From assembly GCF_000716445.1 (NCBI RefSeq), contig NZ_JNWK01000001.1, positions 124,001 through 188,000 of the forward strand: DNA of 64,000 nucleotides, read 5' to 3'. The notes below the pieces were generated by a model. The model worked only from the letters and a program-made list of their open reading frames with translations, had not been told where the DNA came from and made no database searches. Position numbers and translations under genes: made by a program. Numbering within the stretch: position 1 is the stretch's first letter; each line of letters starts with the position of its first letter. The stretch comes from Streptomyces wedmorensis (GTDB lineage Bacteria > Actinomycetota > Actinomycetes > Streptomycetales > Streptomycetaceae). Below, piece by piece: positions 1-64,000 of the stretch.

Positions 1-20
1 TCAGCCGACCGGGCGGGTGA
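1..20 (+). CDS. 3' tail of an upstream gene (partial)
   Basis: The first bases can be read as the last codons of an upstream gene (Ser-Arg-Pro-Gly-Gly-stop), with its TGA at 18-20 overlapping the GTG start of the permease gene as GTGA. FtsX-type permeases are usually preceded by their ABC ATPase in this arrangement, so an ATPase is the likely neighbour. Only about six codons are inside the window, so this is inference from the overlap. Confidence 0.3.
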
Positions 21-1393
21 GCGCGATGTTCCCCCTCGCCCTCGGACAGCTGCGCCGCCGCCCGGCCGCCTTCGCCGGACTCGCCGTCGCCCTCTTCCTC
101 CTCGCCGCCACCACGACCCTGTTCGGCTCGCTCGTCGCCATCGACGTCACCGCGCCCGACGCCGTCCGCGACACGGAGGTCGCGGGACCCGGACTGATGG
201 TGATCGCCGGAGCCTTCGGCGAGATCGCCGTCCTGGTCGCGTTCTTCGTCGTCGTCAACGCGACCGGCTTCGCACTCCGACGCCAGCTCCGCGAACTGGC
301 CCTCCTGCGCACCATCGCGGCGACACCCCGCCAGGTACGGCGCCTGGTCCGCGCCCAGCTCCTCGCCACCACGCTCGCCGTCGCCGCACCCGGAGGACTC
401 GCCGGAACCGCCGCCGCCCACCACTTCCTCGCCGCGCTGCGCGAACGAGGCATGGCGGCGCCGGACCTGCGCGTGCCGACGACACCGCTGCCCGCCCTGG
501 CCGCCACCGCGATCACCCTCGCCGTCGGCCTCGCGGCGTCGGCCGTCGCCGTCCGGCGGATCTCCCGGATCGCGCCCGCCGCCGCCCTCACCGCGGCCTC
601 CACCGAGCACGGACGGACCGGCCTGCCGCGCCTCCTCGCCGGCGTCTGCGCCCTGGCGGGCGGCGTACTGCTGCTGCGGCTGGCCGCGACACGACCGGCC
701 GACGAGCTCGACAAGGCCGGACAGGCCGCGCTGCTCGGCTCGCTGGTGCTGCTGGTCGCGGTCGCCCTGACGGGACCGCTCGCGGCACGCGCCCTGGTGG
801 CCGCCCTGGGCACGCCGATGCGGCTGCTGATGCCCGGCACGGGATGGCTGGCCGAGGCCAACCTCCGTGGATACGCCCGCCGACTGACCTCCGCCGTGGT
901 GCCGGTAGCGCTCCTCGTGGGCCTGTCGGCGACCATGTCGATCATGACGAGCACCGCCGAACACGCGGCCCGCGCGACCAGCGCCACCTCCGCGACCGAC
1001 GTCTGGCTGCGCCAGGCCGAACTCGCCCTGCTGACCTGCTTCGCCGCCGTCTCCACGATCAACACCGTCGTCGCCGTCACGGCGGAGCGGCGGCGCGAGT
1101 TCGCCCTGCTGCGTCTCGTCGGGGCGACCCGACGGCAGCTCCTCCGCATGCTGACCGCCGAGGCCGTGCTGACCACCGCGGTCGGCGTCCTCCTCGGCGC
1201 CGCGGTCGCCGCCGCGGCCACGGCCGCGTTCAGCGCGGCGGCGACCGGGTCGGCCGTCCCGGCCGTCCCCGCCGAGGCCTGCGGCTGGATCGCCGCGGGC
1301 GCGGCGGCACTGACCGTCCCGGGCATCCTCGCCACCGGCCTCCGCACGATCCAGGGCCCGCCGACGGAACAGGCGGGCTCCGCCCGTGACTGA
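17..1393 (+). CDS. FtsX-like ABC transporter permease
   Basis: This 458-residue integral membrane protein is probably the permease of a MacB/BceB/LolCE-type ABC exporter. Hydrophobic segments are visible near residues 15-37 and 60-82, in several stretches in the middle of the protein, and near residues 290-310 and 340-425. The segment RQLRELALLRTIAATPRQ and its second copy RRREFALLRLVGATRRQ are the paired FtsX-domain signatures that follow transmembrane helices, so two FtsX domains are present in one chain. The GTG start overlaps the stop of the preceding gene, and the 3' end overlaps the histidine kinase gene by 8 bases, so the genes are translationally coupled. With a two-component system alongside, a role in sensing or exporting a cell-envelope-active compound is plausible; the substrate is unknown. 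Confidence 0.85.
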   Translation: MSAMFPLALGQLRRRPAAFAGLAVALFLLAATTTLFGSLVAIDVTAPDAVRDTEVAGPGLMVIAGAFGEIAVLVAFFVVVNATGFALRRQLRELALLRTIAATPRQVRRLVRAQLLATTLAVAAPGGLAGTAAAHHFLAALRERGMAAPDLRVPTTPLPALAATAITLAVGLAASAVAVRRISRIAPAAALTAASTEHGRTGLPRLLAGVCALAGGVLLLRLAATRPADELDKAGQAALLGSLVLLVAVALTGPLAARALVAALGTPMRLLMPGTGWLAEANLRGYARRLTSAVVPVALLVGLSATMSIMTSTAEHAARATSATSATDVWLRQAELALLTCFAAVSTINTVVAVTAERRREFALLRLVGATRRQLLRMLTAEAVLTTAVGVLLGAAVAAAATAAFSAAATGSAVPAVPAEACGWIAAGAAALTVPGILATGLRTIQGPPTEQAGSARD

Positions 1394-2780
1394 CTCCGAC
1401 GCCGCCCGTCGGCCGACAGCAGGCCCCCCGACCGGCCCCTGCGGGCCCGCGGCGGTGCCCGTGCGCGACGGGGCGCCCGGTGACGGGACGGACGCCGGGC
1501 CGTCCGGCGGCGGGAGCGCGACGGGCGGGGTGCCCACGCCGGCCGGCGGCGGCCTCGCGGGCGGCGGGCGGCGGTACTCCTCCGTGCGCGGAGGCGAGTG
1601 GGCGTTCGCCGTCCTGGGGCTGCCGCTCGCGGTGGGCGGCGGCGCGTACGCGCTGGCCGTCCTGTACGCGGGGACGCTGCTCTCCCTCACCGTGCTGGGG
1701 CTGCCGTTCGTCGTCGGCGCCCTGCTCGGTGCGCGCGGCCTCGGAACCCTGCACCGAGGCCTCGTCGGCCGGCTGCTCGGCGAGCACGTCGAGGCACCGG
1801 CCGCGCTGCCCCGCTCCGAGGGCTTCCTCGCCCGTGGCCGGACGGTCCTGACCGACGCGGTCGCCTGGCGGACGCTGGTGTACCTGCTGCTCCGACTGCC
1901 GCTCGGTGTGCTGGGGTTCGTCGCCGCGGTGGGCCTGCCCCTCGGATGCGGCTGGCTGATCGGCTTCCCGTTCTGGGGCCGACTGATGGAGCCGGACTCC
2001 CCGCCGGCCGCCTGGCTGGACGCCGTCTCCGTCCTGCTGGGCCTCGCCCTGGCGTGCGGCGTGCCCGGCGTGCTGCGCGTGCTGAGCGGCGCGAACCGGC
2101 GCCTCGCGGGGCTCCTCCTCGGGCCCGCCCAGGCCCAGCGCCGCGTCCGCGAACTGGAGACGGCCCGCGTCGCCCTGCTCGCGGACAGCGGCGACCGGCT
2201 CCGCCGTCTGGAGCGTGACCTGCACGACGGCACCCAGGCCCGACTGGTCGCCCTGGCCATCACCCTCTCGCTCACCGAGGACGCGCTGGAACCCGCCACC
2301 GGCCCCGACCTCGGCCGCCTCCGGACCCTGCTCGACCGCGCCCGGCGCCAGACCGACGAGACCGTCGCCGAACTGCGCCTGCTCACCCGCGGCATCCACC
2401 CCGTGGCCCTGGACGGCGGCCTCGGGGAGGCGCTGCCGGGTCTGACCGCCACCTCGCCCGTGCCCGTCACGGTCCGCCTCGACCTCACCGAGCGCCCGCA
2501 CGAGGCGATCGAACGGGCCGTCTACTTCTGCGCCGCCGAGCTGCTCACCAACGTCGCCCGGCACAGCGGAGCCCGTACGGCCGTGCTCGCGGCATCCGTG
2601 CGCGACGGCCGGGTCCGCCTGACGGTCCGCGACGACGGCCGGGGCGGCGCGGCTCCGGGGTCCGGCACCGGCCTCGCCGGCCTGGCCGAGCGGCTCACGG
2701 CGGTGGACGGCACCCTGCGGGTGGACAGCCCGCCCGGCGGACCGACGGAGATCACCGCCGACCTGCCCGCACGGCTGTGA
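1386..2780 (+). CDS. Two-component sensor histidine kinase (HisKA_3/NarL-type)
   Basis: This 464-residue membrane kinase probably phosphorylates the LuxR-type regulator encoded tail-to-tail at 2874-3539. The first 70 residues are a Gly/Ala/Pro-rich cytoplasmic leader. They are followed by about four hydrophobic segments (roughly residues 80-240) of the short intramembrane sensor type found in Streptomyces. The phosphoacceptor lies in RDLHDGTQARL (His at about residue 280). An HATPase_c domain follows with ELLTNVARHS (N box, about 386) and DDGRGG plus GTGLAGLAERL (G boxes). The GTG start overlaps the permease gene by 8 bases, placing kinase and transporter in one operon. The stimulus cannot be read from the sequence. 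Confidence 0.9.
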   Translation: MTDSDAARRPTAGPPTGPCGPAAVPVRDGAPGDGTDAGPSGGGSATGGVPTPAGGGLAGGGRRYSSVRGGEWAFAVLGLPLAVGGGAYALAVLYAGTLLSLTVLGLPFVVGALLGARGLGTLHRGLVGRLLGEHVEAPAALPRSEGFLARGRTVLTDAVAWRTLVYLLLRLPLGVLGFVAAVGLPLGCGWLIGFPFWGRLMEPDSPPAAWLDAVSVLLGLALACGVPGVLRVLSGANRRLAGLLLGPAQAQRRVRELETARVALLADSGDRLRRLERDLHDGTQARLVALAITLSLTEDALEPATGPDLGRLRTLLDRARRQTDETVAELRLLTRGIHPVALDGGLGEALPGLTATSPVPVTVRLDLTERPHEAIERAVYFCAAELLTNVARHSGARTAVLAASVRDGRVRLTVRDDGRGGAAPGSGTGLAGLAERLTAVDGTLRVDSPPGGPTEITADLPARL

Positions 2781-2820
2781 CCGCCGGCGGACGCCGGTCA
2801 CCGGCCGGCCCTGGGGGCCG

Positions 2821-2892
2821 GGCGAGCGCGGCCGTCACCGGCCCGGTCTCGGACGGGCGGGTGAGCGCGGCCGTCACCCGCCGGTCTCGGAC
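2821..2892. repeat. Imperfect tandem duplication at the 3' end of the response regulator gene
   Basis: Two copies of a roughly 35-38 base segment (GAGCGCGGCCGTCACC ... GGTCTCGGAC) lie head to tail at 2821-2854 and about 2855-2892. The second copy contains the stop codon and last codons of the response regulator gene. A degraded third start (GGCGAGCACGGCC) continues into the gene. It looks like slippage duplication of the gene end. Confidence 0.6.
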
Positions 2893-3539
2893 AGGTAGGC
2901 GAGCACGGCCTTCACTCGCCGGTTGTCCGCTTCCGTGGCCGGCAGGTCGAACTTGGTGAAGACGGCGGCGACGTGCTTCTCCACCGCGCGCTCCGACACC
3001 ACCAGGCGGGCGGCGACCGAGCGGTTGGAATGGCCCTGGGCCATGAGCTCGAGCACCTCCCGCTCGCGCGGCGTCAGGGTGTCGACCCGGCTGCCGCCGC
3101 GGCCGTGGACCAGCCGGTCGACGACCTCCGGGTCCAGTGCCGTTCCTCCGTCCGCCACGCGGTGCAGCGCGTCCATGAACTCGGAGGTGCGGGCGACGCG
3201 TTCCTTCAGCAGGTATCCGACGCCGGTGGCACCGGCCGCCAGGAGCCGGGACGCCCAGGCGGTCTCGATGTGCTGGGAGAAGACGAGGACGCCGACGCCG
3301 GGCGTGGTCGCCCGGATCCGCACGGCCGCGCGGATGCCCTCGTCGGTGTGGGTGGGCGGCATCCGGATGTCCACGACGGCGACGTCGGGCCGGTGCCGTT
3401 CCACCTCCGTGAGCAGGCCCTCCGCGGTACCCGCGGTGGCCATCACCCGGCATCCGCGGGCGGTGAGCAACTCGACCATCCCGTCCCGCAGGACGACGGA
3501 GTCCTCGGCCAGCACCACGCGCAGATGTCTCTCGGTCAT
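2874..3539 (-). CDS. LuxR-type response regulator
   Basis: This 221-residue NarL/LuxR-type DNA-binding regulator has a receiver domain at 1-120 with acidic pair AED at 11-13 and phosphoacceptor Asp57 in VVDIRMP, and a C-terminal helix-turn-helix (about 150-210) beginning LTPREREVLELMAQGHSN. The ATG at 3537-3539 is chosen because it begins directly at the receiver domain (MTERHLRVVLAEDS); a longer in-frame start at 3620 adds 27 residues with no similarity to the family. It is convergent with the histidine kinase rather than co-operonic, which is unusual for a cognate pair. Its 3' end sits inside a short imperfect duplication (2821-2892). Confidence 0.9.
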   Translation of the reverse strand: MTERHLRVVLAEDSVVLRDGMVELLTARGCRVMATAGTAEGLLTEVERHRPDVAVVDIRMPPTHTDEGIRAAVRIRATTPGVGVLVFSQHIETAWASRLLAAGATGVGYLLKERVARTSEFMDALHRVADGGTALDPEVVDRLVHGRGGSRVDTLTPREREVLELMAQGHSNRSVAARLVVSERAVEKHVAAVFTKFDLPATEADNRRVKAVLAYLSETGG

Positions 3540-3690
3540 CACGCCATTATCGGCCCCCCGCGTCCCGGCACGGGTCGCCCGCCACTCGTGAACGGCGCGT
3601 GAAACCAGCGGTGGTCGCATGTACTTCTCATCCGCTCCGGCCTAACGTCGGGCGGCGGCGCGACGCACCAACGGATTCCTAGGAGATGTC

Positions 3691-5280
3691 TTGACCACCC
3701 GACCGCCCCGCAGGCGAACACGCGCGCTCGCGCTGGTCACCGCGCTCGCGGCGACCCTCCTGGCGGGCGCCGCGCCCGTCGCCCAGGCGGAGGAGATACC
3801 CCTCGCACTGGGGCACCGGCTCGTCGACCACTACGAGGGCGCCCCCGCGACCGCGCGGCCCGTGCCCGGCAGGGCGCCGGCCCAGCATCCGTACCTCGCC
3901 CCCAACGGCCGCAGCGGCATGCACGCCGACGGCGCCGGCAGCGGCACCCACCCCTTCTCCGGGCCGCTCGGACGCGACCCCGAGGTCCTCAGCGCGAAGA
4001 TCGCCCCCGTCGGCGGCGAGTGCGCCACCGTCACCTTCGACGCCGCCGGCCGTCTGATCACCGTCTGCGGCACCTTCAGCGGCTTCCTCCTGAAGCTGCT
4101 CGACCCGCGCACCCTGGACACGCTCGCCGAGTACAGGCTGCCGCAGCGGTCCTCCACCGTGGAGGCGGTCACCCGCCTCGACTTCGAGAAGATCTTCAAG
4201 GACACCTCGGGCGGCGCCTACTTCTACCTGGACGACCGGGACCGCGTCGTCCTCGCCGACTCCCGCCAGCACGTCCTGCGGATCGCCCACCGCCAGAAGG
4301 CCGACGGGACCTGGGAGTTCGTCGTCGAGGACGACTGGGACCTCACGTCCCTGGTCCCGCACGACTGCATCAGCTGGACCGACCTGTTCCCCAGCGGCGT
4401 CTGCGACCCCGTCACCTCCGTCATGCCCGACTGGGACGGCCGGATCTGGTGGGTCACCCGGCTCGGCCGCGTCGGCACCGTCGACCCCGCGACGGGCGCC
4501 CTGCGCGCGATCCGGCTCGACGGGGAGGAGATCCAGAACTCGTTCTCCGTCGCCGAGGACGGTGTCTCCATCGTCACCGACCACGCCCTGTACGCCTTCG
4601 GCGCCGACGCCGACGGCACGCCGCGCGTCCGGTGGCGCGAGACGTACGACCGGGGGACCGGTACCAAGCCCGGTTCCGTGAACCAGGGTTCGGGCACCAC
4701 CCCCGACCTCTTCGGCGAACGGGACCGGTACGTCGCCATCACCGACAACGCCGACGACCGCATGAACGTCCTCGTCTACCGGCGGGGTGCCGGGGTACCC
4801 GCCGCGGAGCGGCTCGTCTGCAAGGTGCCGGTGTTCCGCTCCGGGGCGTCGACCACCGACAACTCCCTGATCAGCTGGGGCGACAGCCTGGTCGTCGAGA
4901 ACAACTACGGCTACGAGAACCCGAGTACGCTCGCCCTCGGCCGCAGTGTCGTCGGCGGCGCGACCCGGATCGACGTCCGCGCCGACGGCAGCGGCTGCGA
5001 CACCGTGTGGGAGAGCGACGTCCGCTCGCCGTCCACCGTCCCGAAGCTCTCCACCGCGAACGGGCTGCTGTACTTCTACGAGAAGGAGCCCAACGCGTTC
5101 GGCATCGACGCCTGGTACCTCACCGCCGTCGACTTCCGCACCGGGCGGCGGGTCTTCAAGCGCTTCACCGGCACCGGCCTCGCGTACGACAACAACTGGG
5201 CGCCGATCACCATCGGTCCCGACGGCACCGCCTACGTCGGGGTGTTCAACGGCCTCGTCGCGGTCCGCGACGGCTCCTGA
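3691..5280 (+). CDS. Secreted protein with propeller-like repeats, function unknown
   Basis: This 529-residue protein has an N-terminal signal peptide: an Arg-rich start (PPRRRTR), a hydrophobic core ALALVTALAATLLAG and an AQA cleavage site near residue 32. The mature part is rich in short beta-strand motifs of the kind seen in PQQ-like or quinoprotein propellers, such as GRIWWVTRLGRVGTVDP, AITDNADDRMNVLVYRR and GPDGTAYVGVFNGLVAV. I recognise no catalytic motif. Start: TTG at 3691, six bases after a clear AGGAG (3681-3685). Mature-region cysteines suggest disulfides. It stands alone, followed by a hairpin terminator at 5291-5320. The enzyme or binding role is not known. Confidence 0.8.
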   Translation: MTTRPPRRRTRALALVTALAATLLAGAAPVAQAEEIPLALGHRLVDHYEGAPATARPVPGRAPAQHPYLAPNGRSGMHADGAGSGTHPFSGPLGRDPEVLSAKIAPVGGECATVTFDAAGRLITVCGTFSGFLLKLLDPRTLDTLAEYRLPQRSSTVEAVTRLDFEKIFKDTSGGAYFYLDDRDRVVLADSRQHVLRIAHRQKADGTWEFVVEDDWDLTSLVPHDCISWTDLFPSGVCDPVTSVMPDWDGRIWWVTRLGRVGTVDPATGALRAIRLDGEEIQNSFSVAEDGVSIVTDHALYAFGADADGTPRVRWRETYDRGTGTKPGSVNQGSGTTPDLFGERDRYVAITDNADDRMNVLVYRRGAGVPAAERLVCKVPVFRSGASTTDNSLISWGDSLVVENNYGYENPSTLALGRSVVGGATRIDVRADGSGCDTVWESDVRSPSTVPKLSTANGLLYFYEKEPNAFGIDAWYLTAVDFRTGRRVFKRFTGTGLAYDNNWAPITIGPDGTAYVGVFNGLVAVRDGS

Positions 5281-5290
5281 CCCGCACGGA

Positions 5291-5320
5291 ACCGCCCCGG
5301 GGCCACAGGGCCGGGGCGGT
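5291..5320. terminator. Bidirectional hairpin terminator
   Basis: A perfect inverted repeat with arms ACCGCCCCGG and CCGGGGCGGT and a 10-base loop lies 10 bases past the stop of the secreted-protein gene and 12 bases past the stop of the convergent VOC gene. No U-tract follows, as is usual for Streptomyces terminators. Confidence 0.75.
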
Positions 5321-5332
5321 GTCCCGCACCGG

Positions 5333-6133
5333 TCATTCCATCTCGGGCATCTCGCCGACCGTGGTCCGCAGGTCGATGACCGCGAACGCGGCGCCCTGCG
5401 GGTCCAGGATGGCCGCGAACCGGCCGTAGGGGCTGTCCATCGGCCCGAAGACCTTGCGCCCGCCGACCGCCTCGGCCCTCTCGACGGCCTTGTCGCAGTT
5501 GTCGACGGCGAAGTAGATCTGGATGTACGAGGGGATCTCCGGCGGGAAGTCCTCCGAGGTCATCTTCATCCGGCCGAGCACGGGCTCTTTGCCACCGAGG
5601 TCGAAGACCCGGTAGTCCACGTGCTCGTCCTTCATCTTCTTGGAGGAGTAGCCGAAGACGGAGGTGAGGAAGGCGTCGGACTTGTCCGGCTCCCGGGTGA
5701 AGACCTCGGCCCAGGCGTACGATCCGGTCTGGCCCTCCAGCTCGAAGCCCTCGTGCACCCCGGGCTGCCAGACGCCGAACGTGACGCCGGTCGGATCCTG
5801 CGCGATGCACATCGACCCGAAGTCGCCGACCTGCATCGGCTCCATCAGGACCGTGCCGCCCGCCGCCCGGATCTTCGCCGCCGTGGCGGCGACGTCCGGC
5901 GAGGAGAAGTACAGACACCAGGCCGACTGCGGCTCGCCGTCCTGTCCCGGCATGGGCGGGACGACGGCCGCGACCGCCTTGTCGCCCTTGTACGCCTGCG
6001 TGTAGTTGCCGTATTCCGTGGAGGACTCGCCGAAGGTCCAGCCGAGCACCTCGCCGTAGAACGTCTTGGCGCCCTCGACGTCGGTGAACATCGCGTCGGT
6101 CCAGACCGGCGTGCCTTCAGGTCGTGCGGCCAT
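5333..6133 (-). CDS. VOC (glyoxalase/bleomycin resistance) family protein, two domains
   Basis: This 266-residue cytoplasmic protein has two beta-alpha-beta-beta-beta VOC modules. The first begins TPVWTDAMFTDVEGAKTFYG (about 8-125) and the second GSYAWAEVFTREPDKSDAFL (about 140-255). Each carries the D/E-x-A-K/D-x-F-Y pattern typical of these metalloproteins. Such double-module proteins in Streptomyces are generally uncharacterised; known relatives bind metal and small molecules (isomerases, dioxygenases, resistance proteins). The ATG at 6131-6133 follows a GGAAGAGAGAG ribosome-binding region. Monocistronic. Confidence 0.85.
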   Translation of the reverse strand: MAARPEGTPVWTDAMFTDVEGAKTFYGEVLGWTFGESSTEYGNYTQAYKGDKAVAAVVPPMPGQDGEPQSAWCLYFSSPDVAATAAKIRAAGGTVLMEPMQVGDFGSMCIAQDPTGVTFGVWQPGVHEGFELEGQTGSYAWAEVFTREPDKSDAFLTSVFGYSSKKMKDEHVDYRVFDLGGKEPVLGRMKMTSEDFPPEIPSYIQIYFAVDNCDKAVERAEAVGGRKVFGPMDSPYGRFAAILDPQGAAFAVIDLRTTVGEMPEME

Positions 6134-6251
6134 GACGGTGACTCTCTCTTCCGGTCGAGGACGTGTTTCCTTCGAGCCACGCTAGCCAGGGTGGCGGGGC
6201 CCCGCTCGGTGACGGAGAGTGACCGGAGATCGCCGTCGCGGGGCGGGGACG

Positions 6252-6752
6252 TCATTCCGGCAGGCGCCCCATCGCGTACCGGTGGAACGGGCCGTCGGGC
6301 AGTGGGAGTTCGGGTCGCCACATCCGAAGGACCTGCGCGGAGGGCAGGAACAGCGCCTCCGGCAGGCGGTCCGGCTCCGTCCACTCCCATCGCTCGATCT
6401 TCTCCGGTTCGGCCGCGGCGGGCACCCCGTCGAAGACCCGCACCACCGTGGCCACGGTCATCCGGGTCAGCCGCGCCGACGTGACCGCGTCCAGGACGAG
6501 CCCGAGCACCTCGACGTCCGCGGCATCGGCGACGAGCGTGGTCTCCTCGGCCAGCTCGCGGACGACCGCCGCCTCGATCGACTCGCCCGGCTCGACCTTG
6601 CCGCCCGGCAGTTCCCACACCCCTGAGCGGTCCAGGCCCAGCAGGACCCGGCCGGTGTCGTCGACGACCACGACCCCCGCGCCGAGGGAGGCCTGGGCGG
6701 GCGGCGGCTCGACGTTGCGGCGGGCGGTGGCGGCGTGATCTGCGGTCGTCAT
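6252..6752 (-). CDS. Nudix hydrolase
   Basis: This 166-residue protein should hydrolyse a nucleoside diphosphate linked to another moiety. The Nudix box spans [15 protein letters not shown] and RELAEETTL (about residues 50-72). The canonical pattern G-x5-E-x7-R-E-U-x-E-E-x-G-U is met except that the conserved Gly near the end is Thr (EETTL). The catalytic REUxEE core is intact, so activity is still expected. ATG at 6750-6752 is preferred over a GTG ten codons upstream (6782), because an AGGGG ribosome-binding site lies about 6 bases before the ATG and none is visible before the GTG. Substrate is unknown. Confidence 0.88.
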
Positions 6753-7003
6753 GGGCCCCTGTCTACCAGGAGGCACTGACACGTAACAAAAGTGAGAAAC
6801 CTCTTGATTCGGGCGCGAAAAGGAGGAAACTCTTTCTTACACCGGACAACCGGAGAGAGCCGCACCCGCCTCCGAAGACGTTCGAAGGCCCGCGTGACCC
6901 TTTCAGCAGGCTCTGGCCAGGCCCCCGGCGGGGCCGGTCGGCCACGGGAACCGTCGGCGACGGCCTACGACCCGCGCGAACCGACCCGGACCGCCGGGGA
7001 CTG

Positions 7004-7975
7004 TCATGCCCCGGGCCCCGCTCCGGCACCCGAGGACGCAGCCGGTACCACCGCCACCGGACAGTGGGCATGGTGCAGGACCGCGTGCGCCACGGAACCG
7101 ATGAGCAACGAGCCCAGATGGTGCCGGTGGTGCCGTCCCACCACCAGCAGGCCCGCGTCCCGCGAACCCTCCACGAGCCGCCCCGCCGCGTCGCCCGGCG
7201 CCACCACGGGGACGAGCCCCACCCCCGGCCACCGCGCGGCGAACGGCCGCAACCGCTCCTCCTGCTCCCGCTCCGCCTCCCGTACGAGCTCCGCGCCGTC
7301 GTCCGTCAGGGGAAGCGGCGGCGGCACCTGGAGCGCCGGGGACGGCGCCGCGAGCAGGGCGCCCGACTGCGGGGGCAGCCGGAACGCCGTCACGGCCTCC
7401 AGCGGCACGCCCCGGCGGTGCGCCGCCTCGAAGGCGAAGTCCACCACCTCGTCCGGAGTCTCCTCCGGGTGCAGGCCGAGCAGCACCCGGCCCGCCTCCG
7501 CCCCGCCCCCCAGAGCGGCCGCGCGTGCCTCGTGCGGCACGACGACGAGCGGACAGGGCGCGGTCATCGCGAGGGTGCGGCTGGTCGAACCGAGCAGCAG
7601 GCTCGCGAAGCCGCCGTGTCCCCGGGAGCCGGTGACCAGGAGCCGGCCGCCGCGTGCCGCCGCCGGCAGCGCGTCGGTCACGGACCCGTCGAGCGAGGCG
7701 TACCGCACCGGAACGGAGTGCCCGCCCTCCTCGACGACGGTCCGCACGGCCTTCAGGACCGTGTCGGGAAGCTCCGGGTCCGTGCCCAGGGAGGCGATCC
7801 GGGCGGCGCCCAGCTGGAGCGCGTCGGACCGCACGTGGGCGACGACCAGGGGAGTCCCCAGGCTCTCCGCCGCGCCCAGGGCCCACTCGAGGGCGCGGAG
7901 ACTGTGCTCGGATCCGTCCACGCCGACGACGACCGGCGGCTCGGACGCGGTGTTCGTGCTGCTCGTGTCACTCAT
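7004..7975 (-). CDS. Universal stress protein, tandem UspA domains
   Basis: This 323-residue cytoplasmic protein has two UspA domains in tandem. Domain 1 (about 14-148) starts PPVVVGVDGSEHSLRAL and ends with the ATP-binding signature GSRGHGGFASLLLGSTS. Domain 2 (about 165-315) has the looser GRHHRHHLGSLLIGSV. Fused double-Usp proteins in actinomycetes belong to dormancy and stress regulons and bind ATP. A GGGAGG ribosome-binding site precedes the ATG at 7973-7975 and lies within a small hairpin (7976-7992). Monocistronic, downstream of the DUF5997 terminator. Confidence 0.92.
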   Translation of the reverse strand: MSDTSSTNTASEPPVVVGVDGSEHSLRALEWALGAAESLGTPLVVAHVRSDALQLGAARIASLGTDPELPDTVLKAVRTVVEEGGHSVPVRYASLDGSVTDALPAAARGGRLLVTGSRGHGGFASLLLGSTSRTLAMTAPCPLVVVPHEARAAALGGGAEAGRVLLGLHPEETPDEVVDFAFEAAHRRGVPLEAVTAFRLPPQSGALLAAPSPALQVPPPLPLTDDGAELVREAEREQEERLRPFAARWPGVGLVPVVAPGDAAGRLVEGSRDAGLLVVGRHHRHHLGSLLIGSVAHAVLHHAHCPVAVVPAASSGAGAGPGA

Positions 7976-8003
7976 GAGGGAATGCCTCCCTCACCCGCAC
8001 ACG

Positions 8004-8046
8004 CGCCACGCCGGTCCGGACCCCCTCGGTCCGGACCGGCGTGGCG
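8004..8046 (-). terminator. Strong hairpin terminator after the DUF5997 gene
   Basis: A 17-base perfect inverted repeat (left arm 8004-8020 beginning CGCCACGCCGGTCCGGA, right arm 8030-8046) with a 9-base loop lies between the end of the DUF5997 gene and the universal stress gene. It is one of the longest perfect stems in the window. Confidence 0.8.
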
Positions 8047-8063
8047 TGGCGTGTGGGGACGGT

Positions 8064-8462
8064 TCAGGCGTCCTGGCTGCGGCGCGCCCGCTCCGCGTCG
8101 CGCTCCTTGATGCGGACGGTCTCCTTGCGGACCTCCGACTGGGTGGCGCGCTCCTTCTTCAGCCACTCGGGGAGTTCCTGCTTGATCGCCTCGATCTGCT
8201 CGGTGGTGAGGGGCTCGGTGATCCCGCCGCGAGCGAGACCGGCGATGGAGACGCCGAGCTTGTTCGCGACGACCGGGCGGGGGTGCGGGCCGTTGGCGCG
8301 CAGCTCCTGGAGCCAGGCGGGCGGGTTGGCCTGGAGCTCGGTCAGCTCGGCGCGCGAGACGACACCCTCCTGGAAGTCGGCGGGGGTGGCCTCGAGGTAC
8401 ACACCCAGCTTCTTCGCCGCGGTCGCGGGCTTCATCGTCTGGGTGTTCTGGTGCGACGTCAT
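8064..8462 (-). CDS. DUF5997 family protein
   Basis: This 132-residue soluble protein is of unknown function. I recognise it as the actinobacterial DUF5997 family from its N-terminal region MKPATAAKKLGVYLEATP and the pattern PPAWLQELRANGPHPRPVVA followed by a charged helical C-terminus (KERDAERARRSQ). The ATG at 8460-8462 (MTSHQN) is preferred to an ATG seven codons upstream, because family members usually begin here. It is divergent from an orphan LysR-type substrate-binding protein, with only 64 bases between the two starts. In Streptomyces these two genes commonly sit side by side, which suggests shared function or regulation. Confidence 0.82.
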   Translation of the reverse strand: MTSHQNTQTMKPATAAKKLGVYLEATPADFQEGVVSRAELTELQANPPAWLQELRANGPHPRPVVANKLGVSIAGLARGGITEPLTTEQIEAIKQELPEWLKKERATQSEVRKETVRIKERDAERARRSQDA

Positions 8463-8514
8463 GGTGTCAAGGGTATCGAGCATGCGGGCGACCTCCGACC
8501 ACGCCCGCTACCGG

Positions 8515-8527
8515 TAGCCTGGCGGGG
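8515..8527 (+). promoter_or_regulatory. -10 element implying a leaderless transcript
   Basis: TAGCCT at 8515-8520 is followed six bases later by the GTG start of the next gene at 8527. Transcription would begin at or next to the start codon. No Shine-Dalgarno sequence precedes the GTG, which agrees with leaderless translation. Confidence 0.5.
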
Positions 8528-9423
8528 TGACAGGCTCGGACGTTCCCCTCGCGGATTCCCCTTCGGATTCCGGCTCGGCTTCCCCCGCGGAAACCCCCTC
8601 GGTCTCCTCCCCGGCCCCCTCGGGCCCCTCGTTCCGGCTCGCGTACGTGCCCGGGGTGACGCCCTCGAAGTGGGTGCGGATCTGGAACGAGCGCCTGCCC
8701 GACGTACCCCTCACGCTTCTCGCGGCCACCCCCGTCGAGTCCTTCGGACTGCTCCGGGAGGGCGCCGCCGACGCCGGACTGGTCCGGCTGCCCGTCGACG
8801 GGGACGACCTCAGCGCCATTCCCCTCTACGAGGAGACCACGGTCGTCGTCGTCCCCAAGGACCACCTGTTCGCGCAGGTCGAGCAGATCTCGGCGAGCGA
8901 CCTCGCCGACGAGCTCGTCCTGCACCCGCTCGACGACACCCTCGGCTGGGAGCAGCCGCCGGGCCGCCCCGCGATGGAGCGCCCCGAGACGACCGCCGAC
9001 GCGATCGAGCTGGTCGCGGCGGGCGTCGGCGTGCTCGCGGTCCCGCAGTCCCTCGCCCGGCTGCACCACCGCAAGGACCTGACCTACCGCACGCTCAACG
9101 ACGTGCCGCAGTCCCGCGTGGCCCTGTCGTGGCCGGCGGCCGACGAGGCCCCGGACCTGGTGGAGGAGTTCATCGGGATCGTGCGCGGCCGCACGGTGAA
9201 CAGCACCCGGGGCCGCCGCGCCGAGGAGCTGAAGGGCCAGAAGCAGCCGCGGAAGGACCAGAAGAAGCCCGCGAGGCCCGGTGGCGCGAAGTCCGGCGGC
9301 GCGAAGTCGGGCGGTGCCAAGCAGGGCGGTCCCAAGGGCGGCGCCAAGAGCGGCATGCGTACGGGCGGCAAGGGCGCCGCGGCCCGCGGCAAGAGCACCA
9401 AGCCCCGCCGCGGCCGCGGCTGA
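8527..9423 (+). CDS. LysR-type substrate-binding domain protein lacking HTH
   Basis: This 298-residue protein consists of a Ser/Pro-rich leader (1-35), a LysR-type effector-binding domain (about 36-230; FRLAYVPGVTPSKWVRIWNE, AGLVRLPV, VVVVPKDH, AAGVGVLAVPQSLARLHH) and a Lys/Gly/Arg-rich tail (about 235-298) with GGAKSGGAKSGGAKQGG repeats. There is no N-terminal winged helix, so it cannot bind DNA as normal LysR proteins do. The basic tail might bind nucleic acid instead (inference). Translation probably starts at GTG 8527 on a leaderless mRNA. After the TGA the same frame continues as heptapeptide-like repeats (9430-9525). It is divergent from the DUF5997 gene. Confidence 0.8.
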   Translation: MTGSDVPLADSPSDSGSASPAETPSVSSPAPSGPSFRLAYVPGVTPSKWVRIWNERLPDVPLTLLAATPVESFGLLREGAADAGLVRLPVDGDDLSAIPLYEETTVVVVPKDHLFAQVEQISASDLADELVLHPLDDTLGWEQPPGRPAMERPETTADAIELVAAGVGVLAVPQSLARLHHRKDLTYRTLNDVPQSRVALSWPAADEAPDLVEEFIGIVRGRTVNSTRGRRAEELKGQKQPRKDQKKPARPGGAKSGGAKSGGAKQGGPKGGAKSGMRTGGKGAAARGKSTKPRRGRG

Positions 9424-9429
9424 GCACCG

Positions 9430-9525
9430 CCTCCGCACGACCGGGCCGCGCCTCCGTACGACCGGGCCCGGCGTCCGTATCCCCGGGCCCGGCCTCCGTA
9501 CGGCCGAGCCCCCTGTCCGCACGGC
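9430..9525. repeat. 21-base tandem repeat, about five degenerate copies
   Basis: A 21-base period is set by TCCG at 9432, 9453, 9474, 9495 and 9516, with the core CTCCGTACGACCGGGCC. Read in the frame of the preceding gene, past its TGA at 9421-9423, it gives degenerate heptads of the type PPYDRAR. The rest of the 9424-9600 interval holds only the ribosome-binding site of the next gene. Confidence 0.75.
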
Positions 9526-9600
9526 GGACGCCCCTCACCGGGGCGGGGGCGCCTCGGCATACTGACCCCTCCTGATCACCGAGATCATCCAGGAGGAGCT

Positions 9601-10179
9601 TTGGCCGCCAGTTTCAGGACCGTCGTCGAGGTGGCACCGGACCACCTCGACCAGGCCCGGTCCATCGACCGGGTGTTCCAGGAGGCGATCGCCCCGGCGA
9701 CCGTCAACTTCGACTTCGAGGCGATCCGGGAGGCCGCCGCGGCCGTCCCGGACAGCACCGTCGTGAAGATGGTCAGGGGCTGGGGGCTCCAGGAGTACGC
9801 CCCCGTCCTGGTCATGGTGCTCTCCCTCAAGGAGGCCGTCCGGCAGGCGCTGCCGGCCGAATGCGCGGAGGCCGGTTTCTGGGCCACCGTCGAGCGGGAG
9901 CTCGTCGGGGCCTTCACCGGCCTCGCCGCCCAGGAGGGGCAGCCCGGCCTCTCCGTGTACGAGGAGTCCGCGGAGCGCACCCGGTTCTACCGTGACCTGT
10001 TCTTCGCCCTCCAGGACGAGGAGACCGGGGAGTACATGTACGCCCTGGCCTTCTGCGTCGACGTGACCGTGGAGCTGCCGAAGGCGCGGGCCCTCGCGCT
10101 CGACCTGACGGACGTCGTCCCGTTCGCGGTGCGGCTCGACGCGATCGTGGTCCGCCAGGCCCTGGGCGTCCTGGTCTGA
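9601..10179 (+). CDS. Cyt delta-endotoxin-like cytolysin homologue
   Basis: This 192-residue protein resembles the Cyt1/Cyt2 cytolytic delta-endotoxins of Bacillus thuringiensis, which insert into membranes. Matches run in order along the chain: a helix A-B type segment RVFQEAIAP, then VNFDFEAIREAAAAVPDSTVV (compare NFNF in Cyt2), then EYAPVLVMVLSLKEAVRQAL, GFWATVERELVGAFTGL, FYRDLFFALQDEETGEYM (Cyt2: ILFSIQNEDTG) and VDVTVELPKARALAL. It is shorter than Cyt2 (about 259 residues); the N- and C-terminal processed extensions are missing, leaving close to the activated core. No signal peptide. Start TTG at 9601, four bases after GGAGG. Monocistronic. Assignment is by motif recall, not by search. 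Confidence 0.75.
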   Translation: MAASFRTVVEVAPDHLDQARSIDRVFQEAIAPATVNFDFEAIREAAAAVPDSTVVKMVRGWGLQEYAPVLVMVLSLKEAVRQALPAECAEAGFWATVERELVGAFTGLAAQEGQPGLSVYEESAERTRFYRDLFFALQDEETGEYMYALAFCVDVTVELPKARALALDLTDVVPFAVRLDAIVVRQALGVLV

Positions 10180-10196
10180 TCCGTACCGGCTCCGCA

Positions 10197-10217
10197 CCGG
10201 CCCGCCGTCCCGGGCCG
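10197..10217 (+). terminator. Hairpin terminator after the Cyt-like gene
   Basis: Perfect 8-base arms CCGGCCCG (10197-10204) and CGGGCCGG (10210-10217) with loop CCGTC, 18 bases past the stop codon. It could serve both convergent genes. Confidence 0.55.
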
Positions 10218-10265
10218 GATCCCCCGGGGCCCGGAGCGCTCCGGCAGCTTCCCCCACCGCTCCCC

Positions 10266-11924
10266 TCAGCCGTTCCGGCGCCACCGTCCGCCGCGGGCCG
10301 CCGCGACGAGCTCCGGCACCGTCGCCAGCTTGACCCGGGGACGACCCGTGTCCCGGCCGCGGGCCCGTTCGGCCCGATCGATGGCCGCGAGGCCGCGCGC
10401 GTCGACGAGACCGCGGCTGCGGCTCCGCGCCAGCCGGCGGAAGTCCTGGGCCGTGCCCGTCGGGGTGGGCAGAGCGCCGGCGACCGCGTCCGCGAGCAGG
10501 GTCCCGACCGTCTCCTCCGCGCACGCCCGGTTGGCGCCGATGCCGCCGGAGGGCCCGCGCTTGATCCAGCCGACGACGTAGCCGCCGGGCAGTCCGGCCA
10601 CCCGCCCGCCGTCGTGCGGCACCGTGCCGGTGGCGGGATCGAAGGGCAGCCCCGGGAGCGGGACGCCGCGGTACCCGATCGCCCGGACGAGCAGCCCCGT
10701 CCCGATCTCCGTACCGGACTCCGATCCGGCCCCGGTCACCCGGACCGCGCGCACGCCGTCGGTGCCGAGGGCCTCGACCGGGGCGGAGTGGAAGCGCAGC
10801 ACGATCCGGCGCCGACCGGGCGCGGGGGCGGGCGTCCAATCGACCGCCTCCCGGGCCACGTCCCGCAGCAGGGCGGCCTTCGTCCCGGGCTCCGCCGCGT
10901 CGATCGCCGCTCCGGTGCGGGGATCCCGGGCGTCGACCACCAGGTCCACGCCCGGCAGGTGCTTGAGGGCGAGGAGCTCGGAGGCGGTGTACGCGGCGTC
11001 CTCGGGGCCGCGCCGGCCGAGCAGCACCACCTCGCGGACCGGGGTTCCCCGCAGGGCGGCGAGGGCGTGGTCGGCGATGTCCGTGGCGGCGAGTGCGGCG
11101 GGGTCCATGACGAGGACGCGGGCGACGTCGAGGGCGACGTTTCCGTTGCCCACCACGACGACCCGCTCGGCGGAGAGCCGTACGGCGTCCCCGGCGGTCT
11201 CCGGATGCGCGTTGTACCAGGAGACGACGTCGGTGGCGGGGACGCTGCCGGGCAGGTCCTCGCCGGGGATGCCGAGGCGCCGGTCGGCCGGTGCGCCGAC
11301 CGCGTAGACCACCGCGTCGTGGTGTGCGGCGAGTTCCTCGACCGTGACGTCCTCGCCGACCCGGAGGCCGAGCCGCATCCGGACCCGGGGGTGGGAGTGG
11401 AAGCGGGCGAAGGTCTCCCCGGCGCCCTTGGTCGCCGGGTGGTCCGGGGCCACGCCGTAGCGGACCAGGCCGCCGGCCACCGGCAGCCGGTCGATCAGCG
11501 TCACCTCGGCGTTGGTGTGCAGCAGCAGGTCCTCGGCCGCGTACATGCCGGCGGGTCCGGTGCCGACGACCGCGATCCGGAGCGGGGCGAAGTCGGCGGG
11601 CAGCGAGCGGGGGAAGGACGGTCCGCCCCAGGTGTGGAAGTTGGGCGAGGCCACGACCGGCGGGGGCGTCCGCTCGGCGTAGTACCGCGCGTTGATCCCC
11701 TCGTACTCCCGCAGGCGTGCGGTGAGGCGGTCCGCCGGGAAGATCGCGTCGACGGGGCAGGCGTCGGCGCAGGCTCCGCAGTCGATGCAGGACTTCGGGT
11801 CGATGTACAGCATCTCCGTGGTCCCGAAGTCCGGTTCCCCGGGCGTGGGATGGATGCAGTTGACCGGGCAGACGGCGACGCAGGTCGCGTCGTTGCAGCA
11901 GGTCTGGGTGATCGCGTAGGTCAT
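10266..11924 (-). CDS. fprB: Ferredoxin-fused ferredoxin-NADP+ reductase (FprB type)
   Basis: This 552-residue flavoenzyme moves electrons between NADPH and ferredoxin. The first 75 residues form a seven-iron-type ferredoxin with CCNDATCVAVCPVNCIHP and CIDCGACADACPVDAI. They are followed by an adrenodoxin-reductase-like module with the FAD motif VVGTGPAGMYAAEDLL (about 119), a mid-domain NADP motif VVVGNGNVALDVARVL (about 265) and the C-terminal GWIKRGPSGGIGANR. This layout is that of mycobacterial FprB. It lies 33 bases downstream of the AurF-like oxygenase gene on the same strand, so it is the obvious reductase for that diiron enzyme. A basic tail of about 40 residues ends the protein. Confidence 0.92.
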   Translation of the reverse strand: MTYAITQTCCNDATCVAVCPVNCIHPTPGEPDFGTTEMLYIDPKSCIDCGACADACPVDAIFPADRLTARLREYEGINARYYAERTPPPVVASPNFHTWGGPSFPRSLPADFAPLRIAVVGTGPAGMYAAEDLLLHTNAEVTLIDRLPVAGGLVRYGVAPDHPATKGAGETFARFHSHPRVRMRLGLRVGEDVTVEELAAHHDAVVYAVGAPADRRLGIPGEDLPGSVPATDVVSWYNAHPETAGDAVRLSAERVVVVGNGNVALDVARVLVMDPAALAATDIADHALAALRGTPVREVVLLGRRGPEDAAYTASELLALKHLPGVDLVVDARDPRTGAAIDAAEPGTKAALLRDVAREAVDWTPAPAPGRRRIVLRFHSAPVEALGTDGVRAVRVTGAGSESGTEIGTGLLVRAIGYRGVPLPGLPFDPATGTVPHDGGRVAGLPGGYVVGWIKRGPSGGIGANRACAEETVGTLLADAVAGALPTPTGTAQDFRRLARSRSRGLVDARGLAAIDRAERARGRDTGRPRVKLATVPELVAAARGGRWRRNG

Positions 11925-11957
11925 GTCGTCGGCTCTGCTCTGCTCGGCTCGGAGGGG

Positions 11958-12869
11958 TCAGACGAGGTGGGCGCGCTGGTAGAAGAAGAGCGCGGGCCGG
12001 GTCAGCATCCCGACGTCGGCCAGGAACTCCATCAGACCGGCGCAACTGGCCCGCAGCTGTGCCTTGTAGTGCTCGTTGGCGGCGGCCTCGCGACGGGCGC
12101 GCTCGGGGTCGAGTCCGGCCCGGACGTACACCTCCGGGCTGACCAGGCTGGTGATGATGTAGTACGCGGCGATGGCGACGACGAGGGCCTGGAAGTGGCG
12201 GCGCGTCCTGCCCGCGCGGGCGAGGTGGCGGCGCGTCTCGTCCCGGGCGAACTTCATGTGGCGTGATTCCTCGACCACATGGATGTTGCTGATGGTGCGG
12301 ACGAAGGGGACTACCCGCTCGTCGCGCATCCAGTCGCGCTGCATGACGTCGAGGACCTCCTCGGCGACGAGGATGCCGGCGTACGCGGCCTCGCCGAAGC
12401 CGACGGTCTTCATGAACCGCCCGAGTTCGAGCACCGCGCGCTTGGGCCGGTACGAGGGAGCGCCGAGCTTCTGGGAGCCGCGCGCGAACATGATCGAGTG
12501 CCGGCACTCGTCGGCGATCTCGGTGAGGGCCCACTGGAACCGGGGGTCGGTGTGGTCCATGCGGTAGATGTCGCGGAGCACCATCTGCTGGAGGATCATC
12601 TCGAACCAGATGCCGGTGCTGGCCACCGACGCGGTCTCCTGCCGGGTCAGCTCCTTGCGCTGCTCCTCGGTCATCTCGTTCCAGTACGCGGTGCCGTAGA
12701 GGGAGTTCCACTCCGGGCTCTGGCCGTGGAAGTCCTTGTCGAGGGGGGTGTCCCAGTCCACCTCGACGGCGGGGTCGTACGACAGCTTCGCCGCCGACCG
12801 GAGCAGCCGCTCGGCGACGTCCGAGTCGGTGACGTCCTGGTCGTCCGGGCGAACGGTGCTGCTTGCCAT
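11958..12869 (-). CDS. AurF-like diiron N-oxygenase
   Basis: This 303-residue cytosolic protein belongs to the AurF/p-aminobenzoate N-oxygenase family, non-heme diiron enzymes that oxidise arylamines or related substrates with O2 and reductant. Iron-ligand motifs are visible: EIADECRHSIMFARG (about 140-155), a Glu-rich helix LVAEEVLDVMQRDW (about 190) and VVEESRHMKFARDE (about 220). The ATG at 12867-12869 is chosen for its AAGGAG ribosome-binding site about 7 bases upstream; an ATG at 12929 lies within the operator sequence and is not credible. First gene of a two-gene operon with the FprB reductase. The natural substrate is unknown, and no biosynthetic cluster surrounds it. Confidence 0.87.
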   Translation of the reverse strand: MASSTVRPDDQDVTDSDVAERLLRSAAKLSYDPAVEVDWDTPLDKDFHGQSPEWNSLYGTAYWNEMTEEQRKELTRQETASVASTGIWFEMILQQMVLRDIYRMDHTDPRFQWALTEIADECRHSIMFARGSQKLGAPSYRPKRAVLELGRFMKTVGFGEAAYAGILVAEEVLDVMQRDWMRDERVVPFVRTISNIHVVEESRHMKFARDETRRHLARAGRTRRHFQALVVAIAAYYIITSLVSPEVYVRAGLDPERARREAAANEHYKAQLRASCAGLMEFLADVGMLTRPALFFYQRAHLV

Positions 12870-12905
12870 GGTGCGGCTCCTTGGGTCGCGCGAGCGGCTC
12901 GGGCT

Positions 12906-12955
12906 CTTGTTAGACATCGCGTCTAGCAAGCTTGTTAGACGGAACGTATAGCAAG
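12906..12955. promoter_or_regulatory. Two directly adjacent palindromic operators upstream of the AurF-like gene
   Basis: Two 25-base imperfect palindromes abut at 12906-12930 and 12931-12955. Each has the left arm CTTGTTAGAC and a 5-base spacer. The right arms are GTCTAGCAAG (one mismatch) and GTATAGCAAG (two mismatches). The form is that of TetR-family operators. They lie 37 bases upstream of the start codon, where they could block the promoter of the aurF-fprB operon. No TetR gene is adjacent. Confidence 0.75.
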
Positions 12956-13017
12956 GGTCCGGGGCAGGCCTACCCCCCGGTACGGACTTTTTCCCCTGGG
13001 GTTACCCCGGGTACGCG

Positions 13018-13052
13018 AACGGGGCCGGAGCCATGGCGGCTCCGGCCCCGTT
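13018..13052 (-). terminator. Hairpin terminator after the S8 protease gene
   Basis: Perfect 15-base arms AACGGGGCCGGAGCC and GGCTCCGGCCCCGTT with loop ATGGC, starting 60 bases past the protease stop codon. This is the strongest simple terminator near the locus. Confidence 0.8.
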
Positions 13053-13111
13053 CCCCGGGTCGGGATGTGCGGGAAGGTCGGGTCCCGTGTCCTGGGTCAG
13101 GTCCCGGCGTT

Positions 13112-14938
13112 CTAGAAGGTCAGGTTCCAGGCGTCGATCCTGCCCGTGTCCTGGCTCGCGTTGTCGTTCACGCGGAGCTTCCAGACCCCGTTGGCGACCT
13201 CCGCCGACGCGTTGACCGTGTACGTCTGCGCGATGTTGTCGGTGCCGCTGCCCGTGCGGTTGTGCAGGGTGTACACGGTGCCGTCCGGGGCGACGAGGTC
13301 GACCTTCAGGTCACCGATGTAGGTGTGCTTGATGTCCACGCCCACCTTGAGGGTCGCCGGGGCGTTGCCCGTCACCCCGCTGACCGTGATCGGGCTCTCG
13401 ACCGTGCTGTTGTCGGCGATCGTGACGTCGGCGAGGTTCTCGAAGTACGCGCCGGGCGGCGGGGTGGAGCCCCCGACGGCCTTCAGGGCGTCGACCGCGC
13501 CCTCACCGAAGAAGCCGTTCTTCGCCGTGGTGCCGGTGCAGCGGGTGTCCGAGGGGCACGCGCGGTCGTTGGCCTGGACCCCGAGCTGGTCACGGATCTG
13601 AGCCGGCGTGAACGTCGGGTTCACGCTCGCGATCAGCGCGGCCACACCGGCGACGTGCGGGGACGCCATCGAGGTGCCGCTCATGTTGCCGTACTTGCCG
13701 CCCGGCAGAGTCGAGTAGACCTGCGTGGAGCCGTCGCCGCCCGGCGCCGCGACGTCGATGACGCCGTTGCCGAAGTTCGAGTACGAGGCCTTCGCGCCGC
13801 CGCTCGCCTGCGAGGCGACGGTCACGACGCCCGGCAGCTCGGTCGGGATGTCGATGCAGGCGTTGGTGATCGTGCGGGTGACCGGCGTCGAGTCGTTGGG
13901 GCTCTCGGAGTCGGTCGTCTTGTTCGCCAGGTCGTAGTTGGAGTTGCCGGCGGCGGCGACCTGGAGCGAGCCCTTGCCCTCGGCGTACACCTGGGCCCGG
14001 CGGACGCCCTCGATGATGGCGGCCTGGTCCACGTTGTCCGGGCAGTTGAACTGCCACGGGTCCGTGTAGTAGCTGTTGTTGGTGACCTTGAAGCCGTGGT
14101 CACCGGCCCACATGAAGCCGCAGATCGTGTTCTCCGCGAAGAACAGGCTGCTGGTCGGCTCCGCGATGCGGACCGAGGAGATCTTCACGCCCGGCGCGAC
14201 GCCGATGACGCCCTTGCCGTTCTTGGACGCCGCGATCGTGCCCGCGACGTGCGTGCCGTGGGTGCCGACGTCACGCCACGCGCCGGTGCGGGTGTCCGCC
14301 TTGCCGTAGGCGCAGGAGGCCGAGTCGGCGGCGTTGAAGTTGGGCGCGATGTCCTGGTGCTGGTCGTCCACGCCGGTGTCGAGGACACCGACCTTCACGG
14401 TCGACGAACCGGTGGTGACCGCCCAGGCCTGGTCGGCCTTGATCTGGGTCATGTCCCAGCGGTTGGACTCGGTGAGCGTGGTCGCGGACTGCGCCGGGTT
14501 GGCCGGGAGGGCCGGGTTGTACGCGTCGGCCGGGACGTCGGAGGTCCGCGTCGCGCCGACCTGCTGGACGCCGCTGACCGCGCGCATCGACGTGGCGAAC
14601 GACGCGGACGCCGAGTGCGCCACGATCACGCCGATCGCGTCGTACGTGGCGAAGACCGAACCGCCGCTGGTCGCCACGGCACCGCTCACCGCCGAGGTGC
14701 CACCGGGAGCGGTGATCACCAGGTACGCGCGGGTGCCGGCGACCCAGGCCGCCGGCGCCGCCGCGACGGTGGTGGTCGTGGTGGCCTGGTCCGCCCCCGC
14801 CGAACGGGCCGCGACGGGCGCGGTGTCCGACGTTGCTGCCTGGGCGAATCCGGCGGGAGCGGCGAGCGCCACGGTCGTACCGAGCGCCGCCACGGCGATG
14901 GCCGAAGCCCTCAGCCGGCTGGATATGTGGGAAAACAA
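13112..14938 (-). CDS. Secreted S8 subtilisin-like protease with C-terminal P-domain
   Basis: This 608-residue extracellular serine protease has a signal peptide (LRASAIAVAALGTTVALAAP, cleavage after FAQA near 34) and an Ala/Thr-rich propeptide to about residue 160. The catalytic domain carries the triad in VKVGVLDTGVDD (Asp about 186), GTHGTHVAGTIA (His about 229) and NMSGTSMASPHVAG (Ser about 420), with the oxyanion-hole Asn in AAGNSN. A proprotein-convertase P/Homo-B domain (about 500-608) ends in DAWNLTF. TTG at 14936-14938 is the start, five bases after GGAGG; no ATG or GTG fits. The reading frame stays open for about 1.1 kb upstream, but that part is decayed sequence, not an N-terminal extension. 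Confidence 0.92.
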   Translation of the reverse strand: MFSHISSRLRASAIAVAALGTTVALAAPAGFAQAATSDTAPVAARSAGADQATTTTTVAAAPAAWVAGTRAYLVITAPGGTSAVSGAVATSGGSVFATYDAIGVIVAHSASASFATSMRAVSGVQQVGATRTSDVPADAYNPALPANPAQSATTLTESNRWDMTQIKADQAWAVTTGSSTVKVGVLDTGVDDQHQDIAPNFNAADSASCAYGKADTRTGAWRDVGTHGTHVAGTIAASKNGKGVIGVAPGVKISSVRIAEPTSSLFFAENTICGFMWAGDHGFKVTNNSYYTDPWQFNCPDNVDQAAIIEGVRRAQVYAEGKGSLQVAAAGNSNYDLANKTTDSESPNDSTPVTRTITNACIDIPTELPGVVTVASQASGGAKASYSNFGNGVIDVAAPGGDGSTQVYSTLPGGKYGNMSGTSMASPHVAGVAALIASVNPTFTPAQIRDQLGVQANDRACPSDTRCTGTTAKNGFFGEGAVDALKAVGGSTPPPGAYFENLADVTIADNSTVESPITVSGVTGNAPATLKVGVDIKHTYIGDLKVDLVAPDGTVYTLHNRTGSGTDNIAQTYTVNASAEVANGVWKLRVNDNASQDTGRIDAWNLTF

Positions 14939-15152
14939 TGCGTCCTCCGATGACCCGGTGGCGCGGGTGGCGCCTGCCGGGCCCTGTGATGTGTGGGGTG
15001 GACGCAAGATCCCAGACTCGCGGGGCGGAGGGAAGTGTTCTGTCCGAAAAGCCAGTTCGTGTGACGCACTGTTGATCTGACGGCGCCGGGAAGACGGTCC
15101 TATCCGCCCTCGTGCACCTTTCGTTCCCGGGCCCTCCGACGGCGCCGCCGCG

Positions 15153-15284
15153 GACCGCCATCGCCGCGTTCCGCGCGGCCGCGGCGGAGAGCCGGACGAA
15201 ACGCCGGGCCACCTCGAACTCGCTCTCCCGCGGGTCGCCCGACCCGGCCTCCAGACCGAAGAGTTCGGCCGCCGGGTTCTCCAG
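15153..15284 (-). pseudogene. Coding remnant of unknown origin
   Basis: One minus-strand frame here reads LLENPAAELFGLEAGSGD and then EFEVARRFVRLSAAAARNA, with natural protein-like composition and helical periodicity, unlike the surrounding Arg/Pro/Ala shadow translation. No ribosome-binding site or start codon precedes it and it breaks off on both sides. It may be the 3' part of the neighbouring RpoN-like pseudogene or of a separate lost gene. I do not recognise the family. Confidence 0.35.
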
Positions 15285-15439
15285 GAGCGGCCGCGGTCGG
15301 GGCCCGGCCGGCCCTTCCGCTTCCGCCTGCGGGCCAGATGCGCGTCGAGCACCCGCTGCCGGAAGGCGACCTGTTCGGGCGTACCGCTCCACCCGCCGCC
15401 CGTCTCGCCCTCCGCCTCACCGTCCGAGCGCCCCGGAAA

Positions 15440-16027
15440 CGCGGCCGCCTCGTCCGCCACCTCCCGTACGGCGTTCGCGTGACGGCGGCGGCCACCTGCT
15501 CGCTGTGACGGGCGGTCGGCTCGTACGGCCGGTGCAGTACCCGGCGAGCGGCAGCGCGCGGCGGCACGGGAGCAGCGCGACACGCCCCGCGACGGCCCGG
15601 GAGACCGCGGACTCGTGCAGACCGAGGGCGGCGACCTCATCGACGGACGCGTCGAGCCGCCCGCGCGGTCCCAGGCTGCCGACGAGGTACGCGGCGATCG
15701 GCGCCTCCGACGGGGGCGGCGCCGCCGTGACCTCGGCGAGGAGCCGAGCGGTCCGGTCCTCGGTACGCGGCTCGGGCGCGGCGACGGGGCTCGCCGGCAT
15801 CCCGCCCGTCCCGTACAGGCAGGGACAGGGGCCCGACGACCGGAGGGGCGCCCCGCAGAGGGGGGCAGGCGACGGCCGTCGGGTCCTCTTCGAGCGCGGG
15901 GTTCTCGGCGAGCTCCTCGGCCCCTTCGGGCTTCGAGCTCGCAGGCGGGGAGCCGGAGGAAGGACGCGAACGCCACCACGGCCGGTGAGGCGTGCAGGGC
16001 CATGAGCGGCGCCGCTCCGAACTCCAT
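15440..16027 (-). pseudogene. Frameshifted RpoN-like (sigma-54) pseudogene
   Basis: Three minus-strand frames in succession give pieces resembling sigma-54. Piece one (about 16027-15932) ends FASFLRLPACELE, like the region I stretch LLQLSxLELxxE. A shift leads to AEELAENPALEEDP (15921-15862), like ELEENPLLE. A second shift leads to PLCGAPL ... CPC and then AYLVGSLGPRGRLDASVDE followed by VAALG (15863-15594), like the core-binding ALIDALDEDGYL. A further shift at about 15590 gives YEPTARHSEQVAAAV. The order matches RpoN, but three frame changes exclude a working gene. The conserved C-terminal RpoN box is not visible. Sigma-54 is normally absent from Actinobacteria, so this might instead be a divergent RpoN-like family. 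Confidence 0.5.
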
Positions 16028-16150
16028 GCCGCCGGCCATCCGGGCCTCGTCTCCCTTGCCCCGTCTCCCACCGTCCGCCCGCCCGACGGGGGTGTCGAAC
16101 CAACGCCCGCCCGCGATGCCGGGGTCCCGGAGGGGCGGTTCGGGGCGCGG

Positions 16151-16609
16151 TCAGGGGGCGGCCTTGATCTGTTTCATCGTCAGGTGGGACTCGGTGCGCA
16201 GGACGCCCGGAAGCCCGGTGAGCCTGCCGGTCAGGAAGGCCTCGTAGGCGGCGTGGTCGGCGACCGCGACGCGGAGGAAGTAGTCCGGGCGGCCGAAGAG
16301 GCGGCGGAACTCGACGACCTCCTCGTACGAGGCGACGGTCTCCTCGAACGCCTCCACGGTCTTGCGGTCGGTCGCGTAGACCTCGACGTCCACGAGGACC
16401 TCCAGACCTCGGCCCACCGCCGCCGGATCGATGACCGCGCGATAGCCGGAGACGACTCCCGTCTCCTCCAGCCGCTTGACCCGGCGCAGGCAGGGCGGCG
16501 GGGTGAGCCCGACGCGCTTTGCCAGCTCGACGTTGGTCAGCCTGCCGTCCCGCTCCAGATGAAACAAAATGTCGCGGTCGATGGCATCGACATGCACTTC
16601 ATTGCTCAT
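16151..16609 (-). CDS. Lrp/AsnC family transcriptional regulator
   Basis: This 152-residue regulator senses amino acids. An N-terminal helix-turn-helix (about 8-60: IDRDILFHLERDGRLTNVEL, RVGLTPPPCLRRVKRLEETG) is followed by an AsnC/RAM ligand-binding domain (about 70-145: EVLVDVEVYATDRK ... RLFGRPDYFLRVAV). It is divergent from azlC-azlD with 62 bases between the starts. By analogy with Bacillus AzlB, this arrangement suggests that it controls the exporter in response to branched-chain amino acids. Confidence 0.92.
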   Translation of the reverse strand: MSNEVHVDAIDRDILFHLERDGRLTNVELAKRVGLTPPPCLRRVKRLEETGVVSGYRAVIDPAAVGRGLEVLVDVEVYATDRKTVEAFEETVASYEEVVEFRRLFGRPDYFLRVAVADHAAYEAFLTGRLTGLPGVLRTESHLTMKQIKAAP

Positions 16610-16629
16610 GAAGCCATCGTACGGTCATG

Positions 16630-16672
16630 ATCGGCAACCATATAAGGTCCGATTCGCCCTAAAATTGCTCCA
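16630..16672 (+). promoter_or_regulatory. azlC promoter region, probable leaderless transcript
   Basis: TAAAAT at 16660-16665 is followed six bases later by the ATG of azlC (16672), with no Shine-Dalgarno sequence, so the transcript is probably leaderless. The A/T-rich stretch CAACCATATAAGG at 16635-16647 stands out in this G+C-rich DNA and is a likely place for the divergent Lrp-type regulator to bind. Confidence 0.45.
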
Positions 16673-17457
16673 TGGGAATACCTCCTGCCACCGTCGGCGG
16701 ACCCGCACGGCCCGCCGCTTCCCCCGCTCCTCCCGGGGCTGCCGCTGCTCCGCCTCCCGCCGATCCGCCCCAGGTGCGGTCCGACGCCAGGGCCGCGTTC
16801 AAGGACTCGGCCTCCGTGGGCCTCGGCCTCGTGCCGCTGGGCCTGGCGTTCGGACTGCTCGTCACGCAGTCGGGACTCGACTGGTGGTGGGCGACCGCGT
16901 TCACCACCGTGATCTACGCGGGATCCTTCGAGTTCCTCCTGATCGGCCTGGCCGTCGCCGTCGCGCCGCTGGCGACCGTCGCCCTGACCGCCTTCCTGGT
17001 GAACATCCGGCACGTCTTCTACGCCCTGTCGTTCCCCCTGGACCGCGTCAAGGGCCGCGCGGCCAAGGCCTACAGCACCTTCGCCCTCACCGACGAGGCG
17101 TACGCGCTGACCGCCGGCGGACGGGCCCGCACCTGGTCGGGCCGGCGCGTCCTGTGGCTCCAGCTGTTCATGCAGCTGTACTGGGCCGGCGCCGCCACCG
17201 TCGGCGCGCTGCTCGGCTCGTTCCTGCCCGGCACCGTCAAGGGCCTGGACTTCGCGCTGACCGCGCTCTTCGCCGTGCTCGCGCTCGACGCCCTCAGGGA
17301 CCGCCGCGGCGACCTGCCGACGCCGCTCCTCGCGCTCCTCGCCGCACTGGCGGCGCGCGTGCTCTTCCCGGGCCAGATGCTCCTGGCCGCCTTCCTCCTC
17401 TTCACCGCGGGCCTGCTGGCCCGTCACCTCACCGGCAGGGGGCCGCGCCGTGCCTGA
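16672..17457 (+). CDS. azlC: AzlC family amino acid exporter, large subunit
   Basis: This 261-residue membrane protein is the large subunit of the AzlCD (LIV-E) exporter for branched-chain amino acids. A Pro/Ala-rich leader (about 1-38) precedes the AzlC domain with FKDSASVGLGLVPLGLAFG, WWWATAFTTVIYAGSFEFL and the characteristic VNIRHVFYALSFP and FALTDEAYALTA motifs. Several transmembrane helices follow to the end. The gene overlaps azlD by 8 bases. Confidence 0.9.
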   Translation: MGIPPATVGGPARPAASPAPPGAAAAPPPADPPQVRSDARAAFKDSASVGLGLVPLGLAFGLLVTQSGLDWWWATAFTTVIYAGSFEFLLIGLAVAVAPLATVALTAFLVNIRHVFYALSFPLDRVKGRAAKAYSTFALTDEAYALTAGGRARTWSGRRVLWLQLFMQLYWAGAATVGALLGSFLPGTVKGLDFALTALFAVLALDALRDRRGDLPTPLLALLAALAARVLFPGQMLLAAFLLFTAGLLARHLTGRGPRRA

Positions 17458-17776
17458 CACCCCGTACCTCGTCGCCGCGGTCGTCGTCTCCGCCGCCGTC
17501 ACCTGGGCCCTGCGTGCCCTCCCCTTCGCGGCGCTCGCCCCGCTGCGGTCCAGCGCGACGGTCCGCTACCTGAGCACCCGCATGCCGGCGGGCGTCATGG
17601 TGATCCTCCTCGTCTACTGCCTGCGGGACCTCCCGCTGACCGAACCGGACGTGCTCGCCACGCTGTTCGCGCTCGCGGTCACCATCGGGCTGCACCTCTG
17701 GCGCCGCGACGCCCTGCTGAGCATCCTCGGCGGCACCGCGGTCCACGTCCTCCTCGCGAACACGCTCTTCGCCTGA
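17450..17776 (+). CDS. azlD: AzlD domain protein, small exporter subunit
   Basis: This 108-residue protein has about four hydrophobic helices and is the partner of AzlC. The AzlD signature is TWALRALPFAAL followed by RMPAGVMVILLVYCLRD, and a final segment ends HVLLANTLFA. GTG start at 17450 overlaps the azlC 3' end by 8 bases (translational coupling). The operon ends at a strong bidirectional terminator. Confidence 0.9.
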   Translation: MPDTPYLVAAVVVSAAVTWALRALPFAALAPLRSSATVRYLSTRMPAGVMVILLVYCLRDLPLTEPDVLATLFALAVTIGLHLWRRDALLSILGGTAVHVLLANTLFA

Positions 17777-17800
17777 CCGGCGCCGGTGCGGCGGGGACGG

Positions 17801-17833
17801 CCGTACGGGGCGGGCTGGGCCCGTCCCGTACGG
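17801..17833. terminator. Bidirectional terminator between azlD and the amylase gene
   Basis: Arms CCGTACGGGGCGGGC and GCCCGTCCCGTACGG pair along 15 bases, with a single G-U wobble on the plus-strand transcript and a three-base loop TGG. It lies 24 bases past azlD and 21 bases past the amylase gene on the other strand. Confidence 0.8.
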
Positions 17834-17854
17834 TGTCGACCCTCGCGGGGGCCG

Positions 17855-20833
17855 CTACTTCAGGTACGGGCCGGCGGCTCCGATCCTGCCGGGGCCGTTC
17901 AGGACGTACACCCGGAGGTTGCCCTTACCGGGTGCGGCGACCGTGAGGGTGCCGTTGGCGACGGTCTTCACGTCACCGGTGACGGCGTCGGTGTACGTGC
18001 CGTTCGGGATGCCCGTGTACGTCGCCCCGCCCGAGATCGTGACGAGCGCGAAGCTGTCCGTCCCGCCGCTGGTGTAGCGGCGCTTGAACGCCATGTCGCC
18101 GGAGATGCCCTCCGTGGAGTACTGCCCCATCTGGAGCGCGGGGATCGCCCGGCGGATCTGGTTGAGCCGCTGGACGTGCTTCACCAGGGGCTGCGCGAGC
18201 GTGGTGGCGACCGCTCCCGAGGCCGAGGAGACCTGGGAGAAGTCGGAGGCCGTGACGGAGCCGGCGACATGGGCGCCGAAGTACGCGCGGCCGGTCGTGG
18301 CCAGCGGGCAGGAGGGTCCGCAGTCGATCTTCTGCCCCTTCTGGAACTCGATCTCGGAGCCGTAGTACAGCGTCGGGATGCCGCGGAAGGTCCACATCAG
18401 GGACATGTTCTCCGCCCAGGCGTCGGTGCCGCCCGTGTACCGCTCGCTCGACTTGTTGGGGCCGTAGTCGTGGCTGTCGACGTAGACGACGTTGTACGTG
18501 GCGTCGTTGTAACTGTCGTCCGAGTCCTTGCCGTTGTGGAAGGCGTTCGGCGCGTCACCGAAGTTCATGTGCATGCGCATGTCGATGACGTTCATGCCCG
18601 AGAAGCGGCTGTGGTCCGGTGTGTGGTAGCTGTTCCCGTTCAGGAACGCGTTGGTGGAGGTGGGCTGGTTGCCGGTGCCCTGCTGCTGCTCGTAGTCGTA
18701 CATCTCCAGAGCGGCCTTGGTGTCGTCGATGTCGTACTCCTTGCGCTCCTTCCAGGTGTAGAACTGCGCCGAGTGGTTCACCGAGCCGCGGTTCCACTTG
18801 TCGTTCACGAAGGCGGCGACCTCGCCGAAGACGAAGAAGTTCTCGGCCGCCTCGGCGCCGTGGCTCCGTGTCACCCGTTCCTGGATGGCGGGCAGGAAGC
18901 GGCGGTTCCAGGTGGTGCGCGGGATGTGCACGGCGGTGTCGACGCGGAATCCGTCGACGCCCATGTCGATGTACTTGTTGTAGGCGCCGATCAGATGGCT
19001 CTGGACGGTCGGGTTCTCGGTGTCGAAATCGGCGAGGTCCTCGTGCAGCCAGCACGAACGGGAGTCCTCGCCCTCCCAGTTGCCGATCCAGCACTGGTGG
19101 TACAGGGCCTTCGGGAACATGCCGGAGGTCGGGCTGGGCCACTGGCAGTTGTAGACGGTGTAGCCCTCGGCGCTCTTGCCCCCGGTCGGCTTGCCCCAGT
19201 CGAGGCAGGTGTTCCCGGTCGGCTCGGCCGTCGACCACAGGTCGCCGTTGTAGTACGACTTCCCGGTCTTCGGGTCGATCGTCAGGCCGTCGTACTCGAA
19301 TCCGGGCTGCTTCTCGTCGTAGTACCAGCTCCACTGGCTGTCCCGCACGCCGTACACGGTGGGCGTGAACAGGCCCTTGGCGCCCCAGCGGGAGGAGTGG
19401 TTGTATACGACGTCCTGGTAGATCTTCATGCCCTTGGCGTGGGCGGCGTCGATCAGGTCCTGGTAGGAGGCGCCGGCCGACTCCAGGCGCGGGTCGACCT
19501 TGTAGAAGTCGTAGCCGTGGTAGCCGTGGTAGTCGTAGTCGGACCGGTTGAGGACGACCGGGGTGACCCATATCGCGGAGAAGCCGAGGCCCTTGACGTA
19601 GTCCAGCTTCTGGATGAGACCCTTGAAGTCGCCCCGGAACATGGGGTCGTCGTTGGCCGCGTTGCCGGACTTGACGTGCTGGCTGCCGCCGCGGTTGTTC
19701 GTCGCGTCGCCGTCGTTGAAGCGCGCGGTGAGGACGAAGTAGATCGGGTCCTTGCGCGGGTCGGTGCCGAGCGGCTTCCCCGTGGCGGGCGTCGCCGGCT
19801 TGTCGCCGGTGGTGGCGGTCGCGGCGGCCGAGGAGGCGGAGACGTTCCCGGCCGCGTCCACGGCCTTCACCGTGTAGCTGTAGGCGGTCCGCTCGGCCAG
19901 GCCCGTGTCGGAGTACACCGTCGAGCCGACGTCGGTCACGACCGTGCCACCGCTGCCGCCGACCCGCGTGACCTGGTACTTCGTCACACCCCTGTCGTCC
20001 GCCGCCGGGTCCCAGGTGAGCAGCACCGAGGTCCCGTCGGCGGCGGCGGTGACGCGACCGGGGGCGGTCGGCGCCTGGGTGTCGGGCGTCGCGGCGGCGC
20101 ACGGGTCGGTCGCGTTCGCCGTCACCGCGTTGTTCCGCACGGTGCTGACGCCCGTTCCGATGGCGTAGTCCGCACCGCCGTTGTTGTCCCAGGTGCCGTT
20201 GCCGTTGTTGAACGCGGCCTTGAGTGACGCCGCCGTCCCCAGGTCGATCTCCCGCTTCCACCAGCCGGTGCACGCGGCCTGCATCCCGACGCCCGGGACG
20301 GCCGTCCAGGAGCCGCCCGCGGGCTGGTGGTGGATGTTGACGGTCGACCAGCCGAGCGCCTCGGTGGAGTAGTACACCGTGGCCTTGGCGGAAGGCGTGG
20401 GCGTGGTCCCGGAGCAGGGGTCGGAGTGGGCGACGACCCCGTCCTTCACGGTGATCGCCCCGGTGCCCAGGGCGTAGTTCCTCCCGCCGTTGTTGTCCCA
20501 GGTGCCGGTCCCGTTGTTGAACGTCGCCTGCAGTCCGGTCGCCGCCCCGAGCGTCACGGTCTTCTTCACCCAGTCCGTACAGGCGGCCTCCATGGCCACC
20601 CCGGGCACGGTCGTCCACGATCCGCCGTCGGGTGCGTAATGCAGTTTGTAGGCAGCCCAGTTCTTCGTCTTCGTCCAGTAGAAGACCGTCGCCGTGTTCT
20701 CCGCGACGGCCGCGACCGGCGCGGTCCGCGGTGCGGCTTCCTCGGACGGCACGGCGACCAGGCCGAGCAGGCCGGCGGCCACGGCCAGGGCGGCCACCGG
20801 ACGTCCCGGTGGCCGCGTGGGGGTACGCGTCAT
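17855..20833 (-). CDS. Secreted GH13 alpha-amylase with two CBM25-like modules and FnIII
   Basis: This 992-residue extracellular enzyme hydrolyses starch or related alpha-glucans. Order: signal peptide (1-30), two starch-binding CBM25-like modules (about 48-135 and 152-240; each has the pattern W/Y ... DNNGG), a fibronectin type III domain (about 255-345), then the GH13 barrel from YFVLTARFNDGD. Catalytic motifs are VVYNHSS (region I), GVDGFRVDTAVHIP (nucleophile Asp), FFVFGEVAAF (acid/base Glu) and VVYVDSHDYG (transition-state Asp). A C-terminal all-beta domain ends GPYLK. ATG at 20831-20833. The upstream region carries CcpA/LacI-like repeats, so control by carbon source is likely. Confidence 0.93.
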   Translation of the reverse strand: MTRTPTRPPGRPVAALAVAAGLLGLVAVPSEEAAPRTAPVAAVAENTATVFYWTKTKNWAAYKLHYAPDGGSWTTVPGVAMEAACTDWVKKTVTLGAATGLQATFNNGTGTWDNNGGRNYALGTGAITVKDGVVAHSDPCSGTTPTPSAKATVYYSTEALGWSTVNIHHQPAGGSWTAVPGVGMQAACTGWWKREIDLGTAASLKAAFNNGNGTWDNNGGADYAIGTGVSTVRNNAVTANATDPCAAATPDTQAPTAPGRVTAAADGTSVLLTWDPAADDRGVTKYQVTRVGGSGGTVVTDVGSTVYSDTGLAERTAYSYTVKAVDAAGNVSASSAAATATTGDKPATPATGKPLGTDPRKDPIYFVLTARFNDGDATNNRGGSQHVKSGNAANDDPMFRGDFKGLIQKLDYVKGLGFSAIWVTPVVLNRSDYDYHGYHGYDFYKVDPRLESAGASYQDLIDAAHAKGMKIYQDVVYNHSSRWGAKGLFTPTVYGVRDSQWSWYYDEKQPGFEYDGLTIDPKTGKSYYNGDLWSTAEPTGNTCLDWGKPTGGKSAEGYTVYNCQWPSPTSGMFPKALYHQCWIGNWEGEDSRSCWLHEDLADFDTENPTVQSHLIGAYNKYIDMGVDGFRVDTAVHIPRTTWNRRFLPAIQERVTRSHGAEAAENFFVFGEVAAFVNDKWNRGSVNHSAQFYTWKERKEYDIDDTKAALEMYDYEQQQGTGNQPTSTNAFLNGNSYHTPDHSRFSGMNVIDMRMHMNFGDAPNAFHNGKDSDDSYNDATYNVVYVDSHDYGPNKSSERYTGGTDAWAENMSLMWTFRGIPTLYYGSEIEFQKGQKIDCGPSCPLATTGRAYFGAHVAGSVTASDFSQVSSASGAVATTLAQPLVKHVQRLNQIRRAIPALQMGQYSTEGISGDMAFKRRYTSGGTDSFALVTISGGATYTGIPNGTYTDAVTGDVKTVANGTLTVAAPGKGNLRVYVLNGPGRIGAAGPYLK

Positions 20834-20896
20834 CTCATTCTCCAGGCAGGGGCGCGTTCCGGTACGGGCCGGTTGGGGATGGGGATCAGCACCGCT

Positions 20897-20932
20897 GGAA
20901 ACGCTCTCGGAAAGTTTCTGAAACGTTTTGCG
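20897..20932. promoter_or_regulatory. LacI/GalR-type operator cluster upstream of the amylase gene
   Basis: Overlapping short palindromic elements GAAAGTTTC (20910-20918), TTTCTGAAA (20915-20923) and GAAACGTTTT (20920-20929), plus GGAAACGCTCT at 20897, form an A/T-rich island about 65-100 bases upstream of the amylase start. On the coding strand the core reads GCAAAACGTTTCAGAAAC. LacI-family regulators of maltose and starch genes recognise motifs of this kind; no such regulator gene is adjacent. Confidence 0.55.
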
Positions 20933-21039
20933 TCGGCCGGAAGTTACTCCTGCCGAGACCTGGAGGTAAAGACTTCTGTCACAACCGGCGCCTACGCTCA
21001 GGGCCGTTCGCGCGCGTGATCGACGTCGAAAGGCTCCTG

Positions 21040-21408
21040 ATGAAGCTCCCCGGCCCTCTCCATGTCCTCAACGAAGGCCTCGCGTTCCTCCTGGAACTCG
21101 CCGCCCTCGCGGTGCTGGCCTGGTGGGGCTGGAGCAGCGCGGAGCCGGTCCTCCTCCGCCTCGCCCTCGCCCTCGCCGCACCGACCCTCGCTGCCGTCGT
21201 CTGGGGCCTCTTCGCCGCACCCAAGGCCCGGATCCGGCTTCCCCTGGCGGGAGTTCTGCTCGTGAAGGCCCTGGTCTTCGGCGCGGCGGCCCTCGCCCTC
21301 CACACCCTCGACCGCCCCTCCTGGGCCGTCGCCTTCGCCCTGGTGGCACTGCTCAACACCGCCTTGGCGACGGCGGACCGGCAGGCGGCGATGCACCGCG
21401 GCGCTTGA
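21040..21408 (+). CDS. YrdB/DUF2568 family membrane protein
   Basis: This small 122-residue protein has four predicted transmembrane helices (about 8-30, 36-57, 63-85, 90-108) and the family hallmarks FLLELAALAVLAWWGW, RIRLPLAGVLLVKALVF and a polar C-terminus. Function unknown. The ATG at 21040 is preferred because an AAAGG lies six bases upstream; an upstream GTG in the same frame (21017) would add a short polar leader. Monocistronic and tail-to-tail with the SDR gene. Confidence 0.75.
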   Translation: MKLPGPLHVLNEGLAFLLELAALAVLAWWGWSSAEPVLLRLALALAAPTLAAVVWGLFAAPKARIRLPLAGVLLVKALVFGAAALALHTLDRPSWAVAFALVALLNTALATADRQAAMHRGA

Positions 21409-21464
21409 GGCCGCACCACGCCGGCGACGAACATCGGCCGGACCACCAGGGGCCGGTGAGCCCG

Positions 21465-22190
21465 TCACCAGGGCACTGTTCCGCCGTCGTCGAAGAATCC
21501 GCCGGTCGGTCCGTCGTCGGGCAGGGTCGCGAGGCGAATCGCGATCGCCGCACCCTGGTGGGGAGTGCGGACGCCCTGGAAGCCGTTGAGGTCGGTGGCG
21601 GTGAAGCCGGGACAGCCGGAGTTGATCAGGATGTCGGTGTCGCTCAGTTCCTTGGCGTACTGGACGGTGACGGCGTTGAGGAAGGTCTTGGACGCCGAGT
21701 ACGCGGCGGGAACCGGGCCCATGTCGATGCCGGGCGAGGTCTGCAGGATGAGCGAGCCGACGCTGCTGGACATGTTCACGATCCGCGGCGATGCCGAGCC
21801 GCGCAGCATGGGCAGCATCGCGTTGGTGACGCGGATGACCCCGATCGCGTTGGTTTCCACGACGAGTCGTACGGTCGCGGGATCGACCGTGGTGGGCGTC
21901 TGCGGCATGCCGCCGGTGATCGCGGCGTTGTTGACCAGGACGTCGAGCCCTCCGGCGCGGTCGGCGATCAGCTCGGCCGCGGCGGCCACGCTCGCGTCGT
22001 CCGCCACGTCGAGCGGAACGCCGAACGCGTCGGTCCCGGCTGCGCGCAGCTTCTCCACCGCGGTGTCGCGGCGCTGTCGATCCCGCGCGCCCACGCCGAT
22101 CCGCCAGCCGAGGGAGCCCAGGCCCGCCGCGATCTCGTATCCGATTCCTTTGTTCGCACCGGTCACCAGCGCGATCGTCTGTCCACTCAT
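21465..22190 (-). CDS. Short-chain dehydrogenase/reductase
   Basis: This 241-residue NAD(P)-dependent oxidoreductase has the nucleotide-binding TGANKGIG (12-19), VNNAAITGG (about 86), the catalytic Ser in NMSSSVGS and Tyr/Lys in AAYSASKTFLN, then GCPGFTATDLNGFQG. The C-terminus (GFFDDGGTVPW) matches SDRs close to carbonyl reductases. ATG at 22188-22190. Divergent from a LysR regulator 105 bases away, which most likely controls it. Substrate unknown. Confidence 0.92.
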   Translation of the reverse strand: MSGQTIALVTGANKGIGYEIAAGLGSLGWRIGVGARDRQRRDTAVEKLRAAGTDAFGVPLDVADDASVAAAAELIADRAGGLDVLVNNAAITGGMPQTPTTVDPATVRLVVETNAIGVIRVTNAMLPMLRGSASPRIVNMSSSVGSLILQTSPGIDMGPVPAAYSASKTFLNAVTVQYAKELSDTDILINSGCPGFTATDLNGFQGVRTPHQGAAIAIRLATLPDDGPTGGFFDDGGTVPW

Positions 22191-22250
22191 GTCGTCAAGC
22201 GTGGTGCGGACTCGGGTGGGACGTCCAAGACCTACTGGGTGGGCGGTGAT

Positions 22251-22296
22251 ACCGCACGGATATCGGTCGTGGTGAGCGCCGGATAGGATGCCGCGG
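22251..22296. promoter_or_regulatory. Divergent SDR/LysR promoter with candidate LysR box
   Basis: ACCG (22251-22254) and CGGT (22264-22267) form a short inverted repeat with a 9-base spacer in the SDR-LysR intergenic region, as in LysR-type binding sites. TAGGAT at 22284-22289 ends six bases before the GTG of the lysR gene, so its mRNA may be leaderless. Weak evidence for the box. Confidence 0.35.
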
Positions 22297-23132
22297 TGGA
22301 GACGCGGGAGCTACGGTACTTCGTCGCCGTCGCGGAGGAGTTGCACTTCGGGCGGGCGGCGCAGCGGCTCTCCATGGCGCAACCACCCCTGTCGCGGGCG
22401 ATCCAGCAGCTCGAGCGGCGGCTCGGAGTGGTTCTGCTGCACCGCACTGCTCGCGCGGTCGCCTTGACCGAGGCCGGGTCGGTGCTTCTGCGGGAGGCCC
22501 GGGCCGCACTCGACGCGGTCGAAGCCGCCGAGCGCCGCACCCGCCGCGCAGCTGCCGAACCGCTTGGTGTGGTGCTGGCCACGAAAGCCGGGGCGTCCGG
22601 CGAACTGTTGTCGAAGCTGCTGGACGCCTACGCCGCCGAGCCCGGCGCGGTCGCCGTCGAGGTGATGCTGTGCGGGCCCGGCGAGCAGGAAGGGCTGTTG
22701 CGCGACGGGCGTGCCGACGTTGCTCTGCTCCAGCGGCCCTTCGACACGACGGCCGGGCTCGCCACCGAGGACCTGCGCACCGAACAGCAGGTCGTGGTCC
22801 TGCCCGCGGGGCACCCCTTGGCCGACCGACCTCATATGTCGATGGCCGAGGTCACCACCCTGGACCTGCCCCTGCCGCGCTGGCCTCGACGGGGCGGGGG
22901 CTATCCGGACGGACCCGGCCCGCAGGTGCGCGACCACACCCAGCTGTTCCAGCTGATCGCGCTCGGACGGGCCTGCGCGGTCGTGCCCGAGTCCCTCCGA
23001 GCCCACCTGCGCGACGGTCACGCGACGGTGCCGGTGCCGGACGCGCCGGCTGTCACGACCGTCATCGCCTGGCCACCACACAGCAGATCCCGAGCCGTCG
23101 CCGACCTCGTCCGCACCGCGACACGCCTCTAG
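22296..23132 (+). CDS. LysR family transcriptional regulator
   Basis: This 278-residue regulator has a winged helix-turn-helix (1-60: METRELRYFVAVAEELHFGR, RLSMAQPPLSRAIQQLERRL) and an effector-binding domain (about 88-278; GVVLATKAGASGELLSKLL, RPHMSMAEVTTLDLP). GTG start at 22296, apparently leaderless. Divergent from the SDR gene, the typical position for a LysR regulator of its neighbour. The effector is unknown. A convergent MarR gene follows after 123 bases. Confidence 0.92.
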   Translation: METRELRYFVAVAEELHFGRAAQRLSMAQPPLSRAIQQLERRLGVVLLHRTARAVALTEAGSVLLREARAALDAVEAAERRTRRAAAEPLGVVLATKAGASGELLSKLLDAYAAEPGAVAVEVMLCGPGEQEGLLRDGRADVALLQRPFDTTAGLATEDLRTEQQVVVLPAGHPLADRPHMSMAEVTTLDLPLPRWPRRGGGYPDGPGPQVRDHTQLFQLIALGRACAVVPESLRAHLRDGHATVPVPDAPAVTTVIAWPPHSRSRAVADLVRTATRL

Positions 23133-23255
23133 CCGACGGCAAGGGCGGGTAGCCGGAGGACGGGTGTCGAACGTGGGTGCCCAAGCCCCCCCAGGCGAAG
23201 CACACCCTCTCCGGCGGGCCGGCGGCCGCGACCGGTTGCCGCGCGTCGGACGGAT

Positions 23256-23723
23256 TCAGGGGCGCGGCCAGGGGCGGCCTTCGAGGCGTTCGATGTCGCG
23301 GTTGAAGCGTTCGAGGAGGGTGGCGAAGAGGGTGACGTCGTCGGGGGACCAGTGCTCCATGACGCGGTCGAGGCCCTCGATGTTGGAGGTGCGGTCGGCG
23401 TCGAGGCGGCGTTCGCCTTCTTCGCTGATGCGGAACTTGCGGGCGATGCCGCCTTCGGGGTCGGGGATGCGTTCGACGAGCCCGGCGCGGAGCATGGCGG
23501 CGGTCTGGCGGTTGAGGGTGGAGGCGTCGAGGCCGAAGGCCTCGCTGAGCTGGCCGATGGACAGGGGGCCGTGCATGCGGATGCGGCTCAGGAGGACGTA
23601 GGCGCTGCGGTCGAGCTGGGCGCCGCCGGCCCGGGAGCGGGGCGCGTACAGGTGTGTGTGCCTGCTGAGCAGCATGGTCTCGAATTCGACCAGGTGGGTG
23701 GGCTTGTCCACGGGCTTGTCCAT
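23256..23723 (-). CDS. MarR family transcriptional regulator
   Basis: This 155-residue winged-helix repressor has RSAYVLLSRIRMHGPLSIGQ, LSEAFGLDASTLNRQTAAML and the wing RIPDPEGGIARKFRISEEGE. The ATG at 23721-23723 (MDKPVDKP) is chosen because it follows GGAGAG; an ATG 14 codons upstream reads through the operator region. Divergent from an MFS exporter with two palindromic operators between them, so it very likely represses the exporter and itself until a ligand binds. Confidence 0.92.
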   Translation of the reverse strand: MDKPVDKPTHLVEFETMLLSRHTHLYAPRSRAGGAQLDRSAYVLLSRIRMHGPLSIGQLSEAFGLDASTLNRQTAAMLRAGLVERIPDPEGGIARKFRISEEGERRLDADRTSNIEGLDRVMEHWSPDDVTLFATLLERFNRDIERLEGRPWPRP

Positions 23724-23752
23724 GGAGGCATTCTCTCCTGAAGCGCTGCGAT

Positions 23753-23800
23753 GTGCATCATGCACGACTTGTGTATGACACCATCAATATGCATGATGCA
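23753..23800. promoter_or_regulatory. Paired MarR-type operators in the marR/MFS divergent promoter
   Basis: GTGCATCATGCAC (23753-23765) has six-base arms around one base. TGCATGATGCA (23790-23800) has five-base arms around one base and is the near inverse of the first. Their centres are 36 bases apart, between the marR start (23723) and the MFS start (23847). Confidence 0.8.
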
Positions 23801-23846
23801 CAAAGCAACGCGCACGGAGTCGCCGTGCAAGACCGAGGGAGAACCC

Positions 23847-25316
23847 GTGGACGGCTCCAAGCCCGACGCCCGACCCGGAGGCGTCGTCGGCGTCCTCGCG
23901 CTCGCGGGCATCGTGGCCGCACTCATGCAGACCCTGGTGGTGCCGCTCATCGGCGACCTGCCCAGGCTGCTCGACACCACCGCGTCCAACGCCTCCTGGG
24001 TGATCACCGCCACCCTGCTCGCGGGCGCCGTCGCCACCCCCGTCGCCGGCCGGCTCGGCGACACCCTCGGCAAGCGGCGGGTCCTGCTCGTCTCGGTGAT
24101 CCCGCTGATCGCGGGCTCGGTCGTGTGCGCCCTCGCCTCCTCCGTCGTCCCGATGATCGTCGGACGCGGACTCCAGGGCCTCGGCATGGGCGTCGTCCCC
24201 CTCGGCATCAGCCTGCTGCGCGACATCCTGCCGCCCGAGAAGCTCGGTGGCTCCATCGCCCTCATGAGCGCCTCCATGGGCGTCGGCGGCGCCCTCGGCC
24301 TGCCCTTCTCCGCGGCCGTCGCCGAGAACGCCAGCTGGCGCGTCCTCTTCTGGGTCGCCGCCGGACTGAGTGCCCTCGTAGGCGTCCTCATCTGGCGCGT
24401 CGCCCCCGTCGGCCGGCGCAACCCCGCCCCGGGCCGCTTCGACGCACCCGGCGCGCTCGGCCTCGGCGTCGGACTGGTCGCCCTGCTGCTCGCCGTCTCC
24501 AAGGGCGCGACCTGGGGCTGGGGCAGCGGCACCACTCTCGGCCTCTTCGCCGTCGCCGCCGTCGTCCTGCTCGCCTGGGGCGCCTGGGAACTGCGCACCC
24601 GCGACCCGCTCGTCGACCTCAGGGTCACCGCCCGGCCGGTCGTTCTGATGACCAACACGGCCTCGGTCCTGGTCGGCTTCGCGATGTACGCCCAGTCCCT
24701 CGTCGTGCCCCAGCTGTTCCAGCTGCCCGAGGCCACCGGTTACGGCCTCGGCCAGTCGATGATGGCGATGGGCCTCTGGATGGCCCCGGCGGGCCTGATG
24801 ATGATGGTCCTGGCCCCGCTCGGCGCCAAGCTGTCGGCCGCCCGCGGCCCCAAGGTCACGCTGTCCGTCGGAGCCCTGGTCATCTCCGTCGGATACGGCT
24901 CCTCGCTCGCCCTGATGGGAACCACCTGGGGCCTGCTCGTCGTGACGCTGATCTGCAACACCGGCGTCGGCCTGGCCTACGGGGCCATGCCCGCGCTCAT
25001 CATGGGCGCGGTGCCGCAGGAGGAGACCGCGTCGGCCAACAGCTTCAACACGCTGATGCGCTCCATCGGCACCTCCGTCTCGGCCGCCGTCATCGGCGTC
25101 GTCCTCGCCCAGCTGACCACCTCCCTCGGCGGCCACACGCTGCCCTCCGAGGACGGATTCCGCGTCGCCATGCTCATCGGCTGCGGCGTCGGCCTCGCGG
25201 CCGCGTTCGTCGCCGCCCTCATCCCCGCGGGGGCTCCCACCGCGGCCCCGGCCGACGCGTCGGGAAAGGAACAGGGGGCCGGCCCGCGCGCAGCCTCGGG
25301 CGCCCACACGGCCTGA
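23847..25316 (+). CDS. MFS drug exporter (DHA2-like)
   Basis: This 489-residue integral membrane protein has about 14 hydrophobic helices and probably effluxes a drug or metabolite by proton antiport. Signatures include GRLGDTLGKRRVLL (motif A after helix 2), RGLQGLGMGVVPLGISLLRD, and motif C-like MGVGGALGLPFSAAV. GTG at 23847 is chosen because a GAGGGA ribosome-binding site precedes it by six bases; the open frame before it runs through the operators. It is controlled in all likelihood by the divergent MarR. The last codons lie in the first copy of a 59-base tandem repeat. Confidence 0.9.
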   Translation: MDGSKPDARPGGVVGVLALAGIVAALMQTLVVPLIGDLPRLLDTTASNASWVITATLLAGAVATPVAGRLGDTLGKRRVLLVSVIPLIAGSVVCALASSVVPMIVGRGLQGLGMGVVPLGISLLRDILPPEKLGGSIALMSASMGVGGALGLPFSAAVAENASWRVLFWVAAGLSALVGVLIWRVAPVGRRNPAPGRFDAPGALGLGVGLVALLLAVSKGATWGWGSGTTLGLFAVAAVVLLAWGAWELRTRDPLVDLRVTARPVVLMTNTASVLVGFAMYAQSLVVPQLFQLPEATGYGLGQSMMAMGLWMAPAGLMMMVLAPLGAKLSAARGPKVTLSVGALVISVGYGSSLALMGTTWGLLVVTLICNTGVGLAYGAMPALIMGAVPQEETASANSFNTLMRSIGTSVSAAVIGVVLAQLTTSLGGHTLPSEDGFRVAMLIGCGVGLAAAFVAALIPAGAPTAAPADASGKEQGAGPRAASGAHTA

Positions 25317-25471
25317 CTCCGGAGCGGGTCCGGGCCTTGACCCCTCGCGCCGTACCCGCCGCCCACACGGCCGCACTCCGGAGCGGGTCCGGGCCTTGAC
25401 CCCTCGCGCCGTACCCGCCGCCCACACGGCCGCACTCCGGAGCGGGTCCGGGCATCGACCCCTCGCGCCGC
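25302..25471. repeat. 59-base tandem repeat at the 3' end of the MFS gene
   Basis: Copies begin at 25302, 25361 and 25420 (each GCCCACACGGCC); the third is partial. The first copy holds the last codons and stop of the MFS gene. In the other two the stop is changed (GGCCGCACT for GGCCTGACT). Copies two and three are nearly identical to each other. This fills most of the gap before the convergent VOC gene. Confidence 0.85.
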
Positions 25472-25499
25472 CCCGGTGCCTCCTCGGCCTGACCTCGGC

Positions 25500-25533
25500 G
25501 CGGGTACGGGCACGCGGCCGAGCCCGTACCCGC
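25500..25533. terminator. Hairpin terminator before the VOC gene end
   Basis: Perfect 12-base arms GCGGGTACGGGC and GCCCGTACCCGC with a 10-base loop, 7 bases past the VOC stop codon on the minus strand. It may also stop transcripts from the MFS gene. Confidence 0.75.
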
Positions 25534-25539
25534 ACCGGA

Positions 25540-26370
25540 TCAGTCCTTCCGCTCCTCCATGGCCTCCAGGGTGAACAGAGCCCCGTCCGGGTCCCGCACG
25601 ACCACCCGGCGCCCGTCGGCGTCGTCGTGACCGCGCACGCCGCCCCACTCGCCGCCCGGCACGACGGACCCGCCGTGGGCCACGGCGGCGGCCGCGGCGG
25701 CCTCCGGGTCGGGGACGCGGAAGCAGACGATCCACCGCGGGCGCAGCTGGGGCCGGGGTGAGCCGGACTCGACGGGGCCGCTGTTCAGGCGGGCGATGGC
25801 GTCGCCGTCCTGCCGCAGGACCACCTTGTCCTGCTCGTACGAGACCTCCAGTCCGCCCGCGGCCTCGTCCGTGCCGTCCGTCCAGCGGAAGACCCCGCCG
25901 TAGAAGACGGCGGCCTCGAAGGCGTCGCGGGTGTGGAGTTCGAGCCAGGCCGGCGCCGTGTGCTCGCCGATGTGCCAGCGGGACTCCGTGCGGCCCTCCC
26001 AGATCCCGAACGCCGCGCCCTCGCGGTCGGTGGCGAGAGCCGCGCGCCCCCGGGGCGGGTAGGCGACGGGACCCACGCCGATGGTGCCGCCGCGCTCCCG
26101 GATCCGGGCCGCCGTGGCGTCGGCGTCCGCCACCGAGAAGAAGGCCGTCCAGGCCACGGGGACGGCCAGTTCGACCGCCACCGACGCGATCCCGGCCACC
26201 GGCACCCCGTCCAGCTCGCCCACCGCGTAATCCTCGCCCAGGCCGCCCCGGCGGAACGTCCAGCCCAGCACCGCCCCGTAGAAGCGCTCCGCCGCGTCGA
26301 GATCACGCGCGCTCAGGCTCAGCCAGCACGGTGCTCCCACCGCTTCCCCGGTCGTCGTCGGCCCCGACAC
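25540..26370 (-). CDS. VOC family protein, two glyoxalase-like domains
   Basis: This 276-residue cytoplasmic protein has two VOC modules: PCWLSLSARDLDAAERFYGAV (about 15-130) and APAWLELHTRDAFEAAVFYG (about 145-270). The C-terminal GRRVVVRDPDGALFTLEAM is the usual closing strand pair. Likely a small-molecule-binding or resistance protein; no substrate can be inferred. GTG at 26368-26370 is chosen because GGAGG lies about eight bases upstream; the frame is open further upstream but gives low-complexity shadow sequence. The 274 bases between this start and the flavoprotein stop show nothing beyond a GGGCGGCCGCCC palindrome. Confidence 0.85.
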   Translation of the reverse strand: MSGPTTTGEAVGAPCWLSLSARDLDAAERFYGAVLGWTFRRGGLGEDYAVGELDGVPVAGIASVAVELAVPVAWTAFFSVADADATAARIRERGGTIGVGPVAYPPRGRAALATDREGAAFGIWEGRTESRWHIGEHTAPAWLELHTRDAFEAAVFYGGVFRWTDGTDEAAGGLEVSYEQDKVVLRQDGDAIARLNSGPVESGSPRPQLRPRWIVCFRVPDPEAAAAAAVAHGGSVVPGGEWGGVRGHDDADGRRVVVRDPDGALFTLEAMEERKD

Positions 26371-26644
26371 CGGCACCACCTCCTCGTCGTCCTGCGTCCC
26401 GCGACCTGAATCCAGATCCAGCCTGCGCCCCTTCCCGGTTTCGCCTCCCGTCATGCGCCCGCTCACCCGGATGCCGCCACCCGTCACCCGCCCGGGTGCG
26501 CCGGGCCGCCCGAGCCCGCGTGCCCGGGCAGGGGGCGGCCGCCCGTACCCGACCGGGGCGGTGGGCGTCCGTGCCGAACCGCCCCCGTGTGCGGCCGCCG
26601 CCGGCCCCTCTGCTCGGCGCCGCCGGGCAGGCCTCCTGACCGGC

Positions 26645-29509
26645 TCAGCCGACGCCGCTCGGAACCGGGGCGGCCGCACGGGCGGCGTAGGCGCGGACGT
26701 CGGCGTCGGCGTCGCCGGTCGCGCCGGCGAGCGCGGCACGGGCCGCGGGATCTTCCCGGTGAGCCAGGAGGGCGAGGACGGCGGCCTTGCGGACGTCCGC
26801 GTTCGGATCGGCGAGGGCCTTGGCGAGGCCGGGGACCGCGAGGGCGCCAGGAGCCGCCCGGAGGGCCGTCGCGGCACCGGCCCGCACCTGCCAGGCGGTG
26901 TCCGCGAGCGCCGCCTCCGCCGTCTCGGCGAGGCGCGGAGGGCAGCCGGTGTCCGCCAGGGCGGCCAGCGCGGCGCCCCTGACCAGGGGGTCGACGTCGG
27001 CCAGCAGCGGGCCGAGAGCTTCGGGCGCCGGATCCCGCACGGCCGCGAGCCCGCGGGCCACCGCGACCCGGACCTCGCGCGCCGGATCGCCCGCGGCCAC
27101 CGTGAGTTCCGCGACGGCGTCCACCGCGACCAGCGCCCGGACCGCGCGCACCCGTACGTCGACGGCGTCGTCGGCGAGGGCGACCGCGTACAGCGCGGCG
27201 TCACCGAGCCTCAGCGCCCGCAGCACGTCGAGCGCGGCGGCACGCACGGCGGCGTCGGGCACGCCGAGGGCCTCCCGCAGGCCCGCCCCCAGTGCCGGAT
27301 CGGCGGGCAGCACCTCGACCAGCTCGCGCAAGGCGGCCGAGGCCGCGGCACGCACCCGTGGCGACCCGTCCCGCAGCCGGGCGGCGAGCGCCGGACCCGT
27401 CCCGACCGGCGCGGTCTCGCCGAGTGCGGTGACGGCGGCGGCCCGCACCGCCGGATCCGCGTCGTCCAGGTACGGATCCAGCGCCTCCAGGTCGGGGGAG
27501 TCCTCGACGAGCGAGAGCAGCCGCAGCAGACGGGGACGCGGGGCGCCGTCCGAGGGAGCGTCACCCGACGTGGCGGGGTCGGCCGCGGCCGTCGCGTCGG
27601 AATCGGCGGGGTTCGCGGTGGATTCCGGCGGGTCGGTGAGGCCCGTGGCGGCCACGTGCGGGGCGGTGCGGTCCGCGCCGGGAGAGGTGGCGGCGCCGGC
27701 CGTCGCGCGGGCCGCCGGGGCGGCCTCGCGGGGTCCGGCGGTGGCGACCGGTACGAGCTCCACCTCGCCGATGTGCCGTTCCGGTCCGGCGGGCGGTGCG
27801 AACTCCGGCACGGGGACCACGTACGGCTCGACCGGCCGCGCGGTGAACTCCATGGCGCCGGAGGGGGACTTGCGGAGGTCGAGGTGGCACAGCCAGTCCG
27901 TGTCGTCCCGCTCGGGGTGGTCGAGCCGCTCGTGGTAGAGCCCCCACCGGGACTCGGTCCTGGCCAGCGAGGCCCGCGCGGCCATCTCGGCGCAGTCCCG
28001 GATGAACGAGACCTCCGCGCACCGCATCAGTTCGTGCGGGGTGCGCGCGCCCATACCGGCGATCTCCCGCGACATCCGGGTGAACGCCTCGACGGCCAGG
28101 GAGAGCCGGGCCCCCGTCTTGGGCGGAGACACGTAGTCGTTGACGAACCGCCGCAGTTTGAACTCGACCTGCGGCTGCGGCGGACCGTCGGGGTGCCGCA
28201 GCGGCCGGTAGACGAGTTCGTGCGCGTCCGCCAGCTGCCGCCGGTCCAACTCACCTTCGTACGCCCTGTACCGCGACGCGTCCTCGCCCGCCAGGTCACC
28301 GAAGACGAACGCCCCGATCATGTAGTTGTGCGGTACGGAGGCCAGGTCGCCGGCCGCGTACAGCCGGGGCACGGTGGTCCGGGCGTGGGAGTCCACCCGT
28401 ACCCCGGAGGCGGAATGGCCGCCGCACAGGCCGATCTCGGAGATGTGCATCTCGATGTCGTGGGTGCGGTAGTCGTGCCCGCGCCCCGCGTGGAAGGTGC
28501 CGCGGGTGGGACGCTCGGTGGTGTGCAGGATGGACTCGACGGCGTCGACGGTCTCCTCCGGCAGATGGCTCAGCTTGAGGTAGACGGGACCCCGGTCCGA
28601 GGCGAGTTCGGCGGCGAACTCGGCCATCATCTGCCCCGACCAGTAGTCCGACTCCACGAACCGCTCGCCGTGCCGGTTCACCTGGTAACCGCCGAACGGG
28701 TTGGCGACGTAGGCGCACGCGGGCCCGTTGTAGTCCTTGATCAGCGGGTTGATCTGGAAGCACTCGATCCCGGTGAGCGCCGCGCCCGCGTGGTACGCCA
28801 TGGCGTAGCCGTCGCCGGCGTTCGTCGGGTTCTCGTACGTGCCGTACAGGTAGCCGGACGCGGGGAGCCCGAGCCGTCCGCAGGCCCCGGTGGCCAGGAT
28901 CACCGCGCCCGCGCGGACGACGACGAACTCCCCGGTACGGGTGTGGAGTCCGGCCACGCCGACGGCCCGGCCGTCGTCCGGGTGGGTGAGGACGCGGACC
29001 GGCATCACCCGGTTCTCGATCCGGATCCGCTCCCGCATCTCGCGCCGTCGCAACTGCCGGTACAGCACCTTCTTCACGTCCTTGCCCTCGGGCATGGGCA
29101 GGACGTACGAACCGGAGCGGTGCACCTGCCGGACCGCGTACTCGCCGTGCTCGTCCTTCTCGAACTTCACCCCGTACGACTCCAGGCGTCGGACCATCGC
29201 GAAGCCGCGGGTCGCCGTCTGCCGGACGGTCGACTGGTCCACGAGGCCGTCGTTGGCGCGGGTGATCTCGGCGACGTAGTCGTCGGGTTCGGCCCGGCCC
29301 GGCACGACCGCGTTGTTGACGCCGTCCATCCCCATGGCGAGCGCGCCGGAGTGCCGGACGTGCGCCTTCTCCAGGAGCAGGACGTTCGCCCCGCGCTCGG
29401 CGGCGGTCAGCGCGGCCATGGTGCCGGCGGTGCCGCCGCCGACGACGAGCACGTCACAGGAGAGCTCGGTCGCGTCGGAGAGGTCGGGGACGGTCAGGGG
29501 GGTGTCCAC
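26645..29509 (-). CDS. AprA/fumarate reductase-type flavoprotein fused to HEAT repeats
   Basis: This 954-residue cytosolic FAD oxidoreductase has the FAD motif DVLVVGGGTAGTMAALTA (about 19-36), LPMPEGKDVKKVLYRQLRRR, ILATGACGRLGLPASGYLYG and PRLYAAGDLASVPHNYMIGAF, all of the adenylylsulfate-reductase alpha/fumarate-reductase family, followed by a helical cap. After an Ala/Pro-rich linker (about 600-660) come nine HEAT repeats (DADPAVRAAAVTALGE to DADADVRAYAARAAA), which usually bind proteins. GTG at 29507-29509 has a GAAAGG upstream. It is the last gene of an operon with a mini-ferredoxin (AprB-like partner) and an ABC importer. It probably oxidises or reduces the imported, perhaps sulfur-containing, compound (inference). 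Confidence 0.85.
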   Translation of the reverse strand: MDTPLTVPDLSDATELSCDVLVVGGGTAGTMAALTAAERGANVLLLEKAHVRHSGALAMGMDGVNNAVVPGRAEPDDYVAEITRANDGLVDQSTVRQTATRGFAMVRRLESYGVKFEKDEHGEYAVRQVHRSGSYVLPMPEGKDVKKVLYRQLRRREMRERIRIENRVMPVRVLTHPDDGRAVGVAGLHTRTGEFVVVRAGAVILATGACGRLGLPASGYLYGTYENPTNAGDGYAMAYHAGAALTGIECFQINPLIKDYNGPACAYVANPFGGYQVNRHGERFVESDYWSGQMMAEFAAELASDRGPVYLKLSHLPEETVDAVESILHTTERPTRGTFHAGRGHDYRTHDIEMHISEIGLCGGHSASGVRVDSHARTTVPRLYAAGDLASVPHNYMIGAFVFGDLAGEDASRYRAYEGELDRRQLADAHELVYRPLRHPDGPPQPQVEFKLRRFVNDYVSPPKTGARLSLAVEAFTRMSREIAGMGARTPHELMRCAEVSFIRDCAEMAARASLARTESRWGLYHERLDHPERDDTDWLCHLDLRKSPSGAMEFTARPVEPYVVPVPEFAPPAGPERHIGEVELVPVATAGPREAAPAARATAGAATSPGADRTAPHVAATGLTDPPESTANPADSDATAAADPATSGDAPSDGAPRPRLLRLLSLVEDSPDLEALDPYLDDADPAVRAAAVTALGETAPVGTGPALAARLRDGSPRVRAAASAALRELVEVLPADPALGAGLREALGVPDAAVRAAALDVLRALRLGDAALYAVALADDAVDVRVRAVRALVAVDAVAELTVAAGDPAREVRVAVARGLAAVRDPAPEALGPLLADVDPLVRGAALAALADTGCPPRLAETAEAALADTAWQVRAGAATALRAAPGALAVPGLAKALADPNADVRKAAVLALLAHREDPAARAALAGATGDADADVRAYAARAAAPVPSGVG

Positions 29510-29620
29510 GGAGTGCCTTTCGCAGCAGGCGGTCGGAAGGGTCGGAGGGCCCTCGGGCGCCGGGGGCGCGGACGCCCCGAGCACGGAGAACGGTGACGGG
29601 GGGATCGAGGACCGGAGGCC

Positions 29621-30418
29621 TCAGAGGGAGTCGAGCACGCGGCGGCGCAGGGCCGCCGTGGCGGGTTCGTTCCGGGCCTCCCGCACCCGCGGGTACGGCA
29701 CGTCGAGGACCTCCCCGGTGCCGAACAGGACGACCCGGTCGCCCAGATGGACGGCCTCGTCCACGTCGTGCGTGACGAAGACGACGGTCGCGCCCGTGCC
29801 GCGCAGGATCTCCACGAGGAGGTCCTGCATCCCGGCCCTGGTGTGCGCGTCGAGCGCCCCGAACGGCTCGTCCATCAGGACGGCACGGGGCCCGCCGGCC
29901 AGCGCGCGGGCCAGCTGGACGCGCTGCCGCTGCCCACCGGACAGCTGGTGCGGCAGCTTGAGCGCGTGCTCGGCGAGCCCGACCCGCTCCAGCCACTCCC
30001 GCGCCGCGCGCCGCCGCTCGGCCCGGGGGACCCGTCGGATGGCCAGCGGCAGTTCGACGTTGGCGCGGACCGACCGCCACGGCAGCAGGGCGTCGTGCTG
30101 GAAGACGAGCGCCCGGTCCGCGCCCGGCCGCCGGATCGGCTCCCCGTCCTGCGTGACCCGCCCCTCCAGCGGCGGCAGCAGCCCGGCGAGGGTGCGCAGC
30201 AGTGTCGTCTTGCCACAGCCCGACGGACCGACCACGGTCACCAGCTCACCCGGGGCGATCCGCAGCCCCGCGGGCCCCGACACGTCGGCCGCGCCAGGGC
30301 GGCCGAGCCGTACGCCGTGGAGGGCGAGTTCCGCGCCCGCGGGCCCCGGACCGGGCCAGGCCGGGGCGGGCGCCGCGGTCGCGTCGGCGGCGTCTGCGGA
30401 CGGGCTCACGGTGCTCAT
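29621..30418 (-). CDS. ABC importer ATP-binding protein (SsuB/TauB-like)
   Basis: This 265-residue ATPase energises the importer. Walker A VGPSGCGKTTLL (about 64), Q-loop VFQHDALLPWRS, signature LSGGQRQRVQLARAL, Walker B VLMDEPFGALD, switch VFVTHDVDEA. These residues follow the nitrate/sulfonate/taurine class. ATG at 30416-30418 overlaps the permease stop (ATGA). A 110-base gap separates it from the flavoprotein gene downstream, with no clear terminator. Confidence 0.93.
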   Translation of the reverse strand: MSTVSPSADAADATAAPAPAWPGPGPAGAELALHGVRLGRPGAADVSGPAGLRIAPGELVTVVGPSGCGKTTLLRTLAGLLPPLEGRVTQDGEPIRRPGADRALVFQHDALLPWRSVRANVELPLAIRRVPRAERRRAAREWLERVGLAEHALKLPHQLSGGQRQRVQLARALAGGPRAVLMDEPFGALDAHTRAGMQDLLVEILRGTGATVVFVTHDVDEAVHLGDRVVLFGTGEVLDVPYPRVREARNEPATAALRRRVLDSL

Positions 30419-31440
30419 CGAACCGGCTCCTTCTCGGGCAGGGACACCGCCGGGGCGGAGGCGGCGGAGGGGGCGGAAGAGGCGGAGTCGGCGGTCGGGG
30501 CGGTGTCCGGGGCAGGGGCCGGCCCCGCGGAACGGGTGGTCCCCGGTGTGCGGGCGGGACCCGCCGGGACGCGGTCGGCCGGGCGCGGCAGCCAGGCGGT
30601 GACCCGGCGGCCGAGGGTCTCCACGGCCGTGGAGGTGAGCCAGCCTAGGGCGCCGATGGTCGCCATGCCGACGAAGACCCCCGGGTAGTCGACGACCGTG
30701 TAGTCCTGCCAGGTGCGGTACCCCACCCCGTACTCGCCGGAGATCATCTCCGCCGAGATCACACAGATCCACGCGACGCCGATGCCCACCGACAGGCCGC
30801 CGAAGATCCCCGGCAGGGCACCCGGCAGCACCACCGAGCACAGCACCCGGGCCCGGCCGCCTCCCATGGTCAGCACGGCCTCCTCCCACACCGGGCTGAG
30901 CGCCCGCACCGCGTGCCGGGTCGACACGAGGACGGGGAAGAGGGCGGCCGCGCAGGTGATGAAGACGATGCCCTGCTCGTTGGTGGGCAGCAGCAGGATC
31001 GCCACGGGCACCAGGGCGATGGCCGGCACCGGCCGCACCACCTCCACCAGCGGACCCAGGAGGTCGGCGGCCCACCGGGACCGGGCGACGGCCGTGCCGG
31101 CCGCCACCCCGAGGACCGCGGCGAGGAGGAAGCCGACCGCGATCCGGCGCAGGCTGTGGCCCAGGTCCTGCCGGTACGCCTCCGTGCCCAGCCGGTCGGC
31201 GAACGCGGACGCGACCTCGACGACCGTCGGGAACTGGTCGAACCGCAGCCACAGCCGCACGTCGAGCGACGTCAGCAGCTGCCACAGCCCGAGCGCCACG
31301 ACCAGGGACGCCACCCGCACCAGCCGACGGCCCACGCCCGTGCCCCTCCCGCTCCTCAGGCGACCCGCACCGCCCGTACCGCCCTCACGGGTCGGACCGC
31401 CCGTACGGCTCGGACCGCTCACGTCGCTCACGTCGCTCAC
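30415..31440 (-). CDS. ABC importer permease (SsuC/TauC-like)
   Basis: This 341-residue membrane protein has about six helices in residues 35-285, the region FPTVVEVASAFADRL, and the EAA loop EEAVLTMGGGRARVLCSVVLPGALPGIFGGL that contacts the ATPase. The C-terminal 50 residues are Pro/Ala-rich. GTG at 31438-31440 overlaps the substrate-binding protein stop as GTGA, and its own stop overlaps the ATPase start as ATGA, so the three transporter genes are translationally coupled. Confidence 0.92.
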   Translation of the reverse strand: MSDVSDVSGPSRTGGPTREGGTGGAGRLRSGRGTGVGRRLVRVASLVVALGLWQLLTSLDVRLWLRFDQFPTVVEVASAFADRLGTEAYRQDLGHSLRRIAVGFLLAAVLGVAAGTAVARSRWAADLLGPLVEVVRPVPAIALVPVAILLLPTNEQGIVFITCAAALFPVLVSTRHAVRALSPVWEEAVLTMGGGRARVLCSVVLPGALPGIFGGLSVGIGVAWICVISAEMISGEYGVGYRTWQDYTVVDYPGVFVGMATIGALGWLTSTAVETLGRRVTAWLPRPADRVPAGPARTPGTTRSAGPAPAPDTAPTADSASSAPSAASAPAVSLPEKEPVR

Positions 31441-32786
31441 GAGGCGAGCCTCACGGCGTCCGCGTAGGCGACGATGCGCGAGCCCGCGTGCCCGGAGACG
31501 TACCGCTCCGCGGCCCCCCGGGTCACGAAGGCGCGCCACTCGCCGCCGTCCGCGACCCACACGGCGCGGTCCGCGAACCAGAGCGTGCCGGTGACGGCGT
31601 CCGGCACGTAAGCGGCGCGCACGTCGGCGCCCTTGAGGGCCCGCAGGAGCGCGCCGGGGCTGTCGAGGGAGCGGGTCGACTCCTGTCCCCGCAGCCACAG
31701 TTCGGGCTTGGCCGCCGTCGCCTTCGGATAGGCGGGCGCAGGGACGGCGCGCCGCAGCGGCGCCGTGTCGACGAAGGCGTCGACGTCGACGTCGTTCACC
31801 AGACCGGCTTCCTTCAGGACCGGTACGTCCTCCTTGAGCGCGGCGATCAGTTCCGGGCGGAGCGCCGGGTCGAAGGTGGCGATGCCCTGGGCGCCGTTGT
31901 AGAGGTAGACCACCTCCGCGGGCAGCCCGGTCTCCTTCGCCACGGACTCGGCGGCGGCGACGGGCCGGGCGCGCAGCTCGTCCGTCGCCCGCCGCTGGGC
32001 GCGGAGGAAGGCGTCGAGGACGCCGGGCCGCCGCTCGGCGAACTCCTCGCGGACGGTGACCCCGTGGAAGGTCGGCAGGTTCAGCTCGGCGCCGTCGTAC
32101 AGGGCGGTCGCACGGCCCTGGAAGGCGAGCAGACCGGGCCAGGCGACGAACTGGGACAGCGCGTCGACGCTGCCGGCGGCGAGCGCCGAAGCGCCCACGC
32201 TCGGCTGCTGGTTGAGCTTGGAGATGTCCTTCGCGGGGTCGAGTCCGGCCCGGCGCAGGGCCCGGACCAGGGTGCCGTCGGCCGCCGAGCCGACACTGGT
32301 GGAGACCTTGCGGCCCTTCAGGTCCGCGAGCGACCTCAGCGGCGAACCGGGGGCGGTGACCACGGTGTTGAGGCCGCCCCGCAGGTTGTACCCGGTGACC
32401 GCGACGAGCCGGGTGGGCTCTTTGAGCTGCTTTCCGCGCGCCGCGTTGATCAGCAGCGGGAAGTCGCCCATCGAGCCGATGTCGATCTTTCCGGCCGTCA
32501 TCTGCGCGGTGATCGGGGCGCCGGTCGCGTAGTCCTGCCAGACGACCCGGTAGGTCAGGCCGTCCTTCTTCCCGGCCGCCGCGAGTTCCTGCTCGAAGTA
32601 GCCGAGGGAACGCAGCAGGGTGCCGGCGGTGACGGTGTTGATGGTCTTGGACTGGTAGCCGACGGTCACGGTGACCGTTTTCGCGCCGGACGGACCCGAC
32701 GCGCCGTCGGCGGCGTCGCCGCAGGCGGTGACGAGCGGGAGGAACAGGGCGAGGGGGAGTGCGAGGGCGAGTCTTCGTGACCGCAT
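31437..32786 (-). CDS. Lipoprotein ABC substrate-binding protein with NosL-like C-terminal domain
   Basis: This 449-residue lipoprotein captures the substrate outside the membrane. Signal with lipobox LVTACGDA (Cys about 20), then an SsuA/NMT1-like fold: VGYQSKTINTVTAGTLLRSL, GKIDIGSMGDFPLLINAARG, VSTSVGSAADGTLVRALRRA. Beyond about residue 355 an extra 90 residues appear: LDSPGALLRALKGADVRAAY, WFADRAVWVADG, FVTRGAAERYVSGHAG, VAYADAV. These resemble the NosL fold (copper accessory) but lack its CxxC-G-M motif. ATG at 32784-32786, 14 bases after the ferredoxin gene. Substrate unknown, perhaps a sulfonate or other small anion. Confidence 0.87.
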   Translation of the reverse strand: MRSRRLALALPLALFLPLVTACGDAADGASGPSGAKTVTVTVGYQSKTINTVTAGTLLRSLGYFEQELAAAGKKDGLTYRVVWQDYATGAPITAQMTAGKIDIGSMGDFPLLINAARGKQLKEPTRLVAVTGYNLRGGLNTVVTAPGSPLRSLADLKGRKVSTSVGSAADGTLVRALRRAGLDPAKDISKLNQQPSVGASALAAGSVDALSQFVAWPGLLAFQGRATALYDGAELNLPTFHGVTVREEFAERRPGVLDAFLRAQRRATDELRARPVAAAESVAKETGLPAEVVYLYNGAQGIATFDPALRPELIAALKEDVPVLKEAGLVNDVDVDAFVDTAPLRRAVPAPAYPKATAAKPELWLRGQESTRSLDSPGALLRALKGADVRAAYVPDAVTGTLWFADRAVWVADGGEWRAFVTRGAAERYVSGHAGSRIVAYADAVRLAS

Positions 32787-32800
32787 GGGAGTCAGGCCTT

Positions 32801-33028
32801 TCACCGGAGCAGGTAGGGCATGTTGACGGTGACCGCGCCGGTGGGACAGCGGGCCGCGCAGGGGCCGCAGTACCAGCACTCGTCGACGTGCATGTACGCC
32901 TTGCCGTCGTCCTCGCGGATCGCGAGCGAGTCGAGCGGGCACATGTCGACGCAGAGGGTGCAGCCGTCGATGCACTTCGACTCGTCGATGGTCACGGGCA
33001 CGTCGGCGCGCTGGGGGACCAGAGGCAT
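32801..33028 (-). CDS. Small 2x[4Fe-4S] ferredoxin (AprB-like)
   Basis: This 75-residue protein has two cluster-binding motifs, CIDGCTLCVDMCPLDSLAI and CWYCGPCAARCPTGAVTV. It corresponds in size and motifs to the ferredoxin part of AprB, the partner of AprA-type flavoproteins. Its place as second gene in the operon, with the AprA-like protein as last, makes it the probable electron acceptor or donor for that enzyme. ATG at 33026-33028. Confidence 0.92.
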   Translation of the reverse strand: MPLVPQRADVPVTIDESKCIDGCTLCVDMCPLDSLAIREDDGKAYMHVDECWYCGPCAARCPTGAVTVNMPYLLR

Positions 33029-33088
33029 GACTGTCTCCAGGAAGGGGGGTACGGGGAGGACCAGGGACTGTCGGACAGGACCTGGGGG

Positions 33089-33856
33089 TCAGATCGAACG
33101 GTGCAGCAGGCCGCTCATGGTGATGCGGTCGCCGCGGAAGCGGATGAACTCCAGGTCCACCGGCCGGCCGTCGGGCAGGCAGGTCAGCCGCTCCAGCATC
33201 AGGACCGCGGCCCCGCGCGGGGCCTGGAGCACGGCGGCGGAGTGCGCGTCGGCGTTGACGGCCTCCAGCGTGATCTCCGCGTGCCCGAGCGGCCCGCCGG
33301 TCAGCTCCTCCAGGAGCCGGAACACGTCCGTGTTCTCCAGGTCGCAGCCGAGGAGTTCGCCGCCGATGTCCATCGGCAGGTACGACAGGTCGAGGGAGAG
33401 CGGCAGCCCGTCGAGCCGCCGCAGCCGCTCGACGCAGAGCACGTCGGTGTGCTCGGGGAGGCCCAGCCGGTGGGCCACGGGGCCGGACGCGGTCACCGGT
33501 CCGACGGTCCGGACCTCGTTGGTGACCCGCCCGTGTTCGCGCAGGGTCTCCGCGAGCCCCTGGAGCCGGTCCAGGCCGTGCGGGTACTTCTCGCAGACCA
33601 CCACCGTGCCCACACCCGCCCGCCGTTCGACCAGCCGCTCGCCCCGCAGCAGGTCGAGGGCCTGGCGCACGGTGTTGCGGCTGGCCCGGTAGTCCGCCGC
33701 GAGGGCGTCCTCCAGCGGAAGCACCCCGCCGGGGAAGCCGCCCGCCAGGATCTGGTGGCGCAGCAGGTCGGCGAGCTGCCGCGCCCGGTCGGCCCGCAGC
33801 CGCCTGCGGCGGGCGGCGGCGACGGGACGGGCGGCGGAAGCGGGTTCGGCGGGCAT
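33089..33856 (-). CDS. GntR/HutC family transcriptional regulator
   Basis: This 255-residue regulator has a basic leader, a winged helix-turn-helix (about 25-90: LLRHQILAGGFPGGVLPLED, LAADYRASRNTVRQALDLLR) and a UTRA ligand-binding domain (about 105-250: VLCVERLRRLDGLPLSLDLS, DLEFIRFRGDRITMSG). ATG at 33854-33856; an earlier ATG adds 21 atypical residues. It is 60 bases upstream of the ferredoxin gene on the same strand and is probably the first gene and local regulator of the operon. Confidence 0.9.
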   Translation of the reverse strand: MPAEPASAARPVAAARRRRLRADRARQLADLLRHQILAGGFPGGVLPLEDALAADYRASRNTVRQALDLLRGERLVERRAGVGTVVVCEKYPHGLDRLQGLAETLREHGRVTNEVRTVGPVTASGPVAHRLGLPEHTDVLCVERLRRLDGLPLSLDLSYLPMDIGGELLGCDLENTDVFRLLEELTGGPLGHAEITLEAVNADAHSAAVLQAPRGAAVLMLERLTCLPDGRPVDLEFIRFRGDRITMSGLLHRSI

Positions 33857-34023
33857 GGGACGGAACGTAGCGGGGGACCGGCTCCCGTGGTGTTGCGGCA
33901 GTATTGCGCCACCTGACACCTCATGCGTACGCCTCTGACCTGCGACGACACTGGGCGGGTGGCAAGACCCGCCACTCCGGCGCCCAGCACGTGGACGGCC
34001 GGGCGCCCACCATGTGGGAGACC

Positions 34024-34959
34024 TCAGGCGGTCCGCGCGTGGACCTGGACCCTGAGCGCGACGGACAGGTGATGGTGGAGGACGCCGAGCACCGGCTCGT
34101 CCGGGGCGAACAGGCCCGCCGCCAGCTTCCAGTAACGGCCGATGACCGGACCGTCGTGCAGGGCGAGCAGGCCGACGAGCCGGCGGCGGAACGCCCGGGT
34201 GTCCCGCACCCCGCTCGCGTGCGCGTACGCCGCCACGAAACAGTCCAGCGCCCCGCCGTCCTGCGGCGCCCCTCCGGCCCGCGCCTCCGAGGCGGCCAGC
34301 GCGTACGCCTCGGCCAGCCCCTCGTACAGCACGGCCGGCCGGTACTCCCCGTCCGGCAGCGGCGGCGCCGGCCGGTACTCCACCGTGTCGAGGAGCGGGT
34401 CGGTGACCAGCGCGTGCAGCCGGGCGAAGGCCAGCACCTGCGCCGGGCTCGGATCCTCAGGCGGCCGCGGCACCACCGAGTCCAGGACCAGCGACACCAC
34501 CCGGCCCGGGAGCCGGACCGGCAGGACGCGCCGCCAGAAGCGCGCCAGCGCCTCCGTGTCGGGCGGCACGGTCACGGCACCGAGCAACCGCAGCCGCTCC
34601 GCACGCTCCCCGGCCGCGCAGTCCCGCACCAGCCGCAGCGACGCCTCGCGCCAGCGCAGCTCCGCCAGTTGGGCGCCCACCTGCCTCAACCGCCCCGCGA
34701 CGACCTCCTCCAGCACGTCCTCCCTGACCTCCGCCCCGGGGACGACCCGGTCGACCTCGGGCAGGGGCACGTCGAGGGCGCGCAGCGAGCGGATCAACCG
34801 GAGCCTGTCGAGCGCGTCGGGCCCGTACCTGCGGTGTCCGCCCGAACTGCGCCCCGCCTCCGGCAGCAGACCGCGGTCCGAGTAGAAGCGCACGGTCTTC
34901 ACGGTGACCCCCGCGCGCTCGGCGAGCTCCCCGATGCTCCACAGACCGTCGGACAACAC
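34024..34959 (-). CDS. MerR family transcriptional regulator
   Basis: This 311-residue regulator has an N-terminal MerR helix-turn-helix (WSIGELAERAGVTVKTVRFY, GRSSGGHRRYGPDALDRLRL; residues about 5-72), a dimerisation coiled coil (about 75-125) and a long mostly helical C-terminal domain of unknown ligand. No Cys cluster for metal is present, so an organic effector is likely. GTG at 34957-34959 follows GGAGG by eight bases. Divergent from a fused hydrolase whose promoter has the stretched spacer that MerR activators act on. Confidence 0.9.
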   Translation of the reverse strand: MLSDGLWSIGELAERAGVTVKTVRFYSDRGLLPEAGRSSGGHRRYGPDALDRLRLIRSLRALDVPLPEVDRVVPGAEVREDVLEEVVAGRLRQVGAQLAELRWREASLRLVRDCAAGERAERLRLLGAVTVPPDTEALARFWRRVLPVRLPGRVVSLVLDSVVPRPPEDPSPAQVLAFARLHALVTDPLLDTVEYRPAPPLPDGEYRPAVLYEGLAEAYALAASEARAGGAPQDGGALDCFVAAYAHASGVRDTRAFRRRLVGLLALHDGPVIGRYWKLAAGLFAPDEPVLGVLHHHLSVALRVQVHARTA

Positions 34960-35018
34960 GATGTGAACCTCCGTCAGCGGTCGGCATCGGCTACGAGCAC
35001 CCATTGTGCCGCCCGGGC

Positions 35019-35049
35019 TTGCATCTCCCCCGAGGGGAGTTCCTAGCGT
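35019..35049 (+). promoter_or_regulatory. MerR-type promoter with 19-base spacer
   Basis: -35 TTGCAT (35019-35024) and -10 TAGCGT (35044-35049) are separated by 19 bases. Inside the spacer lies the palindrome CTCCCC-CGA-GGGGAG. An overlong spacer with a central dyad is the hallmark of promoters twisted open by MerR regulators. It drives the hydrolase gene at 35090. Confidence 0.75.
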
Positions 35050-35089
35050 GCGGTGCGGGACATCCCCGAGGAGTCGCAAGGAGACGATC

Positions 35090-36745
35090 ATGACCGCGTT
35101 CGTGCTGGTGTCGGGCCCCTTCACCGGGGGCTGGGTGTGGGAGGAGACCGCCGACCGGCTCCGGGCCGCGGGAGCCGAGCCGTACCCCGCGACCCTGACC
35201 GGGATGGGGGACCGACGGGACGAGGCCGGGCCAGGCACCGATCTGGAGACCCACATCGAGGACCTGGTGCGGCTGATCGACGGCATCGGAGCCCCCGAGG
35301 TGGTGCTCGTCGGCCACGGGTACGCCCTGCACCCGGTGTTCGGCGCCGCCGACCGGCGCCCGGAGCGGGTGGCCCGGATCGTCGCCCTGGACACGGGCCT
35401 CCCCGAGGACGGACGGCCCGCCGTGGGCTCCGTACCCGACCCGGAGGTCCGGGAACTCCTGGCTTACGGGACGGGCGGGGGCGACCACGAAGGGGGTGGG
35501 GACGGGGGTCATGGGCCGGTTCCGCCGCCGACGCGCGAGACCTGGCGGCGCTGGGGCAGCACCGAGGGGATCCCCGCCTACGCCTGGGAGCGCCTGGAGC
35601 GGCTCGCCGCGCCCCAGCCGCCCGCCACCCTCACGCAACCGCTCCGGCTCACCGGCGCGGCCGGCGTGCTGCCGGTCGCCGGAGTGCTCTGCACGGGCAA
35701 CGGGTCGAGCATCGCCATGGTGGAGATGCTGGTGGAATCGGGCCCGCCGCAGTTCCGGGAGCTCGCCGACGCCCGGGTGCGGTTCTTCGAACTGGCCACC
35801 GGCCACTGGCCGATGCTCTCCGCCCCCGCCGAACTCGCCGGGGTGCTGATCGACGCGGCGGCCGGAGAAGGTCACCGGGTGGGCGCGGCCGGACACGGGC
35901 ACGGACCCGCGCGCGTGCACGAGCAGCCGTCGCACCTCCTGCCCTTCCTCATGGACCTCCCCGAGGTGCCGCGCGAGCGGCGGGGCCGGATCGACCTCCA
36001 CTTCCCGGACGGCGCCCAGCACCTCCCGGACGACGCCCAGCACCTCCCGGACGACGCCGACCACCTCCTGGACGGCGCCGACCACCTCCCGGCCACCGAA
36101 GGACGGGCCGGAGCCGATCACCCCAGGCCGGCCGTGGTCTTCGTCCACGGCGGCCCCGTGTCGCCCGACCAGCGCCCCACCCCACGCGACACCCCGTTCT
36201 TCCTCGGATACGGCCGCTACGCGGCGAGCGAGGGCGTGATCGGGGTGACCCTGGACCATCGGCTGCACGGCGTCGCCGACTACCCGATCGCCGCCGAGGA
36301 CCTCGCCGAGGCCGTCGAGCTGGTCCGCGCCGACCCGCGGGTCGACGGGGAGCGGATCGCGCTCTGGTTCTTCTCGACCGGCGGGCTCCTCGCGGCGGAC
36401 TGGCTCGCCGCGCCCCCGCCGTGGCTGCGGTGCGTGGCGGCGAGCTACCCCGCCCTCGCGCCGCTGCCCGGCTGGGACGCGGTGGAACCGCGCTTCCGTC
36501 CCGTCGCCGCCGTGGGCACGGCGGACGGGCCGCCGGTCGTCCTGACCCGGGCGGGTCTCGAACACCCGGCCTTCTCGGCGACCGTGCGGGAGTTCCTGGA
36601 CGCCGCCGGCGGGCGCGGAGCGGACGTCGAGGTCGTCGACGTGCCGCACGGGCGCCACGGCTTCGAACTGGTCGATCCCACCGAGGAGTCCCGGGCGGCC
36701 GTGGCACGGGCCATGGCCGCCGTCCTCGACCGGCTGCGGGACTGA
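35090..36745 (+). CDS. Two-domain alpha/beta-hydrolase fusion, first domain lacking the nucleophile
   Basis: This 551-residue cytosolic protein has two hydrolase folds. Domain 1 (1-255) is EstC/salicylate-esterase-like (MTAFVLVSGPFTGGWVWEE, GHWPMLSAPAEL), but the nucleophile elbow, normally GHSxGG, reads VGHGYALHP, so the Ser is lost. A linker (about 295-345) contains four copies of a heptapeptide of type DDAxHLP. Domain 2 (about 346-551) keeps an oxyanion loop FVHGGP, an elbow WFFSTGGLLA with Ser, and a C-terminal His (HGRHGFE), so it should be active. ATG at 35090 follows AAGGAG. Induction by the divergent MerR is likely. Confidence 0.82.
   Translation: MTAFVLVSGPFTGGWVWEETADRLRAAGAEPYPATLTGMGDRRDEAGPGTDLETHIEDLVRLIDGIGAPEVVLVGHGYALHPVFGAADRRPERVARIVALDTGLPEDGRPAVGSVPDPEVRELLAYGTGGGDHEGGGDGGHGPVPPPTRETWRRWGSTEGIPAYAWERLERLAAPQPPATLTQPLRLTGAAGVLPVAGVLCTGNGSSIAMVEMLVESGPPQFRELADARVRFFELATGHWPMLSAPAELAGVLIDAAAGEGHRVGAAGHGHGPARVHEQPSHLLPFLMDLPEVPRERRGRIDLHFPDGAQHLPDDAQHLPDDADHLLDGADHLPATEGRAGADHPRPAVVFVHGGPVSPDQRPTPRDTPFFLGYGRYAASEGVIGVTLDHRLHGVADYPIAAEDLAEAVELVRADPRVDGERIALWFFSTGGLLAADWLAAPPPWLRCVAASYPALAPLPGWDAVEPRFRPVAAVGTADGPPVVLTRAGLEHPAFSATVREFLDAAGGRGADVEVVDVPHGRHGFELVDPTEESRAAVARAMAAVLDRLRD
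36008..36091 (+). repeat. In-frame 21-base tandem repeat, four copies
   Basis: Units at 36008, 36029, 36050 and 36071 have the form GAC-G(A/G)C-GCC-(C/G)A(G/C)-CAC-CTC-C(C/T)G and encode the heptapeptide D-(D/G)-A-(Q/D)-H-L-(P/L). It lies in the linker between the two hydrolase domains and keeps the frame. Confidence 0.9.
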
Positions 36746-36752
36746 GCCGGGG

Positions 36753-38435
36753 TCAGTCCTCCAAGCCGTCGAACCGCAGCCCCGAGGAGGACTCGCCGCG
36801 CCCCGGACGGGCGCGGCGGGACGTCCAGAGCACGCCCCGTCCGTCCCGGGTCCGCGCGTACTGGTGGGCCCGGGTGAGGGTGACGCCCTCGCGCGGCACC
36901 TCCTCGGAGAACAGGTCGTACGCGTTCGGCAGACCCGGCGCGAGCAGCCGCCCCAGCGGGCGCAGCGGTGCGCCGTCGGGTCCGTCGAGATGGCCGAGCC
37001 GCAGGACGTAAGCGCCGGGACGCGGCTCCCGGGGAAGGAGCGGGAACCAGTGCGGCGGCACGTCGCTCATCAGCCGGTAGACGGCGGTGCCGCCCGCCAC
37101 GGCCGGGGCGGGGCGGGGCGTCGGAGCCGTACGGGTGCGGTCGAGGGAGCCGCCCACCGGCGTGGGCACCCGGCGTTCCACGGCCCAGGCCTGGTTGGCG
37201 CCCTCGTCCCGCGCGAGCAGCACCTCCTCGACGGGCTCGCCCTCCAGGCCGCCGACGGTCACGGGAGGCACGAACAGGCCGGTGCGCCGGCCGCCGTCCC
37301 CGGTACTGAGCCGGTGCACCGACCAGTGGGCGTCCCCCGCCCCCGCACCGGGCGCGGGCAGCAGCGTCGGACCGCCCAGCTCCGAGCTGAAGGTGTCCCC
37401 GACGACCACCGAGGTGAGCGTGGTGAGGCTGCCGACGGGCACGTCGAGCGGCACCAGGTACCAGTCGTTGCCGTACACGGTGGCGAACTCGGCGACCAGC
37501 ATCCGGGCCAGGTCCGACGGAGCGGCCTCGACACCCCCGAGGTCCACCCGGGCGTCCTCGAACTCCCAGTACCGGCGGGCCGGCATCCCGGGGAAGCGCA
37601 CGGGCGCCGGGAACGTGGTGGAGAGCAGGGACTCCCGGTCTGCGGGCGACTCCAGACCGGTGTCGCCGCCGGCCGTGAAGTCCGTCCAGTCCAGCGTGCC
37701 GCCCTGATAAGCGGGAGCGGTGAGCGTGGTCTCCGTACCGCCCTCGGACAGGCCGACCGAGAAGCGGTGCTCCAGGCGCCGCGCGTCCCACGCGGGATCC
37801 CCCTCGACCGCCGTGAGGTGACGTCCGTCGTACCAGGCGAGCCAGGAGCGGAGCACGGAGTACGCGGCCGGGGGCAGCCCCCAGCCCGGCTCCTCCGGGG
37901 TCGGCGCCGAGGCGTGCAGGCTGAACGCGAGGGCGTGCCCGTCCGGCACCCGACCCCGCAGCACCGAAAGGAAGCGCAGGGTGGCCGCGTCGACTCCGCC
38001 CTCCTCGCCGGTCAGACCGAGCGGGAAGTCGTCCAGGAGCATTCCGACGGCCTCGGCGACCGCGTCCGCCGGGAGTCCGGCCGAACGCAGCAGCCGCAGC
38101 AGGTGCTGGCCCGCCTCGGCGCCGGACCGCAGATCGGCGGAGGTGGCCCGCGGTCCGCCCGGCTCGGCCTCCACCAGCGCCTCCAGCGGCGTCGCGCCGT
38201 CGTAGTCGGTGCCGGCGCCCGCCGGACGGCCCGGCCGGTAGCGGGTGATCCGGTCCGCGTGCCCACGGACCCGCACCCATACGGGAGTTCCGGCGTCGTC
38301 GCCGAGGAACTCGCCCAACTGCCACTGCCGGGCCAGCATCCACGCGGGGTCGTGGACCTGGCCCTCCAGGGAGGGCCGCAGGTCCCCGGTGCGGGCACGG
38401 GGTTCGAGCCGGGTCCAGCTGGTGATCGAAGTCAT
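36753..38435 (-). CDS. Conserved uncharacterised 560-aa protein of the DUF6603 gene cluster
   Basis: This 560-residue soluble protein has no signal peptide or membrane segment. The N-terminus TRLEPRARTGDLRPSLEGQV, followed by DPAWMLARQWQLGEFLGDDAGTPVWVR, is a strongly conserved-looking block; the rest is mixed alpha/beta (e.g. VYGNDWYLVPLDVPVGSL, ARRYWEFEDARVDLGG, VYRLMSDVPPHWFPLLPR). I recognise this type only as a companion of the large proteins upstream; no function is known to me. ATG at 38433-38435 follows GGAGG by eight bases. It is the last gene of the five-gene array, only 5 bases after the 1616-residue gene, and ends 7 bases from the convergent hydrolase. Confidence 0.85.
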   Translation of the reverse strand: MTSITSWTRLEPRARTGDLRPSLEGQVHDPAWMLARQWQLGEFLGDDAGTPVWVRVRGHADRITRYRPGRPAGAGTDYDGATPLEALVEAEPGGPRATSADLRSGAEAGQHLLRLLRSAGLPADAVAEAVGMLLDDFPLGLTGEEGGVDAATLRFLSVLRGRVPDGHALAFSLHASAPTPEEPGWGLPPAAYSVLRSWLAWYDGRHLTAVEGDPAWDARRLEHRFSVGLSEGGTETTLTAPAYQGGTLDWTDFTAGGDTGLESPADRESLLSTTFPAPVRFPGMPARRYWEFEDARVDLGGVEAAPSDLARMLVAEFATVYGNDWYLVPLDVPVGSLTTLTSVVVGDTFSSELGGPTLLPAPGAGAGDAHWSVHRLSTGDGGRRTGLFVPPVTVGGLEGEPVEEVLLARDEGANQAWAVERRVPTPVGGSLDRTRTAPTPRPAPAVAGGTAVYRLMSDVPPHWFPLLPREPRPGAYVLRLGHLDGPDGAPLRPLGRLLAPGLPNAYDLFSEEVPREGVTLTRAHQYARTRDGRGVLWTSRRARPGRGESSSGLRFDGLED

Positions 38436-38440
38436 GGCGC

Positions 38441-41400
38441 CTACCTCCGGAGGCCGCGGGTGAAGTCGGTGGCGACCGCGTCCTCGAACCGGGTGTTCAT
38501 GGCGAGGAGCGCGGCGGGGGCGAGCTGCCCGATGTCGGCCACCGCGGTCGGACTGTCCGGGTGCAGGGCCTCGTAGTCCACGGCGCGCAGCCGCGCCAGG
38601 TCGAGTGCCGCCCGGACGGTCGCGCCGAGCAGGTCCGGCGTCCACGTGGGGGACGCGTCCGGCGGTACGGCGAGCAGCACCGTCTGCGGCGGCGCCGCGT
38701 CCGGCGCGTCGATGTGCAGGGCGACGCCGGTCGTCTGCCGCTCGCGCGGCACGACCTCCGTCCACTCGTCCACGATCAGCCCCCGCAGCCGCCCCGACAG
38801 CAGTTCCTCCGGGGCGACGCCACCGTCCGGAGTGTGCAGGACCAGGGACAGCCGCGGGCCCGGGCTCTGCCCGGCCGCCGGGGGCAGCGCGGCCCAGCGC
38901 TCGGCGCGCGCCGGGTCCGAGGTCGCCGTGTACGGGGTCTGGGCGACCACCGCCGTGAGCGCGTCGCCGCTCTCCAGCGCCTCCGCGTATCCGAGCGTCG
39001 TCACGAGCCGCTCGACCCCCCGCCGCACCCGGCCGAGGCGGCCGAGCCAGCCGGCGGGCGCGTGCGGGTCGCCGGCGAGCAGCGTGTCGGCGTGCGCGAG
39101 GGACTCGTTGAGCGGTCCGGGCGCCGGCGCGGCGAAGCCGGGCAGTACCACGAGCTCACTGCCGAGCAGCGCTCCGAGCACCTCCCGCGCCCACGCTCCC
39201 ACCGGCAGCCCGCCCTGCGCGCGGGCGGTGTCGAGAGTGGCCGACAGGGCGAGCCTGCGGGTGAGTTCGGGAGCCACCGTGGTGGCGAGCGGCGCCAGGA
39301 GCGCGGCGTGCGCGGCGAGCTCCTCCACCGTCGCGCCGGGGCGCGGCGGCAGCGGCGGGGCCGCGGCCGGGACGCCGACGAGATTGGCCGTGACCAGGCC
39401 CCGGTGCAGCCGCTCGACGCGAGTGGCGGCGGGCAGGTCGCCCGGCGTGGCGAGATCGGCCGCGGCGCGCCGTACGACCTCGCGGACGGCGACGGCCCTC
39501 GGCTCCAACGCCGGATCGTCCGGCCCGGCGTCGGCGCCCTCGGGAGCCGCCTCCGGCGGCGCGAGGTCCGCCGGTCGCAACGGACGTGCCGCACGAAGGA
39601 GTTCCCGGGCCGCCCGGACCGTCTCCAGGAGCAGCCCGAGCCCCTCGTCGTCGACGGGCACGGAGACGGGCCGCGGCGCATCCGGCTCGTCCGCCGCGAG
39701 CAGTCGGTCGGCGTGCAGCAGCAGGTGCCGCTCCAGGTCGGAACCGGGCAGCGCCTCCGGGTCGAGCCCCAGGGCCGGCCAGTCCAGCGGGGAGAGCGGG
39801 ATCCCGGCCAGCGGCACCGTACGGCCGCTGCCGTCGGCGAGGCGGACGCCGTACGTGACGGTGTCGGGCGCCGGGAGCAGTGCGGTCAGCCACGCGGCGA
39901 GGGCGGGTTCGGCGAGGGCGCGGGTCTGGGTGAGGGGGTCGATCGCCCAACCGCCCGTGCCCGTACCGGAGTCGGGTCCGGGGTCATCGGAACCCGTGCC
40001 GGATCCCGTACCCGTGCCGGGGTCGCCGCCGGAGCCCGGGCCGCCGGTCCCGTCGTCCGGGAGGTCCCCGCTGCCGGGAGGTCCGCCGGGTCCGTCGCCG
40101 GAGCCGTCGTCGGTCGGCGGGAGGACGACGATCGGCGGGGTGTCCCCGGCTCCGCCGCCGGGGCCGGCGGCGGCGAGCGCGCGGGCCGGCGCCGGGGCCG
40201 TACCGTCGTCCTCGCCGCCCGCCGAGGCCGCACGCGCGAGCGTGGGCGCCGCGGAGCCCGTACCGGCCGGGTCGGGAAGGAGCACGATCACGCGGTGGGT
40301 GATCGCGTCGCCGGTGCGGGGGGTGCGGAGGGACTCGAGCTCGGGGGGCGGGGCCTCGCCGTTGCCCATGGCGTCGAGGGTGGCGCCGGCACGGAGGGGG
40401 TTGCCCTGGGCGGCTTGGTGGACGCCTTCGACGAGGAGGGCGTCGGCGACCGAGTCGACGGCGTCGTCGAGATCGGCCAGGACGGCTTCCAGGGCGGCGA
40501 GTTCCTCCGTCGCGGTCGACGGGACGCCGACGTCGTGGATCAGGTCGAGACGGCCGGAGGCGCGGCGCCGGTGGAGCCGCAGGCCGTCGACGACGTCGTG
40601 GGCGGCGACGGTCTCGCTGACCGTGCCGTCGTGGTCGACGTGGGTCGCGGTCGTCGGGGCGAGCGTGCGGAAGCGGTCGGCCCAGGAGGTCAGCGTCCGG
40701 ACGTGGTGGTCCTTGAGGGCCCGTTCGAAGCGGTAGCCCAGGAGGGCGCCCAGGGGCTGCCCCTGCCGGACGCCGTCGAGCAGCCAGGCCGCCGTGCGGG
40801 CGCGGGCGGAGTGCAGGTCGATCGCGGTCGGCGCGTCCGGCAGGTCGCCGTGGGCGCGTTGGGCGGCGCGCAGCACGGCGGCCGTGGTGGCCTGCGCGAA
40901 CGAGGGCGCGTGGATCGGTCCGGCGGTGTCGGCCGCCTCGAACAGCTTCCACGGAGCGACGGTGCCGGGCGTGGCCAGGGGATCGGTCTCCTCGCCCGCC
41001 GGGCGCCGCTCCGGCGCGACCTCCGCCGGCCCGGTCGCGCGGGGCGTCACGTCGAGGAGCCAGCCGTAGCCGCCGAGATGGCAGCCGTACGGGTACGAGG
41101 AGCCCGGTCGGCGCAGCCAGGCGAGCCGCTTGGTGGCGAGCGAGGTGATCCACGCGTCGAGGCGGTGCGAGGTCGTGTCGAGGTTCTGCGCGAGGAGCCG
41201 TTCGAGGTCCTCGGCGGGCAGCGGCGCCAGCGCCTTGAACGCGGCCAGCGTCTGGTGCAGCGGCTGGAGCTCGGACCGGTTCTTGGCCTCGGGGCTCCAG
41301 ACGTACGCGTCCGCGGTGGCGGGACCGGGGGTGCCGGGAGGCAGGGGCCGCTTGGCGCGCTTCCACACGGTCGCCGTCCTGACGGCCTCGTCGACGTCGA

Positions 41401-43291
41401 TCAGTTCGGGTTCGTTCCGCTCGGCCCGGCCGGTGCCGATCGCGTAGTCGACGGCGCGGGCGTACTCGGCGAGCAGCGCGTGCCGGGCGAGCCGGTAGAG
41501 CAGCGGCGTCGACAGGGCCTGGGCCGCCGGGTCGCCGCCGGCCGCGCCGAGGTCGTGACACCAGCGCGCCCACGGCAGGTTGTCGCGCTCGGCGGTCCCC
41601 GGGACCCGCGCCCACGCGGGCGGGTTCAGCGGGTCGGCGAGGGCGGCCAGGTACTGGGCGGGGGAGCCGCCGGGCGTGCCGGCCGGGGCGTCGGTCCACG
41701 GGTGGTCGAGGGGCCAGGCCTTGTCGGCGTACACGACGCGCCCGGGGCCGTACTCCCAGCCGGGCAGCCCGAGCCGGGCGGTGAGGTCGCGCACGTGACC
41801 GGCGAGGCCGGTGCGCCACTCGTCGTTGAGGCCGAGCGGGCCGAACCGCCACAGCGCGGCCACGTACTCGGTGCCGACGGCGCTGCGGGCGTGGAGTCGG
41901 CGGGAGGTCGGGGCCATGCCGAGGATCTCGGCGACGGTGCTCTGCGAGGCCGCGCCGCGGGTGATCCTGGGCACGGCGTCCGGGTCGGCGGCCGACGGCG
42001 CCCAGATGCGGTCGCGCAGGGTCCGCAGGAAGCCGGGGACGGCCGGGTCGAGGCGCAGCGCGCCCATCCCGGTGCTCTCCAGGTCCGTCCAGCGGTCCAG
42101 CGGCAGCACGGGGAGGATCCCGTACGGCTGGCTCCCGATCCGCAGGGTGGGCAGCGGGCCGCCGGGACGCAGGTAGCGGCGGGCGTGGTCGCGGGCGCCG
42201 AGCACCTGCGTCTCGGAGAACCGGTCCTCGGCGAACTGGCGCACGTAGTAGCCCCAGGTGGCCTCCCACAGTGCGGTGGCCATGTCCCGGGCGGCGGCCT
42301 GGTCGCGGCGGCGCGCGTCCCGGGCGCGGGCCAGCGGCGCGGGGCCGCCGGTCGCGCCGACGAGCGGCAGGCCGAACGCCTTGGCGAGCACCGCGGCGTT
42401 GGTGTCGACGTCGGTCGGCGCGCTGTCGAAGTGCCGGACCTGGTACGCCTCGCGGTTGGCGGGGTCACGGCGGCTGTAGCGGGAGGTGGCCGTGGCCGTG
42501 TTGTTGGACGGCGCGCCCGGCGGCACGTACCCGAGGCCGCGGGTGTAGTACTGCGCCTCGATGAGCGCGGTCAGCTCGGCGGTGGCGACCGTCGGCTTGT
42601 CCTCCAGGACGCCGTACGCGAAGAGCCGGTCGTATCCGGTGCCGCGCGGCAGCCGCACCGCCATGCCGATCGCCTCGGCGGCGGCGAAGTCCACCAGCCA
42701 GCGGGTGGCGTCGTCGGTGGGCGGGGCCGCCGGGTCGAGCTCCTCCAGGTCGGCCGTGGGCGCCGGGCCCACCGGCAGCGGGCCGCCCGCCGCGCCCCCG
42801 ACCTTCGCCGTGACCCGCGTGACGGCGGGCGCCGCCGGGTCCTTCGGGTGGCCGACCACGTACCAGCGGCTCGGCAGGGCGCGCGCGACCGGCCGCCGCG
42901 TCCAGCTCGCCGCGCGCTGCTCGCCCGGCGACGGGAACACGGGCTGGGCGTCCGCCCCGCCCGTGCCCGGCTGGTCCATCGGATTGACCGGCGTCGTGAC
43001 GCGCGCGACCCAGGCGGCCCGCTCGTGCCCGAACCGGTCGGCGAGCTCGCCCCAGGCGGCCGCCTCGGCGGGCCCGTCGCCGCGCGCGGCCCATATGCCG
43101 CGCCAGTAGCGGTGTCCGTAGGCCTCCTCGTCGGCGGTGAGCAGGACCTCGTGGGTGTCGACGTGGATCTCGTCCGGATAGATCCGGACGAGCAGTTCGG
43201 CGGCGGTGAACCGGGTCTCCAGCCGGACGGGCAGCAGTACCACGGGCAGCGCGGTGGGAAGGGTCCAGGCGGGTGGCGGTGGCGTGGTCAT
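38441..43291 (-). CDS. Conserved uncharacterised 1616-aa protein of the DUF6603 gene cluster
   Basis: This 1616-residue protein has no signal peptide or transmembrane helix. An N-terminal part of about 1,010 residues has distinctive blocks: [24 protein letters not shown] near the start, [16 protein letters not shown] (about 250), [20 protein letters not shown] (about 370-390), and a helical region up to about 1000. A linker of nearly only Gly, Asp, Pro, Ser and Thr (about 1020-1110) follows, then a largely helical C-terminal part of about 500 residues. No enzyme motif is apparent. Size, linker and company suggest a structural or scaffold protein (inference). ATG at 43289-43291; 145 bases separate it from the gene upstream. 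Confidence 0.85.
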
Positions 43292-43436
43292 GTGCGTCCG
43301 TCCAGGTGGCGTGCGGAGGTGGGCGGCTGGGCCGCGGAGTACGAGGGAGGGCGGACCGCCCCGGCGGCGGGCCGGGGGCCGCCTCCGGGAGAGGGCCGGG
43401 CCGCGTGGGCCGGCGCCGCGGGCGACGGCGGCGGCG

Positions 43437-46400
43437 TCACGAGCTCGCCCCCTGCGGCGGGTACGCCACCGGGACCTCGTAGGCCTCCGGTGGGATCGTC
43501 GGGAGGGAGAGCAGGTTGTCGGCGGCGTCGGCGTTGGGGGTGGTGCGCAGGTAGCGATCGCCGCTGCCGTCCGGGACCGCGAGGACCGCGGCCCGGGTGC
43601 CGGGGGTCTGCTCCACGTACAGGGCCTGACGGCCGTCGAGCGCGGTGAGCGCCTCGGCGCGCGACATGCGCCACCAGCGGCCGTCCGGCCGGCGGCCGGC
43701 GATCTCGCGGACGAAGACGCCGTCGCTGCCGGGGGCCCTCTTGCGGACGTGGGTGATCCGCAGGCCGGGGCCGTGCAGCGGCAGCAGGGCGGAGGCGTGG
43801 TGGGCCACCCGTACCGGCCGCTGGAGCGTGATGTGGGCCAGGGCGGCCGCGTTGCGGCCCCAGGAGAGCCTCGGCGCCCCGGGGCCGGGGTGCAGCGGGC
43901 GCGGGTCGGCGCCGAACGCCGGCCGGGTGCCGACGTGCGTCAGCGCGGCCAGCTCCTCCGCGCTGCGGACGGTCTTCGCCCAGTCGACGTCCCGCCAGGT
44001 GGAGAAACTCGGCCCGTAGACGGCGTCCCTGGGCGGCTCGTCCAGGCCGAAGGACGGCGCCGTGGCGTGCTCCTCGAAGACGAAGAACCACCCGGGGTCG
44101 GTCTCCGAGCCCAGCGACTCGGCGACGGTGAGGGGGAAGCCGAAGAACAGCACGTCGGCGCCGATCTCCCCGGAGAACACCGGCTCCAGGCGCCGCTCGC
44201 CGAGCCGGCGCGGCCCGCCGGGCACCGCGGACGGCAGCGCGCGCCGGGCGTGCAGCCCGAGCGAGGGGAATCGGCGTACGACCTCGCCGCGGACGAGCAG
44301 CACCACCGCGTCGTCACCGCCGGCCGGCCGGCGCACGGTCTCGCCGAGCGAGCTGTGGCGGCCCCAGTCGCGCATCGGCGGCACGTCCGGCTGCTCCAGC
44401 CCCGGTTCCACGGTGCCGCGCGCGTCCCAGAAGTACCGGAAGGCGGTGGCCCGCCGGTCGGTGGGGTACTCGCGCCACAGGAGTTCGCGGCCGAGTTCGT
44501 GGTTGGCACCGGCGAGGAACGACTCGATGAACCGTCCGTTGGCGCGCAGCAGGGTGACCGTGTCCGCCGGGACGTTCTGCACCCCGGGCAGCAGGTGGTC
44601 GCTGCCCAGCTCGGTGAGCAGCTCCGCCATGGGCTGGGCGAAGGACGGCGGGGCGAGGAGCGGCCCGAGCGGGTCCGGAAGCCCCGAGCCGGCCAGGTCC
44701 GCGCCGTCGATGCGGGCGGCCACCCGGGCGGTGACGGCCGTCTCCGGCTCCGTCGCCTCCCGTACCGCCCCTGCCAGCTGCCTGAGCGGAAGGGCGGGTT
44801 CGGTCTCCTGGAGCGCCCTGCCCTGCGCCGCGAGCAGCGCGTTCTGGTGCGCCTGGGCGGCGGTCCGGAAGTCCGAGGTGATCTTGCGGCGGCGTTCGGC
44901 GACGGTGCCGGGCAGGTCGACGAGGGCCACGCCCGCGCCCTGGTTGGTCCAGCCGTACGAGCCGCCCGTGTCGGCGGCGAACGGCGCGGACCAGGAGCGC
45001 GGTGATCCGTCGCCCCCGTCGACGTCCCAACCGATGCGGTAAGTGGCCGAGTTGGTGGTCGGTCCGTCCTCCAGGACGAGGACGACGAGGTCCGGCTTCT
45101 CCGTGCCGCTGAAGTCGGCGACGGCGATGGCGGCGCCGGCGGCGGCGGGGACCGTGCCGGGCACCTGCACCACGGGGCCCCAGGCGTTCGGCTCCACCCG
45201 GCCCCGGGCGTTGATGTCCCAGCCCACCCGGTAGGAGACCTTGACCCCGGCCGCGGTCTTCTCGGCGAGCATCACGATCAGCTCGGGGCGCAGGTCGTGG
45301 TCGAGGTCGGCGACGGCGACGTCCAGGCCGCAGACGACGGGCGCGGACTCGTCCGGCCTTCCGGGCCACGGAAGTTCGACGGAGTCGGACCAGCCGCCGC
45401 GCGCCACGCCGTTCTCGGGCGAGATGTTCCAGCCGATGCGCAGGAAGAGCCGCTTGTTGCCGTTGATGCCGCCCAGGTAGGCGACGATCAGCTCCTGGTT
45501 GCCGTCGCCGTCGAGGTCGGCGAGCGTGCAGCTGCCCGCGAGGACGCTCACGGGTGTGCTCAGGCCGCCGCTCGCGGTCATGGCCGTCGACATCGGCGTC
45601 GGCATGGCCACCGGCGGGATCCAGCGGGCCGCGTTGCCGTCGGTGTCCAGGTCGCGGCCGATCATGTAGCGGCCGAAGTTCCCGACGTGGCCGTTGTTGC
45701 TGAACTTCTCGATCCAGAAGACCGCGACGTCCGGACGGCCCGAGTTGTCGAGGTCGGCGGTGGCGATGCCGAAGCCCTGGGTGTCCTCGGCGCTCATCCG
45801 CCCCGCCATGCCCGGCTTGAGCTGCCAGCCGCCGCGCACGGACCCGTCGAAGTCGGTGCCCCGGCCGACCCGCAGGTACGGGACGTTGGGGCCGCTCTGC
45901 ACGTCGACGTGACCGACGAGCAGGTTCGACAGGAACCCGAGCCTCGGACTCCAGCGGATGTGGGCCGGGGGCCGCGCAGCAGGGTCGCCCTTGCCGCCGA
46001 ACTCCGGCCGCCCCAGCTGGTACCAGTCGTTGTCGCCCGCGCGGTCGACGACGATCAGCTGACCGTCCGCGACCACGTGGATCAGGTTGCCGTACGGGGC
46101 GCCCTGGACACCCTGGTCGGGGCCGCAGGGGACGCGGCCGTCACCGGGCACGCCGGTGGCCGACGGGATCGCGAGGACCCTGGACGTGGAGTCCGAGAAG
46201 ACGGCGGAGCCGTCGCCGCCGAGCCCGAGGACGCGGGAGAGCGGAGGCAGGTCGTTGACGGGCATCCAGACCAGGTGCACGCCGCCGAGCCACCAGCTCA
46301 GGTACAGGCGGTTGTCGACCCCCATGCCGAGGTACGAACCGTCGGAGTTCCGCACGGGCACGCCGCGCGCGGGGTCGAACCCGCGTCCCCCGGCCGCCGG

Positions 46401-48725
46401 CCGCACACCGGTCATGTCCTCCTGGACCCACTGGGCGCCGTTGTGGCGGTAGCGGATCAGGCTGCCCACGGGCTGGTCGGCCGGGGCTCCCGCGGGAGTG
46501 GTCTCGACGAGCAGCAGCTCCCACGCGCCCTGGACGCGCAGCCCCGCGATCCCGGTGCCTCCCGGGATCCCGTGCGACCTCCAGGACCAGGTCGTCCCCC
46601 GGCCGTTGAGCTCCCACAGCCTGCCCCGGTCGTCCACCACATAGGCCGCCTGGTCGACGTAGCCCGACTGGCCGACGCCGTCCGCCGGCTCGAACCGGGC
46701 GATCGTCGCGAGCCGGCCCTCGCCGGTCACCACGGGCCTGGTGTAGCCCGTGGAGTGCTCGTACGGCATGCCGTGGTGCAGCCACAGCCACTGGTCGCCG
46801 TCCCACCGCAGCTGATACAGGTTCCCGTTCGCGCCGACGACGAAGACGTGCAGGTCACGGACGGCCGAGGGCGGGGAGGCGCAGGTCGTGCCGGGCGGGA
46901 ATCCGTGGTCCACCCAGCCGGGCACGTTCTGCTGGGTGACCCGGGACATGAGCCGGCCGTCCTCCGTGACGACGAACACCCGGTTCGGTATCGCCGCGCC
47001 CACCCAGCGCACCACGGGCACCGCGGGGGCCACGTCCTCCTTCGGCTCGGTCGGATCCTTCTCCCACCAGCGGGTGGTCAGCCGGTCGGCCCTCAGCTGC
47101 TCGAAGGTCTCGTGGCCGGAGAGGTTGTCGACGCCGGTCAGCCCGGCGGGCGTCGGCAGCGGCGGCACCGCCGCCTCGGTGCGGCGGGCGAGCGAGGCGG
47201 CGAGCCCGGTCGCGGCGCTGTCGCCGGCCGCCGGAGCCGTCCCGGACGCGGCGGCCCGGCGCGCGACCGGACCCCCCGGCCGCAGCAGCCGCCGGAACGC
47301 CGGGTCCATCGCCGCGTCGGCCTCCTTGTTGCGGCCGAGCTCGCCGGCGGCGGTCCCGTCGCCGTAGCCGACGGCGTCCCGTACCGCCGAGGTCATCTGG
47401 AGCATCCGGGCGGCGAGCCGGTCGTCGCCCGCCGGGACCGTGCCGGGGGTGGCCCCGGGCAGCCGGCGGTGCAGGCTCTCGGCGACCGTACGGGCCAACT
47501 GGCCCTGCCGCAGCACCTCGTTGGCGCGCCGCAGCTCCGCCGCCTGGTCCCAGGCGGCCGCGACCAGGTCCTCCTGGTTGCGGCGCACGACCTCGGCGCC
47601 CAGCGCGGCGGCCGCCCGGTGTCGCGGGTCGAGGTTCAGCTCGCGCAGCCAGGTGGGCCCGGCCTGCGCCGAGGGCAGACCGGCGGTGCCGGCCTGCGCG
47701 GAGCCGTAGACGGGCGGGGTGAGCGCCGTGTTCAGCGGGCCGGGGTCCAGCGCCGCCTTGTAGGCGGTACGGAAGGCGGCGGCCGTCTCCGCGTGCCACG
47801 GGTGCGGATCGGTGCCCGCGGTCCGCAGCGCCCCCTCCAGGTCGAGCACCCGCCCCGGGTGCCCGGACGGCGGCTCGGGCAGGCCCCCGCCGGCCGCGCC
47901 GACGTCCACCGGCCGGGTCCCGACGTCACCGGGCAGCGCGCGCGGGGTGAGCGCGCGGACGAGGGACTCGAAGTCGCCGTCGAGCCCGGTGGTGAACCGC
48001 CAGTGGTGGTACACCGGCAGCAGCCACTCCGTCACCTCGGGCTGCTCGCCCGCGGCGGGCCAGGCGGGCCGCAGAGCGCCCTCCGGCACGGGATGGCCGA
48101 GGCCGGCGAGTCGCCCGGCGTCGAACGCGGGGACGACGGCCGCGACGTAGCGGGTGCGCGGGCGCAGCCTGCGCGGACACAGCAGCCGGGACAGCGTCCG
48201 GTCCGGCTCCTCGGCCAGGATCCGGTCCACCTCGGCCTCGTCCGCGCCCTCGTCGGTCGCCACCTGGGCGTGTGCCCAGGCCCACGACTCCGCCAGGTCG
48301 GGCAGCTCGGACCGGCGGCACCGCAGCCGGGGCAGCGCGCCGTCGGAGGGCAGCACCTCGGCGTGGTCCGCCTCGGCCACCACCAGGACCAGCCAGGGGC
48401 GCAGCCGCCCCAGCTCGGTGGCCCCCGCCGGGGTGAACAGCCACGGCAGGTCCGGCCGGTCGAACTCGACCGCCGGGAAGAGGTGCGGCTCCGCGTCCGC
48501 CGCCTCGGCGGCCGGGAACACGCGCAGCACCTGCCCGGCGTCCAGCCCGGTCACGTCCCCCGGCCCGAGCAGCCGTGCCGGTACGGCCACGGAGTCGCGA
48601 CCGGTCAGCCGCGGCCGCAGCGTGACTTCGGTCCGCGACGCCATCGGCCCGGACGTGGGGTCGGTGGCGCCCCCGGCGGCGGCGAGTCCCTCACGGACCC
48701 AGGACAGGAAGGTCAGGCCGCTCAA
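43437..48725 (-). CDS. Giant protein with lectin-like propeller and FG-GAP repeats, DUF6603 cluster
   Basis: This 1762-residue protein lacks a signal peptide. The N-terminal 560 residues carry blocks such as [32 protein letters not shown] and [13 protein letters not shown]. Residues about 570-830 contain aromatic repeats ([53 protein letters not shown]) of the type in fucose-lectin/PLL propellers. At about 980-1220 are four FG-GAP/VCBS-like repeats with calcium-loop patterns ([61 protein letters not shown]). The C-terminal 370 residues have another conserved-looking block, [23 protein letters not shown] at 48723-48725 follows GGAGGG. Glycan binding is inferred. Confidence 0.85.
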
Positions 48726-48861
48726 CGCGTCCCTCCGGTGGTGGTGTCGACGGACGGAGTACGGGGGGTGGGGCGGGCGGCCGCACGGCACGCCGCGGTG
48801 GCGGTCCCGGGCGCGGGCAGGCGGGAGCCGCCCGGCGCGGGGAGCGCGGGGGCGGTCCGGG

Positions 48862-51800
48862 TCAACGCGCTCCTCCCGGGGCCGTCTCGGGAGTGAGGCG
48901 CAGGCCCGTGCCTGCGCGGGCGCGACGGAGTTCGGCGGCCTCCGTCCAGGTGGTGCCGCGAGGGGCGGCCGAGCGCAGCGCACCGGCCTCGCCCGGCCCC
49001 TGGGAGACGGACCAGCGGGTGTCCCGTACGCCCAGGTCGCGCGGGGCGGCGGCGAAGCGCCCCCGCCCCTTGCGGCGGCCGGCCGCGCGGGCGGCGGGCG
49101 CGGCGGCGGTGCGGAGGCCGGCGGGCCCGGAGGCGGCCGGGGCCGGGGCGGCCTCGCGGTGGGCGCCGTCCTGGACGACCTCCTCGTAGTCGACCGAGGA
49201 GGCGAACACACCGGTCCGCTCCCGCTCGCGGGCGGCCGCGCCCTCGGCGGACGCGCCCGCCGTGAGCAGGTCGAAGGAGGGGGCGGCGAGCTTCTCCTCG
49301 TCCGTCAGGTCGAGGAACTGCGCGGGCGCGAAGTACTCCCGGGTCGGCGTCAGCCGCACCGTCACCGGCGCCGTCGCCGGGTCGGCGTCGTCCACCGTCA
49401 GCTCGGGCTCGAGGTCGAGCCTGCGCGCGCCGTCCACGGGCGAGATGCCGTAGCGGGTCAGCGTGACGCCCAGCGGGGCGACCCGCTGCGTGAACGACAG
49501 ACCGCCCAGCGGATGCACGACCAACCGGCCCTCTGCGTCGGGGAGTTCCCGCAGAGTGACGACGGTCCGGCCGGCCCCCGTGAGCTGGGCCGTCCAGTTG
49601 CGCGGGTCGGCGAGGGCCTCCTCCACCTTGGCCGCGACGTCCACGGCGGCGGGCAGGGCGGCGGGCGCGGCGTGCCCGCCGAAGGTCCGGTCGAAGCTGA
49701 TCTCGCCGCTGAAGAAGAGCACCTCGAAGCGGGCGCGGCCGCGCACGTGCCAGGGTGCCGGGCCGGAGAGCGCGATCTCGACCCCGACGCCCGTGACCGT
49801 CCGGCTGCCGCGCTTGAGCGACACGTGCCCGGCGATGTCCACCTCGAAGCCGAACGGTTCGAAGCGCACGAGGGCGTCGAAGGCGAGCAGCCCCTCGACG
49901 CTGAAGCCGAGGGCCGCCGCGTACAGCTCCAGGCGGGCGCCGAACTGCACCGTGTTGGAGGTGAGCGCGAAGTACGCCTCCAGGCGGACGCGGGGGTTGT
50001 CGCCCTGGAGCAGCGACAGGTTGAGCCGCCGCAGTTCGGGGAAGCCCTCGGGCCGCTGGAAGCGGGGATGGAAGCCGCCCGCGGACAGGGCGAAGGACGG
50101 CCGGCCCTTCCACCGGGCCCGCATCGCCATGTCGCCGGTCAGCGCGAACGCGGCGATCCGCGAGTCGTGCAGGGTGGCGTCCACGGACGCCTCGCCGCGC
50201 TCGAAGTCGATGACGCCGAGCACGTCCATGTTGACGACGACGAGGGCGGTCTCCTCGGTCGGCAGTGCCATCCGCAGCCGCCCGAGCAGCACGAGCCGTA
50301 CGGGTGTGGGCAGTTCGAGGAGCAGCGCCAGGTCGAGGGTGAGCAGGGTGGGCGTGCCCCAGCCGATCCTGGCCATCGGGCCGACCACGTGCCGGCCGGG
50401 AGTGGGCGGGAAGACGGCGCCGAGCGTGGCGACGATCTCGGGGGCTCGGCCCAGCGGGTCGCGCGGGAACAGCACCGAGTCCAGCGCCTTGCTGCGGATG
50501 CCGGCACGGAGGGTGTCCACCGACACGGAGCGGTTGACGCCGATCAGGCCGCCGACGCCGGACAGGGTGAAGCCGAAGCCGAGCTGGATCGGCGTGAACT
50601 CCGCCGACACCAGGATGAGCAGCGAGAAGCCCTCGCCGCCGTCCGGCATCCTCGTGGTGAGCAGACCGACGGCCTTGAGGGCGATGCTCTCCAGCTGGAG
50701 CGCGAGCACCCCCGCGTACTCGCCCTTGTCGCGGTCGAAGAAGAGGTAGCCGCCGCCGGTGACCGGTCCGGCGGAGACCTCCAGGGCGGCGCCCTTGGGC
50801 GGTGCGAAGGCGGCGCCGAGACCCACCGGCCCGAGGTTGCCGTCGGAGGTGGTGAGACCGGCCTCCAGGCCGATGCGCTCCACCGTGGCCCGTACGGGTC
50901 CCAGGTCGAGCCGGGCGGTGGCGGAGACGGACGCGCGCAGCTCGCCCTCGGCGGCGTCGGCGTCCAACCCGAGGTGGATCGCCTGGAGTTCGATCGGTCC
51001 GAGGCGGGCGTTGACCGGCAGGGTGGCGTCGAGCCCGGCGGAGCCGGTGAAGCCCAGGCCCTTGCGGCGCGACCACTGGAGGCCGAGCGCGAACTCGGTG
51101 CGCAGCCCTTCGGGAGGCAGCACCCGTGCGAGGAAGCCGTCCCCGTCGCCGCCCGCGACGACGACCGCGGCCTTGTCGGCGGCGATGCCGATCTCCAGGT
51201 CGTCGCGGCTCTGGGTGCCCTCCGGCACCTCCTCCAGGACGGCCTTCAGCCAGGCCCGGAAGCCGCCCAGTTCGAGGCGGGTGCCGGTGGCGCTGCCGAG
51301 GAGCACCGCGGGCGCGTCACCGGCGCCCGACTTGCCCATCTCCAGGCCGAGTTCGATCCGGCCCGCGGTGTCGGTGGCGAAGGACACCCCGCTGGGGCCG
51401 ATGGCGACGGCGGGACCCGCGCCGGACAGGTCGGCGGCGATCGACCAGCCGTCGCCGAGGAGCCGGCGCACGGCGGCCCGGCCGCGCGGGACGACGACCA
51501 CGCCGAGGTCGCCGGAGACGGGGGAGGAGATCGCCACGGTGGCGCCGATCTCGCCGCCGACCCCGGGCGCGACGGCGATCGGCAGGGCCAGGGTGAGCAT
51601 GCGGCGGCCGAGCGCGAGGGACGCCTCGTCGAGGCCGGTGCCGTCGGTCTCGCCCAGACCCACGAGGACCCTGACGCCGAGTTCGTGCAGGAGTCCGCCG
51701 AGCCGCGGCAGCAGCTTCACGGCCAGCGCGTCGGCCGTCGCCTCGTCGACCAGGCCGCCCGGCAGGTAGTCGGCGCGCAGCGCGGCGACCGGGTCGGTGA

Positions 51801-52380
51801 CCAGCTCGAGGAGCCGCTCCGGGCGCAGCCGGGCGCGCGCGACCGAGGTCCGTACCGCCTCGCCCTTCTCGTTGACGACCGGGGTCTGCTCCCCGGCCTC
51901 CTCGGGGAGCACCAGCACCCCGAGCAGGACCAGGACGTGGTAGAGCACGGCGTGGTGGCGCAGCAGCCAGTCGGTGACCAGGAAGTGGACGACGTCCTCG
52001 GCGAAGGCGGCCGCGTCGAACTCCGCGAGGGACGGCGGCACGTCCCGGACGAGCTCCACGGCGTCACCGACGACGTCGAGCAGCCGGCCGAGCCCTTCGA
52101 GGTCCTCCGGCGGGTGCTCGACCAGTTCCTGGAGGCCGCCGACGGCGCCCGCGGTGGTCGTCAGCCACTCGGCGACATCGGCCGCGCCCTCCTCGCCGGC
52201 GGCGGCCGGGTTCCAGCCGATCCGGGCGAGCAGCCGCGCGAGGTGCAGCGGGTTGGCGACGGCCTCGGTGACGGGCTGGACGATCCGCAGGATCTCGGTG
52301 ACGAGGGCGCTCTGACCGTCGACGGGGCCCTGGGGCGCGTCGGGGCCCTCGGGTTCGCCGTCGGGGGGTGTCTCGGTCAT
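48862..52380 (-). CDS. DUF6603 domain protein
   Basis: This 1172-residue protein contains the long DUF6603 region: GFGFTLSGVGGLIGVNRS, SVLFPRDPLGRAPEIVATLG, MARIGWGTPTLLTLDLAL, GGFHPRFQRPEGFPELRRL, YFALTSNTVQFGARLELYA. Residues about 1-200 are helical, then hundreds of residues of alternating hydrophobic/polar strands (about 200-960) suggest a very long beta structure such as an open groove, followed by a basic, Ala-rich tail (about 1075-1172). No signal peptide. Its ATG overlaps the PhoD-like gene stop (ATGA), so the two are translationally coupled. The function of DUF6603 is unknown to me. Confidence 0.88.
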   Translation of the reverse strand: MTETPPDGEPEGPDAPQGPVDGQSALVTEILRIVQPVTEAVANPLHLARLLARIGWNPAAAGEEGAADVAEWLTTTAGAVGGLQELVEHPPEDLEGLGRLLDVVGDAVELVRDVPPSLAEFDAAAFAEDVVHFLVTDWLLRHHAVLYHVLVLLGVLVLPEEAGEQTPVVNEKGEAVRTSVARARLRPERLLELVTDPVAALRADYLPGGLVDEATADALAVKLLPRLGGLLHELGVRVLVGLGETDGTGLDEASLALGRRMLTLALPIAVAPGVGGEIGATVAISSPVSGDLGVVVVPRGRAAVRRLLGDGWSIAADLSGAGPAVAIGPSGVSFATDTAGRIELGLEMGKSGAGDAPAVLLGSATGTRLELGGFRAWLKAVLEEVPEGTQSRDDLEIGIAADKAAVVVAGGDGDGFLARVLPPEGLRTEFALGLQWSRRKGLGFTGSAGLDATLPVNARLGPIELQAIHLGLDADAAEGELRASVSATARLDLGPVRATVERIGLEAGLTTSDGNLGPVGLGAAFAPPKGAALEVSAGPVTGGGYLFFDRDKGEYAGVLALQLESIALKAVGLLTTRMPDGGEGFSLLILVSAEFTPIQLGFGFTLSGVGGLIGVNRSVSVDTLRAGIRSKALDSVLFPRDPLGRAPEIVATLGAVFPPTPGRHVVGPMARIGWGTPTLLTLDLALLLELPTPVRLVLLGRLRMALPTEETALVVVNMDVLGVIDFERGEASVDATLHDSRIAAFALTGDMAMRARWKGRPSFALSAGGFHPRFQRPEGFPELRRLNLSLLQGDNPRVRLEAYFALTSNTVQFGARLELYAAALGFSVEGLLAFDALVRFEPFGFEVDIAGHVSLKRGSRTVTGVGVEIALSGPAPWHVRGRARFEVLFFSGEISFDRTFGGHAAPAALPAAVDVAAKVEEALADPRNWTAQLTGAGRTVVTLRELPDAEGRLVVHPLGGLSFTQRVAPLGVTLTRYGISPVDGARRLDLEPELTVDDADPATAPVTVRLTPTREYFAPAQFLDLTDEEKLAAPSFDLLTAGASAEGAAARERERTGVFASSVDYEEVVQDGAHREAAPAPAASGPAGLRTAAAPAARAAGRRKGRGRFAAAPRDLGVRDTRWSVSQGPGEAGALRSAAPRGTTWTEAAELRRARAGTGLRLTPETAPGGAR

Positions 52381-54929
52381 GAGGGCAGTCCTTCGCTGTC
52401 GATCGCGGCGTCACGGGCGGTGGCGGCGGGGCCGGTGGTCTGGCCGACGTCCAGCGGGACCACGAGCCGGGTCAGCGGGGCGCCTCCCACGTTGCCGGGG
52501 AGGTGCCACCAGAGCGTCTGCGTCACGGACTTGGCGTCCTGGCCGTTCCAGACGAACTGGACCTCGCCGATGTTGTTGCGGCCGACGATCTCCCGGCCGC
52601 TGCCGGTGACGGCCATGTAGTCCAGGTGGTTGTCGGCGGCCTGTACGTACTGGGCGAGGGCGGCGCGGCGGTTTCCGGTCGCCGGGAAGGAGACCGGCGC
52701 GGGCCCGCCGGGGCGCGGCGCGGTGCCGTCCGGGTCGTCGTGGCGGTAATAGCTGAGCTCGTACTCCCACTCGGGGGCCGGGCTGTGCACGGTGGCGCCG
52801 TCGTGGAGTTCGAGCAGCGCCGGGCTCTCCTGGACGTGGACCGGGGCCAGGGGCAGGCCGAGGCCGCCGCGGGTGCGCACTTCCATGAAGCCGCCCGACG
52901 GGTTGGCCCAGCCGGCCCGGTGGGTGTGCGGCAGGTCGACGCGCTTGAGGTTGAACCCCGCGTGGTGCAGCAGCATCGTTCCCGTCGCCTCGTTCTTGAG
53001 CGAGCTGGACGTCAACTGGGCGAGCACCGCGCGGACGTGGCCGGGAGTCGAGCTGAACGGGGCCGACGCCCGGTAGGCCATCCGGGCGGCGAAGCCGTAG
53101 TGGACGTCGCCGCCGAGGGAGACGACGCGCCGCCGCCGTACGCCGTCGGCGCCGGGCGCCGCGTGGCCGAGCAGCCGGGCGATGAACTTCTCGAAGGCGC
53201 GCGGGTCGTGGCCCCAGGCCTCGTAGTCCTGGTCGAGCTGGCCCGGGTATCCCTGGAGCCGTCGCACGGCCGGCTGCGCGAACTCCTCGATGAGCGGGTC
53301 GCCGAGGACCGGGCAGGGCGACAGGAGCACGGTCACCTTCTCCAGTCCCTGGTCCTCGGGGGCCTCCACCATCGAGGCGAAGGTGGCGTCGGAGTAGAAC
53401 AGGGACGGCGGGTCGGTGAAGCCGCCGCGGAAGACCCGCTGGGTGCGGGTGTCCACGGCCACCAGCTGGTGGGCCGGCCAGGTGATCGCGTAGTGCCAGA
53501 CGAGCGAGCCGTCCCGGCGGACGATCCGCCCGGCCGAGTCCGCCCCGGTGGGCGTTCCGGTCCGGCGGGCGATGACCGCGGCGGGTCCCGCGGCCGTGTG
53601 GTCCGGTGCGGCGAGCGCCGTCAGCAGGTCGCGGCCCGCTTCGCCGCGCGGCCCGTCGGCGAACTGCTCCGGCGTGTTCCCCCAGCCCTGGCAGACCGCG
53701 TACGAGGCCATCGCGTTGCCGAGGAACTGCCGGCCGTGCGGGAGGTCGCAGACCTCGTGCACCCACTTCCTCGAGATGTACCAGTCGTCGGTGACCTCGT
53801 GGTCGTCGAACATCATGTACGTGGCCGTGTTGGCGAGCGCCCTGCGGACCATGCCCAGGGTGCCCCGGAAGCCGTCCAGGTGGTCGCTCTCGGCCACGTA
53901 CTCCATCAGCCGCTCGTGCGCCTTCTTGTACTCCGGCTTGTCCAACAGGCCGAAGTACTCCGTGTGGTCCGGGTTGCCCAGCTCGGCGGTCTCCCTGGGG
54001 AAGAGTTCGGCGAAGAACCGTATCGGTGGCACGGCCGGCCACAGCGTCGGAGACCACACCATGAGGTACATGGCGAGGAACTCCGAGAACCGCAGCAGAT
54101 GACTGCGCGCGTGGGTGCTGGTCATCTTGAAGTCGTCGAGGACCATGCTCTGGCGCCAGCCGGGCCGGAAGGACCACTTCTGGTGGGCGGGATGGACCGT
54201 CGGGAAGGTCTCGTCCCGGCCGAGCAGCGTCCGGCCGTACACGGTGCAGATGTGGAGCAGCCCGTCGGCGACGTCGTCCGCGTAGATCTGATCACCGGTC
54301 AGGATCAGCTGCTGGGGCCGGCGCCGGGTCGAACCCGCGTCGGCCTGGAGCACCTCGTCGAGGATCGAGAGGGCGTCCGTGCCCCCGGCGTGCGGCTTGC
54401 GGCACGAGGCGTGGAAGAGCCGGAGCTCACCGGGGTGGTACGGCGGGGTGATGAAGCTGGGGTGGGTGGGCGCGCCCGAAGTCCCTTGGTACAGGAGGGC
54501 CTTGCGGGCCGCTGCCTCGTCCGCGGCGATCACGCCGGGGGAGAAGAGGTCCGGCGCACCGGCGTCCACCGGCGTCGTCGGCGAGGAGAGGTCCTCGCCG
54601 AACCGCACCGTGTACCGGTGGATCATGCCGGGCCTGAGCGTCCCCCCGGAGGGGACCGCCGCGGTCACCGCGACGAGGTGAAGATGCTGTCCGATCCGCG
54701 CCGTGACCCGGGTGCCGGTGAGGTGGGGCGTCGCGGGGAGCGCGCCCAGGGCCCCCTCGTGGACGTCCAGCGTCACCTTGCGCGGCGCCTTCAGCGCCAG
54801 CCACACGGTGACGGTGTTCCGGTCGACCCGCCGGACGATCGGTCCGGCGAGGACCAGTGGCAGTGCCGCGACGTCCAGCGCGGGAAGGGCGGACGCCCCG
54901 GTCCCCGCGCGCGCTCCTGATACCCCCAC
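52377..54929 (-). CDS. PhoD-like metallophosphoesterase, DUF6603 cluster
   Basis: This 850-residue protein has the metal-binding motifs of the PhoD/metallophosphatase family: LTGDQIYADDVADGL (about 210), FDDHEVTDDW (about 376) and SLGGDVHYGF (about 605), on a chain longer than classic PhoD (about 550). An N-terminal beta domain resembling the PhoD N-domain (VRRVDRNTVTVWLALKAP) precedes it, and extra C-terminal beta sequence follows. Unlike secreted PhoD it shows no Tat or Sec signal. GTG at 54927-54929 is preferred (GGGGG five bases upstream); a GTG at 54995 would add 22 residues. First gene of the five-gene array; its stop overlaps the DUF6603 gene start. Phosphodiesterase activity is expected, substrate unknown. 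Confidence 0.85.
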   Translation of the reverse strand: MGVSGARAGTGASALPALDVAALPLVLAGPIVRRVDRNTVTVWLALKAPRKVTLDVHEGALGALPATPHLTGTRVTARIGQHLHLVAVTAAVPSGGTLRPGMIHRYTVRFGEDLSSPTTPVDAGAPDLFSPGVIAADEAAARKALLYQGTSGAPTHPSFITPPYHPGELRLFHASCRKPHAGGTDALSILDEVLQADAGSTRRRPQQLILTGDQIYADDVADGLLHICTVYGRTLLGRDETFPTVHPAHQKWSFRPGWRQSMVLDDFKMTSTHARSHLLRFSEFLAMYLMVWSPTLWPAVPPIRFFAELFPRETAELGNPDHTEYFGLLDKPEYKKAHERLMEYVAESDHLDGFRGTLGMVRRALANTATYMMFDDHEVTDDWYISRKWVHEVCDLPHGRQFLGNAMASYAVCQGWGNTPEQFADGPRGEAGRDLLTALAAPDHTAAGPAAVIARRTGTPTGADSAGRIVRRDGSLVWHYAITWPAHQLVAVDTRTQRVFRGGFTDPPSLFYSDATFASMVEAPEDQGLEKVTVLLSPCPVLGDPLIEEFAQPAVRRLQGYPGQLDQDYEAWGHDPRAFEKFIARLLGHAAPGADGVRRRRVVSLGGDVHYGFAARMAYRASAPFSSTPGHVRAVLAQLTSSSLKNEATGTMLLHHAGFNLKRVDLPHTHRAGWANPSGGFMEVRTRGGLGLPLAPVHVQESPALLELHDGATVHSPAPEWEYELSYYRHDDPDGTAPRPGGPAPVSFPATGNRRAALAQYVQAADNHLDYMAVTGSGREIVGRNNIGEVQFVWNGQDAKSVTQTLWWHLPGNVGGAPLTRLVVPLDVGQTTGPAATARDAAIDSEGLPS

Positions 54930-55046
54930 ATGTCCCCCTGTCAGTGCGATGGCGAGCGCGATCGTACCTTCACAGGAAATACATCCGACAGACACATGAC
55001 AGGCGTGTCGTGAAGAACTTTCCTTACGGCAGGGGGACTTCCGGAT

Positions 55047-55856
55047 CTACACCTGACCCTCCGTCACCCTCTGCGCAGGGCGCCGCCCTCGGCGGGGCAC
55101 GGACTCCAGGAGGAGTCGTGTGTACGGGTGTTCGGGGGCGTCGAGGACCCGGTAGGCCGGACCCGACTCCACGACCGCACCCGACTTGAGCACCAGCACC
55201 TCGTCCGCGATGTGCCGGACCACCGCGAGGTCGTGCGTGACGAAGAGGTATCCGACCCCGGACTCCTCCCTGATCGTGCGCAGGAGTTCGATGATCTGCG
55301 CCTGGATCGACACGTCGAGGGCGGCGACCGCCTCGTCCAGGACCAGGACCCTCGGCTCCACCGCAAGGGCGCGCGCGATCGCCACCCGCTGGCGCTGGCC
55401 GCCGGAGAGCCCGCGCGGCAGCGCCGCGGCCTCCCGCGCGCCCAGGCCGACCTGGTCGAGCAGCTCGTCGACCCGGGTCCGGCGGGCGGACGCGTCGAGC
55501 GGGGTGTGCAGCCGCAGCACCTCGTCCAGGCAGCCCGAGACCGTGATCCGGGGATCGAGGGAGAGGTACGGATCCTGGAAGACCATCTGGATCTCCCGGG
55601 CGCGGGCGAGGCGTTCGGCCCGGCCGCGGGGCCGTGCCGAACGGTCCCGGCCGTCGAGCCGGACGGTGCCGCCGTCGGGGCGTTCCAGACCCACCAGCAT
55701 GCGGACCGTCGTCGTCTTGCCGCTGCCGGACTCCCCGACGATGGCGAGCGAGGAGCCGGGTGCGAGCGCGAACGAGACGTCGTCCACGGCCGTGTGGTCG
55801 CCGTACCGCTTGCGCAGCCCTTCGACGACCAGCCCCTCCTTGGTCGAGACGGTCAC
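55047..55856 (-). CDS. Opp/Dpp-type ABC transporter ATP-binding protein (F subunit)
   Basis: This 269-residue ATPase of an oligopeptide/dipeptide-type importer has Walker A VGESGSGKTTTV (about 40), Q-loop VFQDPYLSLDPR, signature LSGGQRQRVAIARAL, Walker B VLVLDEAVAALD (Ala replaces the usual Pro-Thr of DEPTSALD) and switch FVTHDLAV. The C-terminal YRVLDAPEHPYTRLLLESVP is the family tail. Its GTG start overlaps the preceding ATPase stop by 4 bases. Last gene of the operon; 117 bases separate it from the PhoD-like gene upstream of the next operon. Confidence 0.92.
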   Translation of the reverse strand: MTVSTKEGLVVEGLRKRYGDHTAVDDVSFALAPGSSLAIVGESGSGKTTTVRMLVGLERPDGGTVRLDGRDRSARPRGRAERLARAREIQMVFQDPYLSLDPRITVSGCLDEVLRLHTPLDASARRTRVDELLDQVGLGAREAAALPRGLSGGQRQRVAIARALAVEPRVLVLDEAVAALDVSIQAQIIELLRTIREESGVGYLFVTHDLAVVRHIADEVLVLKSGAVVESGPAYRVLDAPEHPYTRLLLESVPRRGRRPAQRVTEGQV

Positions 55857-56848
55857 AGCGTGATCCCTTCGTCGGCGCGGTGGCAGGCGGCGAACCCGAC
55901 GGCGTCCGCGGCCAGTCGGGGTGTCTCCTCGTGGCAGCGCGGCACCGCGTGGCCGCAGCGCGCGGCGAAGGCGCAGCCGGGCGGCGCCTCGGCGAGGGAG
56001 ACGGGGCGGCCCGGGATGGGCCGGGGGGCCGGGGCGCCGGGCGCGATGCTCGGAGTGCAGGCGAGCAGGCCTGCCGTGTACGGGTGGCGCGGGCGGTCGA
56101 ACAGCTCGTCGGTGGACCGGGTCTCCACGATCCGGCCGGCGTACATCACGTACACGCGGTCGCAGACCGACGCGGCCAGTTCGAGGTCGTGGGTGACGAA
56201 GAGCATGCCGGTGCCGCGTTCGGCCCGCAGCCGGGCGAGGATCGAGATGATCTCGGCCTGGGTGGTGACGTCGAGGGCCGTGGTCGGCTCGTCGGCGACG
56301 AGCAGGTCCGGTTCGCTCGCGAGGGCCGCGGCGATGACGACCCGCTGGAGCATGCCGCCGGAGAACTGGTGCGGGTGGCGGCGCAGGGCGCCGCGCGGAT
56401 CGCGGATGCCGACCGCGTCGAGGAGCTCCTCGGCGCGGGCGGTGGCCTTGGAGGCCGGGGTTCCGGCCGCCCGCAGTCCCTCGGTGAGGAAGTCGCCGAC
56501 GCGGCGCAGCGGGTTGACCGAGGCGCGCGGGTCCTGGAAGACCATCGAGACCTGACGGGCCCGCAGCGTGGTGAGTTCGGCGCGGTTCATGGTGAGGACG
56601 TCCCGTCCGGAGACCAGGACCCGGCCGGTGGTGCGGGCGCCTCCGGGCAGCAGTCCGAGGACGCTGCGGCAGGCCACGGACTTGCCCGAGCCGGACTCGC
56701 CGACGAGTCCGACGGTCTCCCCCGGCCGCACCGTCAGGCTCACTCCGTCGAGGATCGGCCGGGCCGCCCGGTCGCCGGCGAGGCGGACGTCGAGCCCGTC
56801 GATCTCCAGGACCGGCGCCCCATCCGTCTGTGCGCGCATGCCGTTCAC
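55853..56848 (-). CDS. Opp/Dpp-type ABC transporter ATP-binding protein (D subunit)
   Basis: This 331-residue ATPase pairs with the F subunit. Walker A VGESGSGKSVACRSVLG, Q-loop VFQDPRASVNPL, signature FSGGMLQRVVIAAAL, Walker B LLVADEPTTALDVT, switch FVTHDLELA. The C-terminus has the Cys-containing GCAFAARCGHAVPRC of Opp/Dpp D subunits. GTG at 56846-56848 overlaps the permease stop as GTGA; an ATG three codons later (56839) is the alternative. Confidence 0.9.
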   Translation of the reverse strand: MNGMRAQTDGAPVLEIDGLDVRLAGDRAARPILDGVSLTVRPGETVGLVGESGSGKSVACRSVLGLLPGGARTTGRVLVSGRDVLTMNRAELTTLRARQVSMVFQDPRASVNPLRRVGDFLTEGLRAAGTPASKATARAEELLDAVGIRDPRGALRRHPHQFSGGMLQRVVIAAALASEPDLLVADEPTTALDVTTQAEIISILARLRAERGTGMLFVTHDLELAASVCDRVYVMYAGRIVETRSTDELFDRPRHPYTAGLLACTPSIAPGAPAPRPIPGRPVSLAEAPPGCAFAARCGHAVPRCHEETPRLAADAVGFAACHRADEGITL

Positions 56849-57714
56849 CGTTCCCGCTTCGCGATCCGGTCGGCGAGCCCCTCGCCGACGATGCCGAACG
56901 CCACCACGGCGAGCACGATGCACGCGGAGGGCGCGAGGGCCGGCAGCATCGCGCCCTGGAGGACGGCCGCCTGCCCCTCGTTGATCATGGCGCCCCAGTC
57001 GGCGGCCGGCGGCTGCACGCCGAAGCCGAGGAAGGACAGCGCCGCCAGGTCCATCAGCGCGTACCCGAAGTTCATCGCCGACTGGGCGAAGACCGTCGGC
57101 GCGATGTTGGGCAGCAGGTGGCGTACGCAGACGGTCCAGCCGGACCAGCCCTGCACCCGGTACGCCTCGATGTACGGCCGGGCCTTCTCCTGCCGTGCGA
57201 TGCCGCGCACGAGGCGGCCCACGTACGGGGTGTAGGCGACGGACATGGCGATCACCGGGGCGGTCAGGCCCGAGCCGACGACCGACACGAGCAGGATCGC
57301 GAGCAGCAGGCCGGGGATCGCGAAGACGAGGTCCATGGACCGGGACAGGACCGTGTCCGCCCAGCCGCCCCGCCAGGCCGCCACCACTCCGAGGAGGGTG
57401 CCGAGCAGGGTGGAGACGGCGACGACGAGCAGCGGCCCGAGCAGCCCGGTGCGGGCGCCGTGGATCAGCCGGGACAGGATGTCGCGCCCCGACTGGTCGG
57501 TGCCCAGCAGGTGGTCGCCCGTGGTGCCGGCCAGGCTCGCGGACAGGTCCAGCGCCTCCGGGTCGTACGGGGCGAGGACGGGCGCGAGCAGGGCGACCAG
57601 GACGAGCGCGGCGAGCACGGCGACCGAGACCGTGAAGAGCGGTCCCTGGCCGAACAGGCGCAGGGCCCGGAGCCCCGGCCTGCGGTACGGCACCGCGGAG
57701 GTGGTGGTGGTCAT
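56845..57714 (-). CDS. Opp/Dpp-type ABC transporter permease (C subunit)
   Basis: This 289-residue permease has six helices. An N-terminal OppC-type segment (LAPVLAPYDPEALDL, LLGTDQSGRDILSRLIHGAR) precedes the transport domain, and the EAA loop is YIEAYRVQGWSGWTVCVRHLLPN. Start and stop overlap the neighbouring genes by 4 bases (ATGA at 57711-57714, GTGA at 56845-56848). Confidence 0.92.
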   Translation of the reverse strand: MTTTTSAVPYRRPGLRALRLFGQGPLFTVSVAVLAALVLVALLAPVLAPYDPEALDLSASLAGTTGDHLLGTDQSGRDILSRLIHGARTGLLGPLLVVAVSTLLGTLLGVVAAWRGGWADTVLSRSMDLVFAIPGLLLAILLVSVVGSGLTAPVIAMSVAYTPYVGRLVRGIARQEKARPYIEAYRVQGWSGWTVCVRHLLPNIAPTVFAQSAMNFGYALMDLAALSFLGFGVQPPAADWGAMINEGQAAVLQGAMLPALAPSACIVLAVVAFGIVGEGLADRIAKRER

Positions 57715-58664
57715 GAGGAGCCTTCCCCGAGGGAGAGACGGGGGTCGATGAGCGGGGCGAGCAGGTCGACCACGAGGTTGACGAGGACGAAGGCCGCCAC
57801 GCTCAGGAGCGTGATCGCCTGGACGACGGCGAAGTCCTTCGCCGTGACCGACTGCACGAGCAGCGAGCCGAGCCCGGGGACGTCGAACGCGGTCTCGACG
57901 ATCGAGGTGCTGATCAGGAGCCCGGCGAGCATGGTGCCGCCGACGGTGACGACGGGGCCGAGCGCGTTGCGCAGCACGTGCCGGCGGACCACGGCCGGGC
58001 CCGCGACGCCCCGGGCCCGCGCCACCTCGACGTGGTCGCGGCCGAGTTCGTCGAGCATCGCGGAGCGGGTCACCCGGGCGAGGAGTCCCGCGAAGGACAG
58101 CGCCAGGGCGACGGCCGGCAGGGTCAGCTGGTGGAGCCGGCCCGACAGGTCCTCCGCCGTGCCGCCGCCGGGTCCGGGGAACCAGCCGAGCTGGACGGAG
58201 AACAGCGACACGAGCGCGATGGCCGTGACGAACGAGGGCGTGGCGGTGGCGACGCCGGTGCCGACGAGCACCATGCGGTCCAGGAGCCCGGGGCGCAGCG
58301 CGGCGAGGACGCCGGCCGTCACCCCGAGCACGGCGACCAGGACGGCGGCGTATCCGACGAGCAGGGCGGTGCCGGTGAGCCGGGAGCCGATGAGCGCGGA
58401 CACGTCCTGGTGGTACTGCGCCGAGCGGCCGAAGTCGCCGCTCAGCACGCCGCCGAGCCACTTCAGGTACTGCGTGGCCAGCGGGTCGTCGAGGTGGTGC
58501 TCCGCACGCAGGGCCGCCACGGCCTCGGGGGTCGCGGGGCGGCCGTGCAGCAGGAACGACACCGGGTCGCCGGGGGCCAGGTGGACGGAGCCGAAGACCA
58601 CGAGCGAGGTCACGAACAGCACCGCCGCCAGGCCGAGGAACCGTCCGACGAGGTAGCGCGTCAT
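57711..58664 (-). CDS. Opp/Dpp-type ABC transporter permease (B subunit)
   Basis: This 317-residue permease begins MTRYLVGRFLGLAAVLFVTS and has the OppB features LAPGDPVSFLLHGRP and HHLDDPLATQYLKWLGGVLSGDFGRS. Its EAA loop is VEVARARGVAGPAVVRRHVLRN. ATG at 58662-58664 overlaps the substrate-binding protein stop (ATGA). Confidence 0.92.
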   Translation of the reverse strand: MTRYLVGRFLGLAAVLFVTSLVVFGSVHLAPGDPVSFLLHGRPATPEAVAALRAEHHLDDPLATQYLKWLGGVLSGDFGRSAQYHQDVSALIGSRLTGTALLVGYAAVLVAVLGVTAGVLAALRPGLLDRMVLVGTGVATATPSFVTAIALVSLFSVQLGWFPGPGGGTAEDLSGRLHQLTLPAVALALSFAGLLARVTRSAMLDELGRDHVEVARARGVAGPAVVRRHVLRNALGPVVTVGGTMLAGLLISTSIVETAFDVPGLGSLLVQSVTAKDFAVVQAITLLSVAAFVLVNLVVDLLAPLIDPRLSLGEGSS

Positions 58665-60298
58665 CGCTTCGCGGCCCCGATCGTCGCGGCCCACGGGTAG
58701 TAGAGCTGGGCGATGCCGGCCGGGGCGCCGGTGACCCGCTTGCCGAGGAAGACCGAGTGAGGGGCCTCGTACACGGGGATGATGGGCAGCTCGTCGAGGG
58801 CGATCTTCTGGAGCTTCGCGGTGAGCTCGGCGCGCTTGCCCGCGTCGGGCTCGGAGTTGGCCCGGTCGAAGGCGACGTCGTACTCGGCGTTCGACCAGTT
58901 GCCGTAGTTCCCGAAGTCGCCGGTGCGCAGGTACTGGTAGAACTCCAGCGGATCCGGCGTGTTGTCGTAGCCGATGGTGATGACCAGGTCGAGCCCGGTG
59001 CGGGCGTTCGGGTCGACGAAGAGGGAGCTGTACGCGTCGGGGGAGACCGGCTTCAGTTCGACTTCGAGGCCGATCTGGCGGCCGGCGGCCTGGACGGCGT
59101 TGGCGACGACGCTGATCTCGGGCGCGAGGGTGCTGGTGGCGATGGTGATCTTCCGGCCGGTCGCCCCGGCCTCCTGGACGAGCTTCTTCGCGGCCGCGAT
59201 GTCGTACACGGGCTCGGGCAGCGTGTCGTAGAGCGTGGCGGTCTTCTCGGGAGCCAGGGCCCAGGCGCCGCGCGCGGCGGGGGCCTTGGCCGGGACGCCG
59301 ACGCCGCCGGCCGCGGCCTTGATGATGTTCTTCCGGTCGAGGGCCGTCGACAGGGCCTTGCGGACCTTCAGGTCGCCGAGCGCGCCGTGGTAGTCGAGGA
59401 CCGCCAGGTTCGCGGCGCCCGTGTTGGGGCCGAAGAAGAGCGTGCCCTTGCCGCTGGAGCGCAGCTGGGCGAAGGAGGACGACGGGACCATGTAGCCGCC
59501 GTCGGCCGTGCCGGAGAGGAAGGCGTTGGAGCGGGCGGCCACGTCCTCGATGAAGGTGAACTTCACCTGCTCGGACTTCGGGGTGAGCTTCGTGTCCCAG
59601 TAGGCGGGGTGCTTCTTGAGGGTGATGCTGTCGCCCTGGGCCCAGGTGTCGAGGGCGTACGGACCGGTGCAGTTCAGCTTGCCCTTGGGCGTGCCGTAGT
59701 CCTTGCCGCCCTCGGCGAGCGAGGCGGCGCTCACGACGGTGCCGGGGGAGGCGGCCATCAGCTCGTGGAAGAGGACGTCGGCCTTGCCGAGGCGGATCGT
59801 CACCTCCAGCGGCCCGGTCTTCTCGATCGCGTCGACGTTCTTGAAGGAGGAACCCCACGGGGAGCCGGTCTTCGGGTCCATCTGGCGCTTGAGGGAGGCG
59901 ACCACGTCGTCGGCGGTCATGGTGGTGCCGTCGTGGAACTTCACCCCGGGGCGCAGCGTGTAGACCAGGGTGCGCGGGTCGGGCTGCGTCCACTTCACGG
60001 CGAGGCCGGGCTCGGTCTTCAGATCGGGCGTGACGCGCAGCAGCTGCTCGCAGACGTTGGCCAGCACCGTGTTCGGCGGGTAGTCGTACGCGAGGGCGTA
60101 GTCGAGCGTGTACGGCTCGGCGTACAGCGACCAGGTGAAGGAGTCCAGCGGACCCTGCGCGGGCGGCGACAGCGGGGTCACCTTGAAGGACGCGCCGCCG
60201 CCGGCGGCCGGCGGCTTGGTGGCGCCGGAGCAGGCGGCCGTGGTGGCCGCGAGCGCGGCGGTGCAGGCGAGAAGCGCGATGGCTCTGGGCATGCGCAT
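58661..60298 (-). CDS. ABC transporter substrate-binding lipoprotein, family 5
   Basis: This 545-residue extracellular lipoprotein has signal MRMPRAIALLACTAAL and lipobox ATTAACSG (Cys about 23). The SBP_bac_5 fold is shown by YTLDYALAYDYPPNTVLANV, TLVYTLRPGVKFHDGTTMTADD, GKLNCTGPYALDTWAQGDSI and VRKALSTALDRKNII. Family 5 proteins bind peptides, but in actinomycetes also oligosaccharides. First gene of the importer operon, with an AAGGGG ribosome-binding site. The LacI-type operators at 60357-60411 lie just upstream. Confidence 0.92.
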   Translation of the reverse strand: MRMPRAIALLACTAALAATTAACSGATKPPAAGGGASFKVTPLSPPAQGPLDSFTWSLYAEPYTLDYALAYDYPPNTVLANVCEQLLRVTPDLKTEPGLAVKWTQPDPRTLVYTLRPGVKFHDGTTMTADDVVASLKRQMDPKTGSPWGSSFKNVDAIEKTGPLEVTIRLGKADVLFHELMAASPGTVVSAASLAEGGKDYGTPKGKLNCTGPYALDTWAQGDSITLKKHPAYWDTKLTPKSEQVKFTFIEDVAARSNAFLSGTADGGYMVPSSSFAQLRSSGKGTLFFGPNTGAANLAVLDYHGALGDLKVRKALSTALDRKNIIKAAAGGVGVPAKAPAARGAWALAPEKTATLYDTLPEPVYDIAAAKKLVQEAGATGRKITIATSTLAPEISVVANAVQAAGRQIGLEVELKPVSPDAYSSLFVDPNARTGLDLVITIGYDNTPDPLEFYQYLRTGDFGNYGNWSNAEYDVAFDRANSEPDAGKRAELTAKLQKIALDELPIIPVYEAPHSVFLGKRVTGAPAGIAQLYYPWAATIGAAKR

Positions 60299-60356
60299 GG
60301 TGACCCACCCCTTTACGGGTGTAGTGACGGGCTCGGGGGGATGGAGCGAGTATTGG

Positions 60357-60411
60357 TGCGGGAACGTTCCCGCACAAGACCTGGAGGTGACTTTGCGGGA
60401 ACGGTTTTGCA
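60357..60411. promoter_or_regulatory. Paired LacI-family operators between importer operon and lacI-type gene
   Basis: A perfect 18-base palindrome TGCGGGAACGTTCCCGCA lies at 60357-60374. A second site with the same left half (TGCGGGAACG) and a diverged right half (GTTTTGCA) lies at 60394-60411, centre to centre 37 bases away. Both sit in the divergent promoter region of the importer operon and the LacI-type gene. Confidence 0.85.
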
Positions 60412-60439
60412 GAGGTCACGAGGGTGGCACCATCACCCC

Positions 60440-61504
60440 ATGACCGAAGCTTCAGGGCATGAGGGGCAGCCCTCGCCGCCCACCCCGCGCGTCCGACTCG
60501 TCGACGTGGCCCGCGAGGCGGGCCTGTCCAAGACGACCGTCTCGGCGGCGCTGAACGGCACCGGGAGACTCTCCCCCGCAGTACGGGAGAGGGCCCGCGA
60601 GACCGCCCGCAGGATGGGCTACCGGCCCAACGCCACCGCGCGCCATCTACGCGCGGGACGGGCCCGGCTGATCGGATACGTCGTGGGAGGGGCCCCCGAC
60701 GCGCTCTGGACCTATCTGGAGTCGCCGTACTTCGCCCGGCTCACCGGCGCCACCGCGGCGACCTCGCTGCTCCGTGGCTACGCCGTGGTGCTGCTGCCGG
60801 CCGGCACCCTGCAGGGCGAGTGGTCCGACCTGTCGCTCGACGGGGTCATCGTCGCCGACCCGGTCGCCGGGGACACCGTCATCGAGGACCTCCTGGCCGC
60901 CGGGATCCCCGTCTTCAGCGACCGCTCCGTGGAGGGGCGGTTCGGGGCCTCCTGGGTGGACGTCGACGCCGAAGGCGCCGTCGCCGAGGCCCTGGACCAC
61001 CTGCGGGAGCAGGGGGCCCGGCGGCCCGTGCTCGTGGTGCCGGACATCGCCACCCGCTTCCACGTCGAGGTCGAGGCGGCGCACCGGGCCTGGTGCGCCG
61101 CCCACGGCCTGCCGGAGCTGGCCGTGCGCGTCGCGGAGTCCGGGAACGGGCCGGTGGTCCGGGCCGTCGAGACCGTCCTCGACACCCCGGACGGGGCCGA
61201 GCGGCCCGACGCCCTGCTCGTGGTCGCGGAGGCGAGTCCGCCCCTCGTCCTGGAGGCGGCGCGCCGGTACGGCTACGAGGTCCCGGACGACCTGCTGGTC
61301 GTCCTGGTCAGCGAGGACGCCACGGCGCTCTACACCGATCCACCGGTGACCACCCTGAGCCTGCGGCCCGAGGCGGTCGCGGAGGCCGGTGTCGAGCACC
61401 TCGTCGCGGTCCTGGAGCACGGCCGCAGGGAGCCCGCCGGGACGCTCGTGCCGACGCGTCTCGACGTCCGGGCCTCCTCCGTCCGGTCCGGGCGGGTCGA
61501 GTAG
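60440..61504 (+). CDS. LacI family transcriptional regulator
   Basis: This 354-residue repressor has a LacI helix-turn-helix (VRLVDVAREAGLSKTTVSAA, residues about 18-37; then the hinge RRMGYRPNATARHLRAGRAR) and a periplasmic-binding-like effector domain (DLSLDGVIVADPV, VLVVPDIATRFHVEVE, TDPPVTTLSLRPEAVAEAGV). The ATG at 60440 lacks a well-placed ribosome-binding site, and an in-frame TTG at 60407 is possible but falls within the second operator. It is divergent from the importer operon and very likely represses it and itself. Confidence 0.9.
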   Translation: MTEASGHEGQPSPPTPRVRLVDVAREAGLSKTTVSAALNGTGRLSPAVRERARETARRMGYRPNATARHLRAGRARLIGYVVGGAPDALWTYLESPYFARLTGATAATSLLRGYAVVLLPAGTLQGEWSDLSLDGVIVADPVAGDTVIEDLLAAGIPVFSDRSVEGRFGASWVDVDAEGAVAEALDHLREQGARRPVLVVPDIATRFHVEVEAAHRAWCAAHGLPELAVRVAESGNGPVVRAVETVLDTPDGAERPDALLVVAEASPPLVLEAARRYGYEVPDDLLVVLVSEDATALYTDPPVTTLSLRPEAVAEAGVEHLVAVLEHGRREPAGTLVPTRLDVRASSVRSGRVE

Positions 61505-61511
61505 CGGCATC

Positions 61512-63146
61512 TCAGCGGGCGTACACGAGCTCGCCGCCGACGTACGTCCGCTCCACCCGGGCCTCGGCGATCTCCTCGGCGGGGGCGGTGAGGATGTCCC
61601 GGTCCAGGACCACGAGGTCGGCGAGGTGCCCGGCGCGCAGGCTGCCCGTGTCGTCGAGGCGGTTCACGTGCGCGGTGCCGGCGGTGTAGGCGGCGAGCGC
61701 GGTGGTGAGGTCGAGGCGCTGCTCCGCGTAGAAGACCCGGTCGTCGGCGGCCTCCGGGTCCCGCCGGTTGACGGCGACGTGGATGCCCTCGATCGGGTTC
61801 GGGCTGCTCACCGGCCAGTCGCTGCCGGCGGCGAGGGTGGCCCCGGCGCGCACCAGGTCGCCGAACGGGTACTGCCAGGCGGCGCGCTCGGGACCCAGGA
61901 ACGGGATGGTCAGCTCGTCCATCTGCGGCTCGTGGGCGGCCCAGAGCGGCTGGATGTTCGCGATGGCGCCCAGCCGGGCGAAGCGGGTCAGGTCCTCCGG
62001 GTGGACGACCTGGAGGTGGGCGAGGTGGTGGCGGTTGCCGCGGTGTCCGTTGGCGGCGATCGCGGCCTCCACGGCGTTCAGGGCCTCGCGGACGCCCCGG
62101 TCGCCGAGCGCGTGGAAGTGGACCTGGAAGTCGAGGGCGTCGAGCTCGGTCACGTACCCGCACAGCGCCTCGGGGTCGACGAAGCTCAGGCCGCTGTTGC
62201 CGGTGGCGCAGCCGCAGCCGTCCAGGTACGGGGAGATCATGGCGGCGGTGAAGTTCTCCGCGATGCCGTCCTGCATGATCTTGACCGAGCCGGCCCGGAA
62301 CCGGCCCGCGCTCAACTTCTCGCGCCGGGCGACCAGTTCGGGGATCTGCTCGGCGCCGCGCTCGCGGTCCCACCAGAGCGCGCCGGTCACGCGGGCGGTC
62401 AGCGAACCGTCCTGGGCGGCGGTCATGTACGCGTCCGAGGGGTCGGTCATGCCGCTGAACGAGCCGAGCAGCGCGTCCTGCCAGGCGGTGATGCCGAGCG
62501 AGTGCAGCAGCTTCTGGGCCCGCAGCAGACCGGCGAGCCGGTCCTCGTGCGTGGCCGGCGGCACGAACCGGGCCACCAGGCCGATCGCGCCCTCCTGGAG
62601 CGTGCCGCCGGGGTGGCCGTCCGCCTCCCGCTCGATGCGGCCGTCGGCCGGGTCCGGGGTGTCGGCGGTGAGCCCGGCGAGCTCCAGTGCCCGGGAGTTG
62701 GCCCAGGCGCCGTGGTGGTCGCGGTTGGACAGCAGGACCGGCCGGTCCGGGACGACGGAGTCGAGCAGCTGCCGGGTGGGCAGTCCGCCGTCGAAGCTCT
62801 CCATCGACCAGCCGCCGCCGGTGATCCAGGTCCTCTCCGGGTGGGCGTCCGCGTACTCGCGGATCCGCTCCAGGTACTCGGCGACGCCGACCGTGCCGGT
62901 CAGATCGCACTCGGCCAGCTCCTTGCCGCCGCCGACGGCGTGGATGTGGGCGTCCTGGAAGCCCGGCAGCAGCAGCTTGCCCGTCAGGTCGACGACCTCG
63001 GTGCCGGGGCCCATGAGGTCCCGGACCTCGTCGTGCCCGACGGCCGCGATCCGGTCGCCGACGACGGCGAGCGAGGTCGCCCGGGTGCGGGCCGGGTCCG
63101 CCGTGAAGACGGGGCCGCGGGTGAAGACCAGATCGGCCGTGCTCAT
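61512..63146 (-). CDS. Amidohydrolase family protein (YtcJ-like)
   Basis: This 544-residue cytosolic metal-dependent hydrolase has the metal-binding motif LLLPGFQDAHIHAVGGG (HxH, about 65), a probable Lys ligand in AGSVKIMQDGIAENF, His residues in FQVHFHALGDRG and NRHHLAHLQVVHP, and the catalytic Asp in LAAGSDWPVSSPNP. Closing motifs LRAGHLADLVVLDRDI and VERTYVGGELVY are typical of the YtcJ/exoenzyme-regulatory branch. ATG at 63144-63146 follows GGAG. It ends 7 bases from the convergent lacI-type gene and is divergent from a TetR gene that likely controls it. Substrate (amide, carbamate or similar) unknown. Confidence 0.9.
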   Translation of the reverse strand: MSTADLVFTRGPVFTADPARTRATSLAVVGDRIAAVGHDEVRDLMGPGTEVVDLTGKLLLPGFQDAHIHAVGGGKELAECDLTGTVGVAEYLERIREYADAHPERTWITGGGWSMESFDGGLPTRQLLDSVVPDRPVLLSNRDHHGAWANSRALELAGLTADTPDPADGRIEREADGHPGGTLQEGAIGLVARFVPPATHEDRLAGLLRAQKLLHSLGITAWQDALLGSFSGMTDPSDAYMTAAQDGSLTARVTGALWWDRERGAEQIPELVARREKLSAGRFRAGSVKIMQDGIAENFTAAMISPYLDGCGCATGNSGLSFVDPEALCGYVTELDALDFQVHFHALGDRGVREALNAVEAAIAANGHRGNRHHLAHLQVVHPEDLTRFARLGAIANIQPLWAAHEPQMDELTIPFLGPERAAWQYPFGDLVRAGATLAAGSDWPVSSPNPIEGIHVAVNRRDPEAADDRVFYAEQRLDLTTALAAYTAGTAHVNRLDDTGSLRAGHLADLVVLDRDILTAPAEEIAEARVERTYVGGELVYAR

Positions 63147-63207
63147 GTGCGCTCCAGAACATGGGATGACGTGTGGTGGGGGCCATGGAAGCGGCAGGTT
63201 CGGCCAC

Positions 63208-63226
63208 ACGTCAATGGCGTTGACAT
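63208..63226. promoter_or_regulatory. TetR-type operator, amidohydrolase side
   Basis: ACGTCAAT-GGC-GTTGACAT is an almost perfect inverted repeat (7 of 8 arm positions of the tetR-side site are shared on each side). It lies 62 bases upstream of the amidohydrolase start and matches the second site 77 bases away. Confidence 0.75.
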
Positions 63227-63279
63227 AAGCCCCCGGCGGGTCGAACGGGCGGTTCCCGAAAGGCGGTCGGCCGCAGCCG

Positions 63280-63308
63280 TTTACACGTCAACAACGTTGA
63301 CGTAATGT
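63280..63308 (+). promoter_or_regulatory. tetR promoter with operator between -35 and -10
   Basis: -35 TTTACA (63280-63285) and -10 TAATGT (63303-63308) have a 17-base spacer. The perfect palindrome ACGTCAAC-AAC-GTTGACGT (63285-63303) fills the spacer, so a bound repressor would block polymerase. The -10 ends seven bases before the ATG at 63316, which suggests a leaderless mRNA. Confidence 0.8.
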
Positions 63309-63315
63309 TCCGGCC

Positions 63316-64000
63316 ATGTCCGAACGCGTCGTGCCCGAAGGAAGCAGGCAGCGCCGCCGCCCCACCAAACAGGGCGCCGTCCTCTCGGAACGGCTCATCG
63401 TCGACACCGCTCTGCGCCTGATCGCGCAGCACGGCGCGGAAGCCCTCTCCGTACGGAGGCTGGGCGCCGCGCTCGGCGCCGACCCGACCGCCCTCTACCG
63501 CTACTTCCGCAACACCGACGCCCTGCTCCTCGCCGTCGCCGACGAGATGATCGGCCGCGCGCAGGAGGGCTGGACGGCGACCGGCGACTGGCGGACCGAC
63601 CTCCGCGCGATGGGCGTGCGGATCAACTCCTGCTACCGGAACAACCCGCAGGCCGCCGTCCTCGCGGCCCACCGCACCACCGGCCGCACCCACGAGACCC
63701 GGGCCGTCGAACGGATCCTCGGCATCCTCAGGACCGCCGGCTTCCCCGACGACCTCGCCGTCCGGATCTACCACGCCTTCGTCGACCAGGCTCTCGCCTT
63801 CGCCGCCCAGGACGCCGCCGCGGCCGCGCTGCCGTCCGCCGCCCGAGAGAAGGACGAGGAGGTCTGGCACGAGGTGTACGGCAGGCTGTCGCCCGACACC
63901 CACCCCAACATCGCCGCGACCTTCCCCCTGCTCGCCGCCGACATGAGCGGCAGCGGCTACCCCTTCGCCCTGGAACTGATGCTCGCCGCGGTGGAGGCCC
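63316..64000 (+). CDS. TetR family transcriptional regulator (3' end outside window)
   Basis: At least 228 residues are visible before the window ends, with no stop. The N-terminal helix-turn-helix reads LIVDTALRLIAQHGAEALSV, RRLGAALGADPTALYRYFRN (residues about 28-67), followed by a helical TetR C-terminal ligand domain. An Arg-rich leader precedes it. ATG at 63316 has no ribosome-binding site and lies seven bases after the -10. Divergent from the amidohydrolase gene, with a palindromic operator in front of each gene, so it probably represses both. Confidence 0.9.
   Translation, partial: MSERVVPEGSRQRRRPTKQGAVLSERLIVDTALRLIAQHGAEALSVRRLGAALGADPTALYRYFRNTDALLLAVADEMIGRAQEGWTATGDWRTDLRAMGVRINSCYRNNPQAAVLAAHRTTGRTHETRAVERILGILRTAGFPDDLAVRIYHAFVDQALAFAAQDAAAAALPSAAREKDEEVWHEVYGRLSPDTHPNIAATFPLLAADMSGSGYPFALELMLAAVEA

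Follow-up and report, generated by a model that had tools for sequence, protein, structure and literature searches.

Giant proteins of a conserved, mobile four-gene cassette in bacteria and archaea may belong to a protein delivery particle

Genes B, C, D and E, which encode large proteins in the window (the whole 64,000-nucleotide stretch analysed here, from a host genome of 9.38 Mb in 259 contigs that looks like a Streptomyces by its closest named homologues), form one well-supported conserved unit. The gene before them, A, occupies a slot with exchangeable content and is a passenger, not an obligate member. The array exceeds chance by far, since 36 cassettes show these four genes in the same order. 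We tentatively read B to E, with a confidence that falls just short of even, as parts of a released, non-contractile particle for adhesion and effector delivery.

Five open reading frames (ORFs) with 5,960 residues together were found on the minus strand, at the sizes first stated: gene A (52377..54929; 850 aa, a PhoD-like metallophosphoesterase), gene B (48862..52380; 1172 aa, a DUF6603 protein), gene C (43437..48725; 1762 aa), gene D (38441..43291; 1616 aa) and gene E (36753..38435; 560 aa). A and B overlap by 4 bases, D and E are 5 bases apart, and the B/C and C/D gaps are 136 and 145 bases, the latter becoming 193 if D begins at an inner start codon, which the gene caller prefers. The array, lengths and spacing described in a sequence-only reading of this DNA were confirmed by the coordinates. 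Its remark that no evident terminators separate the genes also held: the two terminator-like sites in the array are intragenic, one inside B and one inside E, with 2.0 expected by chance. That reading had also denied the proteins any signal peptide or membrane helix, which is likely by hydropathy. It stands best for C and E of the window, where no segment reaches 1.6, and less well for A, which peaks at 1.92, and for B and D, with borderline segments of 1.78 and 1.64. The peak in A (residues 14-32) is the start of a conserved N-terminal domain; no Tat leader was recognised there, as the Arg-Arg pair (33-34) sits after the hydrophobic stretch and no twin-arginine precedes it. A hydrophobic N-terminus was absent from all proteins checked for C (33), D (31) and E (37), some of which were truncated where a locus ended. 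Neither NCBIfam nor PADLOC (for the latter the 2023 library, with matches examined up to an E-value of 1) offered a model for A-E. At 55047-60298 of the window lies what by eye is an oligopeptide-type ABC transporter operon; it shares the strand of A and stops 117 bases short of that gene, and transcriptional read-through into A is possible.

The B-C-D-E order, on a single strand and with no called gene in between, was found in all 36 cassettes read. These came from a search of a genome collection with E (17 loci), from plasmids, from other genomes and from one phage-labelled record (label unverified). Twenty-nine lie in one stretch, the copy on contig C9 of the window genome spans two adjoining stretches, and six are each divided among separate stretches (three of Streptomyces, two of Actinokineospora and that of G033). 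Left out of the count were a decayed copy (L021, S. nymphaeiformis), an E that lies behind IS5 genes with a remnant of D (L055, S. anthocyanicus), contig fragments (L014, L024-L026, L072-L074 and L076), a B-C pair followed by an ORF that is cut by the contig end and was not recognised as D (L075, G435), and a second DUF6603 arrangement described below (L060, L062 and L064). Gaps of 14 bases or less make up 71 of 99 in the first 39 stretches (33 gaps per gene pair), ranging from -8 to 136 for B/C, -10 to 284 for C/D and -10 to 94 for D/E. D and E are a single gene in two other genomes (G016 and G266), and C or D is broken into adjoining genes in Rhizobium, Halobellus and Gemmatirosa.

Pairwise protein distances, compared for 18 loci with all four proteins (out of 29-37 per family) in cassettes that cross phyla, are correlated: 0.79 for B-C, 0.88 for B-D, 0.84 for B-E, 0.88 for C-D, 0.87 for C-E and 0.95 for D-E. 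None of 999 label permutations, a procedure that ignores shared host descent, reached any of the six values. A survey of the phylum with 396 genomes gave 10 with E, 12 with DUF6603 and 8 with both (0.3 expected); the E counts may be too low, because three candidates were scored per genome. In five of the eight genomes the two lie on one contig, in six cassettes and about 8-11 kb apart; the other three, G279, G399 and G435, have them on separate contigs of fragmented assemblies. E occurs without DUF6603 in G342 and in G381, whose contig starts inside E, and DUF6603 without E in G277, G319 and G334, which carry the second arrangement, and in G417, where B and C share a contig of 3.4 kb.

Gene order, the D-E fusion and the matching distances suggest that B-E physically form one complex. 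The sequence-only reading had placed all five genes in a single complex. Its view of an old unit is borne out for B-E by the fixed order in 36 cassettes and could not be kept for A; occurrence of the genes apart from each other in genomes, which it had named as a refutation, is true of A and not of B-E. The family is ancient, as had been proposed, with at least 1,773 relatives of E and at least 3,368 of C past the cut-off in searches that scored about 8,000 candidates each.

Full cassettes have named hosts in Actinomycetota, Nitrospirota, Pseudomonadota, Gemmatimonadota and Halobacteria; for unannotated records the phylum is a presumed one. For single homologues the names point to Acidobacteria, Desulfobacterales, Longimicrobiaceae, Roseiflexaceae and Neobacillus. 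The cassette is sporadic and mobile: E was found in 4 of 61 related genomes searched, its own included, and 14 plasmid records had a match, four of them haloarchaeal and three of S. longwoodensis. The window genome contains a second cassette on C9, whose E is 42% identical to that of the window, and Nitrospira LK70 likewise carries two. In haloarchaea (L049, L050, L054 and L057) D has 2,300-3,200 aa and E is larger, with 860-1,210 aa; several of these proteins are annotated as BGTF-surface or lamin-tail proteins.

The slot before B holds a PhoD-type gene in 11 of the 36 cassettes, another gene in 13 and no abutting gene in nine, and was not read in three (L010, L011 and L051), so that the phosphoesterase, earlier taken for a fixed part of the set, is not one. 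A of the window matches Pfam PhoD (1.9e-7), carries the motifs GDQIYADD (212), DDHEVTDDW (375) and GGDVHY (606), and had no match among PDB sequences up to an E-value of 1. PhoD-type genes also fill the slot in three Streptomyces, two Actinokineospora, the second copy of Nitrospira LK70, Salinigranum, Citricoccus, G124 and S. longwoodensis. All three active-site motifs were found in five of six A proteins examined; the S. longwoodensis plasmid protein (L047:1645-6189; 1,514 aa) has lost two of the three and gained a peptidoglycan-binding domain. Elsewhere the slot contains Het-C (Nitrosomonas), Peptidase_S8 (G033), Peptidase_M64 (G181, likewise fragment G399), WD40 (G016 and G266), a ferritin-like gene (C9 of the window genome, 244 bases from B), SLT with PG_binding (G361) or PG_binding with Peptidase_M23 (Arthrobacter). 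Trypsin-like proteins occupy it in Gemmatirosa (Trypsin_2 4e-4 and Nal1_C 0.0034, both below cut-off) and, by eye, in Paraburkholderia. Slot proteins without a model were found in Halalkalicoccus and Natrinema (33% alike), in Halobellus and in fragment G279. No gene abuts B in five loci of Roseateles, Rubrivivax and Sphaerotilus or in Rhizobium, NBC_01724, S. europaeiscabiei and Nocardia; in three of these nine the closest same-strand gene, 124-277 bases off, is an ordinary one, for a histidine kinase, an FAD protein or RNase E.

Five slot proteins of unlike kinds and three lineages have in common a C-terminal domain of about 120 aa, which could be a common loading module. The carriers are the G033 subtilase and four trypsin-like proteins (by eye or weak match) of Gemmatirosa and Paraburkholderia. 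They score 1.5e-48 to 6e-58 with a model built from the same five, after BLAST values of 1e-6 to 1e-12. The domain was detected in no other ORF of the loci then compared and has no Pfam model. The haloarchaeal slot proteins of L050, L054 and L057 show a hydrophobic hairpin and, after it, a W..FG-like stretch, with no Pfam match where scanned, features that we take to resemble pore-forming type VI effectors.

C appears to display an exchangeable region on a fixed frame. In BLAST against C of other phyla, its N-terminal part (about residues 1-520; 47166..48725, minus strand as all parts of C) stops at residues 421-544, and its C-terminal part (about residues 1291-1649; 43779..44855) starts at 1238-1361 and ends at 1560-1649. 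The conserved blocks noted earlier at both ends of the large proteins are therefore true of C. These ends align across all loci compared and match no Pfam, NCBIfam or PADLOC model; the middle differs or is missing in other phyla. The insert of the window (about residues 521-1290; 44856..47165) contains FG-GAP and, by eye, propeller-like repeats, with FG-GAP_3 at 1070-1151 (7.5e-8), in line with the earlier suggestion of a recognition part, and is probably a binding-type region. It is followed by a DUF3892-like tail (residues 1656-1742; 43500..43760; Pfam 1.9e-4, at its cut-off, and PHROG 8224 1.5e-5). The middle holds LamG in Nitrospira and, by eye, GTWxG repeats in the C9 copy, and short forms of 850-940 aa have little or no insert. 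Among the matches listed in a search with the N-terminal part, 120 C proteins, a Pfam domain was found in 18 and none in 102, with domain position within the database proteins outside the count. The domains are LamG in 13, tachylectin in two, N_BRCA1_IG in two and FG-GAP in one, three of these names being what we take the accessions to denote.

B matches Pfam DUF6603 (PF20248) at 1.8e-145 and belongs to this family by profile. Its predicted model (pLDDT 81.6; pTM 0.53, so that the overall shape is loosely fixed) has a helical N-terminus and then, at residues 261-900, about 35 long antiparallel two-faced strands. Hydrophobic and polar residues alternate along the strands with a value of 2.89 against 1.23 in shuffles, none of 500 shuffles being as high. 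The best PDB rows by fold are LptD, ushers, porins and ApoB, and among the matches listed the likeness is local, with TM-scores of at most 0.16 by query and 0.30 by target. The model points to B as a putative lipid-facing beta-sheet protein. D and E matched nothing in Pfam, NCBIfam or PADLOC, and the predicted fold of E gave no significant match in PDB or BFVD; in the conserved parts of E (residues 1-50 and 285-311) the model is of low confidence.

DUF6603 occurs in two arrangements, the B-C-D-E cassette and a remote one in G277, G319 and G334, in which a C-related protein (hhalign probability 29%, 72% and 96%) comes after the distant DUF6603 member, and then genes whose 'P.RW.VV' stretch is D-like by eye. 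The presence of a C-like gene behind a remote B suggests that the core is old. The DUF6603 ORF of G334 has about 3,234 aa.

Directly after E, genes that we take to be fibre-like were found in Nitrospira, Nitrosomonas and Citricoccus, with short stretches in common. The Nitrosomonas protein ends in an H-type lectin domain (H_lectin), and those of Nitrospira, with 'GNVGIGTT.P' repeats, and Citricoccus have no Pfam match; a further match (1e-9) lies after E in the first LK70 copy. Other genes after E encode Amidase_2 (A. bangkokensis), Peptidase_S8 (Nocardia, as annotated), pentapeptide proteins (S. europaeiscabiei) and WD40 proteins (C9 of the window genome and, as annotated, NBC_01724). TIR genes lie near four cassettes (L010:14036-16945, L018:16189-17694, L030:1-873 and L035:7675-8595), one with NACHT and one with WD40, and annotated NB-ARC and CHAT genes were found at two plasmid loci; all of these fit a defence role equally well.

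The binding domains, the fibre-like partners, the murein-active enzymes and the phosphoesterases, proteases and Het-C suggest action outward, on the envelopes of other cells. The steps that we infer for such delivery are assembly, release, target binding, lipid contact, docking of E on D and delivery of the slot enzyme. B, C, D and E would assemble in the cytoplasm, as subunits, into a single large particle, to be released by lysis or in another way; on attaching to other cells it would carry an enzyme to the envelope or into the interior. On a fixed base, C would show a binding domain that can be exchanged and here is of the propeller/FG-GAP kind; D and E would be the scaffold, with E docking on D via its conserved N-terminus. 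B would be a very long two-faced beta-sheet meeting lipid as a pore, a membrane wedge or a lipid-filled groove. The gene beside B would provide the cargo enzyme, and A might cut phosphodiesters such as those of teichoic acid or phospholipid head groups, on which PhoD enzymes act (PMC4223295, excerpt). For cargo we count the genes adjoining B or E that match PhoD, Het-C, Peptidase_S8, Peptidase_M64, SLT, Peptidase_M23, PG_binding_1 and Amidase_2, and the 120-aa domain, which unlike slot proteins have in common as they would a loading tag. Polymorphic and PVC-type systems use Het-C as a toxin domain, and subtilisin domains serve there mainly for processing (PMC3482391, excerpt). Recognition is argued for by the Pfam-domain inserts of C and the fibre-like genes behind E, and lipid contact by the alternating strands of B and its LptD, usher, porin and ApoB rows. 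Against delivery we count the TIR genes at four loci, the nine of 36 cassettes without a gene abutting B, and the ferritin-like and WD40 slot genes, which are not obvious toxins.

No likeness to a known delivery machine was found by sequence for A-E, or by fold for B (local sheets) and E. Extracellular contractile injection systems (eCIS) occur in bacteria and archaea, with lectin or propeller binding parts and toxin genes beside the core (PMC8213781, PMC12923769 and PMC11297309, excerpts). The cassette, judged by its genes, resembles them in these respects, but A-E lack Pfam matches to the core families listed in PMC8213781, and to sheath, tube, baseplate and spike. A contractile sheath match is present in 14 of 22 cassette genomes (the only genomes counted), so that delivery by such a system stays compatible, and none was found in eight, among them the one-contig G361 and G124. 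The window genome has its sheath match on C10 and its cassettes on C1 and C9. In Citricoccus an eCIS-like cluster (L078:2995-19998; sheath by Pfam, the rest by eye) begins about 22 kb behind E, within one contig, with unrelated genes between. DUF4157, the eCIS toxin mark, was absent from A-E and from 47 further slot, neighbour and C proteins, among the matches listed. Tc-type toxin complexes consist of few giant subunits with propeller/FG-GAP domains and an exchangeable toxic part. The cassette seems similar in all three, but A-E have no Rhs/Tc Pfam match, B is beta-rich and the cargo is encoded separately.

Polymorphic toxin systems are mobile and have exchangeable effectors including Het-C (PMC3482391, excerpt). 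The cassette seems comparable in its mobility and in the unrelated genes, several of toxin type, that share one slot; here, however, whole genes vary beside a constant four-gene core, and no immunity gene was recognised in passing. A is like the PhoD and S. chromofuscus phospholipase D family in its Pfam match and motifs, and unlike it in its 850 aa, its tie to a four-gene cassette and the lack of a twin-arginine before the hydrophobic stretch. It is possible, at rather less than an even chance, that the cassette encodes a protein delivery particle of a new class, one without descent from phage tails, with a plasmid-moved B-C-D-E core in bacteria and archaea, a plug-in binding domain in C and enzymes beside B, some with a shared docking tag. 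No paper on DUF6603, PF20248 or the cassette was found in the main texts of one open-access library; the term DUF6603 is absent from the main text of PMC12923769 and PMC11297309, and the excerpts of PMC8213781 name DUF4157 and DUF4255 alone. This four-gene system, whose relatives number well over a thousand and span two domains of life, has no name and no family model for D, E or the conserved ends of C. If it does encode a delivery particle, it would add a class not built from phage tails, with modular binding and cargo parts; even if structural or immune, it would account for the giant 'hypothetical' genes that recur as a block in soil bacteria and haloarchaea.

Clear export signals were not seen by hydropathy, which would suit an intracellular immune or self-recognition complex, where C senses an invader molecule and the slot enzyme (PhoD, Het-C or protease) kills or arrests the cell. 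Such a complex would also agree with the sporadic distribution (E in 4 of 61 relatives, its own genome included, and in 10 of 396; 14 plasmids), with the TIR genes near four loci (one NACHT, one WD40) and the annotated NB-ARC and CHAT genes near two, and with the work of Het-C in fungal incompatibility (PMC3482391, excerpt). We nevertheless consider it unlikely: A-E have no PADLOC match up to an E-value of 1 (2023 library), lectin-type domains, a fibre-like gene and Amidase_2, SLT, M23 or PG_binding make little sense inside a cell, and the two-faced sheet of B is left unexplained.

The same lectin-type inserts in C would fit a particle or coat that serves the producer itself in structure or adhesion (spore, sheath or matrix) and whose enzymes are surface activities without attack, as would the BGTF-surface and lamin-tail names given by annotation to archaeal D and E and the nine of 36 cassettes without an abutting gene. 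The lack of clear export signals by hydropathy speaks against a coat, and a gene set that is rare in the genus and found on bacterial and archaeal plasmids is unlike a housekeeping coat, which makes this explanation improbable too. Still more doubtful, and in our view very unlikely, is a lipid-handling machine with B as a lipid belt or bridge and PhoD or Het-C as phospholipid enzymes for membrane remodelling or stress. The two-faced sheet of B, ApoB among its Foldseek rows and the membership of S. chromofuscus phospholipase D in the PhoD family (PMC4223295, excerpt) agree with it, but proteases, amidase and ferritin-like genes occupy the same places, C has lectin-type inserts, and the fold matches of B are local (TM-scores as given above, among the matches listed).

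The C9 cassette of the window genome (L003, L004 and L036) is diverged, with the ferritin-like gene before B and WD40 and Big_3_5 genes after E, and genes of 1,051 aa and 1,260 aa without Pfam match lie near it. A pair of genes of about 250-270 aa, 35% identical, was found near the cassettes of Streptomyces C9 (L003:7959-9682) and Nitrospira (L080:9863-11610). Beside this pair both have a RimK-like ATP-grasp gene (48% identical), and in Streptomyces C9 a neprosin gene follows the group.
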